From the NCBI GenBank assembly GCA_905221605.1, contig CAJNDS010000766.1, positions 1 through 64,000 on the forward strand: 64,000 nt of DNA, in the 5' to 3' direction. Made by a program: the position numbers and the translations under genes. Below are positions 1 to 64,000 of this stretch, in pieces. This DNA is from Symbiodinium natans (Eukaryota; Sar; Dinophyceae; Suessiales; Symbiodiniaceae). The notes beneath the pieces are model-generated. The model saw only the letters and a program-made list of their open reading frames with translations. It made no database searches and was not told where the DNA came from. Every line of letters begins with the position of its first letter. The first letter of the stretch is position 1.

Positions 1-17
1 AGAGAGAGAGAGAGAGA
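1..17. repeat. (GA)n microsatellite at window edge
   Basis: The window opens in an AG dinucleotide run followed by GAAAGAGATGG and a short C run. It is cut by the window edge. Confidence 0.9.
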
Positions 18-179
18 AAGAGATGGTACCCCCCCCCACCAAAACCTACACTTCCCGGTGCTTTGCCCTGAGGTCTGGTGATGCATGGTTGTCATTCAAA
101 GCGCCCATAACCGCAAACGGAACACATTGATTATGTACTCATATGTGTCTACCTTCTAGACGACTTGTTTTCTCGGCCT

Positions 180-320
180 AGAAACCCAGAATTACAGACT
201 TTTCCGGGCCCCCAAATTCCAGAATTCCAGAATTCCAGATTTTTTTGGTTCGCCAGTTCCAGAATTCCAGAAGTCCAGAATTCTATATTTTTTCAGACCC
301 CCATGTCCAGAATTCCACAA
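180..320. repeat. Irregular TTCCAGAA short repeats
   Basis: Seven or more copies of CCAGAATT or TTCCAGAA are scattered over about 140 bp, separated by T-rich spacers. The 72-aa open frame here is a by-product of the repeat (proline, glutamine and phenylalanine rich) and is not called as a gene. Confidence 0.7.
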
Positions 321-419
321 AAGTATGCAACTCAGAAACTTCAGACTTCTGACATGAACCAGGTGAAGGATCTAAATGTCTAACGTCCTGGAAACCTCAA
401 CCGGTGCCTTATCGTCTTG

Positions 420-1300
420 TGTGCAAAATCTTTGACAAGCGAGCCTATCCTCTTTTTTGGCAGCCATCATCAGAAATCACATCCCAAAATTGACACTGTT
501 TGATATATTTCAACCAGACAATGTACACGTTGATAAACTAAACAGTTTAACATTATACATAATAATAGAAGTTGAAAGAGGAATGATATTTTGAAAAGAA
601 AACATGGCTTATGTTATGGAATGTTTTTGAAACTGGAATTAAAGTAGTAGAATACGTTATAAAACTCCAAAGATTATAAAACTCCAAAGGATGTATACAA
701 AGTCACTTATCAGGGTCTTTCTGACGGTCTGTTTAATACGGCAATTTCATACAAGAAAAACGATCATAAACAATATTTGAAGAACATTTAAACGATCACG
801 GCAGGAATGTTAGAAAAGTCATATAAACAAGTCAAAGAAGTAGCACATTTACAACATTACAACAATAGAAGAAGCACGTTATCATCAAGGTATACACAGT
901 GGTAAACATATACAATAGAACAATATGAAAATGAGTCATATGATTGGGGTAGAAGGCGATGAAGATAATCAGAATATTGGAACTAATTAGAACTAATGAA
1001 AGTGGACACTAAATATTGTGTATTAAGTGTATCAGAAAATGAACTTGTGATGAATGAGTGGCAAATGATTAACTTCGTATTACAATATCATGTGTTCAAA
1101 ATGTATACCGCTTACAATTTTTTGATTGCAAAGGATATTCGGGCAAACAGCATTGAAACAGATGCTATAGCAATTCATCAAGATGATATTGATGAAGTGT
1201 TCGGATATAACATTATGGGAAAATGCGAAGATTCTCTAACACAAAAGATGCCTGCGGCGCGAACGCAATCTCATGACTGGTTGACATGTGAGTGAGAACT
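420..1300. other. AT-rich island unlike its surroundings
   Basis: From about 420 to 1300 the DNA is clearly richer in A and T than the rest of the window, with many short A runs. Short lysine, asparagine and tyrosine-rich frames broken by stops run through it, for example around 808-900 and in the open frame at 996-1295. This fits decayed coding DNA from an AT-rich source (a mobile element, an organelle or a virus-like insertion). No full gene can be reconstructed. Confidence 0.5.
996..1295 (+). CDS. Hypothetical 99-aa ORF in AT-rich island
   Basis: ATG at 996 opens 99 codons with amino-acid use (Asn, Ile, Lys, Tyr, Asp) unlike the Arg/Ala/Ser-rich frames elsewhere. An in-frame stop lies just upstream at 984, so the frame cannot be extended. 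Residues about 30-62 form a helix-like stretch followed by SIETDAIAI. This faintly resembles the region around the catalytic xTDx motif of B-family DNA polymerases, but the alignment is too short to rely on. The last 15 codons run into ordinary GC-rich sequence, so the original 3' end is probably lost. It is likely a fragment and not a working gene. Confidence 0.3.
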   Translation: MKVDTKYCVLSVSENELVMNEWQMINFVLQYHVFKMYTAYNFLIAKDIRANSIETDAIAIHQDDIDEVFGYNIMGKCEDSLTQKMPAARTQSHDWLTCE

Positions 1301-2116
1301 GGGAGCATGAAATACGGTAAGGCAACGACGACAAGATCACATAAAGGAGGGGAGTTTCAAGTAGGCGAAATCCTGAATACCCCGCCTACAAAGAATGCAA
1401 ACAGAAGGCTTTGGGCTTTTGTCGCTTAGGATCGCCTCTTCCCTTTCTTCACCAAACATCACACATCTAGTTCACTCGAGCTTCCAAAATCAGTCTGTTG
1501 CGAGCGCTGCCATCAAGGTCTTTTGGCTCGGTGTTCGACTACTCTGCAGGCTACGGCAAAAGAAAATACAACTACGCACGCTTGACTGTCCCAAGCGGAG
1601 GCCATTGGCCAACAGGGAGTTGCCCTCACGTAGCCATTGAAAGATTACGATGGCAAGGCCTAGCTGCCATCGCGCGAGAAATGACTGAACCACCCAAAAT
1701 CATGGCATGCGGAGTGACACATTCGAAGCGCGGGAGCACCAGAATTGGTTCCAAGATTCGACAGGTCGGCTTCACCTGGGCAAAGTCAAAGGGCATCATG
1801 AGCATTGCCTTGTCTGGCTTCACGGTCTCTTCAGCTGGCGCAGTCTGCGGCGCCTCCGCTGCCGTCGGTGGGGCTCCAGTCAAGCATTAGCGGTATCACA
1901 ATATTGTCACGCATCCGCCGGCGGCACGGTGTTGGGTTGCCGCTTCGGCGCTGGCTTCAATTCTTGCTTCTCCAGCAGAGGCAGGATTGTCCCTGCCAAT
2001 GAATAAAGGCACGCCGAGGCCTCTGTCCTATGCTGCGACCGGTGCTGTCACAAGGGTGAGGGCAGACCAGAAACCTAAGCAGCAATCTAGCCGAAAAGCC
2101 AAACCTCCTGCAAACC

Positions 2117-2389
2117 TCAGCTCAGGCACATCGAGGGCCTGCACTGCATGACTTCTTCCCGAAGTGTGGATGCTTCTATCCTCGATCCCACTGAAAGTTC
2201 GAGATGAAGACGTCGCATCACCGCATATCCTGCAGAGACGCCTAGTTGTTCCTTTTCAACCTGCCGCAAAATGTCAAGTCCACGTGCATATCCTGCTAAT
2301 GCCTGCTTGATGTACAAGTAAACCCGGCTACTTCGGATAGCCTCGTTTCGATTCAGGGCTCTGTTCTCAACAGTCGTGGCACTCGCCAT
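2117..2389 (-). CDS. Gag-like fragment, probably Ty1/copia related
   Basis: A 90-aa minus-strand frame starts at an ATG at 2389. It is strongly helical and charged, with stretches such as RGLDILRQVEKEQLG and RRLHLELSVGSRIEAS. The pattern (Leu-rich helices, a Gly-Tyr turn, then SR-E-S-LREE) resembles the N-terminal Gag region of copia polyproteins; this is inference from pattern, not a database hit. A second minus-strand frame (1883-1626) may be a downstream piece of the same broken element. It could instead be an exon of an unknown host gene. Confidence 0.35.
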   Translation of the reverse strand: MASATTVENRALNRNEAIRSSRVYLYIKQALAGYARGLDILRQVEKEQLGVSAGYAVMRRLHLELSVGSRIEASTLREEVMQCRPSMCLS

Positions 2390-2399
2390 GGCCTTGTGA

Positions 2400-4795
2400 A
2401 TCTCCCAGGTATCCTGTCATCAAACAATGACACCCATGACAGGAAGAGTTCAAAAAAGTCGATCCAAGCCTGTAGTTCTAGGCCTTGGGGTTGCGTACCC
2501 TGTTAACACAGATCCATTGCTTCTGTGTCACTGGTGTCAACGAAAGACCTGAGCTGTCACCTCCAGTGTCCCTTCTAGTCCTTACTGGTGCTGCAGGGGC
2601 TACTGTGACTGACCTATTTGCCAACGTCCACCAATGATACATCATCTGTGCTATTTGTTGCTGCTGTTCACTGTCATCCTCCTGGCGTTTCTGCTGCTGC
2701 TAACACATTCTGATGGGATTGAAAGCTCAGCCGAGAAGCGTGGTCGCACCGAGAAGTCGATCTCAGCAGCTTGGAGAAGGAGGAGGAGGTTCGTCTGCAG
2801 CGGGTGGGTCAGCGTGCCTTCCCAGTTCATCACTCAAACAGTGGAGAGACAAGACTGCACGACCAGCAGCAAGGCAACCAGCGAGCAGACACCAATAATG
2901 CCTCCGCCGCAGAGTTGCACCGTCCGAAACCGATCATTTAGCATCCACGTTGGAAGAATATGGTGCATCACACGACCTTGGAAAATAAGAAAGCGGAGAG
3001 AAGTTTCGAAGCCCGGAAGGGCTGGTTCAAGGCCTCTACCACGCACACAATGCTTGCAACCTGGCATGAAAGAGGAACATGACTCTACAAGTCTTGAGCA
3101 TGTGGCACAATGCAGATTGCGTTCTGCAAGTGCTTGGCAAGAGGTTGACATCCGTGCCACTTTCCCATGGTAGCAGAAGCAAAATTAATCTTTGTGTACA
3201 ACAGCATGCCATTGCAAGAGAAAACCAACAGCAAGCGCTAGAGAGATTTTTGGCTGTGGTTTCCAAGCTTGCAGTTGTTGCTGTATGAATGATTAACGTC
3301 TTTTGCTGCAATCCTGCATTGCATTGTACAAGAGCATTCTCTTTCTCTCTCGATTCTTTTCTTTGCGGCACAGCCAGCAGATTGTGTTGCTGTTGAACTG
3401 CCCACATAATATTACCAACCGCAAAGCAAATTAAGCAAAAAGCGATGATAGATTGTCTGGCTGCAATCCAAATTCTCAAAATCACATGTAACTTTACAAA
3501 AATTCCTTCAACATCCTGATTGCACGCTCTGCCAGTATCTTCCAACAGGGTTTACCTGCCGACACTGCTTAATCTCTTTGCAAATTCCTTAATGGCACTG
3601 CGTGTTGCTTTGTGCCAATCTTGCGATCCCATCTGTCCATCTCTTTGATTGTGCTCACGGCCTCCGCCTGCTCATGGCTGCTGCAACTGTTGCTCGTACG
3701 GCTTGTGTTGCACATGTTCATGCTGAACATGCTTTTTGATGCCTGCTGCAACAACCTTTTTCCTGCAACAACCTTTGTTATGCAACTGCATGTGGCTTCC
3801 TACCTCGCTTACTGTTCAAGGCGTGTGGAACTGGAATCCGCGACGGACGCCAGCTGCGTTAACAAGATGACGTCTGAGGGAAAGAAGGTGGCACTGGGAT
3901 TGTTACACTCTTTGAAAACGGCCCACCGTGTTTTTCCTGCCCAGATTTATGCGCGCCACCACTGGTTCGAGCTTGCCAAACTCTTTGTTGCCCCTTTGCT
4001 GCTGGCTCCAGGGATAAATTCCAAAAGGAAGTTCAGGGCAAGTTCTTCATCAAAGAGGATTTGGTTCTTGGTGGTACTTGGCAGTGTAAAGTTGGGCCTT
4101 GAGGAAGTAGAGAATCCTGCTTAGGGTTTTGCAGATATTATGACTGTTACAACCGTTGGTGCGGTTGAGGTGTCTGATGTTCCGGTTGGTCGACGTGCTC
4201 ACCGGAGCAGCGGTGCTTGAAAACTTTGTCATAGGGGTGCGGTCCTTGCAACGCCGCCAAGTTTGAAGGCGTTTGTTAGGTCCTAAGGCTGCAGGTGGAA
4301 GCCATCTTGTGGCAGGTTAGGATGTCACTGAAGAAGCAGAGCAGCCCGAATCAGGATGTTGATCTTCTTGACTTTTGAGTTGTCAGCTTTGCGTGGCATG
4401 TGTCGTATAGCTGGTGCCGCAGCTTGCCGGCAGTTGGAAGGGAGAACATGCGTGATCTTCCGATCCCAAATACAGAAACCGGAGGAACCTTGAGGAGAAT
4501 GGACGAAATTCCAGGTGTGTTGCGAGAGGTACGCTGTGCGCAAAGAGCTCTGTGCTTGATGATGTGCAGCATGAGTTGGAGAGAAAAGAAGCGGAACAGG
4601 ATCTTGGTTTGCCGTGAATCTTGACGTCGGTTTGCAGTTGCCTGATGTTTAGGACTTCGAGCCAACTGAGGATGAAGGACATTCTGAGCTGGCAGAGTCC
4701 TTTATGCCTGAAAGGGACACTTGAGGGCGAGATCCTTCAAGTCCCGTCGAGGTTGCTCCTGCAGGTCCGTTGTGGAAGTCGAGCCTAAAAGCCTG
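2400..4795. other. No recognisable gene
   Basis: Many medium-length frames occur on both strands (for example 2634-3173 plus, 3036-3545 minus, 3612-4124 plus), but none shows a known motif or a consistent run of conserved-looking residues. I see no RNA gene, terminal repeat or long tandem repeat here. Confidence 0.4.
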
Positions 4796-4843
4796 GATCG
4801 AGTGCCTGAGTCAGAAAGTGATCGAGTGCCTGAGTCAGAAAGT
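4796..4843. repeat. 24-bp tandem duplication
   Basis: Two adjacent identical 24-bp units begin GATCGAGTGCCTGAGTC. The period is a multiple of three, so it adds eight residues to either strand's frame. Confidence 0.9.
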
Positions 4844-5045
4844 GATGCCATGATCAACAACATCTTGTACCGTGAGTCGTTGGGTTTCGCTGCGGTTGCT
4901 TGCTCTGCCATTGGTGGACAGACGGTGAAGTTGGTGGCAAAACGTGATGAGGCAAAAACTGGCGCCAAGGACAACGCCTCATTGACAAGGAAACCAGCCT
5001 TGCAGGCATGAACACCTTGAGGCCCATCATACACGTTGATTTTTA

Positions 5046-6240
5046 GATTCTCCAGGTTTTGGTGCAAGGCCTGAAGGCAGAAGAGGAGAAAAGAAGGGTG
5101 GAAACTTGGAAAAGTTTTAATGCTTGTTTGTCTGTGAGTTGATTTCAATTATTATTGAACTCAAATAAGTTCCAAAATCAGCTCAATTCTGGGCATCGAA
5201 AACGGGCCCTAGTTTTCCTGTGTGAACATACAAGGCCATCCAGGTTGGAGTCTTACATTAGAACATTTAGGAGCCATTTTTGGGTCCAGTTGTGGCGTTT
5301 TTTTTCACAAACACGGGAAGCCAGATCTGGCTTTCATAGCTTCTCGTTGCGAGTAGAATGAGCCTCTCAGTCGGTTCCAGTCTAAGTCTTGTTGACCTCT
5401 TCTCATTCATGGCCAGAATTACGAGAGTCGTAGCCTTGATTTCCATTTCATTTGACTTTTTTTGACAAAGCCAACGAATCCTCAAAATTCTGAAGTCTCC
5501 GAAAATGTTGAAAAAACCCTCAAAATAACACTTGATTTGTTAAATTTGTTGAATTCGCTCGCTTCGCTTGCACTTATTACATTCTGGTTACACTTTGCAA
5601 TTTTCGAGTGGTTTGGCTTGGGCATCGCGCGCAAACTTAACAAATCAACACCACGGTTGAAATTTTCTCGTTCTGCAGTTGATTTCTGTCCAAGCGGCAC
5701 TGTCAGAGGCTTTTAAAAACACTTGTTTCAAAGCATTGAGTGATCTCCACAGTTGGAGAAAGTTCCACTACAAGTTCACACTCGTCTTGCTGCCTGCTGT
5801 TTAATTTTGGGGAAAGACTGACAGTGTTTTTTTTTTTCAACATGAGCAAGAACTGCAAAAACATTGGTTTTTCTTTTTGAACTTTAGAGAATCGAGAAAA
5901 CACTGGAAAGAAGCCAGATTCATGAAGTTGACAACTTTCTTCAGATTCAGCAGCAGATTCATGCACAGCAACACTCTTTTTTTCAGTTCAAAATTGCCTT
6001 TGCCCGTCTGAACAGAATTCTCTTGCTTTTTGCTTGATGTTGTTTTCTTTGTTTTTTGTTGGAATGATCTCTTGGTTAAGTTGCAAGCTTCAGAAAGAGA
6101 GAGTTTCAAGAAACCGCCCTGAACTAAAACACAAACAGATCGTTCAGCAAGTGTTTTGGTGAGTGCTGCCAGCCCTGTGAGCTGTCGATTAACCAGAAAA
6201 ACAGTGAAAAAAATTGCAATCGGAACTTGAGAGATCCATA
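5046..6240. repeat. Diverged and partly inverted left edge of the block A-D array
   Basis: 5046-5118 matches the start of block D. 5119-5392 is a diverged block A. About 5394-5746 is the reverse complement of most of block D (compare 9165-9670), followed near 5790-5820 by a short inverted piece of block A. 5828-6240 is block C in the normal orientation. Substitutions are more frequent than among the units to the right, so this edge looks older and has been rearranged by inversion. Confidence 0.8.
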
Positions 6241-7033
6241 CTGTGGAGGCCCATGCTGGCGAAGCCAGAATTGCTTGTGTTTTGCAGGCTTGAAAGTGGG
6301 GTCGCCCGACAGCCTCGTAACTTGGGCTTCGTCCTGGCGCTGAGCTGCAGGTCGTTGTTGTTTTTTTCCTGTGGAAAGGAGTCCGCTTCAAGCTCTGGGA
6401 AGTTGACTGACGTGGCTTCAACGTTTTCTGTGGTTGCGCAGAGGTCGCCTGCCAGACATTGCAGAAATCAGAACTTGTGGCGGCTTGTGTTTGGACGGTG
6501 GAGGCATTTAAGCGTGCGCCTGCCCGGAGCTTAGGTTGCCACGCGTCCAACGAAGAAGAAGATCTCGGGATGCAGCAAAAGCCTTGTGAACGTTCTTTGT
6601 TGAAGGAACAGGGCGTGATTTTGTTTGCTTGCCCGCTGGAGACCGACATCAGCTTGCAATGTTGCGCAGAGGGCTTCTCTCAGGACTTTCGCGTGCCCTC
6701 GAAATCTTTGAAAGCTCAGGATCATCGAGAACTTATTTGAGGCCCCTCGAGAAGTTGAAGTTAAAGCTTGCGGAGCAAGAATAGCTTTTGCAGGATTATC
6801 TTAAGTGGTCAACCCCCCTTCGAGGTCCGTCGTGATGTTTTGAAGTGAGAATGAAGAGGACTTGGAGCCAGCTGCGGCTTAAAATTCTTAAGGCCTCGAA
6901 CCCCGCAGGGCGAGGCCTCAGAGGCCTTGCAATATCGCGTACACATGTTTGCAAAATTGCCAGTTTGCGCGAGTCCAAATCTGGGGTCGAAAAGTCTCAA
7001 CAATTCTGGCTTCGCGTGCGTGGGCTTCCCCTG
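6241..7033. mobile_element. 793-bp TIR insertion with TA duplication (Tc1/mariner-type MITE)
   Basis: In units 2-4 of the array block C runs straight into block B as GATCCATAAGAATG. Here 793 bp lie inside that junction, flanked by TA on both sides (6239-6240 and 7034-7035). The first 33 bp and the reverse complement of the last 33 bp match at 27 of 33 positions, including the perfect core GCGAAGCCAGAATTG. A TA target duplication with short terminal inverted repeats is the hallmark of Tc1/mariner-related elements. No transposase frame is visible, so it is non-autonomous. Three empty sites (10091, 12690, 14201) confirm the boundaries. Confidence 0.85.
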
Positions 7034-7035
7034 TA

Positions 7036-10000
7036 AGAATGTGCATTTTGTGGTTTCGGCTGTTTTTTCGAAGTGTGCATGTGCAAGAGTGTTGTGTGTG
7101 TGAGCATTGTGGTTGCAAAGTGGGTTGGTTTGCGGGTGCATGTCTTTGGCTTTAGTGTGCAAGGAAAGCTTCAGTGTGTAGGTAAAGGGTGGTCACGCAT
7201 GGAGTTTCAGAAGTGACACCAAATCAAAAAACAGTGTCTGTGTGTATTTACCTTGTTTTTTTCATTGTGAATGGGTGTGTTGTGGTTTTCGGCGTTTTGG
7301 CAGAGTCGTGTGTGTCATGGAGTGTGGTGTGTGTCATTATGTGGGTGCAAAGTGGCTTTCGTGGGTGGTGTGCGTTTGCGTGTATGTCGGCTGGGTTCTG
7401 CTGGCTGTTCAAGTGTGGAAGTGTGTAGGTGGTGAAAGGTGTGTGGATTTGGAGACACAAAAAGAGGGCAAGAAATCAACTCCAAAAGGTAGGGAAGCCG
7501 AAGTGACCTCCACAGTGCGAGAAAGATCGCACGCGAACAATGCAAGAGTGCTTTGTCTTGAGTGCCAGCTAAAGACAAGTTTAGCAAAGCCAAGAATCGA
7601 CGGCGTTTTTTGTTTTCTTGAGTGTTGATGCAAACAGTATCGAATAGAAAAAATCTTGTTTGTCTGTGAGTTGATTTCAATTATTATTGAACTCAAATGG
7701 GTTCCAAAAGCAGCTCAATTCTGGGCACCGAAAACGGGCCCTAGATTTTGGGTTTCCTGTGTGAACATACAAGGCCACCCAGGTTGGAGCCTCAAATTGG
7801 AACCCAAGTTTAGGAGCCATTTTTGGGCCCAGTTGCGGCGTTTTTTTTTCACACACGGGAAGCCAGATCTGGCTTTCACAGCTCCTCGTTGCGAGTAAAA
7901 CAAATAAGCCTCTCAGTCGGTTCCAGTCTAAGTCTTGTGTCAGTCTTCCCCCAAAATTAGAACAGCAGGCAGCAAGGTGGCAAAGTGTGCTTGTTTGGAA
8001 CCGGAACTTTCTCTAACAGTGCGAGAAAGATCGCACGCGAACAATGCAAGACTGCTTTGTCTTGAATGGCAGCTAAAGACAAGTTTAGCAAGCCAAGAAC
8101 GCGTATCAACGGCATTTTTTGTTTTCTTGAGTGTTGATGCAAACGGTATCGAAGAGAAAAAATCTGAGTTGATTTCAATTATTATTGAACTCAAAGGGGT
8201 TCCAAAAGCAGCTTAATTCTGGGCACCGGAAACGGTCCCTAGATTTTGGATTTCCTGTGTGAACATACAAGGCCACCCAGGTTGGAGCCTCAAATTGGAA
8301 CCCAAGTTTAGGAGCCATTTTTGGGCCCAGTTGTGGCGTTTTTTTCACACACGGGAAGCAAGATCTGGCTTTCACAGCTCCTCGTTGCGAGTAAAACAAA
8401 TAAGCCTCTCAGTCGGTTCCAGTCTAAGTCCTGTGTCAGTCTTCCCCCAAAATTAGAACAGCAGGCAGCAAGGCGGCAAAGTGTGAACTTGTTTGGAACC
8501 GGAACTTTCTCTAACTAGTGCGAGAAAGATCGCACGGGAACAATGCAAGACTGTTGTCTTGAATGCCAGCTAAAGACAAGTTTAGCAAGATAAGAACACG
8601 CGTATCAACCGCGTTTTTTGTTTCTTGAGTGTTGATGCAAACAGTATCGAAGAGAAAAAATCTTGTTTGTCTGTGAGTTGATTTTCAATTATTATTGAAC
8701 TCAAATGGGTTCCAAAAGCAGCTCAATTCTGGGCACCGAAAACGGGCCCTAGATTTTGGATTTCCTGTGTGAACATACAAGGCCACCCAGGTTGGAGCCT
8801 CAAATTGGAACCCAAGTTTAGAAGCCATTTTTGGGCCCAGTTGCGGCGTTTTGTTCACACACGGGAAGCTAGATCTGGCTTTCACAGCTCCTCGTTGCGA
8901 GTAAAACAAATAAGCCTCTTAGTCGGAAGTCTTGTGTCAGTCTTTCCCGAAAATTAGAACAGCAGGCGGCAAGGCGGCAAAGTGTGAACTTGTTTGGCGC
9001 CGGAACTCGAGGTCACTGGAGCTTCCCGACCTTTTCAATCAATTCTGCTGCCCCTCATCTTGGGTTTCAGATTCTCCAGGTTTTGGTGCAAGGCCTGAAG
9101 GCAGAAGAGGAGAAAAGAAGGGTGCAGAGTCAACATTGGTGGAAACTGCAGCTTGGAAAAGTTCAATGCTTTGAAACAAGTGTTTTTAAAAGCCTCTGAC
9201 AGTGCCGGTTGACAGAAAAATCAACTGCAGGACGAGACGAGTTCAACCGTGGTGTTGATTCGTTAAGGTTGCGCGCGACGCCCAAGCCAAACCACTCGAA
9301 AATTGCAAAGTGTATTACCAGAATGTGAATAAGTGCGAGCGAAGCGAGCGAAACACCAGAGTAAATTCAACAAATTTAACTGATCAAGTGTTGATTTTGA
9401 GGGTTTTCGAGAAATTTTGAAAATTCGTTGAATGGTGCTGAATCCAGGGAAGAATTGCGAAAGACAAAGAAGGGCACCCAGCCTGAAAGAAAGCAGAGTT
9501 TCTTCTACTCAATCTTCTGTCAAATTTCAGTGTGCCTTGAATTTCTGTTTGGCCATTTTGGAAAATCAAAGACAAGAGAACGCAATCGAAGCTTTGTCAA
9601 AAAAGTCGAATGGAATGGAAAATCGAGGCTGCGACTCTCAAGTAATTCTGGCCATGAATGAGAAGAGGTCAGTGTGATTTTTTTTCAATGTGAGCAAGAA
9701 CTGCAAAAACATTGGTTTTTCTTTTTGAACTTTGGAGAAATCGAGAAAACACTGGAAAGAAGCCAGATTCATGAAACTTCGACAACTTTCTTCAGATTCA
9801 GCAGCAGATTCATGCACAGCAACACTCTTTTTTTTCAGTTCAAAATTGCCTTTGCCCGTCTGAACAGAATTTTTCTCTTGCTTTTTGCTTGATGTTTTCT
9901 TTGTTTTTTGTTGGAATGATCTCTCGGTTAAGTTGCAAGCTTCAGAAAGAGAGAGTTTCGAGAAACCGCCCTGAACTAAAACACAAACAGATCGTTCAGC

Positions 10001-10092
10001 AAGTGTTTTGGTGAGTGCTGCCAGCCCTGTAAGCTGTCGATTAACCAGAAAGACAGTGAAAAAAATTGCAATCGGAACTTAAGAGATCCATA
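7036..10092. repeat. Array unit 1: B-A-A-A-D-C (3057 bp)
   Basis: Block B (7036-7514) is GT-rich. Three block A copies follow at 7515-8018, 8019-8517 and 8518-9007 (504, 499 and 490 bp), then block D (9008 to about 9677) and block C (about 9678-10092). Each A copy starts with an 18-bp hairpin, GTGCGA-GAAAGA-TCGCAC. The open frames inside (for example 79 aa in block B) recur in all units because the DNA is duplicated, and show no sign of being genes. Confidence 0.9.
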
Positions 10093-12691
10093 AGAATGTG
10101 CATTTTGTGGTTTCGGCTGTTTTTTCTGAGTGTGCATGTGCAAGAGTGTTGTGTGTGTGAGCATTGTGGTTGCAAAGTGGGTTGGTTTGCGGGTGCATGT
10201 CTTTGGCTTTAGTGTGCAAGGAAAGCTTCAGTGTGTAGGTAAAGGGTGGTCACGCATGGAGTTTCAGAAGTGACACCAAATCAAAAAACAGTGTCTGTGT
10301 GTATTTACCTTGTTTTTTTCATTGTGAATGGGTGTGTTGTGGTTTTCGGCGTTTTGGCAGAGTCGTGTGTGTCATGGAGTGTGGTGTGTGTCATTATGTG
10401 GGTGCAAAGTGGCTTTCGTGGGTGGTGTGCGTTTGCGTGTATGTCGGCTGGGTTCTGCTGGCTGTTCAAGTGTGGAAGTGTGTAGGTGGTGAAAGGTGTG
10501 TGGATTTGGAGACACAAAAAGAGGGCAAGAAATCAACTCCAAAAGGTAGGGAAGCCGAAGTGACCTCCACAGTGCGAGAAAGATCGCACGCGAACAATGC
10601 AAGACTGCTTTGTCTTGAATGCCAGCTAAAGACAAGTTTAGCAAGCCAAGAACACGCGTATCGACGGCGTTTTTTGTTTTCTTGAGTGTTGATGCAAACA
10701 GTATCGAATAGAAAAAATCTTGTTTGTCTGTGAGTTGATTTCAATTATTATTGAATTCAAATGGGTTCCAAAAGCAGCTCAATTCTGGGCACCGAAAACG
10801 GGCCCTAGATTTTGGATTTCCTGTGTGAACATACAAGGCCACCCAGGTTGGAGCCTCAAATTGGAACCCAAGTTTAGGAGCCATTTTTGGGCCCAGCTGC
10901 GGCGTTGTTTTCACACACGGGAAGCCAGATCTGGCTTTCACAGCTCCTCGTTGCGAGTAAAACAAATAAAGCCTCTCAGTCGGTTGCAGTCTAAGTCTTG
11001 TGTCAGTCTTCCCCCAAAATTAGAACAGCAGGCAGCAAGGCGGCAAAGTGTGAACTTGTTTGGCACCGGAACTTTCTCTAACTGTGCGAGAAAGATCGCA
11101 CGCGAACAATGCAAGAGTGCTTTGTCTTGAATGCCAGCTAAAGACAAGTTTAGCCAAGAACACGCGTGTCGACGGCGTTTTTTGTTTTCTTGAGTGTTGA
11201 TGCAAACAGTGTCGAATAGAAAAAATCTTGTTTGTCTGTGAGTTGATTTCAATTATTATTGAATTCAAATGGGTTCCAAAAGCAGCTCAATTCTGGGCAC
11301 CGAAAACGGGCCCTAGATTTTGGATTTCCTGTGTGAACATGCAAGGCCACCCAGGTTGGAGCTTCAAATTGGAACCCAAGTTTAGGAGCCATTTTTGGGC
11401 CCAGTTGCGGCGTTTTTTTCACACACGGGAAGCCAGATCTTCTGGCTTTCACAGCTCCTCGTTGCGAGAAAAACAAATAAGCCTCTCAGTCGGTTCCAGT
11501 CTAAGTCTTGTGTCAGTCTTCCCCCAAAATTAGAACAGCAGGCAGCAAGGCGGCAAAGTGTGAACTTGTTTGGCGCCGGAACTTTCTCTAACTGTGGAGG
11601 TCACTGGAGCTTCCCTACCTTTTCGATCAATTTTGCTGCCCCTCATCTTGGGTTTCAGATTCTCCAGGTTTTGGTGCAAGGCCTGAAGCAGAAGAGGAGG
11701 GTGCAGAGTCAACGTCGGTGGAAACTGCAGCTTGGAAAAGTTCAATGCTTTGAAACAAGTGTTTTTAAAAGCCTCTGACAGTGCCGCTTGGACAGAAATC
11801 AACTGCAGGACGAGACGAGTTCAACCGTGGTGTTGATTCGTTAAGGTTGCGCGCGACGCCCAAGCCAAACCACTCGAAAATTGCAAAGTGTATCACCAGA
11901 ATGTGAATAAGTGCGAGCGAAGCGAGCGAAACACCAGAGTAAATTCAACAAATTTAACTGATCAAGTGTTGATTTTGAGGGTTTTTTTCAACATTTTCGG
12001 AGACTTCAGAAATTTTGAAAATTCGTTGAATGGTGCTGAATCCAGGGAAGAATTGCGAAAGACAAAGAAGGGCACCCAGCCTGAAAGAAAGCAGAGTTTC
12101 TTCTACTCAATCTTCTGTCAAATTTCAGTGTGCCTTGAATTTCTGTTTGGCCATTTTGGAAAATCAAAGACAAGAGAACGCAATCGAAGCTTTGTCAAAA
12201 AAGTCGAATGGAATGGAAAATCGAGGCTGCGACTCTCAAGTAATTCTGGCCATGAATGAGAAGAGGTCAGTGTGATTTTTTTTTCAATGTGAGCAAGAAC
12301 TGCAAAAACATTGGTTTTTCTTTTTGAACTTTGGAGAAATCGAGAAAACACTGGAAAGAAGCCAGATTCATGAAACTTCGACAACTTTTTTCAGATTCAG
12401 CAGCAGATTCATGCACAGCAACACTCTTTTTTTTCAGTTCAAAATTGCCTTTGCCCGTCTGAACAGAATTTTTCTCTTGCTTTTTGCTTGATGTTTTCTT
12501 TGTTTTTTGTTGGAATGATCTCTCGGTTAAGTTGCAAGCTTCAGAAAGAGAGAGTTTCGAGAAACCGCCCTGAACTAAAACACAAACAGATCGTTCAGCA
12601 AGTGTTTTGGTAAGTGCTGCCAGCCCTGTAAGCTGTCGATTAACCAGAAAGACAGTGAAAAAAATTGCAATCGGAACTTAAGAGATCCATA
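10093..12691. repeat. Array unit 2: B-A-A-D-C (2599 bp)
   Basis: Same order as unit 1 but with two block A copies (10572-11083 and 11084-11593). Block D (11594 to about 12275) has about 17 extra bases near 11987-12010 compared with unit 1. Block C follows to 12691. Blocks B and C are nearly identical to those of unit 1, which points to recent duplication or homogenisation. Confidence 0.9.
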
Positions 12692-14202
12692 AGAATGTGC
12701 ATTTTGTGGTTTCGGCTGTTTTTTCTGAGTGTGCATGTGCAAGAGTGTTGTGTGTGTGTGAGCATTGTGGTTGCAAAGTGGGTTGGTTTGCGGGTGCATG
12801 TCTTTGGCTTTAGTGTGCAAGGAAAGCTTCAGTGTGTAGGTAAAGGGTGGTCACGCATGGAGTTTCAGAAGTGACACCAAATCAAAAAACAGTGTCTGTG
12901 TGTATTTACCTTGTTTTTTTCATTGTGAATGGGTGTGTTGTGGTTTTCGGCGTTTTGGCAGAGTCGTGTGTGTCATGGAGTGTGGTGTGTGTCATTATGT
13001 GGGTGCAAAGTGGCTTTCGTGGGTGGTGTGCGTTTGCGTGTATGTCGGCTGGGTTCTGCTGGCTGTTCAAGTGTGGAAGTGTGTAGGTGGTGAAAGGTGT
13101 GTGGATTTGGAGACACAAAAAGAGGGCAAGAAATCAACTCCAAAAGGTAGGGAAGCCGAAGTGACCTCCACAGTGCGAGAAAGATCGCACGCGAACAATG
13201 CAAGAGTGCTTTGTCTTGAATGCCAGCTAAAGACAAGTTTAGCAAAGCCAAGAACACGCGTATCGACGGCGTTTTTTGTTTTCTTGAGTGTTGATGCAAA
13301 CAGTATCGAATAGAAAAAATCTTGTTTGTCTGTGAGTTGATTTCAATTATTATTTAACTCAAATGGGTTCCAAAAAGCAGCTCAATTCTGGGCACCGAAA
13401 ACGGGCCCTAGATTTTGGATTTCCTGTGTAAACATACAAGGCCACCCAGGTTGGAGCCTCAAATTGGAACCCAAGTTTAGGAGCCATTTTTGGGCCCAGT
13501 TGCGGCGTTTTTTTCACACACGGGAAGCCAGATCTGGCTTTCACAGCTCCTCGTTGCGAGTAAAACAAATAAGCCCTCCAGTCGGTTCCAGTCTAAGTCT
13601 TGTGTCAGTCTTCCCCCAAAATTAGAACAGCAGGCAGCAAGGCGGCAAAGTGTGAACTTGTTTGGCACCGGAACTTTCTCTAACTGTGCGAGAAAGATCG
13701 CACGCGAAACAATGCAAGACTGCTTTGTCTTGAATGCCAGCTAAAGACAAGTTTAGCAAGCCAAGAACACGCGTATCGACGGCGTTTTTTGTTTTCTTGA
13801 GTGTTGAAAACTGCAAAAACATTGGTTTTTCTTTTTGAACTTTGGAGAAATCGAGAAAACACTGGAAAGAAGCCAGATTCATGAAACTTCGACAACTTTT
13901 TTCAGATTCAGCAGCAGATTCATGCACAGCAACACTCTTTTTTTTCAGTTCAAAATTGCCTTTGCCCGTCTGAACAGAATTTTTCTCTTGCTTTTTGCTT
14001 GATGTTTTCTTTGTTTTTTGTTGGAATGATCTCTCGGTTAAGTTGCAAGCTTCAGAAAGAGAGAGTTTCGAGAAACCGCCCTGAACTAAAACACAAACAG
14101 ATCGTTCAGCAAGTGTTTTGGTAAGTGCTGCCAGCCCTGTAAGCTGTCGATTAACCAGAAAGACAGTGAAAAAAATTGCAATCGGAACTTAAGAGATCCA
14201 TA
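12692..14202. repeat. Array unit 3: B-A-partial A-C (1511 bp)
   Basis: One full block A (13173-13685) is followed by 122 bp of a second (13686-13807), which is cut inside the sequence TTGAGTGTTGA and joined directly to block C. Block D is missing. The junction marks a deletion relative to unit 2. Confidence 0.9.
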
Positions 14203-15197
14203 AGAATGTGCATTTTGTGGTTTCGGCTGTTTTTTCTGAGTGTGCATGTGCAAGAGTGTTGTGTGTGTGTGAGCATTGTGGTTGCAAAGTGGGTTGGTTT
14301 GCGGGTGCATGTCTTTGGCTTTAGTGTGCAAGGAAAGCTTCAGTGTGTAGGTAAAGGGTGGTCACGCATGGAGTTTCAGAAGTGACACCAAATCAAAAAA
14401 CAGTGTCTGTGTGTATTTACCTTGTTTTTTTCATTGTGAATGGGTGTGTTGTGGTTTTCGGCGTTTTGGCAGAGTCGTGTGTGTCATGGAGTGTGGTGTG
14501 TGTCATTATGTGGGTGCAAAGTGGCTTTCGTGGGTGGTGTGCGTTTGCGTGTATGTCGGCTGGGTTCTGCTGGCTGTTCAAGTGTGGAAGTGTGTAGGTG
14601 GTGAAAGGTGTGTGGATTTGGAGACACAAAAAGAGGGCAAGAAATCAACTCCAAAAGGTAGGGAAGCCGAAGGGACCTCCACAGTGCGAGAAAGATCACA
14701 CGCGAACAATGCAAGAGTGCTTTGTCTTGAATGCCAGCTAAAGACAAGTTTAGCAAAGCCAAGAACACGCGTATCGACGGCGTTTTTTGTTTTCTTGAGT
14801 GTTGATGCAAACAGTATCGAATGGAAAAAATCTTGTTTGTCTGTGAGTTGATTTCAATTATTATTGAACTCAAATGGGTTCCAAAAGCAGCTCAATTCTG
14901 GGCACCGAAAACGGGCCCTAGATTTTGGATTTCCTGTGTGAACATACAAGGCCACCCAGGTTGGAGCCTCAAATTGGAACCCAAGTTTAGGAGCCATTTT
15001 TGGGCCCAGTTGCGGCGTTTGTTTCACACACACGGGAAGCCAGATCTGGCTTTCACAGCTCCTCGTTGCGAGTAAAACAAATAAGCCTCTCAGTCGGTTC
15101 CAGTCTAAGTCTTGTGTCAGTCTTCCCCCAAAATTAGAACAGCAGGCAGCAAGGCGGCAAAGTGTGAACTTGTTTGGCACCGGAACTTTCTCTAACT
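14203..15197. repeat. Array unit 4: B-A (995 bp), right end of array
   Basis: Block B and a single block A (14684-15197). The stem of the A hairpin is mutated here (ATCACAC instead of ATCGCAC). Similarity stops at 15197 after CTCTAACT, and the flanking DNA from 15198 is unrelated. Confidence 0.9.
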
Positions 15198-15950
15198 GTA
15201 TGCAACAAGCCGGTCAAACCATGGAAAGCAGCGTGCTCCGATCCGCTCGGCAACCAGTCGGTTGCAACTCAAAAGCGCCAAACTCAGAGACAGTGCGGCC
15301 CCGCGGTGTTGACGAATACGACAAGGGCCGTCCCCGTTTCTCGACACATCTTCCTGGTCAAAAGTGCGTAACTTTTTCAGAGATGTGCAAATGTGAGCAA
15401 GAAGATGATCCACATTATTGGGCAGGCCGGAACATCTTAAAGGGATAGCCGCAAAGAAGCCTTGATTCCACGGGTGCCCAGAACAATTCAACTGCCGCAG
15501 CACCTAGAACTTACACAGTGTGCTTTACAGTGACCGTCCGACAAGCGTCCGCAACAAGCCCGGCACAGCCATGACGCCGGCAACAACGTAAAGCATTGTG
15601 ACAAGATCAACTTGTGCGATATACCCACAGGCTGCAGACAAAATCCTGTCGGCAGACTGGACCAACACCCAAATTGTCATGGCCGCGGCGGTGCGTTACG
15701 ATCAGGAGGTTGCGCAGTTTCATTGCTTGTCGGAGGGAGACCAGCAAAATAACCCAAGATGACTGCAAAGACACGTGAGCCCATGTTGCGAGACTCTCGT
15801 TGTCGAAGTGCTGTCGTCGTCCAAGGATGATGTCACTGGTCATTCGTTGGATATTGGAGTGACGTATGAAGGCATGTTGCGTGAGTTGAGTGCGATTGAG
15901 TCGCTTGCGGTTGGTGATGTGATTTGGCATGTTGACCCGCTGCAGAAGCG
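15198..15950. other. Unassigned spacer before copia fragment
   Basis: About 750 bp with only short frames (for example 15164-15448 plus, 15607-15981 minus). Part may be decayed upstream pol sequence of the copia element that follows, but I cannot show it. Confidence 0.35.
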
Positions 15951-16440
15951 TTGAGGACCTTTCTCTTCTTCGCTGGCTCAAAGAGGCAAAACATCGTCGT
16001 CGGCCTCGACGTCAGCACTGCTTTCCTCTTCGCAGAGCTGGAAGAAGAAGACGGCTCTATTGTAGTCCGCTTACCTGCCGGGGTCGCCGGACCTAACGGA
16101 AGACCTGGATTCATGCGCCTCAAAAAGGCACTTTACGGCCTCAGGGTCGCGGCTCAAACTCGGGCCAGGCATCTTGCCAAGCTTCTCAAACGCTTCTGTT
16201 CACTCGAACCTTGCGAAACGGAACCCTGCCTTTTCGCAGCTGCCGTCCTCAACGGGCAGAGGGTAGTGGTGCTTTGTTATGTAGACGATTACTCATCACA
16301 GGCCAAAGCGATGAGGCAATCTATTACGTGGTGGAGAAGCTGAAAGGCACTGTGAAAATCAAGGTGACAGTGGATTTGGATCGTGACGGTCAAATCATGT
16401 TCCTTGGTCGACAAATCACCAGAAAGATGGGTGAAGACTC
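15951..16440 (+). pseudogene. Ty1/copia reverse transcriptase fragment, frameshifted
   Basis: The frame from 15951 contains the series expected of a copia reverse transcriptase: VGLDVSTAFLFAELEEE (first catalytic Asp region), RLKKALYGLR, then CYVDDY (the YVDD active site, near 16280). Immediately afterwards the homology moves to another frame, as LLITGQSDEA...VEKLKGTVKIKV...MFLGRQITRK. This is the usual region after YVDD, so a one- or two-base indel lies near 16285-16300. Translation then runs into the (CTA)n tract at 16468. Integrase, protease and RNase H are not visible. It is a dead fragment. Confidence 0.8.
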
Positions 16441-16464
16441 TTTACTACCACTGCTACTTCTCAG

Positions 16465-16689
<225 letters not shown>

Positions 16690-16845
16690 TAGGATTGCGC
16701 GCCTCAGGGCGCCTGGTGCTTTGGGGTGTGTGAGGTGTTGGAAGCCATGTTTTTTTGCGATGTATTTGGGCATGTGTGTAAAAAGTCTCAAAACGCGAAG
16801 ATCGCGCTAACTAATTTTAAGCCCGAAATCGAAGCCCGAAACGCG

Positions 16846-16966
16846 AAACCCGACAAAACCTAAACCCTACTGTAAACCGTAAAACCTAGGTCAAAGGACT
16901 TTTGGGCTTGCGCTTGAGGGTTTGGGGTTGTGAGGCTGTAAAACCTTCAAGCCTAAACCCCAAAAA
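16846..16966. repeat. Degenerate CCCTAAA-like repeats
   Basis: Scattered AAACCC, CCTAAACCC and AAACCTA words form a decayed telomere-type motif in the orientation opposite to the TTTAGGG block at 17783-18018. Confidence 0.45.
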
Positions 16967-17059
16967 GTGTCAAAGACAGAGACAGATGTTTTCCGCACGC
17001 AGTCTGCACCTTGAGCACTCCCAAGTTTTTGGGGCTTTGCTGACAGCCCTTGGGATCAT

Positions 17060-17275
17060 GTAATATATATTTATATATAGAATATAGAACATGAAATATT
17101 TAATATATAACAGACCCATAGTACACTATTTATCTTATGCTACATAGTATGGAATATGTAATATATAATATGTATAATATGTAAGATAAAGGAATAGTAA
17201 TAAGTAACAAGCATAATAAAAGAAAACATAATATATCAGGCATACGAAAAATATATTACATTTAATATATTCTGC
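17060..17275. other. AT-rich patch left of the assembly gap
   Basis: Over 200 bp are dominated by TATATA, AATATATAA and TAATA words with no open frame. The source is unknown. Confidence 0.6.
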
Positions 17276-17343
17276 TTTTGTGCTTCAGGTTCGGGCAGGG
17301 AAATTCACGGGCCCGGACGTACCCAACCCCCCCCCACCCCCCC

Positions 17344-17443
17344 NNNNNNNNNNNNNNNNNNNNNNNNNNNNNNNNNNNNNNNNNNNNNNNNNNNNNNNNN
17401 NNNNNNNNNNNNNNNNNNNNNNNNNNNNNNNNNNNNNNNNNNN
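17344..17443. other. Assembly gap of 100 N
   Basis: Exactly 100 N, the usual placeholder for a gap of unknown size. It is flanked by a C run on the left and (CTA)n on the right, so repeats broke the assembly. Adjacency of the two sides is not proven. Confidence 0.99.
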
Positions 17444-17463
17444 TACTACTACTACTACTACTA

Positions 17464-17540
<77 letters not shown>

Positions 17541-17637
17541 GACGACTACGACTACGACTACGTCTACGTCTACGACTACGACTACGACTACGACTACGAC
17601 TACGACTACGACTACGACTACGACTACGACTACGACG

Positions 17638-17701
<64 letters not shown>

Positions 17702-17702
17702 G
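17444..17702. repeat. (CTA)n / (CTACGA)n microsatellite 2
   Basis: CTA repeats change in the middle to a six-base CTACGA register (about 17540-17636) and then back to CTA. Confidence 0.95.
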
Positions 17703-17782
17703 TACTACGCGCAGGAGGGGTGTGCCGCCCACAGGCACTCTGTGTCATGGGAGATGACTTCAGATTTTGGGTTTTGGAAGCC

Positions 17783-18018
17783 CTTTAGGGTTTTTACCGG
17801 TTTTAGGGTTTTTAGGGTTTAGGGTTCAGGGTTTAGGGTTTAGGGTTTAGGATTTAGGGTTTAGGGTTTAGGGTTTTTGTGTTTTTAGCGTTTAGGGTTT
17901 AGGGCTTTTTGGGTTTTTAGGGTTTTTCGGGTTTTTAGGGTTTTTACGGCTTTTAGGGTTTAGGGTTTAGGGTTTTAGGGTTTAGGGTTTTAGGGTTCAG
18001 GGTTTAGGGTTTAGGGTT
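17783..18018 (+). repeat. Interstitial TTTAGGG telomere-type repeats
   Basis: About 235 bp of TTTAGGG units with variants (TTTTAGGG, TTCAGGG, GTTTTTAGGG). TTTAGGG is the plant-type telomere unit also found in dinoflagellates. The block ends six bases before the direct repeat that borders the retrotransposon, so the element lies right beside telomere-type DNA. Confidence 0.85.
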
Positions 18019-18023
18019 CCGTT

Positions 18024-18036
18024 TCTGTTTCAACAA
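18024..18036. other. Left target-site duplication of the LINE
   Basis: TCTGTTTCAACAA abuts the first spliced-leader base at 18037. The same 13 bases recur at 34374-34386. Confidence 0.85.
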
Positions 18037-18086
18037 CGTAGCCATTTTGGCTCAAGCCATTTTGGCTCAAGCCATTTTGGCTCAAG
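18037..18086 (+). other. Triple relic dinoflagellate spliced leader
   Basis: 18037-18056 reads CGTAGCCATTTTGGCTCAAG, the last 20 bases of the 22-nt dinoflagellate spliced leader. It is followed without spacing by two copies of its last 15 bases, CCATTTTGGCTCAAG (18057-18071 and 18072-18086). Truncated tandem leaders arise when a reverse-transcribed mRNA re-enters the genome, is transcribed, and is trans-spliced again at the AG inside GTAG of the old leader. Three copies imply at least three rounds. Such relic leaders are an established signature of recycled cDNA in dinoflagellates. Confidence 0.95.
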
Positions 18087-18223
18087 TTGCACGCAACAGC
18101 AGCGGGGATAGAACTTCTTGCTTAGTGCCCAGCCATGGCGGCAGATGTGAGTTCCCCCTGCGAGCGCTACTGGAGATGGTAATGGTTGTTTTTGGCAATT
18201 GTGACTGCCTCTGCAAAGGTGGT

Positions 18224-19419
18224 TCAAAGCAACACGAATTGGTTGATGTCCGATGCGCTGTGTGACATCCCCGTCCTTGCAAAACCGTTGACCTGGCCTG
18301 GCTTGCTCCATGCCTGGTTCAGCATTAATTTGGTTTGTGTGCCGACTCTCTTAATTAACAAGTTGCCGAAGACATTGATGCCCTGGCCCATGGCCTTTTG
18401 CCCAAGAGCGGTGCAATGCGCATGTCCGGCTGCCTGCCTGCATGTTTTCTGTTGCGTGTTCACGAGCTGTTTGATCAGCTCTGACAACGGCACACCAAGT
18501 GCGATGCTACCTGAAATTCACGTGTGTCTGCAGTTCGCGCACATTGTGTTCTCCAGGTGCTTAGCCAGCCTTGTGAACTCCTCCTGGATCGTGTGGATCC
18601 CGGTTCGCCTGTCAGTTTGTGCTGTGACAGTGATATCCCGGTTTGCTGGGTTGGCATTGTTGGAGACAGGGCATCCCTGGCTACATTTGCCTTTGCCTTT
18701 GCTGTCAAACCAGGTTTCCTTCGCATGCTCGCTTGCGTTTGCCTTCCTTTGCTGGACGAGGAGCCTTGCCAAAGTCCGCTCAAGCAGATTTGCCCAGTCT
18801 GTTTTGCTGACCGCCTCTCCGTATGTCCTTTTGGGATTCTGCAGCTTGTGGCCCGATTGGTTGCACCTACTCTCCTTGTCCGGCCCTGTGAGTGTCGTCA
18901 TAGGTGAAGGGTTTGCCCACCTTGCCGGATGGTCAGATTGGTGCTTGTTGCTCAGGCGCATCAGCGGGCGTTTGATCCGTCATCAAGGATGGCTGGCCTG
19001 CTCACTGGCTGTTGTTGCTGTCGGATGGGGGGATAAAACCCCTTTGCTGCCACAAAGCTGGTCTTCAGTGGGCCTGTGCTGGACTTCGTGCCCGTTTGCG
19101 TCGTGTTGGCCGCAGACCCCGCGCTGGTTTGTTTAGAGCCCTGCGTGCCCCTGCTCTGCAAGTTGCTGGACTCCTGGTCCTTACTGCGCGCACCGCTGGC
19201 CGAACTCGGTTGCCTCAGCGCCGTCTCCTGCCCCGGCGCACTGCCCTGCGTACCTTCTGGCTTGCCGTAGCCTTCCTTGCCTGGTGGTGTGTGTTTCTCC
19301 GACCTTTGCCTCAGCGGTGCAATGCCTTGCCCAGGCGTGTGAAAAAGGACCCCTTGCTTGGAGGTGGAAACACGGCCCACAGGCGGCGCCGCCCAGACAT
19401 CTCGCGCCAAGTCCAACAA
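18224..19419 (-). pseudogene. Antisense frames overlapping the LINE leader
   Basis: Three consecutive minus-strand frames (19419-18961, 18961-18518 and 18493-18224) have hydrophilic, Gln/Ser/Thr/Lys-rich composition, whereas the sense frames over the same DNA are implausibly hydrophobic. The first two meet in an overlapping TGATG. The last two share a frame and are separated only by a stop, so one reading frame with a shift and a stop would join all three. No family is recognised. They may be an antisense coding remnant carried in the element's leader, or a chance effect of base composition. Confidence 0.3.
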
Positions 19420-21672
19420 CTCTCAACAACTGTGGATCGCTTGGCTGCCGCCGTCCGAGACCTGCAGCAAGAGCGCGGCCGCCACGACCGGCGTCGCCGA
19501 CCCAAGCCTATTAAGCCCAAAATAAGTACCTCTCGGTTTAATAATAATAAGCCTTCCCCCGCTCCCGTTCCTGACCCGCCCCCAGAGTCTAGGAGTTTGT
19601 GGGAACGCTTACAACCATTCCTGGCAATGGCAGAGGCTGCAGAGGTGCCTCCATCTGATGCTGCCATTCGGGGAGCTTTGCTTCCTGTGCTGAAGCCCGA
19701 GTCACGGCCGGATTCCCGAACATGGGCCCCTAAGCCTAAGCCTCGCCCCAATAAGCCTAAACCCCAGCAGTCCCATTTCCAGCCTGCTAACGCTCCACAA
19801 GCTGAGCGGGAACCTAAACCCAAAGGCCCCCCTACATTTGCGCAGCTTGTGAAAGGATCCGCGCCGGCAAAGACCGAAGTCAAGTCGCCAAAGCCTCAGC
19901 TAGTTCAACACGGATGGGATGCCAAGTGCCGCTTTGTTTCAGCAAAGACCTTGCACTCTTTGCCTGATGAGCCTGGACCCTTGGTAGTGATTGTGCATAC
20001 CGATAGTGAACTGCAGGAAGTTAGGGATTGGGCTGCAGCCTCCAATCCTGCAAGACCAGTGAGCTGTGTGGATTTCTGCACTATGGATTGCCCCCAAGAT
20101 GTGGAACGTTGCGACGTGCTGGTTCGCTTCCCCAGCTCCCCGGCCATTGTGGCTAGGAAAGCTGCGCTGCATCTTATCACAAAGCATGGGCCAAAACCTT
20201 TTTCTTTGAAGCCGACAGAGAAATTCCAAGATGAGCAACGCTCTTCCGACAAAAACCAGCCTGAAACTGCAATTTTGCGTTTAACCCTTGCCAAAGAGTA
20301 TGCTGATCCGACCAGGTTCGGCGAAGCTCAGAAAAGTCCTCAGACTTTGCCCGCCCTGCTGGTGCCAGGCAGGGTTGGCAAAATTCTGCGCACCTTTGCT
20401 GTTGCCACTTATGAAGGGGAAATCACTTGTCTTTTGAGTGTTAAGGCTTCGGATGTTGATGGGTTCTTGAAGGATGCTCGCACCTTGTGTCCTGGAGGGT
20501 TCTTGGCACCGCAGCGCACTGCTACTGCGACCGTCCAGTGGATCAGCCGAGACCCCAAACAGAGCCCAACGCAGTACCTGGCGAAGGCCCGAGAAGCTGC
20601 TGAGGGTGTTCACGGGGCTTACCTAGCATATAGACCCGGAGGCCGAGCTAACATTGGGTTGAGAGCAGCCACGCCGCAAAAAGGTATAACGGGAGCCATT
20701 GCGCCTCGATGGACACTGGCGGGGGCGCCCAAGACCTGGCTAGAAGAAGACACTAAGGAGTGGTTGCAGAAACACGGGTTTAAGGAGGCTCAGCAAGTGC
20801 GCAGATCTTCTGCTGAAACGTGGTTTTTCCGAGCCTGGCCGGAGGAGGGCGCCGGAGCGGCAGTGTATGCCAGCGGACTTGTCGTGGCCCCAGCTGCAGC
20901 CCAGCATCGCAAAGTTCGCTCCCAAGCCTCGTCCACAGCTGCTCCAGTGTGGGGGGCGCGCCTCGTCCAACGCAAAGATTCGGAGCCTCAGCATCCTGTT
21001 ATTGAGGCCACTGTGCCACATGACGCTTCATCAATGGAAATCTCTGTGCCCGCCACAGAAATTGATGCATCGCAAGACGCGCGGGATAGATCCCGATCCC
21101 GGGAGCGCAAAAAGAACGCAGCGGAAGCAGCCAGCAACCCAACGCCAGCTGTGAGCAAGCCACTTGCTGGCCCCAAGCCGGCCATGCCCCATGCACGTCT
21201 CTACAATCCCCAAGAGTGTGGAGGCGAAGGGGATTGCGCTTACACGAGCTTGGCTACGGCAATGGCTGAGTTTTCTAAGTCAAAACCCGAGGCTAAGGAT
21301 TTGAGGCCCAAGGGCAAACTCCAGGCTTTCCTCAGGTGTGAGGCTGCAAAGTACATCCGGGCGAATCCTCAGATGTTTCAGCACCTTGACCCAAAAGTGG
21401 ATGGAACTCCGGAAATGTTGGCTACCAAAATTGCACGCTCAGGCACATGGGCTGACAGCATTTCCTTGTTTGCTTTGGCCCACAAGATAGGTGTGCTCCT
21501 TAGAATCTGGGCCTTTGACAAGAACCAACAGGTTTGGAAGCTGTACTTGGTAGGTCCTGAGCCTGAAGGGGCAACAACAAAGAAGCAAAAGAAGACCGGC
21601 TCGCACCCGACTGTTGTCTGGTTAAAGCTGGAAGATAGTGAAGCCGGTGGGCAACGACTGGCGTATGGATGA
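19012..21672 (+). CDS. LINE ORF1: coiled-coil, basic linker, OTU-protease-like domain
   Basis: An 886-codon frame. The true start is uncertain: the first 120 or so residues look non-coding (Leu/Arg-rich), and the convincing protein starts near residue 124 with a coiled-coil-like stretch (VQQLSTTVDRLAAAVRDLQQ). A Pro/Lys-rich linker follows (residues about 160-300), then an uncharacterised globular middle and an Arg/Ser-rich patch (DRSRSRERKK). The C-terminal 150 residues resemble an OTU cysteine protease: GGEGDCAYTSLATA places the candidate catalytic Cys at about residue 742, followed by GTWADSISLFALAHKIGVLLRI, which matches the conserved 'W-G-...-l-ALA...-I-I' region. The usual catalytic His near the end is not obvious, because the frame ends in EDSEAGGQRLAYG. 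A frameshift near 21636 may have cut it off. Confidence 0.65.
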   Translation: MLLSDGGIKPLCCHKAGLQWACAGLRARLRRVGRRPRAGLFRALRAPALQVAGLLVLTARTAGRTRLPQRRLLPRRTALRTFWLAVAFLAWWCVFLRPLPQRCNALPRRVKKDPLLGGGNTAHRRRRPDISRQVQQLSTTVDRLAAAVRDLQQERGRHDRRRRPKPIKPKISTSRFNNNKPSPAPVPDPPPESRSLWERLQPFLAMAEAAEVPPSDAAIRGALLPVLKPESRPDSRTWAPKPKPRPNKPKPQQSHFQPANAPQAEREPKPKGPPTFAQLVKGSAPAKTEVKSPKPQLVQHGWDAKCRFVSAKTLHSLPDEPGPLVVIVHTDSELQEVRDWAAASNPARPVSCVDFCTMDCPQDVERCDVLVRFPSSPAIVARKAALHLITKHGPKPFSLKPTEKFQDEQRSSDKNQPETAILRLTLAKEYADPTRFGEAQKSPQTLPALLVPGRVGKILRTFAVATYEGEITCLLSVKASDVDGFLKDARTLCPGGFLAPQRTATATVQWISRDPKQSPTQYLAKAREAAEGVHGAYLAYRPGGRANIGLRAATPQKGITGAIAPRWTLAGAPKTWLEEDTKEWLQKHGFKEAQQVRRSSAETWFFRAWPEEGAGAAVYASGLVVAPAAAQHRKVRSQASSTAAPVWGARLVQRKDSEPQHPVIEATVPHDASSMEISVPATEIDASQDARDRSRSRERKKNAAEAASNPTPAVSKPLAGPKPAMPHARLYNPQECGGEGDCAYTSLATAMAEFSKSKPEAKDLRPKGKLQAFLRCEAAKYIRANPQMFQHLDPKVDGTPEMLATKIARSGTWADSISLFALAHKIGVLLRIWAFDKNQQVWKLYLVGPEPEGATTKKQKKTGSHPTVVWLKLEDSEAGGQRLAYG

Positions 21673-22540
21673 GGCCGTCCCAGAGCACGCGGTGAGAGTC
21701 GATATGTCTAGCCAAGCACTTCGTTCCCAATTGTGCGGCGCTGGACGTGGTGATGCCCGGTCTCGCAAGTCCGGAGCAAGTGCAGATCATAGCTGTGCTC
21801 GCTTTCTAGGCCTGCCCTCGGCCGCCAAAAGCGCCAAATCCAGCAGGAGCTCTGTTTGTCGCCGTCTTTTGGGTTTGGAAGCCGTTGCTACGGACAGCGT
21901 TGGCAGTGTCTCTCAGGTTTTGGGTCTCTCCAAGCCTTCCAGATGTGGGCCAAAAACCTCCTGCAGTGACGCCCCGCCCCCGCTGGAGGAACATGCCGCC
22001 TTTGAAAACTATAAGGTTGGGGATCTGTATGTTTGTCAGTGCGGTTGGCGTCCACCTACCAAAGGACTCTCCAACAACCAGATTGCATATCGTGCAAAGA
22101 AACACTGGCGCCATTGTGTAGGGAAGCTCCCACCTAACGCTGCCTCTCAACAAGTCCGCCAGCGTGTTGCACGGGGCGCCTGGTGCAACCCTGTCAGGAA
22201 AAGAGAGCTGGCCAAGCAGCGGTATCTGACATGGTACAATAAGCTCAAAGGCAAATGGCGTGATGCTGCATGCGTGCCGGACTTTGACAACCCCTTGTCT
22301 ACCTCCGGTCCCAACCGCAGTGTTGTCATCCATCAGTACCGATGCAAGCATTGCTCCAGACAGAGCTCGGCCGCGGATTTCAAAAGATACCCGTGTTCTG
22401 CCCGTGACCGCGCACGTGGAATCAGCAAGCATTCTTGGATTACCAAGATGCAAGGGCCGGAAAGCTTACTGTTCGCGAGCGAATCGTGTTTTATCGCTTG
22501 CTTCCAAAAATGCCCTGTGAGAAAACGGTATGCCGTTTAG
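21638..22540 (+). CDS. LINE ORF1b: Cys/His-rich protein overlapping ORF1
   Basis: This frame is shifted relative to ORF1 and overlaps its end by 35 nt, with a GTG at 21638. It may be reached by frameshifting, by re-initiation at ATG 21665, or through an indel that split one larger ORF. Two zinc-binding-looking clusters are visible: YVCQCGWRPP followed about 20 residues later by KKHWRHC (C-C-H-C), and YRCKHCSRQ followed by YPC and KHSW. The last 26 residues come from the 148-bp duplicated segment starting at 22462, which replaced the original C-terminus and brought in the stop. Function unknown; nucleic-acid binding is a reasonable guess. Confidence 0.5.
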   Translation: MKPVGNDWRMDEAVPEHAVRVDMSSQALRSQLCGAGRGDARSRKSGASADHSCARFLGLPSAAKSAKSSRSSVCRRLLGLEAVATDSVGSVSQVLGLSKPSRCGPKTSCSDAPPPLEEHAAFENYKVGDLYVCQCGWRPPTKGLSNNQIAYRAKKHWRHCVGKLPPNAASQQVRQRVARGAWCNPVRKRELAKQRYLTWYNKLKGKWRDAACVPDFDNPLSTSGPNRSVVIHQYRCKHCSRQSSAADFKRYPCSARDRARGISKHSWITKMQGPESLLFASESCFIACFQKCPVRKRYAV

Positions 22541-22656
22541 TCTCAGTTTGAAGCCAAAAGTTTTCTTGATGCGTTATTGTTCCCATGCTCGACAATTGCC
22601 GGTTACATGTGCCATTTTGGCTCAAGCACGGGCTCCATCGGGCCGTGAAAATTTGT
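22462..22656 (+). other. Chimeric junction with internal spliced leader
   Basis: 22462-22609 is identical to 29566-29713. Then comes GCCATTTTGGCTCAAG (22611-22626), the last 16 bases of the spliced leader, then 22627-22656, identical to 29862-29891. In the other copy the leader is absent, and 148 bp ending in GACGTGCAG occupy its place. The leader therefore sits exactly where a trans-splice acceptor would have been used. Confidence 0.85.
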
Positions 22657-22851
22657 GCTGTGGCCCCTGTGTGCGTTGTTAAGCGCTTCAGGAAGAATCC
22701 CCCTGGGCAGTCTGCTTCGGTTAAGAGGGGAGGGCATGCCAACGCCCAGGGAGATGTTCCGGTTGAGGGTGAGTCCCCCATCCAAGCTCCAGAAGCTGTG
22801 GGATCTGTGCCTGGTGAGCCTAGCTACCAGGCTGATGGTGTCCCTAAAGAG

Positions 22852-25374
22852 ATGGGCAATGCTCAGTCATCACAGTCTCGTGATCCGCTACGTGGGAGTG
22901 ATCCCGTTGATTTGGTGCATGAGAAACCTGATGGCCAACCCGTGATCCCAGAGCCTAAATTCAGTGCACCGGTTGGCAGGGCGACCGGATCCCACGTCAA
23001 AGTAGGCCCCGCCTGTATATCGCAGGCTCGTGCAACGCTACGTGGGAGTGAAGCCGAAGATTTGGTGCCTGTGAAACCTGATGGCAAAAATTTAAGTGAT
23101 GGCGCGTACGTGGGGACCTCTCCTTCAGGCCAGCGTAGTGATGCATTGCGTGCAACCCGTGCTGTTTGGGCTTGGTCTTCTGGGGAATCTGGAATCCTTT
23201 GCGAGGCAGAGCGTCGTGCGCCTGAGCAAGTCGGGGTCCATCTGGGTGAGGGTGATGCTTTTGATCCCCCAGACAGACCTGTTGGGCAGCCAGTCAGGTA
23301 CGATGTGTCGTGCACACATCAACACGCTCCACCCAGCTCGCCCCATCAAGGTGTGGGAGATGCGGCGCCCGACCGTGTGAGTGCCTCCAAGGCTTCTTCA
23401 AGGGTGGTGACAACGAAGGCTAGGACCAAGGCCTCCCAAAGGGTTGAGCCCGAACATGATGTCAAGCTTGCGCCACCCGAATGCGTCTCCAGGCCCAGGG
23501 ATCACCCGCAGAGAGAGGTGAGCCCTGCCCCAAGTATTTCGGATGCTGAAACTGTGGGTGTGCCATATCCCGAGGTGCAGTTGGGCTACAATGAGAACCA
23601 GGTTGCCCGTGGTGGACCAGGCCACGGTTCTAGCGGACCTTGCGCCACGGGGATTAAGGCTGAAGCCCACAACAATTCCTTGCGTGCCAGCGAGGCCATC
23701 ACAGGGCCCACAGGCAATCCCCTTGGCAGCTCTGCTGAGTACGCACAGCAGGCTATGAGCTCTCAGCTTGAAACCCCTTCAGGTGCCATCAGCGTGTTCT
23801 CCCTAGATGTATCCAGAGCTCGTGAGCTCGTTGCGCCAAGTTCATCAGCCAAGACTCCAGCTGTGTCGAGAAGTTCGGGGCAGCGTGTGTCCGCCGGCGC
23901 AATGGTTGATGAGGTCAGACCGTTCCAAAGGCGGATTTTCATGGGGCCCACAGGTGTCCGTGATGTTCCTGGAAAGGTGTCTCCGCCTGGGAAACCGCGG
24001 GTGGTTACCCCCTTGAGTTCGCGGCCTGTCTTTACTGGTCCTGGCTCCATTCCCCGCAGGACTGAATGTTTCCCTAAGCGTGCCGCGGCCTACCCCTCCA
24101 GCGACAGGTCAGAAGCCCCAGTCCTGGAATGTGTGCATGGAGCATCAGCGTCCTTGCCTTCTGGTGATCGGCCGCTGCCTCCACGACCTCCTAGCCCTAA
24201 GCGTAAGAAGAAGGAGCCCGAAAGTACCAGCCGATCCAGTGGCTCTGCTTCGTCGGACGAGGGCATCACGCAGGATTGTGCAGAAGCCTTTCTGGCCAAG
24301 CTTGACGCTCGTCCCACGTGTTCTGCGGGTCATCCCCTGTTCTCCTTTGGGTCTCCTGAGCCTGGATGGTGGTGCAGTGCATGCAAACGCGTGTTCTCCA
24401 CGCGACGCTTGCTTTGGGGTTGTAGGGTCTGCGACTATGACATTTGCGGAAACTGCTTAGTCGATAGTCAAGGTGGCTCCTTCATCACACCGGCTCCGGT
24501 TCAGAATGTTGCTCATGAGGCAATCCCTGCTGCGCCGGTTCAGGATGCCGCTCAAGAGGCAATCCCCAGCAGTGCACAAGCATGGCCCTCAATGAAGCTT
24601 TTGCGTGCTTCAGGGGTTCTAACAGGCAACGACATGTTCCCGGATGACCTTCACCTGACCCTGGAAGTAAATGGTGAAAGCCTGTCAGTCTTGGGGTCGA
24701 GCAGGGCGCCAGGGCTCAAGGGAGGTTTCCGGAAAGTGTACCACCTTCGTGGTGAAGGGCCAGCTGCAAGCATTGTTGTGAAGCTCGCTGAAAACGAAGC
24801 CGACAATGTCAATGAGGTTAGGAGTGCTGCTGCGTGTCCAGCAGCCTTTACCCGCATCTTCGGCAGCGGCTCCATTTGGGTGTCCCTTGGAGCAGACGGT
24901 TTGTGCCGAGCCCATTATGTCATCACGGAACGCGTGGTTCCGTTGACTGCTCTGTTGGATGGCCCAACTCTGCCCTCCACGGCATGCACCTCTTTGGCGC
25001 TCCAATGTTGTCGTGTTGTGTTCCGGGCAACTCTTGCAGGTATCAAGTGTAGGGACCTTGGACAGAAGCAGTGGGGCCTCAAGGTCCCGCCAAACTTCAA
25101 ATTCCAAGATGAGATCTCCCTGCAACAAGTGCGCGAAGGCTTGACAGGTGAAGCGTTTCACCTCGTCATCCTTGATGCCAATTGTTGCCTTCCGGTGCCC
25201 CAGGCGAGCCTCTTGGGGCCACGCAAAATGGCCTCATTTTGGGCCCTTCAAACAAGGTTGGTGGGTGCACCCGCTAGCGAGCGGCTCCAAGCGTTTATCC
25301 GCGCTCATAATTTCAATGCCCGCAGTTGTCTTTCCGCTTTGACGCGTGATCACGTTACGGGGCTTTGTTCTTGA
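22852..25374 (+). CDS. LINE accessory ORF: ZZ-like zinc finger and kinase-like domain
   Basis: 840 codons from the first in-frame ATG after the internal spliced leader. The frame is open from 22585, but the part before 22627 is leader and duplicated DNA. The N-terminus MGNAQSSQS has the form of an N-myristoylation signal (Gly2, Ser6), a weak hint. Residues about 10-480 are disordered-looking, rich in Pro, Ser and Gly. Residues 490-535 form a zinc finger with Cys pairs (CSAGH, WWCSACK, WGCRVCDYDICGNC) like ZZ or C1-type fingers. From residue about 610 there is a kinase-like pattern: a Gly-containing loop (LKGGFRKVYHLRG), an invariant-like Lys in IVVKLAENE (residue 644), a hinge-like VITERVVPL, CRDLGQKQW (Asp 735) and VILDAN (Asp 775). 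The Asn of the catalytic loop and the DFG glycine are missing, so it may be an inactive or unusual kinase. Ends at TGA 25372-25374. Confidence 0.6.
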   Translation: MGNAQSSQSRDPLRGSDPVDLVHEKPDGQPVIPEPKFSAPVGRATGSHVKVGPACISQARATLRGSEAEDLVPVKPDGKNLSDGAYVGTSPSGQRSDALRATRAVWAWSSGESGILCEAERRAPEQVGVHLGEGDAFDPPDRPVGQPVRYDVSCTHQHAPPSSPHQGVGDAAPDRVSASKASSRVVTTKARTKASQRVEPEHDVKLAPPECVSRPRDHPQREVSPAPSISDAETVGVPYPEVQLGYNENQVARGGPGHGSSGPCATGIKAEAHNNSLRASEAITGPTGNPLGSSAEYAQQAMSSQLETPSGAISVFSLDVSRARELVAPSSSAKTPAVSRSSGQRVSAGAMVDEVRPFQRRIFMGPTGVRDVPGKVSPPGKPRVVTPLSSRPVFTGPGSIPRRTECFPKRAAAYPSSDRSEAPVLECVHGASASLPSGDRPLPPRPPSPKRKKKEPESTSRSSGSASSDEGITQDCAEAFLAKLDARPTCSAGHPLFSFGSPEPGWWCSACKRVFSTRRLLWGCRVCDYDICGNCLVDSQGGSFITPAPVQNVAHEAIPAAPVQDAAQEAIPSSAQAWPSMKLLRASGVLTGNDMFPDDLHLTLEVNGESLSVLGSSRAPGLKGGFRKVYHLRGEGPAASIVVKLAENEADNVNEVRSAAACPAAFTRIFGSGSIWVSLGADGLCRAHYVITERVVPLTALLDGPTLPSTACTSLALQCCRVVFRATLAGIKCRDLGQKQWGLKVPPNFKFQDEISLQQVREGLTGEAFHLVILDANCCLPVPQASLLGPRKMASFWALQTRLVGAPASERLQAFIRAHNFNARSCLSALTRDHVTGLCS

Positions 25375-25642
25375 GCCGGCTTAGGTGCAAATATGTTATG
25401 CACTTTCTGCACCACGGATTCGTTGGGCGCCGAGGCGCTTGTCTGGAAGCAGTGCAAAGACTGCCTGGCGATGAGGATGCAGTTCACATTGACGAAAAAG
25501 GTAATGAGTGGGCGCTCACACATGTGTTTGCGCATGTTTATGATGTCATGAGACGAGCAATGTCTGCTCAGCCAAGGGGCTATGAGGGTCTCATGAAGCG
25601 GCACATGGTGCCTTTGTATGAGCCAAGGGGCTGTCATACAAC

Positions 25643-26366
25643 ATGGCCATGGTGCCATATGTCCGTTGCACCATGGGTGCTCGTGCAAGGATGAAGGCTC
25701 AAAGCCATGTTCATGGACTCATGTCTCATGTTAAGCTCTTGCTGTGTGTTACTTTTTGGCTTTTCCCACCATGTGAGTTCGTGATTTTTCTAGTGCCATG
25801 TGGTCTGCAGACAGTGCCTGAAGGTTTTGAAGTAGCAGTGCATGCCATGTCTGCTTCACCTGAGGTGGCATGTGGCCTCTTGAACGACGCCTTCGACGTC
25901 CACCAAGACGCCCCGCTTGTGCGGGCAATATCTTTGGGACACCAACCAAGCATTCCAAATTACATGCTATGCATGCGACACAAGTGGCTTGCTCCCTTTG
26001 GAGCCCAGGCAAGTCTCCAGGCTTTTGTCCACCGGATACCATCCACGCATTGCACTAATATGCTGGTGCTCCGCATGCCGCCCCGAGACCGAGACACAAG
26101 GCCCTCTGCCGATGTTTGCAGGCCAAAACCACAAAGTGTTCATGCCTGGCCGTCGCGTCCATGGCCTCTGCGCAACTTGCCCAGCGCTTTCACATGTGAA
26201 CCTCCTTGTTCAGTCTCCTAGAGACATCCCTGGACAGGTGTTCACTGAACATACCAATAAGTTCAGGGGCCATTTACGACGTTTCCACAGACCTTCACTC
26301 AGCTGTCCTGCCGGCCTGAAACCTTGTACTGTGGATGACATGGCTTCAGCCCCCCCCTCGGGGTGA
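25643..26366 (+). pseudogene. Decayed LINE ORF of unknown function
   Basis: Two overlapping frames read as one broken protein. Frame 25643-26221 is plausible at residues about 58-150 (VPEGFEVAVHAMSASPEVAC, then HKWLAPFGAQASLQAFVHRI). The continuation is in the other frame from about 26090 (MFAGQNHKVFMPGRRVHGLC, then HTNKFRGHLRRFHR) to the stop at 26366. No family is recognised. Confidence 0.3.
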
Positions 26367-27440
26367 GCCATTCTACGGGGCATGTCGCGTGCGCTTGCCC
26401 AGCGCCGTCATCATTGTCAGCTGCGAGAGTCTTACATCCAAGGCCTAATGTGGCCCAAGCGAACCCCGTCTGGGTATGTTGGATTTTCCCTCGGTGCTCC
26501 AGTCTCGTTACAAACCGCCCTGGACTTCTGGTTGGGCGCTGCGCCTGGTCAAGCTGCGCGTGTTTGCGTTTTATGCTGGTTGCGTTGACCGCTACGGGCC
26601 TGTTCCACCGTATGGCACGAACTTACCAGGGGCCCCACGTGAGCTATGCCGCCATGCGAGTTTGCCCCGAGTGGCCATGCCAAGTAATAAGGCACCACGG
26701 CTCAAGGTTTTTCCTGCCGCAGATGGTGTGTGGCCTCGGGGCCTAACAGAGGCTCTGTTCAATGGGAGCTCGATGCTCACACGGCCCGGTGCACGGCCCA
26801 TGCACAATGCGTCTTCATTGGACCAGTTCTGTCGTGTTTCCTCGTTCCGGTCTAGATGTTGGTCAGACCTGGCCTGCAACAGCTGCGTTGTGGGTGCTAC
26901 ACGTGCGCCGTGGATCGGGTCAGGGTTACGGTCTGCTTCAAACGTCTACACGTTGCTACGTTTGTAATTAAGTCATGGGTGGCCCTTCGCAACGCCTTGA
27001 CTCTTGGGCCGGGCCGACGTCATCGTGTCCTCCGCCGACACTGTTCTCGGACACCATCTGCCTCCTGCCAGGGCCTTATTCGGTGTGCCGGCGTCCAGCC
27101 TGCAGGGGGCAGTGCGTTGCGCGCGCCCGCTCACTTCCAGTGCACTGTCGGCCCCCCGCCCTCCCGACCCCATTTCCAGCCTTCCACTGCTGTCCAACTT
27201 AGCCGGCCGGCCTTGCGCGGCCGCCGGCCTGTGCTCTGATTCGGTTAAGTGGGGTGATGTCTGGTTTGAGTGGTTTCTGGCTACTTAAGCGTGCATGTTT
27301 GGGATGCCTGGGGGGGCTCAAGCCGGTGATTGCCTGGTTGTGGTCTTTGGCCGGTGTTCGTCTGGTTTGTGTTCGCCGGGTTCCCTTGCCATTCTGGGCG
27401 CCCGACAATCTAAGCCTGCAGTGCCTGGTTAGTGCTCGCC

Positions 27441-27746
27441 GGTCCTCCAGGCCTGACACACGGCTTGCGCGTCGGGAGCATTGTTTGGTTGTTAGCCGGT
27501 TCTACTTGCCCTACTTGCCGTTATGGGCGCCCGCCCTTCTAACCTGTGGTGCCTGGGCAGTGTCAGCCGGATCCCCTGACTTGTCACATGGCAGGTCCTC
27601 CAGGCCTGACACACGGCTTGCGCGTCGGGAGCATTGTTTGGTTGTTAGCCGGTTCTACTTGCCCTACTTGCCGTTATGGGCGCCCGCCCTTCTAACCTGT
27701 GGTGCCTGGGCAGTGTCAGCCGGATCCCCTGACTTGTCACATGGCA
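27441..27746. repeat. 153-bp tandem duplication
   Basis: Two identical consecutive 153-bp units start GGTCCTCCAGGCCTGAC (27441 and 27594). A diverged third unit is visible just upstream at about 27385-27440. The period is divisible by three, so the open frame repeats a 51-residue block. Confidence 0.95.
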
Positions 27747-28931
27747 GACTCGTCCTGGGCATGTTATAGGTTGGCCCGCCGGGGCTAGTGGGTCTGACGA
27801 TTGACATGCTCTCCCTGACTCTTTGATATGCGGTCGGCGCTGCCGAGACTGCCAGACCAAACGCCTGAAAGTAATTTTAGCTTAAGCGCCCCTCGCCCCC
27901 CACTGCTCCTTCCCAATGGGTGCTTGGAGAGTTGGGTGTCAAGAGTGCAACCCTGAGGACGTTGATGTGTGCTGTGCCGCTATGCGGCACATTGGGGTTG
28001 AGAGCACTGTACCATAAGCCATGGTATGCTATTGCCTGGAGTAATCTTGTGTGGGTTGTGCTCGTGCCCGTTACGATGCAACAGAGTCGTAATTAGTGCT
28101 TTGAGTCTGGGGGTGCCAATTTCCGGGGTGAGCTTCTGTGGGTTGTGCTCTGTCCCAGAGTTGCTGTCTTCCACCGCTTGTGACGGTCATGTTGGTTTCC
28201 TTTAAGGGTTCCGTCTTGAATCCAGTGCAACACGCCTCCCGGGAGCCCGTGGAGGACGGAGAGCTCTATCAGTCAGCCTAAGACTGAGCCAACTAAGTGT
28301 TCATTCCCCTCATTGCGTCATCTCCCTGAGGCGTGTGAAATTGAGCTGAATAGTACAGTGGCTCGTTCCCCTTCCTCCTGTGTTGAGTCAAGAACCTCCG
28401 TGCTGGAAGCCTACTGTGTGATCGAAGAGGCTTATGGACCAACGCCTTTCAGCTGGGGAACCCACCTTTGCCGGGGTGATTGTCTGAGTTCGCACTTGCC
28501 AGGACAACTTCTTTGAGGATTAGTCCCTGGGCCGGCGCAAGCACTCTCTGGGTCCTGTGACCCCCCGCATGTAGGCTGTATTAACCTGTGTGGTGCGGAC
28601 AGGGATGCTGGCGGCCTAAGTGCCTCTGGAGCACTCGGTGGCGGCCTGGGTTCGTGACACGCGTTCACTTATGTAAGGTTTACCCGGGCCCCAATTTTAA
28701 TTGGCACACTTGGACTCTTCAGATAAAGAGGTGCGTTGTGGCCCGCAAGTTTCATGATGTGCGGGTTGGGCAGCACCTGCGTACTTTGGTTATACACGCT
28801 CTCAGCAGTACTGGGCTGCCTTGGAGTTTGAGCCTCGGGGATGGGGGATTCTCTCTGTGGGTACCCCGGGCTTGTTTCTGCTGGTTTCTTGCTAAGGTTA
28901 ACTGTGGTCTCGACTTCGTGCTTATGCAGCA

Positions 28932-29054
28932 GGCCCCCCCCCCCTTTGTGTACTGCACACTTGTATTGGGGCCTTCCAAATGAATGAAGTGGTGCCTGGA
29001 CGCAATACCAATGCCCAGGGGGGGGGGGAGGGGGGGACACTGCAGCCCCCCCCC
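28932..29054. repeat. Homopolymer C and G runs
   Basis: Three runs of ten or more C or G lie within about 120 bp (near 28933, 29020-29037 and 29047). Opposite runs could pair, and such runs are error-prone in assembly. Confidence 0.8.
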
Positions 29055-29435
29055 CGCAGCTCAACACCGAATAGACTGACAGGTACCAGCTTTGGCCTTG
29101 CGTGGGGAAGTCTGTGTGCATCGCGTTGGCGCAATCTTAAGGCCAGACCCGTAGGGAGGTCTTCCCCCTCCCGGTGTTCGCAAGGCTGCGCCTCCAGCCT
29201 AGTGCACCCGTTCCATTGAGGGCAAATGCCTTACGGGTGGGATAGTGTGGACTGCCTCATGGAATGGTGACTGCCGCTTGGGGCAGGGGAAGTCTAGAGA
29301 CTGTGCTCTAAGCTGTCTTACACTTGATGGCAGCCACCAAGGTAGTTCGGTTAATAGGGGGCTTGTGTTTTTGTAGTTGGTGTTGCGCACGTTTGGTAAG
29401 CGTGTGCACTGACGCAATGTGCATAGTACTGTCCA

Positions 29436-30079
29436 TGAGGATCTTTGATTCGCCCACCGATTGAAAAGGAGGAATGCTTGGGACTGTCGACGGTTTTGAG
29501 CTTTGTGCAATGTCCTAGGTTTCGGACGGTGCTTTTGGGTTCAAACCAATTTTGGCACAAGCGATAAGCTTACTGTTCGCGAGCGAATCGTGTTTTATCG
29601 CTTGCTTCCAAAAATGCCCTGTGAGAAAACGGTATGCCGTTTAGTCTCAGTTTGAAGCCAAAAGTTTTCTTGATGCGTTATTGTTCCCATGCTCGACAAT
29701 TGCCGGTTACATGCTTTGCAAATTTCCTTGATCAGCAGATTACATGGTTGCAGTGGCTGTATGCAGCTTGTGCAATGTGCCTTGGTGTGCAACATGCCAT
29801 GCTTTGTGAAGCTAAAGGGCGACTGATGTCTGCAACTTGATGTGTGTTCCTTGACGTGCAGCACGGGCTCCATCGGGCCGTGAAAATTTGTCCCGCCCAG
29901 CCCACCCTGTGTATGCCGCTGCGGGGCCCGCGCTCTGCGGCCGCGTCTGAGGATCTTTGATTCGCCCACCGATTGAAAAGGAGGAATGCTTGGGACTGTC
30001 GACGGTTTTGAGCTTTGTGCAATGTCCTAGGTTTCGGACGGTGCTTTTGGGTTCAAACCAATTTTGGCACAAGCGATAA
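29436..30079. repeat. 132-bp direct repeats flanking a 380-bp segment
   Basis: 29436-29567 and 29948-30079 are identical, starting TGAGGATCTTTGATTCGCCC and ending GGCACAAGCGATAA. Each contains CCAATTTTGGCACAAG, which differs from the spliced-leader end by one insertion and one substitution and may be an old relic leader. The enclosed segment carries the second copy of the 22462 junction. Just inside, CAAGCGATAA and TTATCGCTTG form a 10-bp inverted repeat around 29558-29605. Confidence 0.85.
29843..29891 (+). promoter_or_regulatory. Inferred trans-splice acceptor inside the LINE
   Basis: TGTGTTCCTTGACGTGCAG ends at 29861 and is followed by CACGGGCTCCATCGG. At the paralogous junction (22626/22627) the spliced leader is joined to the same CACGGGCTCC. 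The AG at 29860-29861 is therefore the likely acceptor at which leader addition takes place. This is inferred from comparing the two copies. Confidence 0.7.
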
Positions 30080-30243
30080 AATCCTTGGCCCATCAGGAGT
30101 GCATGCGCCAGTGTGCGCAGCGCTACAGAGCAAAACGTGGCGGCGGCAAAGCTTCCTAGGCAAACCTAAGTAAAAAGCGGAAAGCTGCCGGGTCTTGACT
30201 AGGACCTGGGGGAAGCTGCGACCATCATCATTGTCCAGATCCC

Positions 30244-31815
30244 TTGTTAGGGGGAGCACGGGCCACAGGTGAGCCTTCCAGCCCAGTTCTGCTAACTGTC
30301 AACGTTACGGCGCTGACTCATGCTAGGCTACTCACTGTGCTTGAGGAGGCCAAACGGGTGAGGGCTTCCTTTGTGGCGCTGCAAGAAACGAGACACCGTA
30401 AAGCCGGTTGCCCCTGGGCATCTCGAGCCTTGGCTGGTTTCGGCTGGAATTCGCTCTGGAGCGAGCCGCCTCCGCCTCTGCATTCCGGCTGCCCGCGACA
30501 AGGTGGCACTGCAATACTATGGCAAAGTAGCGATCACTGCGCACCTTTCCGACCCCCTGTGCAAACTGAGCCCTTGCATAGGGTTTGTGGGGTTGTGTTC
30601 AGGGAGTTTGCTGTTGTCAGCTTGTATGGTCCTGCCGATAGGCCTGACCCACCTCTAATCGCCTCCATTCTGCGCCATGCAGCAGAATTGCAGCGCCCAG
30701 TCCTTGTGTTGGGTGATTTCAATTGGAAGCCAGCCTATCAGCCTCTGACTGCGGCGGTAGGTGCTGACATGTTTCCAGTCATTCCAACTGTGCTCGGTTC
30801 TCAGGCCGCCCCAACGCGCTGCTTGGGTCTCGGAGAGGGTCTGTGTCGCAGTGCAGAGACTTCAGCAAATGATCTTGCGGGCATTCCGCACCACAAAGCT
30901 GTCTGTTTCAGAGTGGGTAGGGAACTTGCAGGCTCCCCTTCCCCCCCTTTGCCTCGGTTTAGGTATAGGCGAACTGCTTCCTATAAGTGGTCCCTTTCCT
31001 ACCCCGTGTCCCTAAGTGATTCCCAACTCCAGGTTCTCCGTGAGGCCTCCCAGGATTCGCAATGCCCGAGGGATAGCCTCCTCGAACGTTTCCAGGATTG
31101 GCATCGGAGGGCGGAGGCAGCATGTGAGGCCGCCGTGAACCTGGGCCTAGCTTCCTGTGAAAGGTCCGGTGAGCGCAAGAAAGGCTCTGTCCCCACAGTC
31201 CGGCCTTGTACTCAAAGCCCCTCCGTGCGTCATGGTGAGCCTGTGACTTTGCGCTGCTGGCGCCGCCTGCATCGAGCCGCAGCTGAACAGACTCGCCATT
31301 TCGGGGAGGGAGCAGCCCTGACCAGATCTCAACAGCGTCATTGGAGGGCGCAGCTGGGGCCCGCTGGTGATATACCGCAGTGTCAGGGTGAAGCCTTAAA
31401 AAGGGCTTCTCTGGTTGTCACCGCTGAGGAACAGGCCATGAGTCGTGAAAGTCAGCTACGGTGGCGTCGGAAGTTCTCCATGGCAAATGCAAGTGTGTTG
31501 AAAGTCGCGGCTGATGCGCTGCGACCGGACTGTCCGTCCAACGGGTGTGCTCGTGTTGATTCCGCCTCCATGACTCACGAGTGGGCTCCACGCTGGATGG
31601 CAACTCACCCCGACCCCGAAGCCGCGTGGGGAACTGTTTTGGAAAAGTCAGCTTTTTCACCGCCGCCTGTAGCCACTTTCGCCGCAACATGTAACGGAGA
31701 GCCTCCATGGGAGCCCATCACTAATGAAGAGTTTTTGGCTGCTATCCAAAAAGGCAAGGGCTGTGCAGGGTTCGACGGTTGCTATACTTCATGCTTGCAT
31801 GACGTTGCCTTATAG
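30244..31815 (+). CDS. LINE ORF2 part 1: APE-type (EEP) endonuclease and linker
   Basis: Residues about 15-250 match the endonuclease/exonuclease/phosphatase fold of non-LTR elements: VNVTAL near the start, FVALQETRH (catalytic Glu in the QE motif), TAILWQSSDHC, VVSLYGPADRP, VLVLGDFNWKP (GDFN active site) and, near the end of the domain, AGIPHHKAVCFRV in the place of the SDH motif. A basic linker with many Arg/Gln follows. Just before the break, KGKGCAGFDG is the phrase that normally precedes the RT domain. The frame then leaves coding sequence after about 31789 and stops at 31815. The upstream start is uncertain (TTG 30244 is the leftmost possibility). The protein nicks target DNA to prime reverse transcription. 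Confidence 0.8.
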   Translation: MLGGARATGEPSSPVLLTVNVTALTHARLLTVLEEAKRVRASFVALQETRHRKAGCPWASRALAGFGWNSLWSEPPPPLHSGCPRQGGTAILWQSSDHCAPFRPPVQTEPLHRVCGVVFREFAVVSLYGPADRPDPPLIASILRHAAELQRPVLVLGDFNWKPAYQPLTAAVGADMFPVIPTVLGSQAAPTRCLGLGEGLCRSAETSANDLAGIPHHKAVCFRVGRELAGSPSPPLPRFRYRRTASYKWSLSYPVSLSDSQLQVLREASQDSQCPRDSLLERFQDWHRRAEAACEAAVNLGLASCERSGERKKGSVPTVRPCTQSPSVRHGEPVTLRCWRRLHRAAAEQTRHFGEGAALTRSQQRHWRAQLGPAGDIPQCQGEALKRASLVVTAEEQAMSRESQLRWRRKFSMANASVLKVAADALRPDCPSNGCARVDSASMTHEWAPRWMATHPDPEAAWGTVLEKSAFSPPPVATFAATCNGEPPWEPITNEEFLAAIQKGKGCAGFDGCYTSCLHDVAL

Positions 31816-32297
31816 TTGCACCAAAACCAAAATTGTTTTTTTTGGAGAGTATCCTAAGCAATTTTGGGCCAGAACAAAAGTTTGGAATTTTAATATTCAC
31901 CAGCATTTTGCTTTTGTATGCATGACACATTCTTGGGACATGTGTTGGTCAGGATTGTTTAAATTTGTGATTGAAATTTCGCTTGCATCCCAAAGCTTGG
32001 CTCAGCAGTCAACAGAGCAAGGAAATTTCTTTCCCACCCTCCCAACCCGGGGAGATGAACGGGGCCGACACATCAGTTGTGTCAGAGGGCCGATGGCACT
32101 ACATGTGCCATGGTGCAGGCCATTTAAAAAAGTGGCATGACGTACTTTCCCCACTTTCTCGGCGTGCCGATGAAGAAAAAGTGCGCATGAGTTGGAGTGT
32201 GAAGTGTGATGAGCTCTACTTGCGTGATTTGGGAATCCGATATTTTTAATGTTGAGTTCAACGCGGTTTCCCCTCGAGATTGAATTTTGGATAATTC
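31790..32297. other. AT-richer interruption between endonuclease and RT
   Basis: Coding sequence ends just after GFDG and resumes in another frame with VARLRAEVIPLRMKDF at about 32301. The roughly 508 bp between are richer in A/T (long T and A runs) than the flanking ORFs and have stops in all sense frames. It could be an inserted element or an unspliced intron; I see no clear terminal repeats or target duplication. Confidence 0.7.
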
Positions 32298-34199
32298 TCT
32301 GTAGCCCGCCTGCGGGCAGAAGTTATACCATTACGGATGAAGGATTTTGTTCTGGTTGGGGCAGCTATAAGGACCGCAACAGAGTTGGCCGGTCTCAGTG
32401 CTGCGTGCCCTTGGCTTGTGTCGGAGCTGACTATGCTTTTTAACGCATGCCTGCAGCACGATGTTGACGCGCGAGAGTTGCAGATGCTGCGGGACCACAC
32501 TTTTGCCTGGAAGGTGGTCGGCATACCAAAACGGGGAGAGGAGGCTACCAGACCCATTGCTGTAACAAGTGCATTGGTCAGAGCCTTTAACAAGTCCCTT
32601 CTTGCACGCTGTCCTCCAGCACCTGAGGGTCAGCTGTGCGGGGTCCCGGGAGCAACCGTTGTTTCCGCCACCCTCAAGTGGCTTGATGTGCAAGCCTGCA
32701 GAGGCGCTGAAATGGACCTTCGGAAAGCCTTTGATAGTGTTAACCTGAAACTTGCCAACGCTGCGGCAAAAACTGCTGGAGTCCCCAAACCCGTGCGTGT
32801 CTACATGCAGAATCTAGTTTGGACCGCTCCTCGTTTCTGCACTGTGTCAGGTTCGCCCCCGCCGTATGCCATCACGGCGTCTTGTGGACTCCCTCAAGGA
32901 GACCCTTGCAGCCCCAGGTTTCTTTCCTATGTCTTAGGCCCTTGGTATAAGCTTATGCGTATGGTTCCTAACATTGATGCCTTCCTTTATATGGATGACC
33001 GCAGTCTCACAGATGAAGGTGAGAGCGACAGCCTCGGTGAAGCGCTTGATCTCACGCGTTGGCATGATGAGAAGTTGGGGCTGACTGAGCACCTTAAAAA
33101 GAGACAAATGTGGTCTTGTGGTGCTGGGGGGGGCAGAGGCGCTGTCGAGCATCTTGGCATCACGACCTGCCCGGGCTATAGTATCCTCCCAGAGCTGAGA
33201 GTTGCGGCAGATGACTTGTGCGCTTTGGCCGCTCAGGTGCAACTGCTTCCAGGTGGAGCCGAGGTAAAGCTGAGCCTGCTTGCAGGCATTGTGATGCCAA
33301 AACTCCTGTGGGCCGCACCTCTGATGCCGGAAGTGCCAGAGAAGGTGGTGAAGGCCTTCTTCTACGCATTTCGTGGTCATAACACGTGGTGGTGCAGAGC
33401 CCGAGTTTGGGCGGACTCAATCCACTGTCACCCAAAATATGCGGCGGCAGTGAGGTGCTTGAGAACTGCGGCCGGCTTTGCGAGTCATGTCTGTAACCCT
33501 GTCTTTTGGAAGTGCGTCCGTCACCACGCACGTGTCCTTAAGTTAGAAGTTGCAGAACAGCAGCAGCCTGGGATGCTCTGGTTGAAGCCAGGACCTTCCG
33601 CCGACCCCCGCCTAATTGCTGCAGTTAGGCGTGCGGCTGCAGTGTCAGGCGCTGCCGGAAGCCTGAACTTCAAGCCGGACGCAGATGAAGGACACTGCCT
33701 TCGAGTTGCGGCTCGAGTTTGTGCTTTAATGTCTTACAGCACAACCCGCCAAGATGTGGAACTCATCGAAAACGTGGATGTTGAGCTGCACAGCCATCCT
33801 GCTTGGAAGTCTTGGTGTAGCAGTCTCAATGATCGCGACAGAGGCTTCCTTGCTATCTGGCGCGGCGGTGCCGCCAAGTCAGCGACCAGGCGACACTGGC
33901 GCCCGGGGCGGCAGTCATTCCAGCATGACAAGTGTGTGTGCGCTGCTTGTGGGTATCATGCTGGCTCCACCCATCATCTGTTTGCCGCCTGTCCGAGATT
34001 CGATCAACTCCGTCAGGAACTCAGCCGCGAGCATCGATTGCCGGCAAACTGGTTTCAAAGCCTGCCGAGGGTCACTTCCAAGTCAGGTTGGGTTTGCTTG
34101 TCGGCGCATAACAGCATTGACCGCCGAGCTTCGATGCAAGTGGCTGCGTGCAAGCTTGGCATTCAGATTGTTCCTGCGGGTGGGGAAGTCGGTGACTGA
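32298..34199 (+). CDS. LINE ORF2 part 2: reverse transcriptase with terminal CCHC finger
   Basis: Reading resumes at about 32298. Motifs in order: VVGIPKRG with RPIAVTSALVRAFNK, EMDLRKAFDSVN (first catalytic Asp), SCGLPQGDPCSPRF, FLYMDDRSL (YMDD active site, near 32990), LTEHLKKRQMW and LGITTCPG, all classical RT blocks. Most LINE enzymes have F/YADD, so YMDD is unusual for the class. Near the C-terminus CVCAACGYHAGSTHHLFAAC is a Cys-Cys-His-Cys finger common at the end of LINE ORF2 proteins. No RNase H or restriction-like endonuclease is apparent. Ends at TGA 34197-34199. Confidence 0.85.
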   Translation, partial: SVARLRAEVIPLRMKDFVLVGAAIRTATELAGLSAACPWLVSELTMLFNACLQHDVDARELQMLRDHTFAWKVVGIPKRGEEATRPIAVTSALVRAFNKSLLARCPPAPEGQLCGVPGATVVSATLKWLDVQACRGAEMDLRKAFDSVNLKLANAAAKTAGVPKPVRVYMQNLVWTAPRFCTVSGSPPPYAITASCGLPQGDPCSPRFLSYVLGPWYKLMRMVPNIDAFLYMDDRSLTDEGESDSLGEALDLTRWHDEKLGLTEHLKKRQMWSCGAGGGRGAVEHLGITTCPGYSILPELRVAADDLCALAAQVQLLPGGAEVKLSLLAGIVMPKLLWAAPLMPEVPEKVVKAFFYAFRGHNTWWCRARVWADSIHCHPKYAAAVRCLRTAAGFASHVCNPVFWKCVRHHARVLKLEVAEQQQPGMLWLKPGPSADPRLIAAVRRAAAVSGAAGSLNFKPDADEGHCLRVAARVCALMSYSTTRQDVELIENVDVELHSHPAWKSWCSSLNDRDRGFLAIWRGGAAKSATRRHWRPGRQSFQHDKCVCAACGYHAGSTHHLFAACPRFDQLRQELSREHRLPANWFQSLPRVTSKSGWVCLSAHNSIDRRASMQVAACKLGIQIVPAGGEVGD

Positions 34200-34373
34200 C
34201 CCAGCCTGTCAGTGAGGCCCTCTCAGGGCACTGCCTGCTGCTCAGGCTTTGCTTTCTCGCCGCCCTTTTCTCAATAAGGGTTGGTGGGTCTTTTGCAGTA
34301 CCCGCCTTCATGTTTCGCCGTGCAGTTCAACCCAAGGTTTGATCCATAGTCAGGTTACTGCACTTCACACACA
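34200..34373 (+). other. LINE 3' untranslated end
   Basis: 174 bp between the RT stop and the right direct repeat, containing AATAAGGG but no poly(A). It ends in CACTTCACACACA. Confidence 0.65.
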
Positions 34374-34386
34374 TCTGTTTCAACAA
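34374..34386. other. Right target-site duplication of the LINE
   Basis: TCTGTTTCAACAA, identical to 18024-18036. Confidence 0.85.
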
Positions 34387-34430
34387 GTTTCTTAGGCTCT
34401 GAAGTACTCTTAGCATGCCTTAAAAAAAGC

Positions 34431-34510
34431 GGGGGGGTTGGGGGGGGCGCAGCCCCCCCCATGTGAAACACAAGGCTCAGACGATTGCCCGCCCCCCCCC
34501 CCCCCCCCAT
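34431..34510. repeat. Poly(G) and poly(C) runs
   Basis: G runs of 7 and 8 are followed by C runs of 8 and about 18. The phrase CCCCCCCCATGTGAA occurs twice (C run then ATGTGAAACAC or ATGTGAAGCAC), so a short unit may have duplicated. Confidence 0.8.
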
Positions 34511-34561
34511 GTGAAGCACAGCAGGGCTGAGTGGGCGACGTATGAAAAAAATGCGTCCCCG

Positions 34562-34564
34562 TAG

Positions 34565-34657
<93 letters not shown>

Positions 34658-34700
34658 GACGACGACGACGACGACTACTGCGACTACGACTACGACTACG

Positions 34701-34767
<67 letters not shown>

Positions 34768-34768
34768 G
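34562..34768. repeat. (CTA)n / (CGA)n microsatellite 3
   Basis: About 205 bp of CTA units with a central CGA and CTACGA section (about 34658-34700), the same architecture as the array at 17444-17702. Confidence 0.95.
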
Positions 34769-34769
34769 T

Positions 34770-37320
34770 TCTTCCTTTGACGCTCCTCCTGAAGCTGCAA
34801 GAGTCTCGCTTTCGCAAAAACTTACGGTTGTAGACTTATGAGTTGGGCTGTAAATAAAACCTGCAACAGGCGTAGACCATCGAGCTCCTTTGTCAATCAG
34901 CATCAGAAGCATCTCGACGCAATGTCATTTCTCCTGTTGTTCATCTTCAGCATGCTCTGCTTGGAGCGGCGTAGCGTAGCAGAAATCCTAGCTGGTTTGG
35001 AGTAAAGTTTGCAAAAGGCGTTTGTTCTGTAGGTTTGGACATCTTGCTCGCCAAACATTTCGTACGTCGCAAACCCACCTGTCTGGGGACATGCGCAGCA
35101 ATGGTCCGAGTGCTTGATCTGTATTTCGTCGCTGCGTTCTCCTCTGTGGGTTCATCCAAGACGGCGTAAACGGGTTGCATTCTCATGCCAAGCCCAAGCT
35201 GCCACAGTTGTGTGTTGTTTCTTTGTCATTGATAAATCGATATCCAACATGATACGCCGCAATAGGCAGGCAACTTTCTTGACTGCATCGATGCCTGCTG
35301 CCTGCAAATTTGGTTGTTTTTCGCTAATGGAGCGTGTGTTTGCGAGCCTGACCTCTTCTGTTTGGCTCGGCTTTTGTTTTGCTCTCCTTAGAGGCCTGGG
35401 CGAACCTAAGGGACAATGTCGTAACGTACTTGGAGAATGATGCAGCAGGTATGCCTTGATCAAATCCTGTGCAGGCAATGATGTTGGCTCGCGTTTAGTG
35501 CCAGAAATAAGGCTGTTGGAGCATCGCCTTCAGTTGAGGAGTTGGTGCTTCAACAAAGAACAATGCGCAGATGCCAGCAGGCTGCAGCCACGTTTGGAGA
35601 CCATTCTTTGCCAGGACCTTTGCTGCGATGTTTTTGAGGTTCAGGCAGGCAGTGTGGACTTTCTCCAGTCCTTTTGGAAAACGGTCCGCAAGTGATTTGG
35701 GACAATTCATTCTTGGAATGAGTTTACACATTGCTCAATATTTGGAATCAGCCATTGAATAAGCGAACACTCCCCGCACAGATCACAGACAAAAGGGATG
35801 TGACTTGATTCTATTTTCAATATGTCCTTTTTTCTTCAAACAAGCGTGCGGTGTGATTGAAAGGTAGTTATTGCCATGGTGAGGAGTTTTGTTTTTTTGT
35901 CTCTTTCTCCCTGTCGTTTGCTCGGTCGCTCGCACTCGCGCTCGCGCTCGCGCTCTCGCTCTCGCTCTCGCTCTCGCGCTCGCTCTCGCGCTCGCTCTCT
36001 CTCTCTCTCTCTCTTTCTCTCTTTTTCTCTGCTCCGGAGCCAGTTTGTCCAACGGTAGTTTGAGAGACAACTGCGTGATCCCACCCATCCGGCCTTCGAT
36101 GTTGATTTTTATCTGGCAACGAATGTGCGGGGGTCCAGAAAGGCAGGGTGGACTTTCCCCAGTCTGTGTGAACAAATGGTCCGCAATGTGAACAGAATAT
36201 TGGCTTTTGACAGTTCTTTCATGGAATGAATTACGCGAAGGGCGTTTCAAGAACGGGAATAGAGTTTACTTTTTGAACTTGTGTGTTTGTCAAGGGCCAT
36301 GTATTTGAGAGTTCTTTTTCCCACCCTGAATCAGTCATCTTCCACACTGCAATGTGTCATTGGATTGTCGAGTGTGCGTTTACGGGGTTACAATTTACAA
36401 CGCAGTTTTCAATGTATGGAATACACACTATCGAAGCTTTCAAAGGCTTCCCGGTGAGTACATGCTTCACTGTTGGCGGGCCCGCTTGACCACCTTGATG
36501 CCACAAAAACCGAAAGACCCAACCTCAAAATATGCGGAATGCAATGCCAAATTCTTCTACCCCGCAAATGGAAGAAGCAATCCGAGCGTGCTGCCCTAGA
36601 CTCCCTAAACCCCAACGCTGCCCTGAAATCTTGTTCCATGGGACAATTCTGAACCAGCCTCAGAACTAGCTAAGTGCTCTTTTCCCAACGCTGCAGCTTA
36701 AACTGCCTGCCGTTGGGTTTTAGGGGTACGGTGGGGAGGTCCGACGTTTGGTAAATCGTAAATATTTGCGTTGAATGGATGCCACGCGCACAGTTCATGG
36801 CATGTGTAGCAGGTCTTGAAAAGTTAAAACTTTCAAGCAGCTGTGTCAATGATCGTTGCGATGCCACCATTTGAATTCTTTGATTGGGCTTGCAGCTTGG
36901 AGTACCGCGATCTCTCTGTAGCACTGGGAACCCAGCTGTGGCAGAGGGATGTGTTGGCCTCAGCTTTTGCATGTGGTAACTACACAGAAGCTTCAACCAA
37001 ATCCAGGCGATCCAAAAAGCAATTGTGCAGGTTGCGCGTGTGTCAAGTTCGCTGTATGCGCATCAACAAGTGTTTCCGCGTTGAAGCTAAACAGGTACGT
37101 TGTTTCACGGTCGTCTCGCGCATGTCGCTGAACTCCTTGAACTTGGACACGCCGTGGTCTTGGTTTGAGTGCTTGCAAGTTGAAGTCCAGCCAGATTGTG
37201 CAGTTTACATTGACCTCGTGGTCGCTTTGACACTATTGGTGATTTGCCTAAGGCTTTTAGACTCAAAAGTTTTCTGTAGGGTGTATGATCGCGCACTGAC
37301 AACGCGCTGATTGCTCTCAG
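34770..37320. other. Spacer with unassigned minus-strand frame
   Basis: The most protein-like frame is on the minus strand at 35186-34947 (79 codons, with a stretch FANFTPNQLGFLLRYAAPSR), possibly continued by a frame shift in 34912-34780. No family is recognised. A diverged repeat pair links about 35631-35725 with 36134-36232 (both contain GTGGACTTTC-CCAGTC and GGTCCGCAA). The first exon of the MAP kinase should lie in the right part, but I cannot place its start codon. Confidence 0.35.
35923..36029. repeat. (CGCTCT)n / (CTCT)n pyrimidine-rich repeat
   Basis: CGCTCG and CGCTCT words grade into CTCTCTCT. The Arg-Glu-rich minus-strand and Ser-Leu-rich plus-strand frames here are by-products. 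Confidence 0.9.
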
Positions 37321-40300
37321 GGCGTGTTACATCGTTCATGGCACCAACTTCCAAGTGTCGAAAAGGCTGGTGGTTGTAAACGAAAGCATCCGGTGTTCTC
37401 GGAGTACTGCATTCGCAACGATTCAGCAGTCAGTCGGCTTTCAAACCCGTTTCAGGTACTCAGTGCTCGAGCAAGTGGGCCAGGGCGCCTATGGTATTGT
37501 GTGCGCTGCGCAGGAGAGTGCCCATCGGCCCATGTCAGAGAGAGGGGCAGGTGAGGGAGTTTCATTGGCCATGGTGCTGCAGAAGAGCTGCAGCACGCAT
37601 CATGTCACAGAATCTCAGACAGGTTGGGGGCATGCTTTGGTAGCCAAGTATCTAGACATCATTGGCCCTCCGCAGCTTGCAGGATGAAGAGACGCAGGAG
37701 TCAGTCGCTGTGAAGAAGATTGAGAATGCGCTCCTTGATTCTCCTTGGTGCATTGAGTGGCTTCCCCTCATGTTCCGAGATTTCTGCAAAAGATGCCATG
37801 ATCAAGCCATGATCAAGCGGCACGCAGTTTTGGCCTAACCCACATAGTTTTTTCGTTCCTTTGGCAGCTGCCGTGATTTAGTGTAGTTGTTCAGGTTTGA
37901 GCACATCACCTGCCCGGTGCCCAGATCTTGTGAGGCTGCAAAGGCAACGGTCGTTTGTGCTTCTCATGCCAGTTGGACGGGTTCGTCCCTAGAGTCCTGG
38001 AGCAACATGAGCTCACAAGCGGCCAGTGCAACAACATGTTGATGGCGGCGGACATAAAAAAACAATCTTACCCCTAGTCTTGCATCCGAGTCACAAAGCG
38101 CACTCTGCGCGAGCTGCGTATTCTCCGGCACCTGCAGCACGAGAATTTGATCGATGTCAGGAGCCTTGCAGAACTTGGTGTTGATGTTGCTGTCGCATCT
38201 GGCGGATGTTGAAGCAACATAGATGAAGAAGAGGACGGTAGCAAAAGACAGCTCTTTCCTGGCAACCCTGCAGGAACATCTTCCTAGCCGGATCAAAGGA
38301 TGACTTTGAGGCAAGAAGACACACCTTTTTGCTTTCGCTTCTTTTTCAGCAAAATAAGGACATCTACGTGATCTCAGAGCTCATGGAAACAGTGCCAGAC
38401 TTAGAGTCAAGTGATGCGCAGAGCGAAACTCGGTGATGTGGGCAAGATCCAGTGAAAATTCTCGGAGAATGAAGATCTACCCGAGTTTTTGAAGCCTTGA
38501 GCTGACGCCGCGGGAAATGCGAATTTGGTTTCTCCAGTGCCACTAGCCCCCGCTGCTACTTCACGGCAAAGTCTGTGAAAGGACTTGGCATCGATATTGA
38601 AGTCGACGCAGCCACTGACAGTCGCACGGCTCAATGTGAACGGGGCCTAAGCCAAATAGGCTTGTGTTGCGATGGGTCAGGGCCAGAAGATGGGCAAGAC
38701 GAGCGATTTGTCATTCCTCACTTGTTGAACCTCATCCTCTGAAGTCCTGTGCAGGATGATCACTGCCAGTTCTTTCTTTACCAGATCCTCCGCGGGATGA
38801 AGTATGTGCATTCTGCGCAGGCCATCTGCAAAGGGCTTTCATGATGTCGTGATGGGATACATGCTGGGGACGGCCTGAATGTTGGGTTCACCCTGTGTCT
38901 CTGTCTCTCTGTGTTTCTGTGTCTCGGTGTAGGTGTGACTCATAGAGGCACTGTAGCTTTGGCAAATCGGCGGATTAAAGGAACAGTTGGATGCGCTGCC
39001 ATCTACGGCCAAACATTTCAAACATTTAGTTTGCTGCTGCAAAATTGTTCACCGAAACTGACGCTATTCTGTCTGTCTACTTAAACTGTCTGTCTACTTA
39101 GATTTGACATCTCTACACAGGTCATTCACAGAGATCTCAAGCGGTAGACTCAGTCCTCAGATGTTCTTCAACATGGTACGTGCGAAGTTTGTGGCACCAA
39201 GGCCACGGAACTTGCTGGTCAACGGCAACTGCCACTTGGCAGCTTCAAGCATACGTGGAATCTGGCGCCATAGCTCTGTGGTTGCTTGGCAGGTGACCTG
39301 AAGATCTGCGACTTCGGCCTGGCAAGGGTGAGCTTCTCTAAGGAGAGGAAGTGTGAAATGAGGTCATTCTTATGGTGCAACGAACGCCATTCCAGACCTT
39401 TTGTAGGAGTTTCAGACCTGTCCCATGACTGAGTACGTCAAAGCCTGAGAAGTGGCAAAGTCGGTGCTTCGCTTGCAGTTTGGCTTTGTGCAGCTGCAAT
39501 TGCTCGCCAAGGTCTGCACACGCTGGTATCGGGCTCCAGAGGCAATCTCTTGGCACTTGGGTTGTGCTATCACTGATCTGACATTGTGTCGTGTCATGGC
39601 TGGGTGGCATCCTGGAAGGTCTTGTGTTCCTGGGTGGACTACACCACAGCCATTGACATCTGGCAGCTTGGTTCAATGAAGTGCGCAGACATGGGATCCC
39701 CCTAACCAATAAGGAGTTCACGATGTGATTCGATTGCCTTCGTGCTGACTCGAAGGTCGATAGGCTGCATCTTTGCAGAGGCTGGTGGCTTGCTCACGCA
39801 AAACACTGAGGAGAGTGTGAGAGAGGGTACCCACGGTGTCCCTGAGATGCTGGAGCGCAAGCCCTTGTTCCCGGGGCACAACACGCAGCATCAGCTGCAG
39901 GCCAAGTGACCATAAGCCGGACCATAAGCCTTTCTTTGCTGCGTTGCCCTGATTGCCCTGCGCCACGTGATCCCCAGAGCCCCACTTCGCCATCTGTGCC
40001 AGTCCATCATCTCCTTCCTTGGGAAGCCCAGTGCCGAGGCGGGGCACAGGCTAGCAAAAAGAAGCAGAAAGCGCACTGGGTAAGCATCGCAAATGTTCGG
40101 CACTGATGGTAATGGCAGTGGTGTAATTGACAGCGCTGCACTTCGCCTGACTCGGCCATGCCCGAGACTGGACAAAAGACAAAAGTCATTGAAGGTTTGT
40201 CTCCAGTCCAGAAGGTTGTTGGACATCTTTCGCATCTGCACACCTCCAAAGAAAACCTCCAAAATGAACCAAGAGGCAAGAGAGGGAGGGGGGGAGGGGG

Positions 40301-41551
40301 ACGGTTTGTAGGGGATGGGGGCAGAGGGATGCAGAGGGGTCCCTGCGGAGACTCTGACTGCCGACGGCCCGGGTCTGTATAAGGCGAATGTACTCCCGTG
40401 GCCTCACCTCACCCATTGTTCAGCCGCTGTTGCACGTGGGAAGCAGCCACAGCAGCACGGAAGGAACTCAACAAGATCAAGAACGAGAAATGCAGGCGGA
40501 TTGAAAATTCATTTCGGAACCTGTGTCAGATACTCTGGTTTCGAGGCGCTTCATCGAATCTCTGCCGGCCACGGCCGTCGTCTGCCTGAGCTTACGATCC
40601 AAGATGCCGAGTATCCGCTGCGTTTTCCGGCTGGGGGAGGGGTGCGGCCTCTGCAGCCTGCTTCTTGAAAGGCCCAGAGCTTGCAGGAGGTGTTCCCGAA
40701 TGTCGTAGACCCAGATCGCTGAGCCGCGCCGCGCTGCAGCAATCGCAATGTAGTCGCACTGTAAAATCGCACTGAGTGTCACTGAGGCCAACCCCAGTGC
40801 CATGGAGTTCCTTAGTGCGACCCTGCGCTTTGATCCGGAGCAGCGGGTTGCCGTCACAGAGGCTCGATTTCAGTCTGTTCTTCTCTGGGACTCCGCCACT
40901 GGATCAACCTCCGCCACTGGATCAACCGGTAGCCTTGTCAATGTACAAGCTTATGTTTTCTACGATAGTGATGACAGCTACTAAGGCCTAAGGCACGAGT
41001 GGAGTTGAGTAATGGCAGTTTTTCAAAGCGGAATGTTTGACAGCGCAATGTTCTGACCAATAAAGCAAGGCCATCTTTAATCACCAAAAGGGCTTCATAC
41101 CGTGAGCATTCCATGCTGCAACCTCTCCTAGAGGCACTGACGCTCTCTTACGTCTCGCAGCTGTACTGCCCTGAGGTGGGATCCCACACACACGTGCCGG
41201 GAAGTGTGAAAAAATGTAGTTTGAGCGGCCGCCGGTCCTTCGCGGGTAGTGTGTAGAGTTAATGTAGAGCAGTACGCCTTCGCTGGCACATGGTGCAGTG
41301 ATGTGCAGCATTTTTGTTTGTGACATTCTCGTAGGACGAGCCAGTTCGTGGACCTCTCGACACCTCGGACTTCGAGTTTGAGCGAAGGAAAATCAATATC
41401 AAGGCGCTTCGCGAGGAGCCGAAAGTCCGCGCTGTCTTTTGAAGTCCAGGCTTGCATCAGCAAATGCAAGTTCCTGTGTTGAGCGCAGGAGCTGTGGCTG
41501 GAAGTTCTGTACCTTGGCAGCATCCATGAACACTCTATGGATAAGATGTAA
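37321..41551 (+). CDS. ERK-type MAP kinase, at least 20 small exons, 5' end missing
   Basis: A serine/threonine kinase of a MAPK cascade. Exons placed with in-frame joins: 37321-37365, 37456-37513 (GQGAYG loop), 37683 to about 37734 (VAVKK lysine), 38078 to about 38158 (KRTLRELRILRHLQHEN), 38350 to about 38415 (VISELMET), 38755-38820, 39121-39140 (IHRDLK), 39202-39230 (PRNLLVNGN), 39293-39327 (DFGLAR), 39416-39436 (TEY), 39512-39541 (TRWYRAPE), 39619-39662, 39756-39780, 39847-39900 (RKPLFPG), 40003-40038, 40464-40495, 40546-40567, 40687-40701, 40787-40861 (RFDPEQR), 41161-41175, 41335-41415, 41489-41551 (stop TAA). All catalytic residues and the TEY phosphorylation pair are present, so it looks functional. 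Twelve introns start with GC and four with GT. Uncertain: the initiator exon, the ends of exons 3-5, and short pieces near 40600 and 41091. MAPK family membership is very secure; the subfamily is inferred from TEY. Confidence 0.9.
40893..40928. repeat. 18-bp tandem duplication in MAPK intron
   Basis: CCGCCACTGGATCAACC occurs twice in a row in the intron that begins at 40862. Confidence 0.9.
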
Positions 41552-41683
41552 AGAAATGTATCGAGCGTAAGAAACCCAGCCTTGCTATACACAGCATCTG
41601 CACACGTAACACGTAAGGTTATGTGTATGTCGAAGTTTTCAATGCAAGGAAGCTACGACATGCACCGCGTAAACTATCATGAC

Positions 41684-41712
41684 GCACACGCACACACACA
41701 CACACACACACG
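41684..41712. repeat. (CA)n microsatellite
   Basis: GACGCACACG followed by an uninterrupted CA run. Confidence 0.9.
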
Positions 41713-41971
41713 TAAGCAATCTAAGCAAGAAAGGACGTGCTGTGTATGCTGCGGGACTTTCTGCTGGAAAGACACCATGATGAAGCCATCATGGGACTAG
41801 AATGTTTTGATGCTAGTGTGGCAGCTTCAGATTCCTTGTTTGAGGCATTACTACCCTGACCAGCCATGGGCCCAGGATGTGCAAGGTTTTGGGTGTTTCG
41901 TTGGTGGGCTATCGTCGGATTGGATGCTTCCCGTTTGAGGCGGGAACGCTACTTGATGCAGCAACTGCAGA

Positions 41972-42226
41972 TTGGAGAAGAGTGCCCCGAGTCTGGTTGA
42001 AGGCAGAAATGGACCGCTGCTAGTGGAAAGTCTTTCCCGACGGATGAGGTACAACGTTTCCTCCTATCGGCTGCTTGCTCCTGGCGAGCAGTGGCCTGAG
42101 GACAATGTGCGTTCACAGAGGGCAAGGACTGTCAAGCCGTCTGTGTGGAAGGCCCCAGTATTCTTCGGACGAGGAGGAGGCCTCGAACTCAGAAAGCCAA
42201 ACTTTCGTATTGTGTCAGGCATGTGA
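41972..42226 (+). CDS. Candidate exon, unknown protein
   Basis: An 84-residue frame with balanced composition (GPLLVESLSRRMRYNVSSYR, then LLAPGEQWPEDNV). It is followed by TGTCAG|GCATG near 42220. It lies downstream of the MAP kinase on the same strand. No family is recognised, and exon borders are not determined. Confidence 0.3.
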   Translation: MEKSAPSLVEGRNGPLLVESLSRRMRYNVSSYRLLAPGEQWPEDNVRSQRARTVKPSVWKAPVFFGRGGGLELRKPNFRIVSGM

Positions 42227-43559
42227 ACTCTGAAGCTTGCCAAGAATGATGCTCAGGACCACGCACCTCAATAAGCTCGTCTTTGAAAGTGGCTCGAAAG
42301 GATGGAGCTTTGCAGGGCTTTTCAAGGAGTTGGAATTCAAAGGGTTCAGGGCCAGCACTGTCGCAGTTATTGTTATGCCTTTCTTTGCATTCTTTTCCGT
42401 TTCCTCGTTCAGATTCTTTATTATTCCGGGAAGCTCACGCTGTTTGGGTCAGTCGTATCAATGCGCTTCTCAGCATGTCCTTGTGGAAGGGTGCTCAACG
42501 CAGCATAGGACAGCGTCGTTCTGTTCTTCGTCCGTCCCAGAAATTAGAGAACTCTGCGAGTGAAAGGTAGCGCACACTGGGATGTAAATAGCACGCCCGT
42601 TGTGGAGCCGATCGATCCCGGCCAGTCCCGGCTCAGAGTTTTCGTCCGGCTTGCAGATCAGAGTCATCAAGCCACATCGGCGTTTTTTAGAGTTCCCCTT
42701 TGCTCTTGAAATAGTCTGTCCAAGTCCTCTACAAGTCTCCTGGAGTTCCAGGCCAGCGCACGCAGCCCTACAGGAGCGATGTTTCACCAAGCAGCAGCTA
42801 CTCGGCGTTTAGGCGGTGTGGTGTGCATCACTTTATGCGCCAGGGCGGTGCTACTCCCCTGACAGAATCCGTTCATGTCTGTGCCCTCAAAATACAGAAG
42901 CCAGTCCCCTTAAGAGCCGAGAAACCGAGACGTGTGCCGCTTCGATTTTGCCTCGGGGCAGAAAGGGCTACCCCTGCACTGGTTTCCTAGAATCCTGTTG
43001 CTTGTTGAACTCATAGCTGCTGGGGGAGCCTCCTATGTGCTGGGGCAGAGTCAGGCTGTTTCGGAAGGGGCTTCAGGTGTCTGGGCCGGGGTGTTGGTAT
43101 GTCCAAGCCTCTGACTGTTCAGGGTTCAGGCGATCGGCGAGTCATCAACGCCGTCCTTTGGTGACTTGTGCCCTCTGCAAAGTTGCGACGAGAGATTCTG
43201 AGGCTTTCATTGTTTTTCGAAACCTATAGATAGGTCTTGGGCTGCGAGGACCTTATTGAGGCTTTAGCGATGCCTTTTTTAAAGCCGGAGAAGCCCTGAG
43301 CTGAGAACTCCTGAAGCCTGCTGGAGTCCTATTGGACTTTGGAGAGTAGCCGGGCAGGTCTTGGAAGACAAGTTGCGCGGAGAGAGGAAAGACCGCTTTT
43401 GAAGTCATGGCAGGGCACACGCCATCACACGCGGCCCCTCACTAGACTCAGGCATGCCATGTCGCCACTGTGGTTCACCAGCCGCGCCGTGTGGAACTTG
43501 TTCACTGGGATGGCGCATGTGTGGCCTCATGACCGCCCTCATGACCTCGCCGAACTTCG

Positions 43560-43634
43560 TCGACCTAGCCGACTTAGCCGACTTAGCCGACTTAGCCGAC
43601 TTAGCCGATCTAGCCGACCTAGTCGACCCAGCCA
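43560..43634. repeat. 9-bp tandem repeat (GACTTAGCC)
   Basis: About eight copies of GACTTAGCC or variants (GATCTAGCC, GACCTAGTC). Read in one frame it gives a repeating Leu-Ala-Asp triplet. Confidence 0.9.
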
Positions 43635-44077
43635 ACCTGGCCGACCAGCTGCTGTAACATCCCTACAGCACGTAGCAGCAGTAGGGATCCTCGCGGAACG
43701 ACCTGCCATGGCGGCCCACACTGCGCATGGAGGTGAGCCAGGATCGCAGCCAAGATTGCGAATTGGGGGTTCGGGACATTTCAGCTCCCTTCCAGCGCTG
43801 ACATGTGCCACCAGTTTTGCCTGGAGCGTCTCCACATGAAAGCACCACCAGGCCTTCGACTGGGAAGAGCTCGAGAAAGTGGAGGCTGGGTATTGCGTTC
43901 AGGTGGCCATCCCCATGTTGTGAGGAGATGCTTCGCCAGGCCCACCATCAACCGAAAGAATCAGAGCTGCGCACTGGCCTGCGGAAAGCACGGCCGCAGT
44001 GGAGTCAGAGCGAGCTGCTGGGCTGATCTCGCCTGGGACCAGCAAGATGTTCTGTCTCTTGCGGAGCCTGCTTTTGC

Positions 44078-44233
44078 ATGTTGCGAGAGAGACTGCGAGA
44101 CTGCACAAGGCTTCTCGCAGCAGAGCGCAAGCTGGCTGGGGTGGGCATCCGCGATGCCAAAGCACTTGCAGTTGCCCTGGAAGAGGAGCCCCTTACGTCT
44201 CAGCAGCTCCCTTCTAAGCAACTACCGAGTATG
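44078..44233 (+). CDS. Candidate helical exon, unknown protein
   Basis: The frame gives LRERLRDCTRLLAAERKLAG and then GIRDAKALAVALEEEPLTSQ, a charged, coiled-coil-like stretch. The plausible part ends near 44235. No family is recognised, and it may be chance. Confidence 0.22.
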
Positions 44234-45691
44234 TCAAGTAGCTTCGTTAAGCTAGCGACGAGGTTGTGGTACCGTATGTTACGGTGGCGTGGCTTCACCA
44301 CTCACCACCTCATCATTTTTACAAAGGTAGACTCCCCACAGAGATCCTATAGCATCCCTGGCTCACGTGAAGATCACGGCACAACAGGGATTCGAATACT
44401 TTGCAAGACAGGAGCTGCCAGAAGGCCCACGCGTAAATCGGCTGCTTCAGCAAGCTGGGTTCCGAGCGCCCCTCTGCCGACTTCATTGCTTGTCTACTTC
44501 TGGCAAGATTTCCATGCTTTTCCTGTCAACGTTGTTGGCTCGTCTACTGATGTGGCTTAAACATGCTTAAACTACATTGAGGCAAAGGCAACATAAGGTC
44601 GGACAAGGGATGTAAAGCTGTGCCCACCCCCCCCCCCCCCCCCCGGCAGAAATTCATCTATGACTTGGCTTCTCTCACCTGCTCAGGTTCAGTGCTGAGG
44701 CCTTGGCCGCATTGAGATGCTTGGCCTTTTCTCCGCACCTCCCTGTAGTAATAAAAACCAGACTCCTTTGCCAAGAGCTCATCCCAATTTTGGGTCCTCG
44801 GCCTGTGCAAGCTGGATCCTGAGGACTCTTCTTCGCTTCGCCTTCCACGAACACGGAGCCAGAACCCGCACAGCCCGAAGGCAGGGGCAGTGGCAGCGCG
44901 ACGGCCTCTGTTGGGTGGGCCGTTCTGAAGGCAACGACGCCTTGGATGCTGGCTTTGACGATGAGCCGCAAGGCCCAGCTTGTTGGGGGGCGGCTGGGCG
45001 TAAAGTCCTGAAGCTCTATCCATCGATCCTCTTTCTGAATTCCTTCTCGCTCCTTGTCTTTCTCTGCCTTCTCCATCCTTGTCTCCTGGAGGGGATCTCA
45101 GTGACTGGGCTGTGGTCCATGGCCGCGTGGCGCTGCGAGCCGCTCCCAGCACCCAGGCCGAGGCCGGACGACAGACTCAAAAGCTGCGCGATTCTCTCGC
45201 GTTTCGTTCGCAATCTTTGTGAATTCCTATGTTGTTGTGTTCAATAGTTTCTCAGCGCACCTCTTCTTTAAACATCCTTGATTCGCTCTTGCCGGTCCTC
45301 TCTTTGGCACTCGTCGGCCTTTGCCAGGCTTTGGGTGCCCCTTGGCTGGACTTCAGAAGCCAGACGAACGAATCACTTTACTGATCACATATCTTTGTCG
45401 ATCTTGTGCTGCATCGGTGTGGGTTCGAATAGTTTAGGTGGGTTTTCGTGGACTCGTGCCTGTTGAGCCCATCCGAGCTATACGTGCAACGCCCAGGTGC
45501 TTGTGCGCGGCCGTTTGGTCCGCGGCTGGCATCGCCAGATCGCTGGGGAGCCGCCGGGGCCCCAGTAGGGCGGTAAGTAAGACATGGTAAGTGCTAGCAG
45601 CTGCTAGCAGTGCCGATAAGATACCGGGTTGAGGAGCCTTTTGCTCTCTGGTCGACCTTTTCCGCCAGGTGGCTTTGCATGCGCTTGAGTG

Positions 45692-45865
45692 ATGCCTTGG
45701 GTGGGCCGCATACCAAGACAAGACTTAGACATGCAAAGTGATGGGGGATGGGGCGAAAGCCCTCGCAGCTTCGATCTGCACGAAACACTGAGGCCTATGA
45801 CCGAAAACGTTCTGCGAGAGTGGCGCATCATCAGCCCCGAGGTGGACTTGGCTGGTCGATCTTGA
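45692..45865 (+). CDS. Small ORF or terminal exon, unknown protein
   Basis: ATG at 45692 opens 57 codons to a TGA at 45863. Composition is protein-like, with QSDGGWGESPRSFDL and ENVLREWRIISPEVDL. It could be a free small ORF or the last exon of a split gene. Function unknown. Confidence 0.3.
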   Translation: MPWVGRIPRQDLDMQSDGGWGESPRSFDLHETLRPMTENVLREWRIISPEVDLAGRS

Positions 45866-47695
45866 TGCCTTTCTTGCTTTCTCGGTGCACTCTGCAGGCT
45901 TCCATGGATTGTTGTTTTTCAAGACATATTTTCTCTGGTGCAGTAGAGCTTGCATGTAGGACAGAGTACGGCATGATTCTGACAGCCAGGTGGCTCTTTG
46001 TCGGACTCAGGCTGGCCCTGCAAGGCTGTGAAGCGAAGTCTTTAAGCAGTCTGCAACGCTCGCGCAAGGATGACAGCACGAAGTTCAAGGCCAGTTGTCA
46101 TGAAGACGCCCCCCAACACAGTTTGCACGAAAGCTGTCACAGGAGTTTTTCTCGATGACCTTTGGTACTGCCGGAAGCTGCGAAGAATTGTTCATTTGGA
46201 CAGGATATTCCCCAGAGGGCTGGACCCCTTCTGGGTTGGCGAGAGGGCAGCTGGACCTGAGATTCTTGCCTCTGACACACTGCATAGCGCATTCTTGTGG
46301 CATCTTGTTACGCTAACTGGAGGTGCAAGCATACATACTCACATCGTTACCCATTGGGCAGTTGATGTACGGGGCATGTGGCTGAAGTTTGCCGAGACAT
46401 CACACTTTGCCGGTTGCGCGACATTCACCCAGAGCCTTAGAGAGGATGCGACTGGGCCACAAGTCCGGCTACGTGCGTATCGACCGTGGAGGCAGCTCTT
46501 GGGGCATCGCCTTTTGCACGTTCGCTGGGCGTTGTGTTGTCACGTTTGTTGTTTCTCCTCGCATGTGTTCATGTTGGATTGTCCTGATGTTCACAGCTCC
46601 AGCTCCACCAGTTCGGCTCCGCCCGAGGAGTCGCAGAACTTCAAGAGCTGCCGGAGAGGCTCCCAGTGCTACCGTGCCAGAGTTCAGGCATAGAAGAGAG
46701 CCAGCTTTGTTTCTTCCCGGCTTCGGGCGGTCTACACCGGGCAGAAGTCAAGATCCAACGGCACCTGAGACAGAGCCGTGGCAGACATAGCAGCCATAGC
46801 TCACGCGGCAGCCATAGCAGACAGAGGTTGTCGGCATGCGTAGAGGCGTAGAGGCATCGAAGAACTTTGGATCTGCGGCTGTCGCAGGATGGCTTGGCTG
46901 CTAATCTCTGGTTCTTCGCTGGGCCTCGGTGGCTTGGACCCTGATTCCGACTTTCTTTTCAAAGGGATGAGACCGGAAGAGTCTACTGAACAGATTCAAG
47001 CATGTGATCTCTCGTTCTTTGCAACTTGCTTTCATTTGGATCTTTCTCTGAAAGGTGCTCTGTTGGCCCCCCTGGACGCGGCCTTGGACGAGACTCTTGC
47101 CGAGCCGGCCGAAACTGAGACTGGCACGCAGATCCGCCGTGCCGTGTCTCAAATCACAACCTCTCTGCAAGTGGGAGGTACCTCACAAAAGCATACGGAG
47201 CCCTCGAAATGACATCGTGCTTTGCGTGTAGAGTCTGGCAGAGCTTCGTGGTGCGAGGGTCATGGTGCCATTTTGGGGCAAGTGGCTGTGAGCCAAAATG
47301 CATACAGCAGCAGATTTGGAGTGACCAAAGGATGTGTTGTTTCGGGGGAGGGATCTCGTTGAGTTTTTTTAAGGCGTGCTCGGCCGTGGTCTCTCGCTCT
47401 TCGCGACGAAGAACTTTGACCAGGGACGCCTGGCTGGGGACATTACATGACATTACCGTGTTACGGGCTGCCTCGCCTAGCTTTGCTTGCGCCCGATCGC
47501 CCCCTGCTCTTGCCTGAGGCGTGGCTGTGCTCGAGGACCGGCCCTTCTTTCGACGACCGAGCTTCGCGCAGCTCAAGAAGCGTGGGCCCTGTCAAGACAC
47601 GCAAGAAACCAAGGGTTCAGTGCGGTTTGGGCTCAAGACTCCATGAGTCGGGGGACACATGGGACAGATGGTCCAGAATGGCCCCTTTGAAACAC

Positions 47696-48180
47696 GTCTT
47701 CTCTCTGTCTCTCTTCTCCTCTCTTCTCTGTCTTCTCTCTCTTCTCTCTCTTCTCTCTCTTCTCTCTCTTCTCTCTCTTCTCTCTCTTCTCTCTCTTCTC
47801 TCTCTTCTCTCTCTTCTCTCTCTTCTCTCTCTTCTCTCTCTTCTCTCTCTTCCCTCTCTTCCCTCTTCTCCCTCTTCTCCCTCCTCTCCCTCCTCTCCCT
47901 CCTCTCCCTCTTCTCCCTCTTCTCCCTCTTCTCCCTCTTCTCCCTCTTCTCTCTCTTCTCTCTCTTCTCTCTCTTCTCTCTCTTCTCTCTCTTCTCTCTT
48001 CTCTCTCTTCTCTCTCTTCTCTCTCTTCTCTCTCTTCTCTCTCTTCTCTCTCTTCTCTCTCTTCTCTCTCTTCTCTCTCTTCTCTCTCTTCTCTCTCTTC
48101 TCGCTCTTCCCTCTCTTCTCTCTCTCTGTTTCTCTCTTCTCCTCTCTCTCTGTCTCTCTCCCGTCTCTCTCTCTCGCTCT
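47696..48180. repeat. Long (TCTCTCTTC)n pyrimidine tract
   Basis: About 480 bp of almost pure C/T on the plus strand, mainly in a 9-bp register TCTCTCTTC. A middle section (about 47860-47950) has CCCTC, giving CTCCCTCTT units. The Leu/Ser-rich and Arg/Glu-rich frames in it are artefacts. Confidence 0.95.
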
Positions 48181-48402
48181 CGCAACATCCGCCTCAAAGG
48201 TGCTTGGGGCAGTGCCTAGTTGCCAAATTTAGCCTCGAGGGCCTAGTTGCGAGAATCAGTCTCAGACTGATGGGCCGTCTGTTTGACCTTTCGACCGTTT
48301 GAGTCCACTCCCCCTCCGGACCCCGCAAACTGTCTGGCACGTCAGAACTCCTTGTTTCATCTCTTCTCAATGTCTGCTGCATAGCAGAAACTCAAACCCT
48401 TC

Positions 48403-48786
48403 GTGCCTTCGTGGGCCAAGAGCTCGGAGCAGCGTCTCAGGTACCAAAAGTTTTTCTCAAAGGCCTTCCAGAAGCAATACGAGACTGGGCTGCCCTTGAA
48501 AGCTAAAGCTGTACTCATCTGTACTCTGCAACTCGTCCGCTTGGTTCAGGAAAAGATCAAGGCGCCACTGACACTTCCTGGACACTCGGAGAAGGCTGAG
48601 AAGCATGCTGGAGAGCATGCTGGGCCCACCGGAATGGGGCCTTGGAAAAGGTGTCACAAGGTGTCACGTGCGCGATCATGCGTGCCCGCTTGCCGGTGGT
48701 TACCTTGTGAGGTGCAGAGCTATGTGTACGCCTCTCCGTCTATGTTCCTTACCATCAATCGAATCTGCACATTCCTACGGCCCTGA
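48403..48786 (+). CDS. Candidate exon(s), unknown protein
   Basis: A 127-codon frame whose first 70 residues look coding: RLRYQKFFSKAFQKQYETGL and VLICTLQLVRLVQEKIKAPL. The end of the frame (after about 48620) looks like intron. No family is recognised. Confidence 0.3.
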   Translation: MPSWAKSSEQRLRYQKFFSKAFQKQYETGLPLKAKAVLICTLQLVRLVQEKIKAPLTLPGHSEKAEKHAGEHAGPTGMGPWKRCHKVSRARSCVPACRWLPCEVQSYVYASPSMFLTINRICTFLRP

Positions 48787-48789
48787 TTG

Positions 48790-51700
48790 GGGCTTGGATG
48801 TTGCAGATGACATGTGGCCGGCCGTACTGAGGCTTCGCAGCGCCGTGGCATTCGCGACTTCCAGCCGCCTTGTCCAGCAGACGCTTAGACCAAGAACGCG
48901 AAAAGCGCGAGAAGCACGAGAAGCGCTGCTGAAGCATCCCTTCCCAAGTTGACATAAGTTGACTCTTGCGGCGCCTGAGTGCGCCCCCCCCCCCCCCCAG
49001 GATGATCTTGGAGTTGCACTACCCGAGACTTGACTTGGCTCACCCCATCGTGCCAGTATCTCAGATATCTCAGAGACGGCACGGATGCAATGAAGCTGCG
49101 AATGTGCAATGTGACGTCTGAAGGTGCGCATCTTGTGATCCATCTTTGCCACATCTAAGCCAATCTGGAAGACGCCTCTTGAGATTCTCAGGTGCATTGC
49201 CGGGGAGGTGGCGGCCTTGTGTGCCCGGACCGTGCCGGAGTGTGCCGAGGTTGAAGAAGTTCTCCAGCATCTTGGCAGCCAAAATCATTGACGCCACAGC
49301 TCCGCTCCATCAGTCTATCATCGTCTCCGGCACTGCCGAGGAGAGCGATCCTGGCCATCGAGATGAACATCTTCACGGGTGAGTCGCCCGGCTTCACTGA
49401 AAAAAATTCTGGAAGGGATTTCTCCAACCCTCAGATCGAATTGCCCACATATGCCTACAGTGCAGGAGCTGCTTCCTCACCATCAGCCGGCTGAACCACA
49501 GCAGCTGGGATATTGACCGATTCTGGCTACAAGTTTTCACGCCTTCAGGGCTGGCTGGCCTTTGCATGCCAGTTGTTGTGTCGACGTGACGGAGCCAACA
49601 AGAAGGGAGTGTCGTTCTTCGGAGAGCGCACACGGCGATTTGTTCGTGACAAGCTTTGTCACAAGTTGTCACTATCTAACTCTTAATTCTGTCACGAATA
49701 GCTCCTTGGAGCTTGAGGGAGTTTTTGTTCACAACCTGTCTTCGGGCAAAAAACCTTTCGCTTGATATCTCGGAGATTTAAGGGTCACTTAAATCACTTA
49801 AATCCCTACATGCTACAGAGTTTCCGCAATAATCGTAAACCCAACGCTAAACTCTGCCATCTTATCATACAGCTTGCAAATCCCCCAAAGTCCGAATCCT
49901 TTGCTGCGGCCTGCTGAAAAACACCGGCCGCATGCCACCTGGCCCTGCTCTCAATCGATATCTCAAGTCTCGCTGGAGGCTGCTTTCCAAACGTCGTATT
50001 TGTCAGCGACAAGAGGCCTGCAGATTGATCGGTCTAGGCAATTTTGCTGTGTGGCGCGTAGTGTATCGGCACCCCCGTCATGTATGTTGATGAGCAGCCT
50101 TGGCGGTTCTCACACTTTACTGCCCGCTGGAGAGGCATTTCCGATCTCTACAGCCAATCGAGGCAGGTCAGGAGAATCTTGGATGCAGGCAGTCTCCAGG
50201 AAGGCAGACGAGGTTGTGTGCCGGCCCACCTACTTGAAAAGTAGTCCTCTAAGCTTAGGCTCCTTCACAGCTATCTGGGACGAGAGCCACTTGGCTTGTT
50301 TGGGTTCAGTGAGCCAATGAAAAAATGTCGGCACCAACAACTACAATGTTAGTACCTGAAGGCTGCTTCTGCCCATCGAGCTTCGCCGCCGTCATCTCTG
50401 GCGCTCGAAGTGCTTTCAATGCGCCTGTGAACGCTGCGCCTCACAGGAACCACATGGTAGCATGTTCACCGGCTTTCAGCGTACGAGATGCTTGCTTTTA
50501 CATTCTGATGGCAGTTCCTTTGTTTTTGCAATGACAGGAGGATCCGCTTCGTGCGATTGCATGCATGCGCTGTGCAGAGCGTCGACAGCGATGGGAGGCA
50601 GGGCTTCCAATTTTTTTGGAAATATTCAGTACGGATCTGGCAACTCGATCAAAGTTGGGGAAGCAAGCACACACACAAGCTGTTGCGGGCAAATCATGAA
50701 CGAACAAGTGAGCAACCCTTCCCTGTCTGCTCCGTGCTCCGTGAGAACTGATAACTTTGATGCCAACTGTGCTCCGGAGGTTGTGCACTCGCCTGGGGTG
50801 TGGCTTCGGAGCACCCCCAGACTCTGGGCCCAAATGCCGATTGAGGATTCAGCAGGTTCAAGGGGGTTGGCTGGGGTGGCAGGCTCTCCAGAGTCCATGG
50901 CAGCCGCTGAATTTGAGGGAGTGCACAACATCCCTGTGAACATTGTCGGCTTGGGTTGGCTCATGCTTCATCGCTGTTTCACATCCGCAAGTAACAATGC
51001 TGCGCTCAGGCGTCGAGGGTCCGCAGAAGCGATTTCTGAAGACTGGCACGAGGATGAAGGCACCGCCAAAGCTTTTGCAAACATTTCCATCAAAACCTCT
51101 TGTTTGTACTTGTGCGGTTGCCGTTTTAATATACACTTCTAAGGTGCACAGAGAGATCATGTGGCAACTAGATGTAAGAAGGCGGGGTGGAACAACGTGC
51201 TCTCAGGCGCTTCTGGAGATGGAAGATGCACCGCCAGCTTGGATCCATGTGGAGGCACAGTGAGGGCTTCCGGGTCTCGAAGTGTCTTCACACGAATGTG
51301 GTGCATTTTCTTCAGCTTGGTGCTTGTTCCCGGGAGGTGTGGTCGGATCCTGATTCTGAAGAATGTAAGGACTTGGCAGCCATAGTGCACCCATCAATCA
51401 TGAAGTTCAGCGTTTGACCAGGTTTAACCTAGGACCCCACGCGGGTTGTGCAAGCTTCCGCTGAACTCCGAATCTGGGGGCCAACTGGTAGACCTCTGGC
51501 CTTTGCCGCGGAGGACATCGGCTGGGTCCTCACCAATGGCCGGAATGTTGTGACTGGTTCAATCAATCGCATGTCCGGCACCCAGCTGGCTAGCAGCGTT
51601 GAACAGTGATGGTTGAATTCAGATTCGGTGTCGACAAGTCCTTGTGCCCATTTGCTCACCTCATCTGCCATTGCATTCTCATCATTTTCACTTACGATAC

Positions 51701-54700
51701 ATCGCTTTGCCAATGCAACTCGCCATCAGTCAGCATATGGTATGGCCATCTTTTCAATTTCCCCTCAAAGAGTTTCGGCATGAGGGTAGGTTCAGAGTTG
51801 TTGACGCAGCTGGTAGCAAACCTGGTACTTCTTGCAGTCATGGCTCTACATTAGCGAGTATGAAAGTGCTCGCGCAAGCACAAGAATGTTGCGCAGAATA
51901 TATGGTTGCATTCCCAGCTCTGTTGTCATCTCACCGTGACCATTATCAGCACTCAGATGCCCATTTCCGGGATTTCTAGTGCCCTTGTCTGCATAGTATG
52001 TCAACTGGGACACGCAACCCTACCGCAGGCTCACAGGCGAATCATTGGACAGGAAGTCTTGAGGTAGCTTCTTTGAACTCGGATTTGTACACACGCGGTG
52101 GTGACGGCGGTTTGGGATCTTGGAACAAAGTTGGGATTGGTCGGGCCAGGCCGGCAATAGTGTCAGGGCTTCCATGCGGACCAACAAACGCTGAAGTCAC
52201 GCAGGTGGAAACTTTGGGTGTGGAGAGTTCCTTTCCAGTGTAATGTGACAGGTTTACAGCGAGAATGGGAGCACCCAATGTCAGATCCAGGAAGCGAATG
52301 ACTAGTAACTACGTAGTATTGGGGTATATTGGGTTGGTCTAGGGTGTGTTAGTGAGATTGGCCGCTTCACGTCCAGGGTCGACGTATGCTAAAGGGTCCA
52401 TTTAGTTCCATCCGTGGAACCTAGATCCCCAGTTTGCTGATTTGCACGCTCCCCTTCTTGGATCAACAGTGTTTTGTGCATTGCATTCGACTTGGGTTTG
52501 GGGTTGTTTTGTGTTTGAAGGGGTTGTGGGAAACAAGCTGCGAGCGAACTGGAACGGGAATGCATCGTTTGAAACGAGGTCTTGCGAGTCACCAGTGCAT
52601 ATGCCAGCTAGTGGCTTGAGGAGTAGTGCAGAAATCTTTCACAGTAGTTGTAATCGTGTAGGTGTTTTCCAATGCGCTCCCTGAGCTGCAATGTGTTCCG
52701 ACATTGCACCTTCGTTGGCTCATGATGTCAGATCTTGCAAGGCTTTGCGTGCAGATATCCGAGGACGGGCGTCAGGCTCCACAGCAGGGTGATGTCTGCC
52801 TTGCTCACATGGATCGAACTGAGTGATTAAGTCCAAGTGTTGGACTTGTGCTGCCATCACGGTGCCTTTTTTGTTGATCTGCAAAACCGTGGGACACTGC
52901 CAGTACTGGCATGGTTTCCAGACAGATTTCGGAATGTGTTTGCATTGCTGCTAGTGCAAGCCAACTGGTGAGTAAGGTCGGGGTCGCGCACTTCCAAAAA
53001 CATTTTCACACAGGATTTTGCACTCACAGCTGATCCAGACGATGTGTCGGCTGCAAGGCCAGTGATGCTTTCGATGGATCGGCAGCCACCTGGAGCCTCG
53101 TTTCAACCGAGATTTCAGATGTTGAGATTAAGATATAAGATGCCAACTCCATCGACATGCGGGGGGGGGTTTGTTTGCAGTTGCACCGAGGAGCCCTGGG
53201 AGGGCTTTCTGGGACTTGGCATCTGCAATGCACCTCGGAGACAAGATTTCCAGGATCTGCAGGTTGATACACGTTCTCAGAGGCCATGTCCATGCGGCTA
53301 TCCATTCTGCCAGGCTGTTACCTCCAGACGAGCAGCATCCAGTCTCCCCACATGAAGAGCAAGAAGAGGAGCACTGTGCAGGATGCAGCTTTCTGAAGAA
53401 ACGCTTCTTGCCGCTGAGCCTAGGACGCGGTGACCCGCCAAGCTCTTGAAGGGATCCCGCGAATCTTGGCTGCAGAGTTCTCCGTTCATCTCCGTTCATT
53501 TCTGGGGTGCTACAGGTGCAAACGACCACTTTCTAAGTCTTCACATGCTTCTGTGATGTTCTCAAGGAGGCCTTGAACTCCCCACAGCGGCCTTCGAAGG
53601 CGCTCTTGGGGAGGGTGGGGAGGCTGACATTGAGATCCGGAAAGCAAGAAGCCCGCAGCAGCGAAGTCCCAGGTTCGGACATCCCACTGGCGGCCTTCGA
53701 CGGGAAGAGCTGGACTGGTAGGGTCTTGGGTCGACATACATAGGGAATACGAGGCGCAAAAGCAAAATGCTTCGCTGGTTTCATGGCCATGTGGTCCTCA
53801 GCACGTAGCGCTTGTAACTTCCCGTAAGATTTAACACTGCTGCCAACTTGCACCCATCATGTGATCACACATGCACACAACAGCCTCCCCTCACATGTGG
53901 AGGCGGCGCAACCCGAAAAATCGATGACCACAAGCTTGCCAAGTCGAAAAAGACCAGACAGAGGCGTAGGATTACAAGCTTCTCGACGGAAGACAGCTCC
54001 ACGAAAGGCTGTGGGCGGCATGTGGGTCGGAACATTCAGGCGACATTCTGACGTTATTGCATGTTCTCAGGAAATAGCTACAGTTGCACATCTATATAGA
54101 TGCCCTGAATTTGGTACCAGGTTCCCTCGAGGATTTTGATTTGCAGGTAGCAGGTGGCGAGCATGGTGTTGAAGGCTTAGCAATGGAAGAGGCCTCACTC
54201 GCGGCATTGCCGGCTCCATCTACGTTCCACCACCTCACCGTCCAGTTTTGGAGTCGGCTTACAGTGTCGTTCTCCGACATACCATGTTGGATGCCATGTT
54301 CTCGGCAACTTTACCCCATCATCCCAGGCTCTGGACTCTCACTCCCAAGCCCCTGGTGGTTGTGGAGAAGAAACCTTAAGGAATGATTCGGAATGATCAT
54401 ACAAAATGTCAAGATGGCCATTCGGGTCCCAACGGCCTTCGCAAACTTACAAATCGGTTTTGCAGATGAGATCCCTCGCCAGGGCTTCCGTGACCTGTCC
54501 CTAGCTTACCAGTAGCTTACCTGGAATTGCAGGAGATGCTCACAGTGTGGGCAGCCGCCGAAGAACGAGGATCAGCTGTTTGTTAGCCCCATCTTCATGT
54601 GAAACACGTGCACACACGCTCACACACGTACGCACATGTACGCACACTCTGGGATGTGTGTCTCATGTGTCCCTTGCAGCAAGCTTCACAAAGCCTTGCC

Positions 54701-55580
54701 AGGAGCAGCTGCAATCCGCGGAGCGCCTGCTAGGCAGGCTGGCGGAGAAGACGCCTCTCGGCAAAACTCGAGCAGGGTAAGAACAGAAGACAAGGTGCCG
54801 GCTTGGGGAAACCTCTGACATGGAAAGGATGCCCAAGCAGACCGATCACAGTGGCAAGAACGGCACCAATTCTCAGGTTCTTCTCCCCATCTATGACACC
54901 GGCCCTCGGCTCCGTGCAGGGTGGGCTGCCTGGAGGCCAGAATCTGAAGATGGCACCATGGCAAAGCTGGCAAGAGCCCGTGAAGTCTTTCTCTTCGTCT
55001 TGGTATAAAATGAAATGCACGGATCCCAGATGATCCGAGTACTTCTAGCCCTTGAGCGAATCCTGCGCACTTCTGCGTATGAGGTAAAGCGCAGCTTCAT
55101 CCGCCGGGCTCTGGAGCTCGCCACCACTGCCTCCTTGGTGCTTGGTCCCCAACATTGGAGTGCCGCTCGCTTGTACTAGAAATGTGCAGAGCAGGTCGGA
55201 TGTTGGAGCAAAGTCGGAGGTTCCTGTGGCCGCTGCAACCCCTGTAGCCCAGAGTGCAGGTCCACTGGGCTCGGTTGTTGGTGGTTGACCTCTACATCTC
55301 ACGACTGAGTCCCTTGGAGCGAATCGGGGTTTTTTGCCGTTTGGCAGAGGCTACACAGGCTCCGTGATCCGAGAAGCAGGGGGCCCCTCGGTTTCTCTGT
55401 TTGGCTCTGCTTGGCTCTGCTTGGTTCTGAGGCTACGCTCCGATGGGTGCCCGCCGGGTCGAAGTGGCCTCTGGACTCCTCACGGGCTTGGAGGACATGC
55501 GCTCTGCTAAAAGAGGCAGCGAGACTGAGGGAAGGTGAGCGCAGAAAGGCCGGTTGGGATTCCTTCGTAACTTGCTGGGT
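48790..55580. other. Unassigned region
   Basis: Isolated protein-like stretches occur without motifs: around 48800-48950 plus (WPAVLRLRSAVAFATSSRLV), 51440-51608 plus (AFAAEDIGWVLTNGRNVVTG), 53225-53449 plus, 54100-54240 plus and 54820-55000 plus. C or G runs lie near 48986 and 53160. I cannot assemble any of them into a gene. Confidence 0.3.
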
Positions 55581-55581
55581 G

Positions 55582-55627
55582 TGTGAGTGAGTGAGTGAGT
55601 GAGTGAGTGAGTGAGTGAGTGAGTGAG
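55582..55627. repeat. (GTGA)n microsatellite
   Basis: Eleven tandem GTGA units followed by GAGTGTGTG. Confidence 0.95.
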
Positions 55628-58600
55628 AGTGTGTGAAAAGGTATGTTTGAGATGCTCCATTCCGGAGTGCATCTTTGTAGGAGTTGTGGGAGTGGCTCGC
55701 CTCATTGGGCTTAGCGCACGACCCGAGCTGCTTCCTCCTGACGCGGATGCAGGAGGCGCCGCTCGGAAGCATGAGTAAAAGGCCCTGAGCTGCAATGAGC
55801 TGCAGCGATTTCAGAATTGATGGGTCAGATTCTGGGTCAGCATGTCGAACTTTTCCTGCATGGCGTTGCTGAGGCTGCGATTGGTAGGCGTGCCGGGACT
55901 GTGCGGGAAGGACACTAGAAACGACGGCGGATTGGCCGCCGTGGAGCGGTGACTTTTTGGAGTGACTACCTTGACATAACTTAACCTTTGATGCCTTTTG
56001 TATGCAACATGTGACATGCAATGTGCAACACGCAACATGTCTCACACGTCAGCCCTCCAAGAGCCTGCATCCCTGGTCAGGGGCTGGCTCAGGGCATCTC
56101 CTCCCCCCAGAAATCCAGCGAAAGGTGAGGCGGTTTCCCGGCAGATGCATTTTCCATTGTCGGGACCAATTGTCGGGCATGCACGAGTCAGCGTGAGTTA
56201 GCACTCCCAGGTTGCAGAGCCTCATGGATAACTGCGAGAAACAGGCGCCAAGTTTCACTGGAACCATGGTTACAGTTACTTGTAGGCTAGATCTGCCATT
56301 CTGCACCACTTCTGTACCAGGTCGACATTCTCCCCATCCGGCCGCTGATCATTGATGGCAGCAGCTTGATCGCAAGTGAGGATGAAGAAGATGAGGCGAT
56401 TTGGGTCATGGTGTTTCTCAAAGCCTCGCCCTCTGGTCTGGGGTCTTGGGCTTGGGCTGCAATCCGGAGGTCTGAGGCGTGTGCGCAGCATCATGTTTTG
56501 AGCTTGCCGAGGTATCTCCTTCCAGTGATGAAGCTGAGGTTATCAGCTTCCACAGTTTCACCAGCTTGTGCCGTCGGCCAAAGACCTGCCACGCGCCTTC
56601 CAGAAAAGAAGAAGCACTGCGCATCACTGTGCTGAGTGGTTTTCTCTGATTCTAGTGGTTTTCTCTGATTCTGGCAAGTACAGCCAGATAGCTTTGGTGA
56701 AGCATGCACCGCAACATATTGCCTTGCATCTTTCCGTGTATCACTTCGAGATGCAGGCTACTTGGCTCCAGCGAGCATTAGCCCTGGGTCACGATAGTTA
56801 AGATTTCAGAAGTTGCATGAAGTTGCTAGACTCAGACTGCTAGACAAACACGCAAAGCTTCATGATTCCGAGTCCCAATCCGGAAGCTAGCAATCTCCAA
56901 CTCTCTGGTGCAGCTTGCTTCACTGAGTGCAGGTTCCCATGACCATTGCTCTAAATGCTCTAGCAATGGCGACGCCTGCAGCACCTGCGTTTGCGGTGTT
57001 GCACACCAAGCTGTTAGACGCGTGAGGCGCTGCATCTTCTGTGACACATTTTCAGGCTGTACGCGACTACAGCCTGACACCGGCTTTCCCGGATTCAGAC
57101 TGGCGCTTATTTTCGGGCTCACGAGGCAATTGCTAGACTCGTGGGCTGCATCGCGCACGTTTGCCCAGCGAGTTGTTGGCTTCGGGGTAATGTACGATTA
57201 TTACACTGTGTACTTTAGTTATATATTCTTATACCAGTCTATTATGGCATTTTGCATTCTCATGATCACTTCATGGTCCCCTCTGGGGTCCTTAAAGACA
57301 TTTCGAGGCTTCGAGGCCAGGCTTGCTATGTGTTAGCAAGCGCCTGAAGCCTCCATCGCACACTGCTGTCAATTTGCATTCCCCTGACATGTGCCAACAC
57401 GTAGCCGAATTAGTTGCACCTGCCTGCTTCTTCCGATGTTTCTCATACAGCTAGATAAGCCCTATCAAACTCCGTTAACAACAAAACATGAACCATGCTG
57501 TCTGGCCCAGAAGCGTTTGATGTTCCCGGAGGTCTCCATGCCACAGAACGCAGCACGGTCCTCTGGTGCCAAGCAGATGACCTCAGGAGCGTACTCTGTA
57601 ACAGAGTGTGGCTTTCCCCTCATTTCCGAGGACTGGGATACCAACCCTGAGCTGGAGAGTGCCGTATGGCAGGCAGGTTGGTTGTTGGCTTCCACTGCTC
57701 CTGCTAGGTTGAATAATATTTGTATAATCATCATTTGGGTGGACATCCGCCCGCGCACAATGCGAGGCCACACAAAGACTTCCGCCAGCGGTTTAGCTGC
57801 CGAGTTTATTGGATGCGGAGAGACCCGTTGACTCATTTCAACATCTTGTGTTTTGCTGTGGAGTGCAACAGTGCATCATTGCTCAGTCTGTTATCCCAGC
57901 GTTTGGTGGCATTTTGCGTTGCTTAGCTGTAGATGCTCGCAGATGTCTAAAAAGATGTACGGCTTCATGAAGCGGACGTGGGCCACGGCAGGGCGCTTGC
58001 TTGACTGGCTTTTGCGATTGCTGAGACTGTTGTTGCTCCCCGACCTCTTGCGGTTAAGCAATTTTTTCCCTGAACTTGGGCACAGGCACTTGCCAAGCTG
58101 CGCAAAGATGACAGAGTTTGAGCCCTTGCTTTGAGTTTTACAATGGCTTGTCCGAAGCTGGAGTTGCTTTGCCGTGTTGCATTGTGGAGCCTTGAGGCGC
58201 CGAATCGACCAGAGGTGGGGAGCGGAAGGTCGTGGTTGCAACGTCCGGCTGTCCACTTGTGTCAGGATCGCCGAACCCACTTCGTCAAGGTGCCCCGTCT
58301 GCCTTTTGACAGAAAGTGCCTCCAAAGTGAAGTAATGTTCAGTAGCTGGGGCAAGCGGGCTTTGTAACCCAACTTCCATCTTGGACTGCACGTCAAGCCC
58401 GCGAAACAACAACTTTCACGGGTTGCTTAACATAGTTTGTCTCCAGTCCAAGGAAGCTTAAGGTCCTAGAGAGCAAGGCGACCTTTGCAGATGTCTTCAT
58501 CTGCCGCCCGCAGGCGTGGATTTCCGACACGCTCTGGAGACTTTACCAAGCCGGTGACAGCCCCGTCCTTGGTCGTTCGCACGCACTCGGCAGATCCTGT

Positions 58601-59170
58601 GATGGAGGGATGGCCCATTCTTTAGAGATTCCTCTTCCTGTCCAAAGTGCGGCTCAGACTGGTCGGCCGATCCAGCCAGCATGGGCATCGACACCTCCGA
58701 GGCCCGTTGCTCGTGTCATGAGGGGCTCAAGCTCAAGGGTGAACACTGCACAATAATTTCACTAGGACAAGCCAGGGCCAGAAGGGCCCGTCTGTAGCAC
58801 TGGCTACAGGCAGAGGACATCTTCAGCAGAGTGGGGAGGCTCAGCTGCTCCGGGCTGTTCTGGACAAGAAGCTTCGCAGGCGGTGACAGTGCCCTTCAAA
58901 ATATCTTGCAATGGCGCGTTGCTTTGCGCGGCCACATGCCCTTTGAGCCCCAGCTTGTGCCCTTGCATGCCGTGTGGAACGCGAGGTCCTTTCGAAGCCT
59001 CGTGTGCTTCCCGACGAGGTGCACTTGCGGATGCTTCCGAACTGCCCATGTAATCCCATGCAACTGGCACTTGTCTCAGCATTGCGACAGGCAGGGGGGC
59101 GCTTGCCTGTGCCCCCTCGACAATGGCATGCCTCGGCCCCGGCTTTCTCCGATCCAGTGAGAACTTGCAG

Positions 59171-59238
59171 TTGTAACACATTGTAACACATTGTAACACA
59201 TCGGAACACATCGGAACACATCGTAACACATTGCAACA
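59171..59238. repeat. 10-bp tandem repeat (TTGTAACACA)
   Basis: About seven units of TTGTAACACA with variants TCGGAACACA and TCGTAACACA. Confidence 0.9.
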
Positions 59239-59709
59239 TCTCACATTGCGATGGCACCGAGGTGGTGACTCAGACCGTCGAGGAGTGGATCGGAGGGGTT
59301 TGGTTTCTCCGGGCCCGCTGTTGCAGCGATTCGCATCTCAGGACACCTTCGAGGAGTTGTCCGAGGTGGGCTGCGAGCTGCCGACAAAATCCCGGAAAGA
59401 ATCTGCTTGAGTTCTGCTGTTTTGAGATTTGAGGAGCTACTGAGGAGCTTTGAGTCCCCTCAGAGCGACTATCAATTGTGCCTTGTGAAATGTTGCGAGG
59501 CTAGAGTTGCGGACACCGCGGACGGCAAGAAAAAGAAACGAGCCTCGGCGTGCTTTGGTAAGATCTTGCAAGATGGTGTGCAAATGGGGATCTTTTTCTG
59601 AGTCCTGCTACGCTCCCGTGTCACCAGCATCACAAGCACATGGTATTCTATTCTTGTCGAGCGGCTACTTGGAGCGGTGCTTACTTCATTGCCTGAGCAA
59701 AAGGCAATG

Positions 59710-59823
59710 TGGGGGTTTACGGAAATAGGGGACCCCTAAAAGACCCCAAATGGTAGGATTCCCTTATGATAGGGACCCCAATAAGGTACCCCAATAAGGT
59801 ACCCCGAATATCGTAAACCCCCA
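59710..59823. repeat. 114-bp fold-back segment with 12-bp inverted ends
   Basis: TGGGGGTTTACG at 59710-59721 and CGTAAACCCCCA at 59812-59823 are perfect inverted repeats. Inside are a second palindrome (CCCTTATGATAGGG) and a direct repeat (AATAAGGTACCCC twice). It may be a very small MITE or a strong hairpin; no clear target duplication is seen. Confidence 0.7.
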
Positions 59824-61199
59824 TGTGGCAATACGGGGGCCTCTTTGCTAGCCGGGGGCACCAAAACGGGATCGCGCTAGAGAGGGCCAGAGCCGACTCA
59901 GACCTGCCACCGAAAGTCCAAAAGAGAACAGCCGAATCCCACCCATCCCACTTTGACTCCCTGAAGAATCACCTGACACCTCAAGATTGTGTGAACACTC
60001 TCCTACATCAAGCCGCCCTTCATCCTAGGACCAGCGAAGCCGAAGCCTATCAGAGGCCTGGTCTCTTGGTTTGTTTTTTTTGAAAGAGTAGCAGCCGCGA
60101 GTCGTCCTTTCTCTCCAGTTGGCCCTTTGACAGCTTGTGGATATTGTAATCTCAGAAGATGCGCACAAAGAGCACGCGTGCCAAATCGTTGTACACGCTT
60201 GTGCGAGCCGCCTCGGCGGTGCACGGCCTGTAGATATTTGCAGCGACCGCGGGTCGAGGAAGAAGAGGCGCCGGAGAGCGGCCGGCCCGTAAACGGGGCG
60301 GGGTCTGGGATGAAGTAAGGTGGGAGGGTTCTTCGCTCTCGGCCCCCATGGCTGGTCTCCAATGATTAGGGGGAAGGATGTTCGAGACGCCTTTCGGGCC
60401 TTCTCGCGATGCATGGCAGAGGCTACAAGCCCGAGCCTGCCCGGACCTGTGCGGGGCTCAGCTGCCGGAAGAGGGTCCAAGGGCATTCTGCAGGATGACT
60501 TCCAAGTCAGTTCTCAGTGTGTTTAGAGCAGCAGTTATAGCAAATCACCCAGCAAAATAGACCCAGCAAAATGCAATCTTTTGCGTTGAAGGTGGCTTCT
60601 GGCGTTTACAGAGATCAGTTCACAGTAGGGCCGTGAGAGCATGGGCCGGACATGGCCGGCCAAGTGTCGAGTGCACCTTCGTCGAGTCAAATCAGTGCCA
60701 GTGACGGTGTGTACAGAGCCCATGTGGTGGCAGTGACAGGCTTTCGAGTCGAGTCCGAAGGGCCCCAGAGACCGTGTTGAAGCCACGCAGGTCTGATCGT
60801 ATCCAGTCTTCAAGCTCTTGCCATATGGAGTTCCTCTGCACACTCAAATGGTTAAACCCTTTGATGCTAGCTGCTAGTCGAAAGCACTCGCCTAAGATGC
60901 TGCTTCCTCGCACGAGTCTTGGAATGCCAAAGCCAGGTCCCCAGGTCAGACAGAAAGTTGATGTTGTCAGTTTGAACAAGATCTGCGGCCATGATTTGTT
61001 GTAACCGGAATCGCATGTCTCACATGGTTCTGTGAACTCAACAATCGCAATATCGGAGTAGCTGTGTCACCGAAATATGGTTGATACTGTTGAGGCCGAC
61101 ATACCGTTCTGGGCGAGGAAGTGCTCTGGCGGAACAAAGTCGTGCTCAAGTTGGGGGTGCTTCTAAGAATTCCCTGAGAATTCTTCCCGGTGTTTTGCC

Positions 61200-62372
61200 A
61201 TGCCCAGTGAGCGAAGGGCACGCCCGGGGGGCCTGAGGATGTGGGACCGAGACAACGACACAGCTCCTCAGCGTTGGCAAGGAGTTGCGCTGCGCGGCGA
61301 AGAGTTCGAGAGCTGCCCCGATGCCTTTTTTTGCACATTGTGTGTGTGCAGGAGAGGACCAGAGCAAAGACTCTGGAGTGAAAGGCAAGGGCAAAGACAG
61401 AGGCAAGGACAAAGCAAACGAGAAATACGAGAATGGCAAGGACAAAGGCAAGGGAAAGGGAAGAGGCAAAGACAAGGGCAAGGATTTCCAAGAGCGGTGC
61501 AAAAGCCAGGGCCTCAGCAGGACTCTTCGCAGATGGCGGAGAGTCTTGCGTGCAACGACCTCTCACTGCTTGTGTCAGAGTTCTTCGGAGCCTTGCCATC
61601 CCAAACAGACATGCCAGCTCATCTTCAATTCTTCAGATCCCCGATCGCAAGATGCAACAAGCTAGCAGAGTCGAGCACCAGCGCAACGTTTGTGCCCACG
61701 ACAGGCGCTTCTCCTTTGCGGCCTTGCTCCAGGCGTTCTTCTTTGTTGTTGTCTTCTTCGTGCAGCTTCCGAGAATTCCACGAAGTGGCGAAGCCAGTCC
61801 TGCATGGTCCGGGCAGGTCACGAAGCCGCGAGGACAGGCTCGGAGGCAGCCGAGCATGGGCGCACATGTGCTTGAAGCCTGGAGGGTCACCAGCTTCATT
61901 TCTCACCTCAGGGCCGGGCAAGCTCGTTCTACATCGAAGCCGTTCCTGGGGAGGTCGGGAACGGAGCCGACGTTTGGACCTAAGCGTATCCACCTCAACT
62001 CACAACACGCGACAGGCGCTGTGTGAAGATGCAGCCAAGGAAGATTCCCTGTGGGGAGAATGCCTTACTTTGATGGAGGCTGGTGCCTGCAGTAGTTGTC
62101 TTCCAGTATGCTATCAATGGGGAATTGTGGACTGCACCACGGCGGATGCATGCCTCGTCTGCAGTAGGCTCAGTAGGCATTGGTGGCATAAACTGCTGTT
62201 GTTTCAGAGGCAGCCGGCACCGAACTTCGCGAAGCAGGCGCCGAGATCGGCACCGAGGTGCCTCCGCCCCCCCCCCCCCCCCCCCCACTCCTCCCCTTCC
62301 TTCCTGCGAACGCAACAACTGCATACACATCCGCGTCATCCTCTCTTTTTCTTGTTCTGCCAGCTTCTTTGA
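61200..62372 (+). CDS. Candidate exon region, Lys/Gly-rich then helical protein
   Basis: A 390-codon frame is open, but the coding signal changes frame. In the frame of 61285-61665, residues about 25-80 form a Lys/Gly/Asp-rich low-complexity stretch (GKGKDRGKDK, GKGKGRGKDKGKD). In the 61200 frame the stretch MAESLACNDLSLLVSEFFGA (from about 61533) looks like an exon, preceded by CGCAG. These are best read as two separate exons. No family is recognised. Confidence 0.3.
   Translation: MPSERRARPGGLRMWDRDNDTAPQRWQGVALRGEEFESCPDAFFCTLCVCRRGPEQRLWSERQGQRQRQGQSKREIREWQGQRQGKGKRQRQGQGFPRAVQKPGPQQDSSQMAESLACNDLSLLVSEFFGALPSQTDMPAHLQFFRSPIARCNKLAESSTSATFVPTTGASPLRPCSRRSSLLLSSSCSFREFHEVAKPVLHGPGRSRSREDRLGGSRAWAHMCLKPGGSPASFLTSGPGKLVLHRSRSWGGRERSRRLDLSVSTSTHNTRQALCEDAAKEDSLWGECLTLMEAGACSSCLPVCYQWGIVDCTTADACLVCSRLSRHWWHKLLLFQRQPAPNFAKQAPRSAPRCLRPPPPPPHSSPSFLRTQQLHTHPRHPLFFLFCQLL
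62266..62286. repeat. Poly(C) run
   Basis: About 20 consecutive C on the plus strand, followed by ACTCCTCC. Confidence 0.9.
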
Positions 62373-63753
62373 AGCCCTCTTTTGAAGCCCAATTTTGAAG
62401 CCTTGTCTTGCGGAGGAGGCCGGCGGCGGACGTCAAGGAGGTCCCGGGCACCGCGCTCCGGCGGGCGAACTGCCCGGGAAGGCCAGAGCTGCAGGGAACT
62501 GAGCAGAGAATAGCGGAGAGAGGTGCTGAAGGAGATTTTCCCCATGGTTTTTTGTGTACACTAGGGCGCCGTCGTGGATGCCTGATCTCGTGTGTCGTTT
62601 CTTGCAGACTTGTATAAGATTTCATGGAAACTATTCCTTTGTGGGAATGTCTCCCTGCAAACTTGAGAGTGCCGCTGCTGATCTTGCATGTATGCCCCAT
62701 GTTGAGTGGGAGCCTGGCTCAGATGCTCGGCGGGTTAAACTCCCGGAGTCTCGACGGAGCCGAAGTGCGAAGCGAGGCAGGATGCGAGGGGACGCTTTGA
62801 GAGCTCGATGAGTCTTCCTTGCGTACCCGGGTCTCCTTTAGCGGTGCCCTTATAAGCTGGCCAGAGAAGCGCTTCTAGTATGTGGAGAGCGTGAAGTCTG
62901 ATTCAGGCTTGCAATCTTTCGGCCGCATCCTCAGGATTTTTTCCACAAAAGACTGTGCCACGAAGGCAGTTCTCATGCTGATGCTGTATATGCTGTTTGT
63001 TCTTCCATGCCATGAGTTTCACGCAAGAGCCGCTTGTGGGTCTGATGATCATTCTCGTCGGCAACCATCCTTCTGCATCCTGCAACATCGTTCTCGCCCT
63101 GGAACCGCTTAGTTGCACTTTACATCACTTTTCTCAACAAAACTATAAGGGTAGGAAGAAAGTTTCAACAATGCAAGACTTCCCGACAGTGTCGGGGGGA
63201 TTCGGAGCCGCCAGAATGATCGAGGCAGACTGCTCTGGCGACCATGGGTTTGGGGCCTCCTTTCACCATGGCCCTGATGTCCCACCGAAGGAGGGTTGGG
63301 GAGCAGGGGGGGGTGGGGGGGGGGGGTGTGTGGCGGGAAAAGACCACCTCCGCTCTTGTCGGTGAGATGGTGACCCAGGGCAGATCTTTCTTCCAAAGCT
63401 GGCAAGCGAGATGCCCAACGCCACGATTCTAAGTCGCCAAGAATGTGCTGCCTAGATTTGCAGAAGCACACGAACCGTCTGGAGCTCTGTGCTTGAGAAG
63501 TCATCATGCCCGGAGACTTGGGAAGGTAGCACTCGAACGCTAGGATCTTCCACAAGCCAAATGTGTCGCAGTGCACGACACTACGACACTACGACACTAC
63601 CGAGGATCGCACCGACCACCGGTGTCACCGAAGGTCGCGAGGAAAGAGGTTGGGTTGGTTGTGTTCTCAAGCCATTGAGTTACCCAGCCACTCTGCATCC
63701 TCGGACGGGGAGTAATTCAGGTGTCTTGCAATGTTTCGTCCTTTGCGTGCCAG

Positions 63754-63975
63754 GCGAGGCTTGTGGAGGCTTTAGAGCCAACCGCTCAGTGCAAGGTGAA
63801 ACCTGTGAAGGCGCGCGCTTGTTGCGATGTCTTGCGGGATTTTGCAGAGCTTTTTGAGGGGACCTATGCCATGCCAGGATCGCAGCCGAAGCTCCAGCTA
63901 TTCCTCCTACACGAGCATGGAGACGAGGCCTCACTCTCCATGTCGAAGATTTTGAAGAACGTGCTCTCTGCATGA
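63754..63975 (+). CDS. Candidate terminal exon, unknown protein
   Basis: After GCCAG|GCGAGG near 63753 a frame of about 73 codons runs to TGA 63973-63975. It is well balanced, with ACCDVLRDFAELFEGTYAMP and KLQLFLLHEHGDEASLSM. It looks like the last exon of a plus-strand gene whose earlier exons I cannot place. No family is recognised. Confidence 0.4.
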   Translation, partial: ARLVEALEPTAQCKVKPVKARACCDVLRDFAELFEGTYAMPGSQPKLQLFLLHEHGDEASLSMSKILKNVLSA

Positions 63976-64000
63976 CTCTGGTTTGGGGTGCCAAAGTTAG

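Follow-up and report, generated by a model that had tools for sequence, protein, structure and literature searches.

The window, a 64,000-nucleotide stretch of the Symbiodinium natans genome, carries on its forward strand a LINE enclosed by two copies of a 13-bp target-site duplication. The left copy (TCTGTTTCAACAA, 18024–18036) ends one base before position 18037, where a leader array begins that comprises three tandem units in the relic register (20 + 15 + 15 nt). The youngest leader, CGTAGCCATTTTGGCTCAAG (18037–18056), corresponds to the spliced leader DinoSL minus its first two nucleotides, and two older relic leaders, each in the 15-nt form CCATTTTGGCTCAAG, follow at 18057–18086. The preliminary description of this locus was right in placing a relic leader at the border, although two of the 22 nt of DinoSL are missing from its start. 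The array is followed by a 5′ UTR of 48 nt (18087–18134), delimited from the sequence, and by the ATG of ORF1 at 18135. The first part of ORF1 (18135–22461) was assigned from the frame at its start and a tblastn match to the related ORF1 protein P0016 (19009–22471). It has a hydrophobic N-terminus, one early in-frame stop, frame changes, and similarity to OTU-like proteases that lies below the Pfam cut-off (Pfam OTU, E = 8e-4). P0016 opens with MAADV, the same five residues as the window ORF1; over its first 280 residues P0016 gives only weak alignments to the window (31% over 58 aa at best), so that a common ORF1 start rests on these five residues and their position. The C-terminal end of ORF1 (30079–30162) was recognized by eye from a frame resembling the P0016 C-terminus. 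ORF2 consists of an APE-type endonuclease part (30244–31779; Exo_endo_phos; P0003 residues 1–468) and a reverse transcriptase (RT) part including the stop codon (32373–34199; RVT_1; 68% identical to P0002). The 3′ UTR (34200–34373) ends with CACTTCACACACA, and the right copy of the duplication (34374–34386) begins 174 nt past the RT stop codon (34197–34199).

The assignment to the APE-type LINEs follows from several features. RVT_1 scores 53.3 bits in the window ORF2 (Pfam cut-off 29.6), and Exo_endo_phos, located upstream of the RT, scores 27.2 bits (cut-off 24.5); the two domains reside in a single protein in the ORF2 homologue P0003. The longest exact word common to the two end 1.5-kb pieces of the element is 11 nt, indicating that it has no LTR and is a non-LTR element, and the 13-bp target-site duplication is likewise a LINE feature. 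No poly(A) precedes the right copy of the duplication, whereas a leader-bearing locus elsewhere in the genome (L014, described below) has an A run; a poly(A) or simple-repeat 3′ tail is common in LINEs but not universal. The leader with its 15-nt units at the 5′ border is a feature of DinoSL relic retrocopies, but the copied RNA encodes LINE proteins instead of being a host-gene mRNA.

Two later insertions interrupt the element. The larger one lies within ORF1 (22462–30078), contains exact repeats of 148 bp, 132 bp, and 32 bp, and comprises two head-to-tail copies of another element. The P0016 homology breaks off at 22471 and is picked up by the C-terminus at about 30079. The first copy contains an internal relic leader (22612–22626) and a 929-aa ORF, which has its own relatives, three of them named Symbiodinium natans. 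Given this homology gap and these relatives, we rejected the reading of the whole 16.3 kb as a multi-ORF LINE; the internal leader had also been considered as the mark of a second LINE cistron, a candidate that was dropped because of its location within the insert. This internal leader is preceded by 148 bp of the insert's own upstream sequence. The second insertion, in ORF2, spans approximately 0.6 kb with approximate borders (31780–32372), as judged from the P0003 alignment, which is interrupted at residue 468 and continues at 470. Once the later insertions are removed, about 8.1 kb remain as the LINE proper, a dead copy with broken frames. Accordingly, the terms "complete" and "multi-ORF" in the preliminary description had to be abandoned.

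The two copies of TCTGTTTCAACAA are the only exact matches in the window, and tolerating 2 mismatches adds four matches. The repeat could nevertheless be coincidental, with the true LINE borders elsewhere and the leader derived from an unrelated processed gene. Random anchors in a 9-kb scan (n = 14058) indeed yielded direct repeats of at least 11 nt in 5.4% and of at least 13 nt in 3.7% of cases, the latter mostly from loci with internal duplications. In the window, however, the longest match of the anchors 18030–18044 (n = 15) within 18100–64000 is the 13-nt one ending at 18036. At the same offset, searched over a 500-bp stretch, at least 13 nt was reached at 0 of 6542 other sampled positions; 6543 positions were sampled, and the sole 13-nt match is the TCTGTTTCAACAA repeat itself, judging by where it falls on the sampling grid. 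Furthermore, both borders fit the ORF1 start and the RT stop, so that coincidence appears very unlikely. The leader thus lies inside the duplication, directly at its inner edge, and the earlier proposal that the inserted cDNA began with the spliced leader gains support from this exact border, the nearby ORF1 start, and the MAADV opening of P0016. The view that the duplications prove it was overstated, as the evidence is that of sequence.

A genome search with the 5′ region of the window, in which 40 of 70 candidates were scored, returned the region itself and 41 leader-array matches, none extending beyond query base 54. No other DNA-level copy of this region was thus found, which leaves no within-family comparison of its 5′ end; as to homologous copies running upstream of 18037, which would speak against a leader-bounded element, the search neither refutes nor helps the proposal.

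Exact sites combining GTAGCC with the 15-mer number 313 in the genome, as opposed to 0 for the reversed control. We surveyed 24 other sites, corresponding to 23 loci of about 9–10 kb each (L010–L032); they are 24 of the first 29 places among 100 listed of the 313 sites, and were sampled for GTAG before the 15-mer. LINE ORF2 similarity was detected on the same strand as the leader at 8 of the 23 loci and on the opposite strand at none, in a blast panel taken from sense-strand finds. The Pfam scan covered selected sense ORFs, and an antisense Pfam control, run on the 20 longest of the 39 ORFs that reach at least 200 aa on that strand, gave 0 matches in 20. RVT_1 exceeded the Pfam cut-off at five loci (L011, L014, L016, L021, and L028), the RT scores of L012 and L024 lie below it, and the ORF2 match of L019 is confined to a short stretch. 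Of the loci, a profile based on alignment A1 detected L016 alone; the remaining LINE loci came from the Pfam scans. L016 carries a full 22-nt leader, an OTU-containing ORF1 (39.2 bits), and an APE–RT ORF2, and both ORFs are open. L007 shares the 5′ blocks of L011, and another 6.5 kb read on its downstream side contains no ORF2 match; in L033 and L034, neither an ORF2 match nor a GA tract was found.

Three of these loci form one family in which the leader is kept at a matching 5′ position. Specifically, the coding blocks common to L011, L019, and L021 lie at 853/859, 1112/1111, and 1124/1106 nt behind the leader, despite a protein identity of about 40% (39.6% over 995 aa between the ORF2s of L011 and L021). 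The arrangement thus extends to other LINEs of the genome. These observations bear on the possibility that the leader is older than the LINE, which would have landed downstream of a leader-bearing retrogene relic or a spliced-leader gene. Relic leaders are frequent enough, as the 313 sites attest, for such an encounter to occur. Yet the duplication stands before the leader rather than before the 5′ UTR, ORF1 starts shortly behind the leader, the leader is equidistant from homologous coding blocks at three loci of one family, and the strand bias is 8:0; we regard an older leader as highly improbable.

As for direct repeats flanking the other loci, the evidence is mostly weak. L014 has its own 14-bp repeat at the leader border and again after the A run, approximately 500 nt past the RT stop. 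Against the random-anchor background, this repeat draws its weight mainly from its position, and the 9-nt repeat of L016 has none. The direct repeats of L012, L021, and L024 are 6–7 nt long, and those of L011, L019, and L028 are simple repeats only.

LINE enzymes are able to jump between templates, and mammalian L1 makes template-jump chimeras with U6 RNA. The LINE enzyme might likewise have switched, at a truncated RNA end, to the spliced-leader RNA or a host mRNA and thereby generated a chimera. In addition to this enzymatic ability, L012 fits such a course: its leader is preceded by 82 nt of the element's 5′ UTR, as could result from a template jump or from nested insertion. By contrast, at the sites displayed the junctions coincide exactly with the exon end CTCAAG, and intron sequence of the spliced-leader RNA is absent. 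Repeated splicing accounts for the three units in the relic register, and the leader is found in several families and just before the ORF1 start instead of at random truncation points. A template jump is therefore very improbable.

Considering these findings together, the segment 18037–34373 is, with high probability, an APE-type LINE that entered this site as cDNA copied from a trans-spliced mRNA and that subsequently received two insertions and decayed. The leader-headed arrangement in this and the other LINEs would be best explained, on sequence grounds, if these elements move as trans-spliced mRNAs whose 5′ end is the leader, renewed in each cycle. In such a cycle, upstream transcription, presumably from a promoter outside the element, would supply the LINE RNA, and the spliceosome would join the 22-nt DinoSL, probably capped, to an acceptor AG immediately upstream of the LINE 5′ UTR. 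LINE proteins translated from that mRNA would nick the target and prime at the 3′ end, and the RNA would be copied, probably by the LINE's own enzyme, to its extreme 5′ end, leader included. The leader of the new copy may then offer its own CCGTAG as the acceptor of the next cycle, and splicing there would leave the old leader as a 15-nt relic downstream of the new one. The three units would accordingly imply at least three rounds of trans-splicing in this lineage.

A broader reading, plausible if tentative, is that an entire guild of LINEs in dinoflagellates has abandoned its 5′ promoter and travels as a passenger of trans-splicing, with a 5′ end that would repair and mark itself in each cycle, since every new copy brings along the leader and the acceptor within it. 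Any upstream transcript cut at the leader would then become a capped full-length LINE mRNA, and the same enzymes would explain the thousands of leader-tagged retrogenes of the host. Leader-headed LINEs suggest that non-LTR elements use the same RNA form as retroposed dinoflagellate mRNAs. They bear on which enzyme writes these mRNAs back into the genome, allowing a direct test, and the number of relic units would count the past cycles of single copies.

No report of leader-headed LINEs was found in the literature searched; scanned viral contigs contained no tandem leader, and none of 102 pattern matches to LINE RT relatives in viral contigs was confirmed. DinoSL relic retrogenes of host genes have long been known (Slamovits and Keeling 2008, as relayed in excerpts of PMC7245778, PMC6050394, PMC3229502, and PMC12014239). 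Like the window LINE, they carry 15-nt units behind a leader that is full or nearly so, from which repeated splicing and reinsertion were inferred, with the tandem units counting the rounds. They are host genes, in contrast to the window LINE, whose RNA encodes RT and endonuclease and whose copy is bounded by a target-site duplication. As far as the consulted portions of these papers go, the element type behind retroposition was considered unknown with LTR elements favoured (PMC6050394), and only Ty1/copia-like sequences were found in the ESTs of PMC3942190. In Symbiodiniaceae, the available part of PMC10235124 describes DinoSL near reverse-transcribed, RNA-virus-derived inserts in 6 of 26 cases and proposes LINEs as the enzyme source; there the LINEs are only neighbours of the inserts, whereas in the present case the insert that bears the leader is the LINE itself. 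In the ta-TRIM elements of Echinococcus, a retroelement likewise interacts with a trans-splicing acceptor, but these elements are of the LTR type, and their transcript competes with the leader for a host-gene acceptor, according to excerpts of PMC4558846. The trypanosomatid L1Tc/ingi elements are, as here, LINEs of a host that adds a spliced leader to all of its mRNAs; in the sections seen of PMC8190864, they possess their own Pr77 promoter and a ribozyme and produce unspliced translatable transcripts, in contrast to the leader at the 5′ end of the LINEs described here. With the leader, a LINE that has no promoter could still keep its 5′ end defined, the reverse of the solution described for trypanosomes.

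The 13-mer TCTGTTTCAACAA occurs without mismatch at exactly two places in the window, 18024–18036 and 34374–34386. The preliminary description had placed a 13-bp direct repeat at the leader border and again after the LINE 3′ end; both copies are exact. The left copy abuts the spliced leader, its last base being 18036 and the first leader base 18037, and the right copy starts 174 nt past the stop codon of the reverse transcriptase (RT) frame. When the anchor was slid over 15 positions, the best match in the remaining window was 13 nt, ending at 18036. In a chance control comparing each of 6543 grid positions with 500 bp at equal offset, 13 nt was reached once, and its place on the grid identifies this sole match as the 13-bp repeat itself. 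The window copy has no poly(A) at its 3′ end. The element has no long terminal repeats, the longest exact word common to the 1.5-kb end pieces being 11 nt. Degenerate TTTAGGG repeats (17784–18018) adjoin the insertion.

The youngest leader, CGTAGCCATTTTGGCTCAAG, occupies 18037–18056 on the forward strand and is directly followed, on the same strand, by two further 15-nt units, CCATTTTGGCTCAAG, reaching 18086, which gives an array of 20+15+15 nt. Since the 22-nt dinoflagellate spliced leader (DinoSL) reads DCCGTAGCCATTTTGGCTCAAG in PMC7245778, the window leader lacks its two front bases. According to PMC7245778, PMC6050394 and PMC3229502, leader-bearing cDNA reinserts in the genome, and the AG of CCGTAG then accepts the following leader, leaving a 15-nt relic; the array in the window fits three splicing events in the lineage. 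The motif ATGGCGGCAGATGTG is located at 18135, 48 nt past the array, and P0016, a protein related to ORF1, begins with MAADV. The frame opening there continues to about 19136, one early stop excepted, and the N-terminal 280 residues of P0016 align weakly with the window apart from the MAADV start. A 364-nt query comprising the window leader and 5′ region matched only itself at full length among the 40 of 70 candidates scored. The 41 other matches in these candidates are leader arrays, none extending beyond query base 54, so no close second 5′ copy of this LINE family was found among them.

Pfam assigns an endonuclease domain of the APE type and a reverse-transcriptase domain to the window element. 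Among the matches listed, RT homologues number 14 proteins, the window's own included, and P0016 (1453 aa, with an OTU protease domain) is the sole ORF1 relative. Because the similarity to P0016 covers 19009–22471 and a frame resembling its C-terminus by eye lies at about 30079–30160, 22462–30078 must have been inserted later. This insert is made up of two units arranged head to tail (22462–30079), which end in AA and share terminal stretches of 148 and 132 bp. A second interruption, in ORF2 (about 31780–32372), coincides with a break between residues 468 and 470 in the alignment of P0003, an APE- and RT-containing relative. The proposed complete 16.3-kb LINE shrinks to about 8.1 kb once both interruptions are set aside.

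The nested insert has features of its own. In unit 1, a relic leader (22612–22626) stands in place of the genomic sequence of unit 2 that ends in GTGCAG (to 29861), and an identical 30 nt follows both; the units read like adjacent trans-spliced and unspliced versions of one 5′ end. The insert ORF (22627–25371, about 915–929 aa) shows a weak C1-type zinc-finger match and has 13 relatives besides itself among the matches listed, three of which are named Symbiodinium natans (69–73% identity), which points to a Symbiodiniaceae dinoflagellate as the source of the window. The 13 relatives have in common an N-terminus that begins MALPGSAAS and is missing from the window copy. Elsewhere, repeats of several families, tandem as well as dispersed, occur in 5123–15199, with unit lengths of about 0.5–3 kb.

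The window comprises bases 1–64000 of contig C766, which belongs to a 759-Mb assembly. GTAGCCATTTTGGCTCAAG occurs 313 times (163 forward and 150 reverse), and its reversed control is absent from the same genome. We surveyed 24 leader sites in 23 loci (L010–L032), taken in order of listing. All were picked by exact leader, so that leader perfection is no evidence here; constant leader position, unlike perfection, is. Among ORFs chosen on the leader strand, RVT_1 scored above the Pfam cut-off in L011, L014, L016, L021 and L028 and under it in L012 and L024. A tblastn search with a LINE ORF2 panel, self-matches excluded, gave same-strand matches in 8 of the 23 loci, namely these seven and a short stretch in L019, and antisense matches in none (two-sided sign probability 0.008, with a panel partly drawn from sense finds). 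Since the panel had this origin, an antisense Pfam control was added: of 39 antisense ORFs measuring at least 200 aa, the 20 longest were scanned, and none yielded any match. Other leader loci resemble host retrocopies, encoding ubiquitin (L020), PUF (L017) and ABC1 kinase (L015).

In L016 the 22-nt leader is complete, one open frame of 1398 aa encodes an OTU domain, and another of 1334 aa encodes APE and RT domains; L016 therefore has the architecture of the window element, and the two OTU stretches share 22% identity. L011, L019 and L021 form one family, whose homologous coding blocks lie almost equally far behind the leader (853 and 859, 1112 and 1111, and 1124 and 1106 nt), whereas the ORF2 proteins of L011 and L021 show an identity of just 39.6% over 995 aa. 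L007 has 5′ blocks in common with L011 (at 114/103, 297/307 and 750/751) and was left out of the LINE count because the 6.5 kb further downstream contains no ORF2 match. In L014, a 14-bp repeat ends at the leader and recurs directly behind a run of A that lies about 500 nt beyond the RT stop.

Several results weigh against the leader-headed reading: the window copy lacks poly(A), and direct repeats at the surveyed loci must be read against chance. Random anchors in the same loci gave at least 11 nt in 5.4% and 13 nt in 3.7% of 14058 cases in a 9-kb scan, and such long repeats stem largely from internal duplications. Because random anchors often give repeats, the 9-nt repeat of L016 is no evidence, and the 14-bp repeat of L014 counts mainly through its place. 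The direct repeats at L012, L021 and L024 reach only 6–7 nt, and those at L011, L019 and L028 are simple repeats. L012 (418–599) has 82 nt of its own 5′ UTR also upstream of the leader, and L024 contains complex repeats, with the 5′ UTR start (414–471, 8759–8816) and a 256-bp flank (1–256, 9699–9954) each present twice.

The surroundings of leader sites show further regularities. (GA)n or telomere-like CCCTAAA directly precedes many leaders (L004, L007, L010, L011, L019, L021, L026, L030; L013, L028, L029, L032). Such sequences could represent a target preference; alternatively, (GA)n could be the tail of a preceding element. In L004, L006, L010 and L030, CTTGAG, complementary to CTCAAG of the leader, lies at offsets 31–35 behind it; at these loci, a 5′ RNA structure may involve the leader. 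In L013 (1003–6928), which adjoins CCCTAAA repeats, a 1535-aa ORF follows the leader, and similarity to tyrosine recombinases is weak (22.9 bits against a cut-off of 27.1); this may be an element of a different class that is likewise headed by a leader. In L001, a 7157-bp viral catalogue contig, and L025, AT-rich sequence is directly followed by a full DinoSL at two places each, spaced by 147 bp and 1109 bp, respectively; G+C-richer sequence follows the second DinoSL of L001, with an ATG soon after. These are possibly leader-tagged cDNAs captured elsewhere, or chimeras.

On DNA evidence, the window element is confirmed as an APE-type LINE with a trans-spliced leader as its 5′ terminus; in several other LINEs of this genome, such a terminus is supported. 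In the mechanism we propose, the LINE RNA would be trans-spliced immediately upstream of its short 5′ UTR and translated as a capped mRNA, and the LINE enzyme would copy the RNA through to its end at the nicked target. The boldest part of the proposal is a putative promoter upstream of, and outside, the LINE.

Relic leaders are a well-documented feature of host retrogenes. In a literature search reaching a minority of subscription papers, partly through their accessible text, no description of a LINE starting with a leader was found. The element behind dinoflagellate retroposition is termed unknown, with LTR elements favoured, in PMC6050394, and in PMC10235124 LINEs are proposed to assist virus-derived inserts that have leaders close by. 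In trypanosome LINEs, as described in PMC8190864, the leader is avoided through the Pr77 promoter, whereas the window LINE bears the leader at its 5′ terminus.
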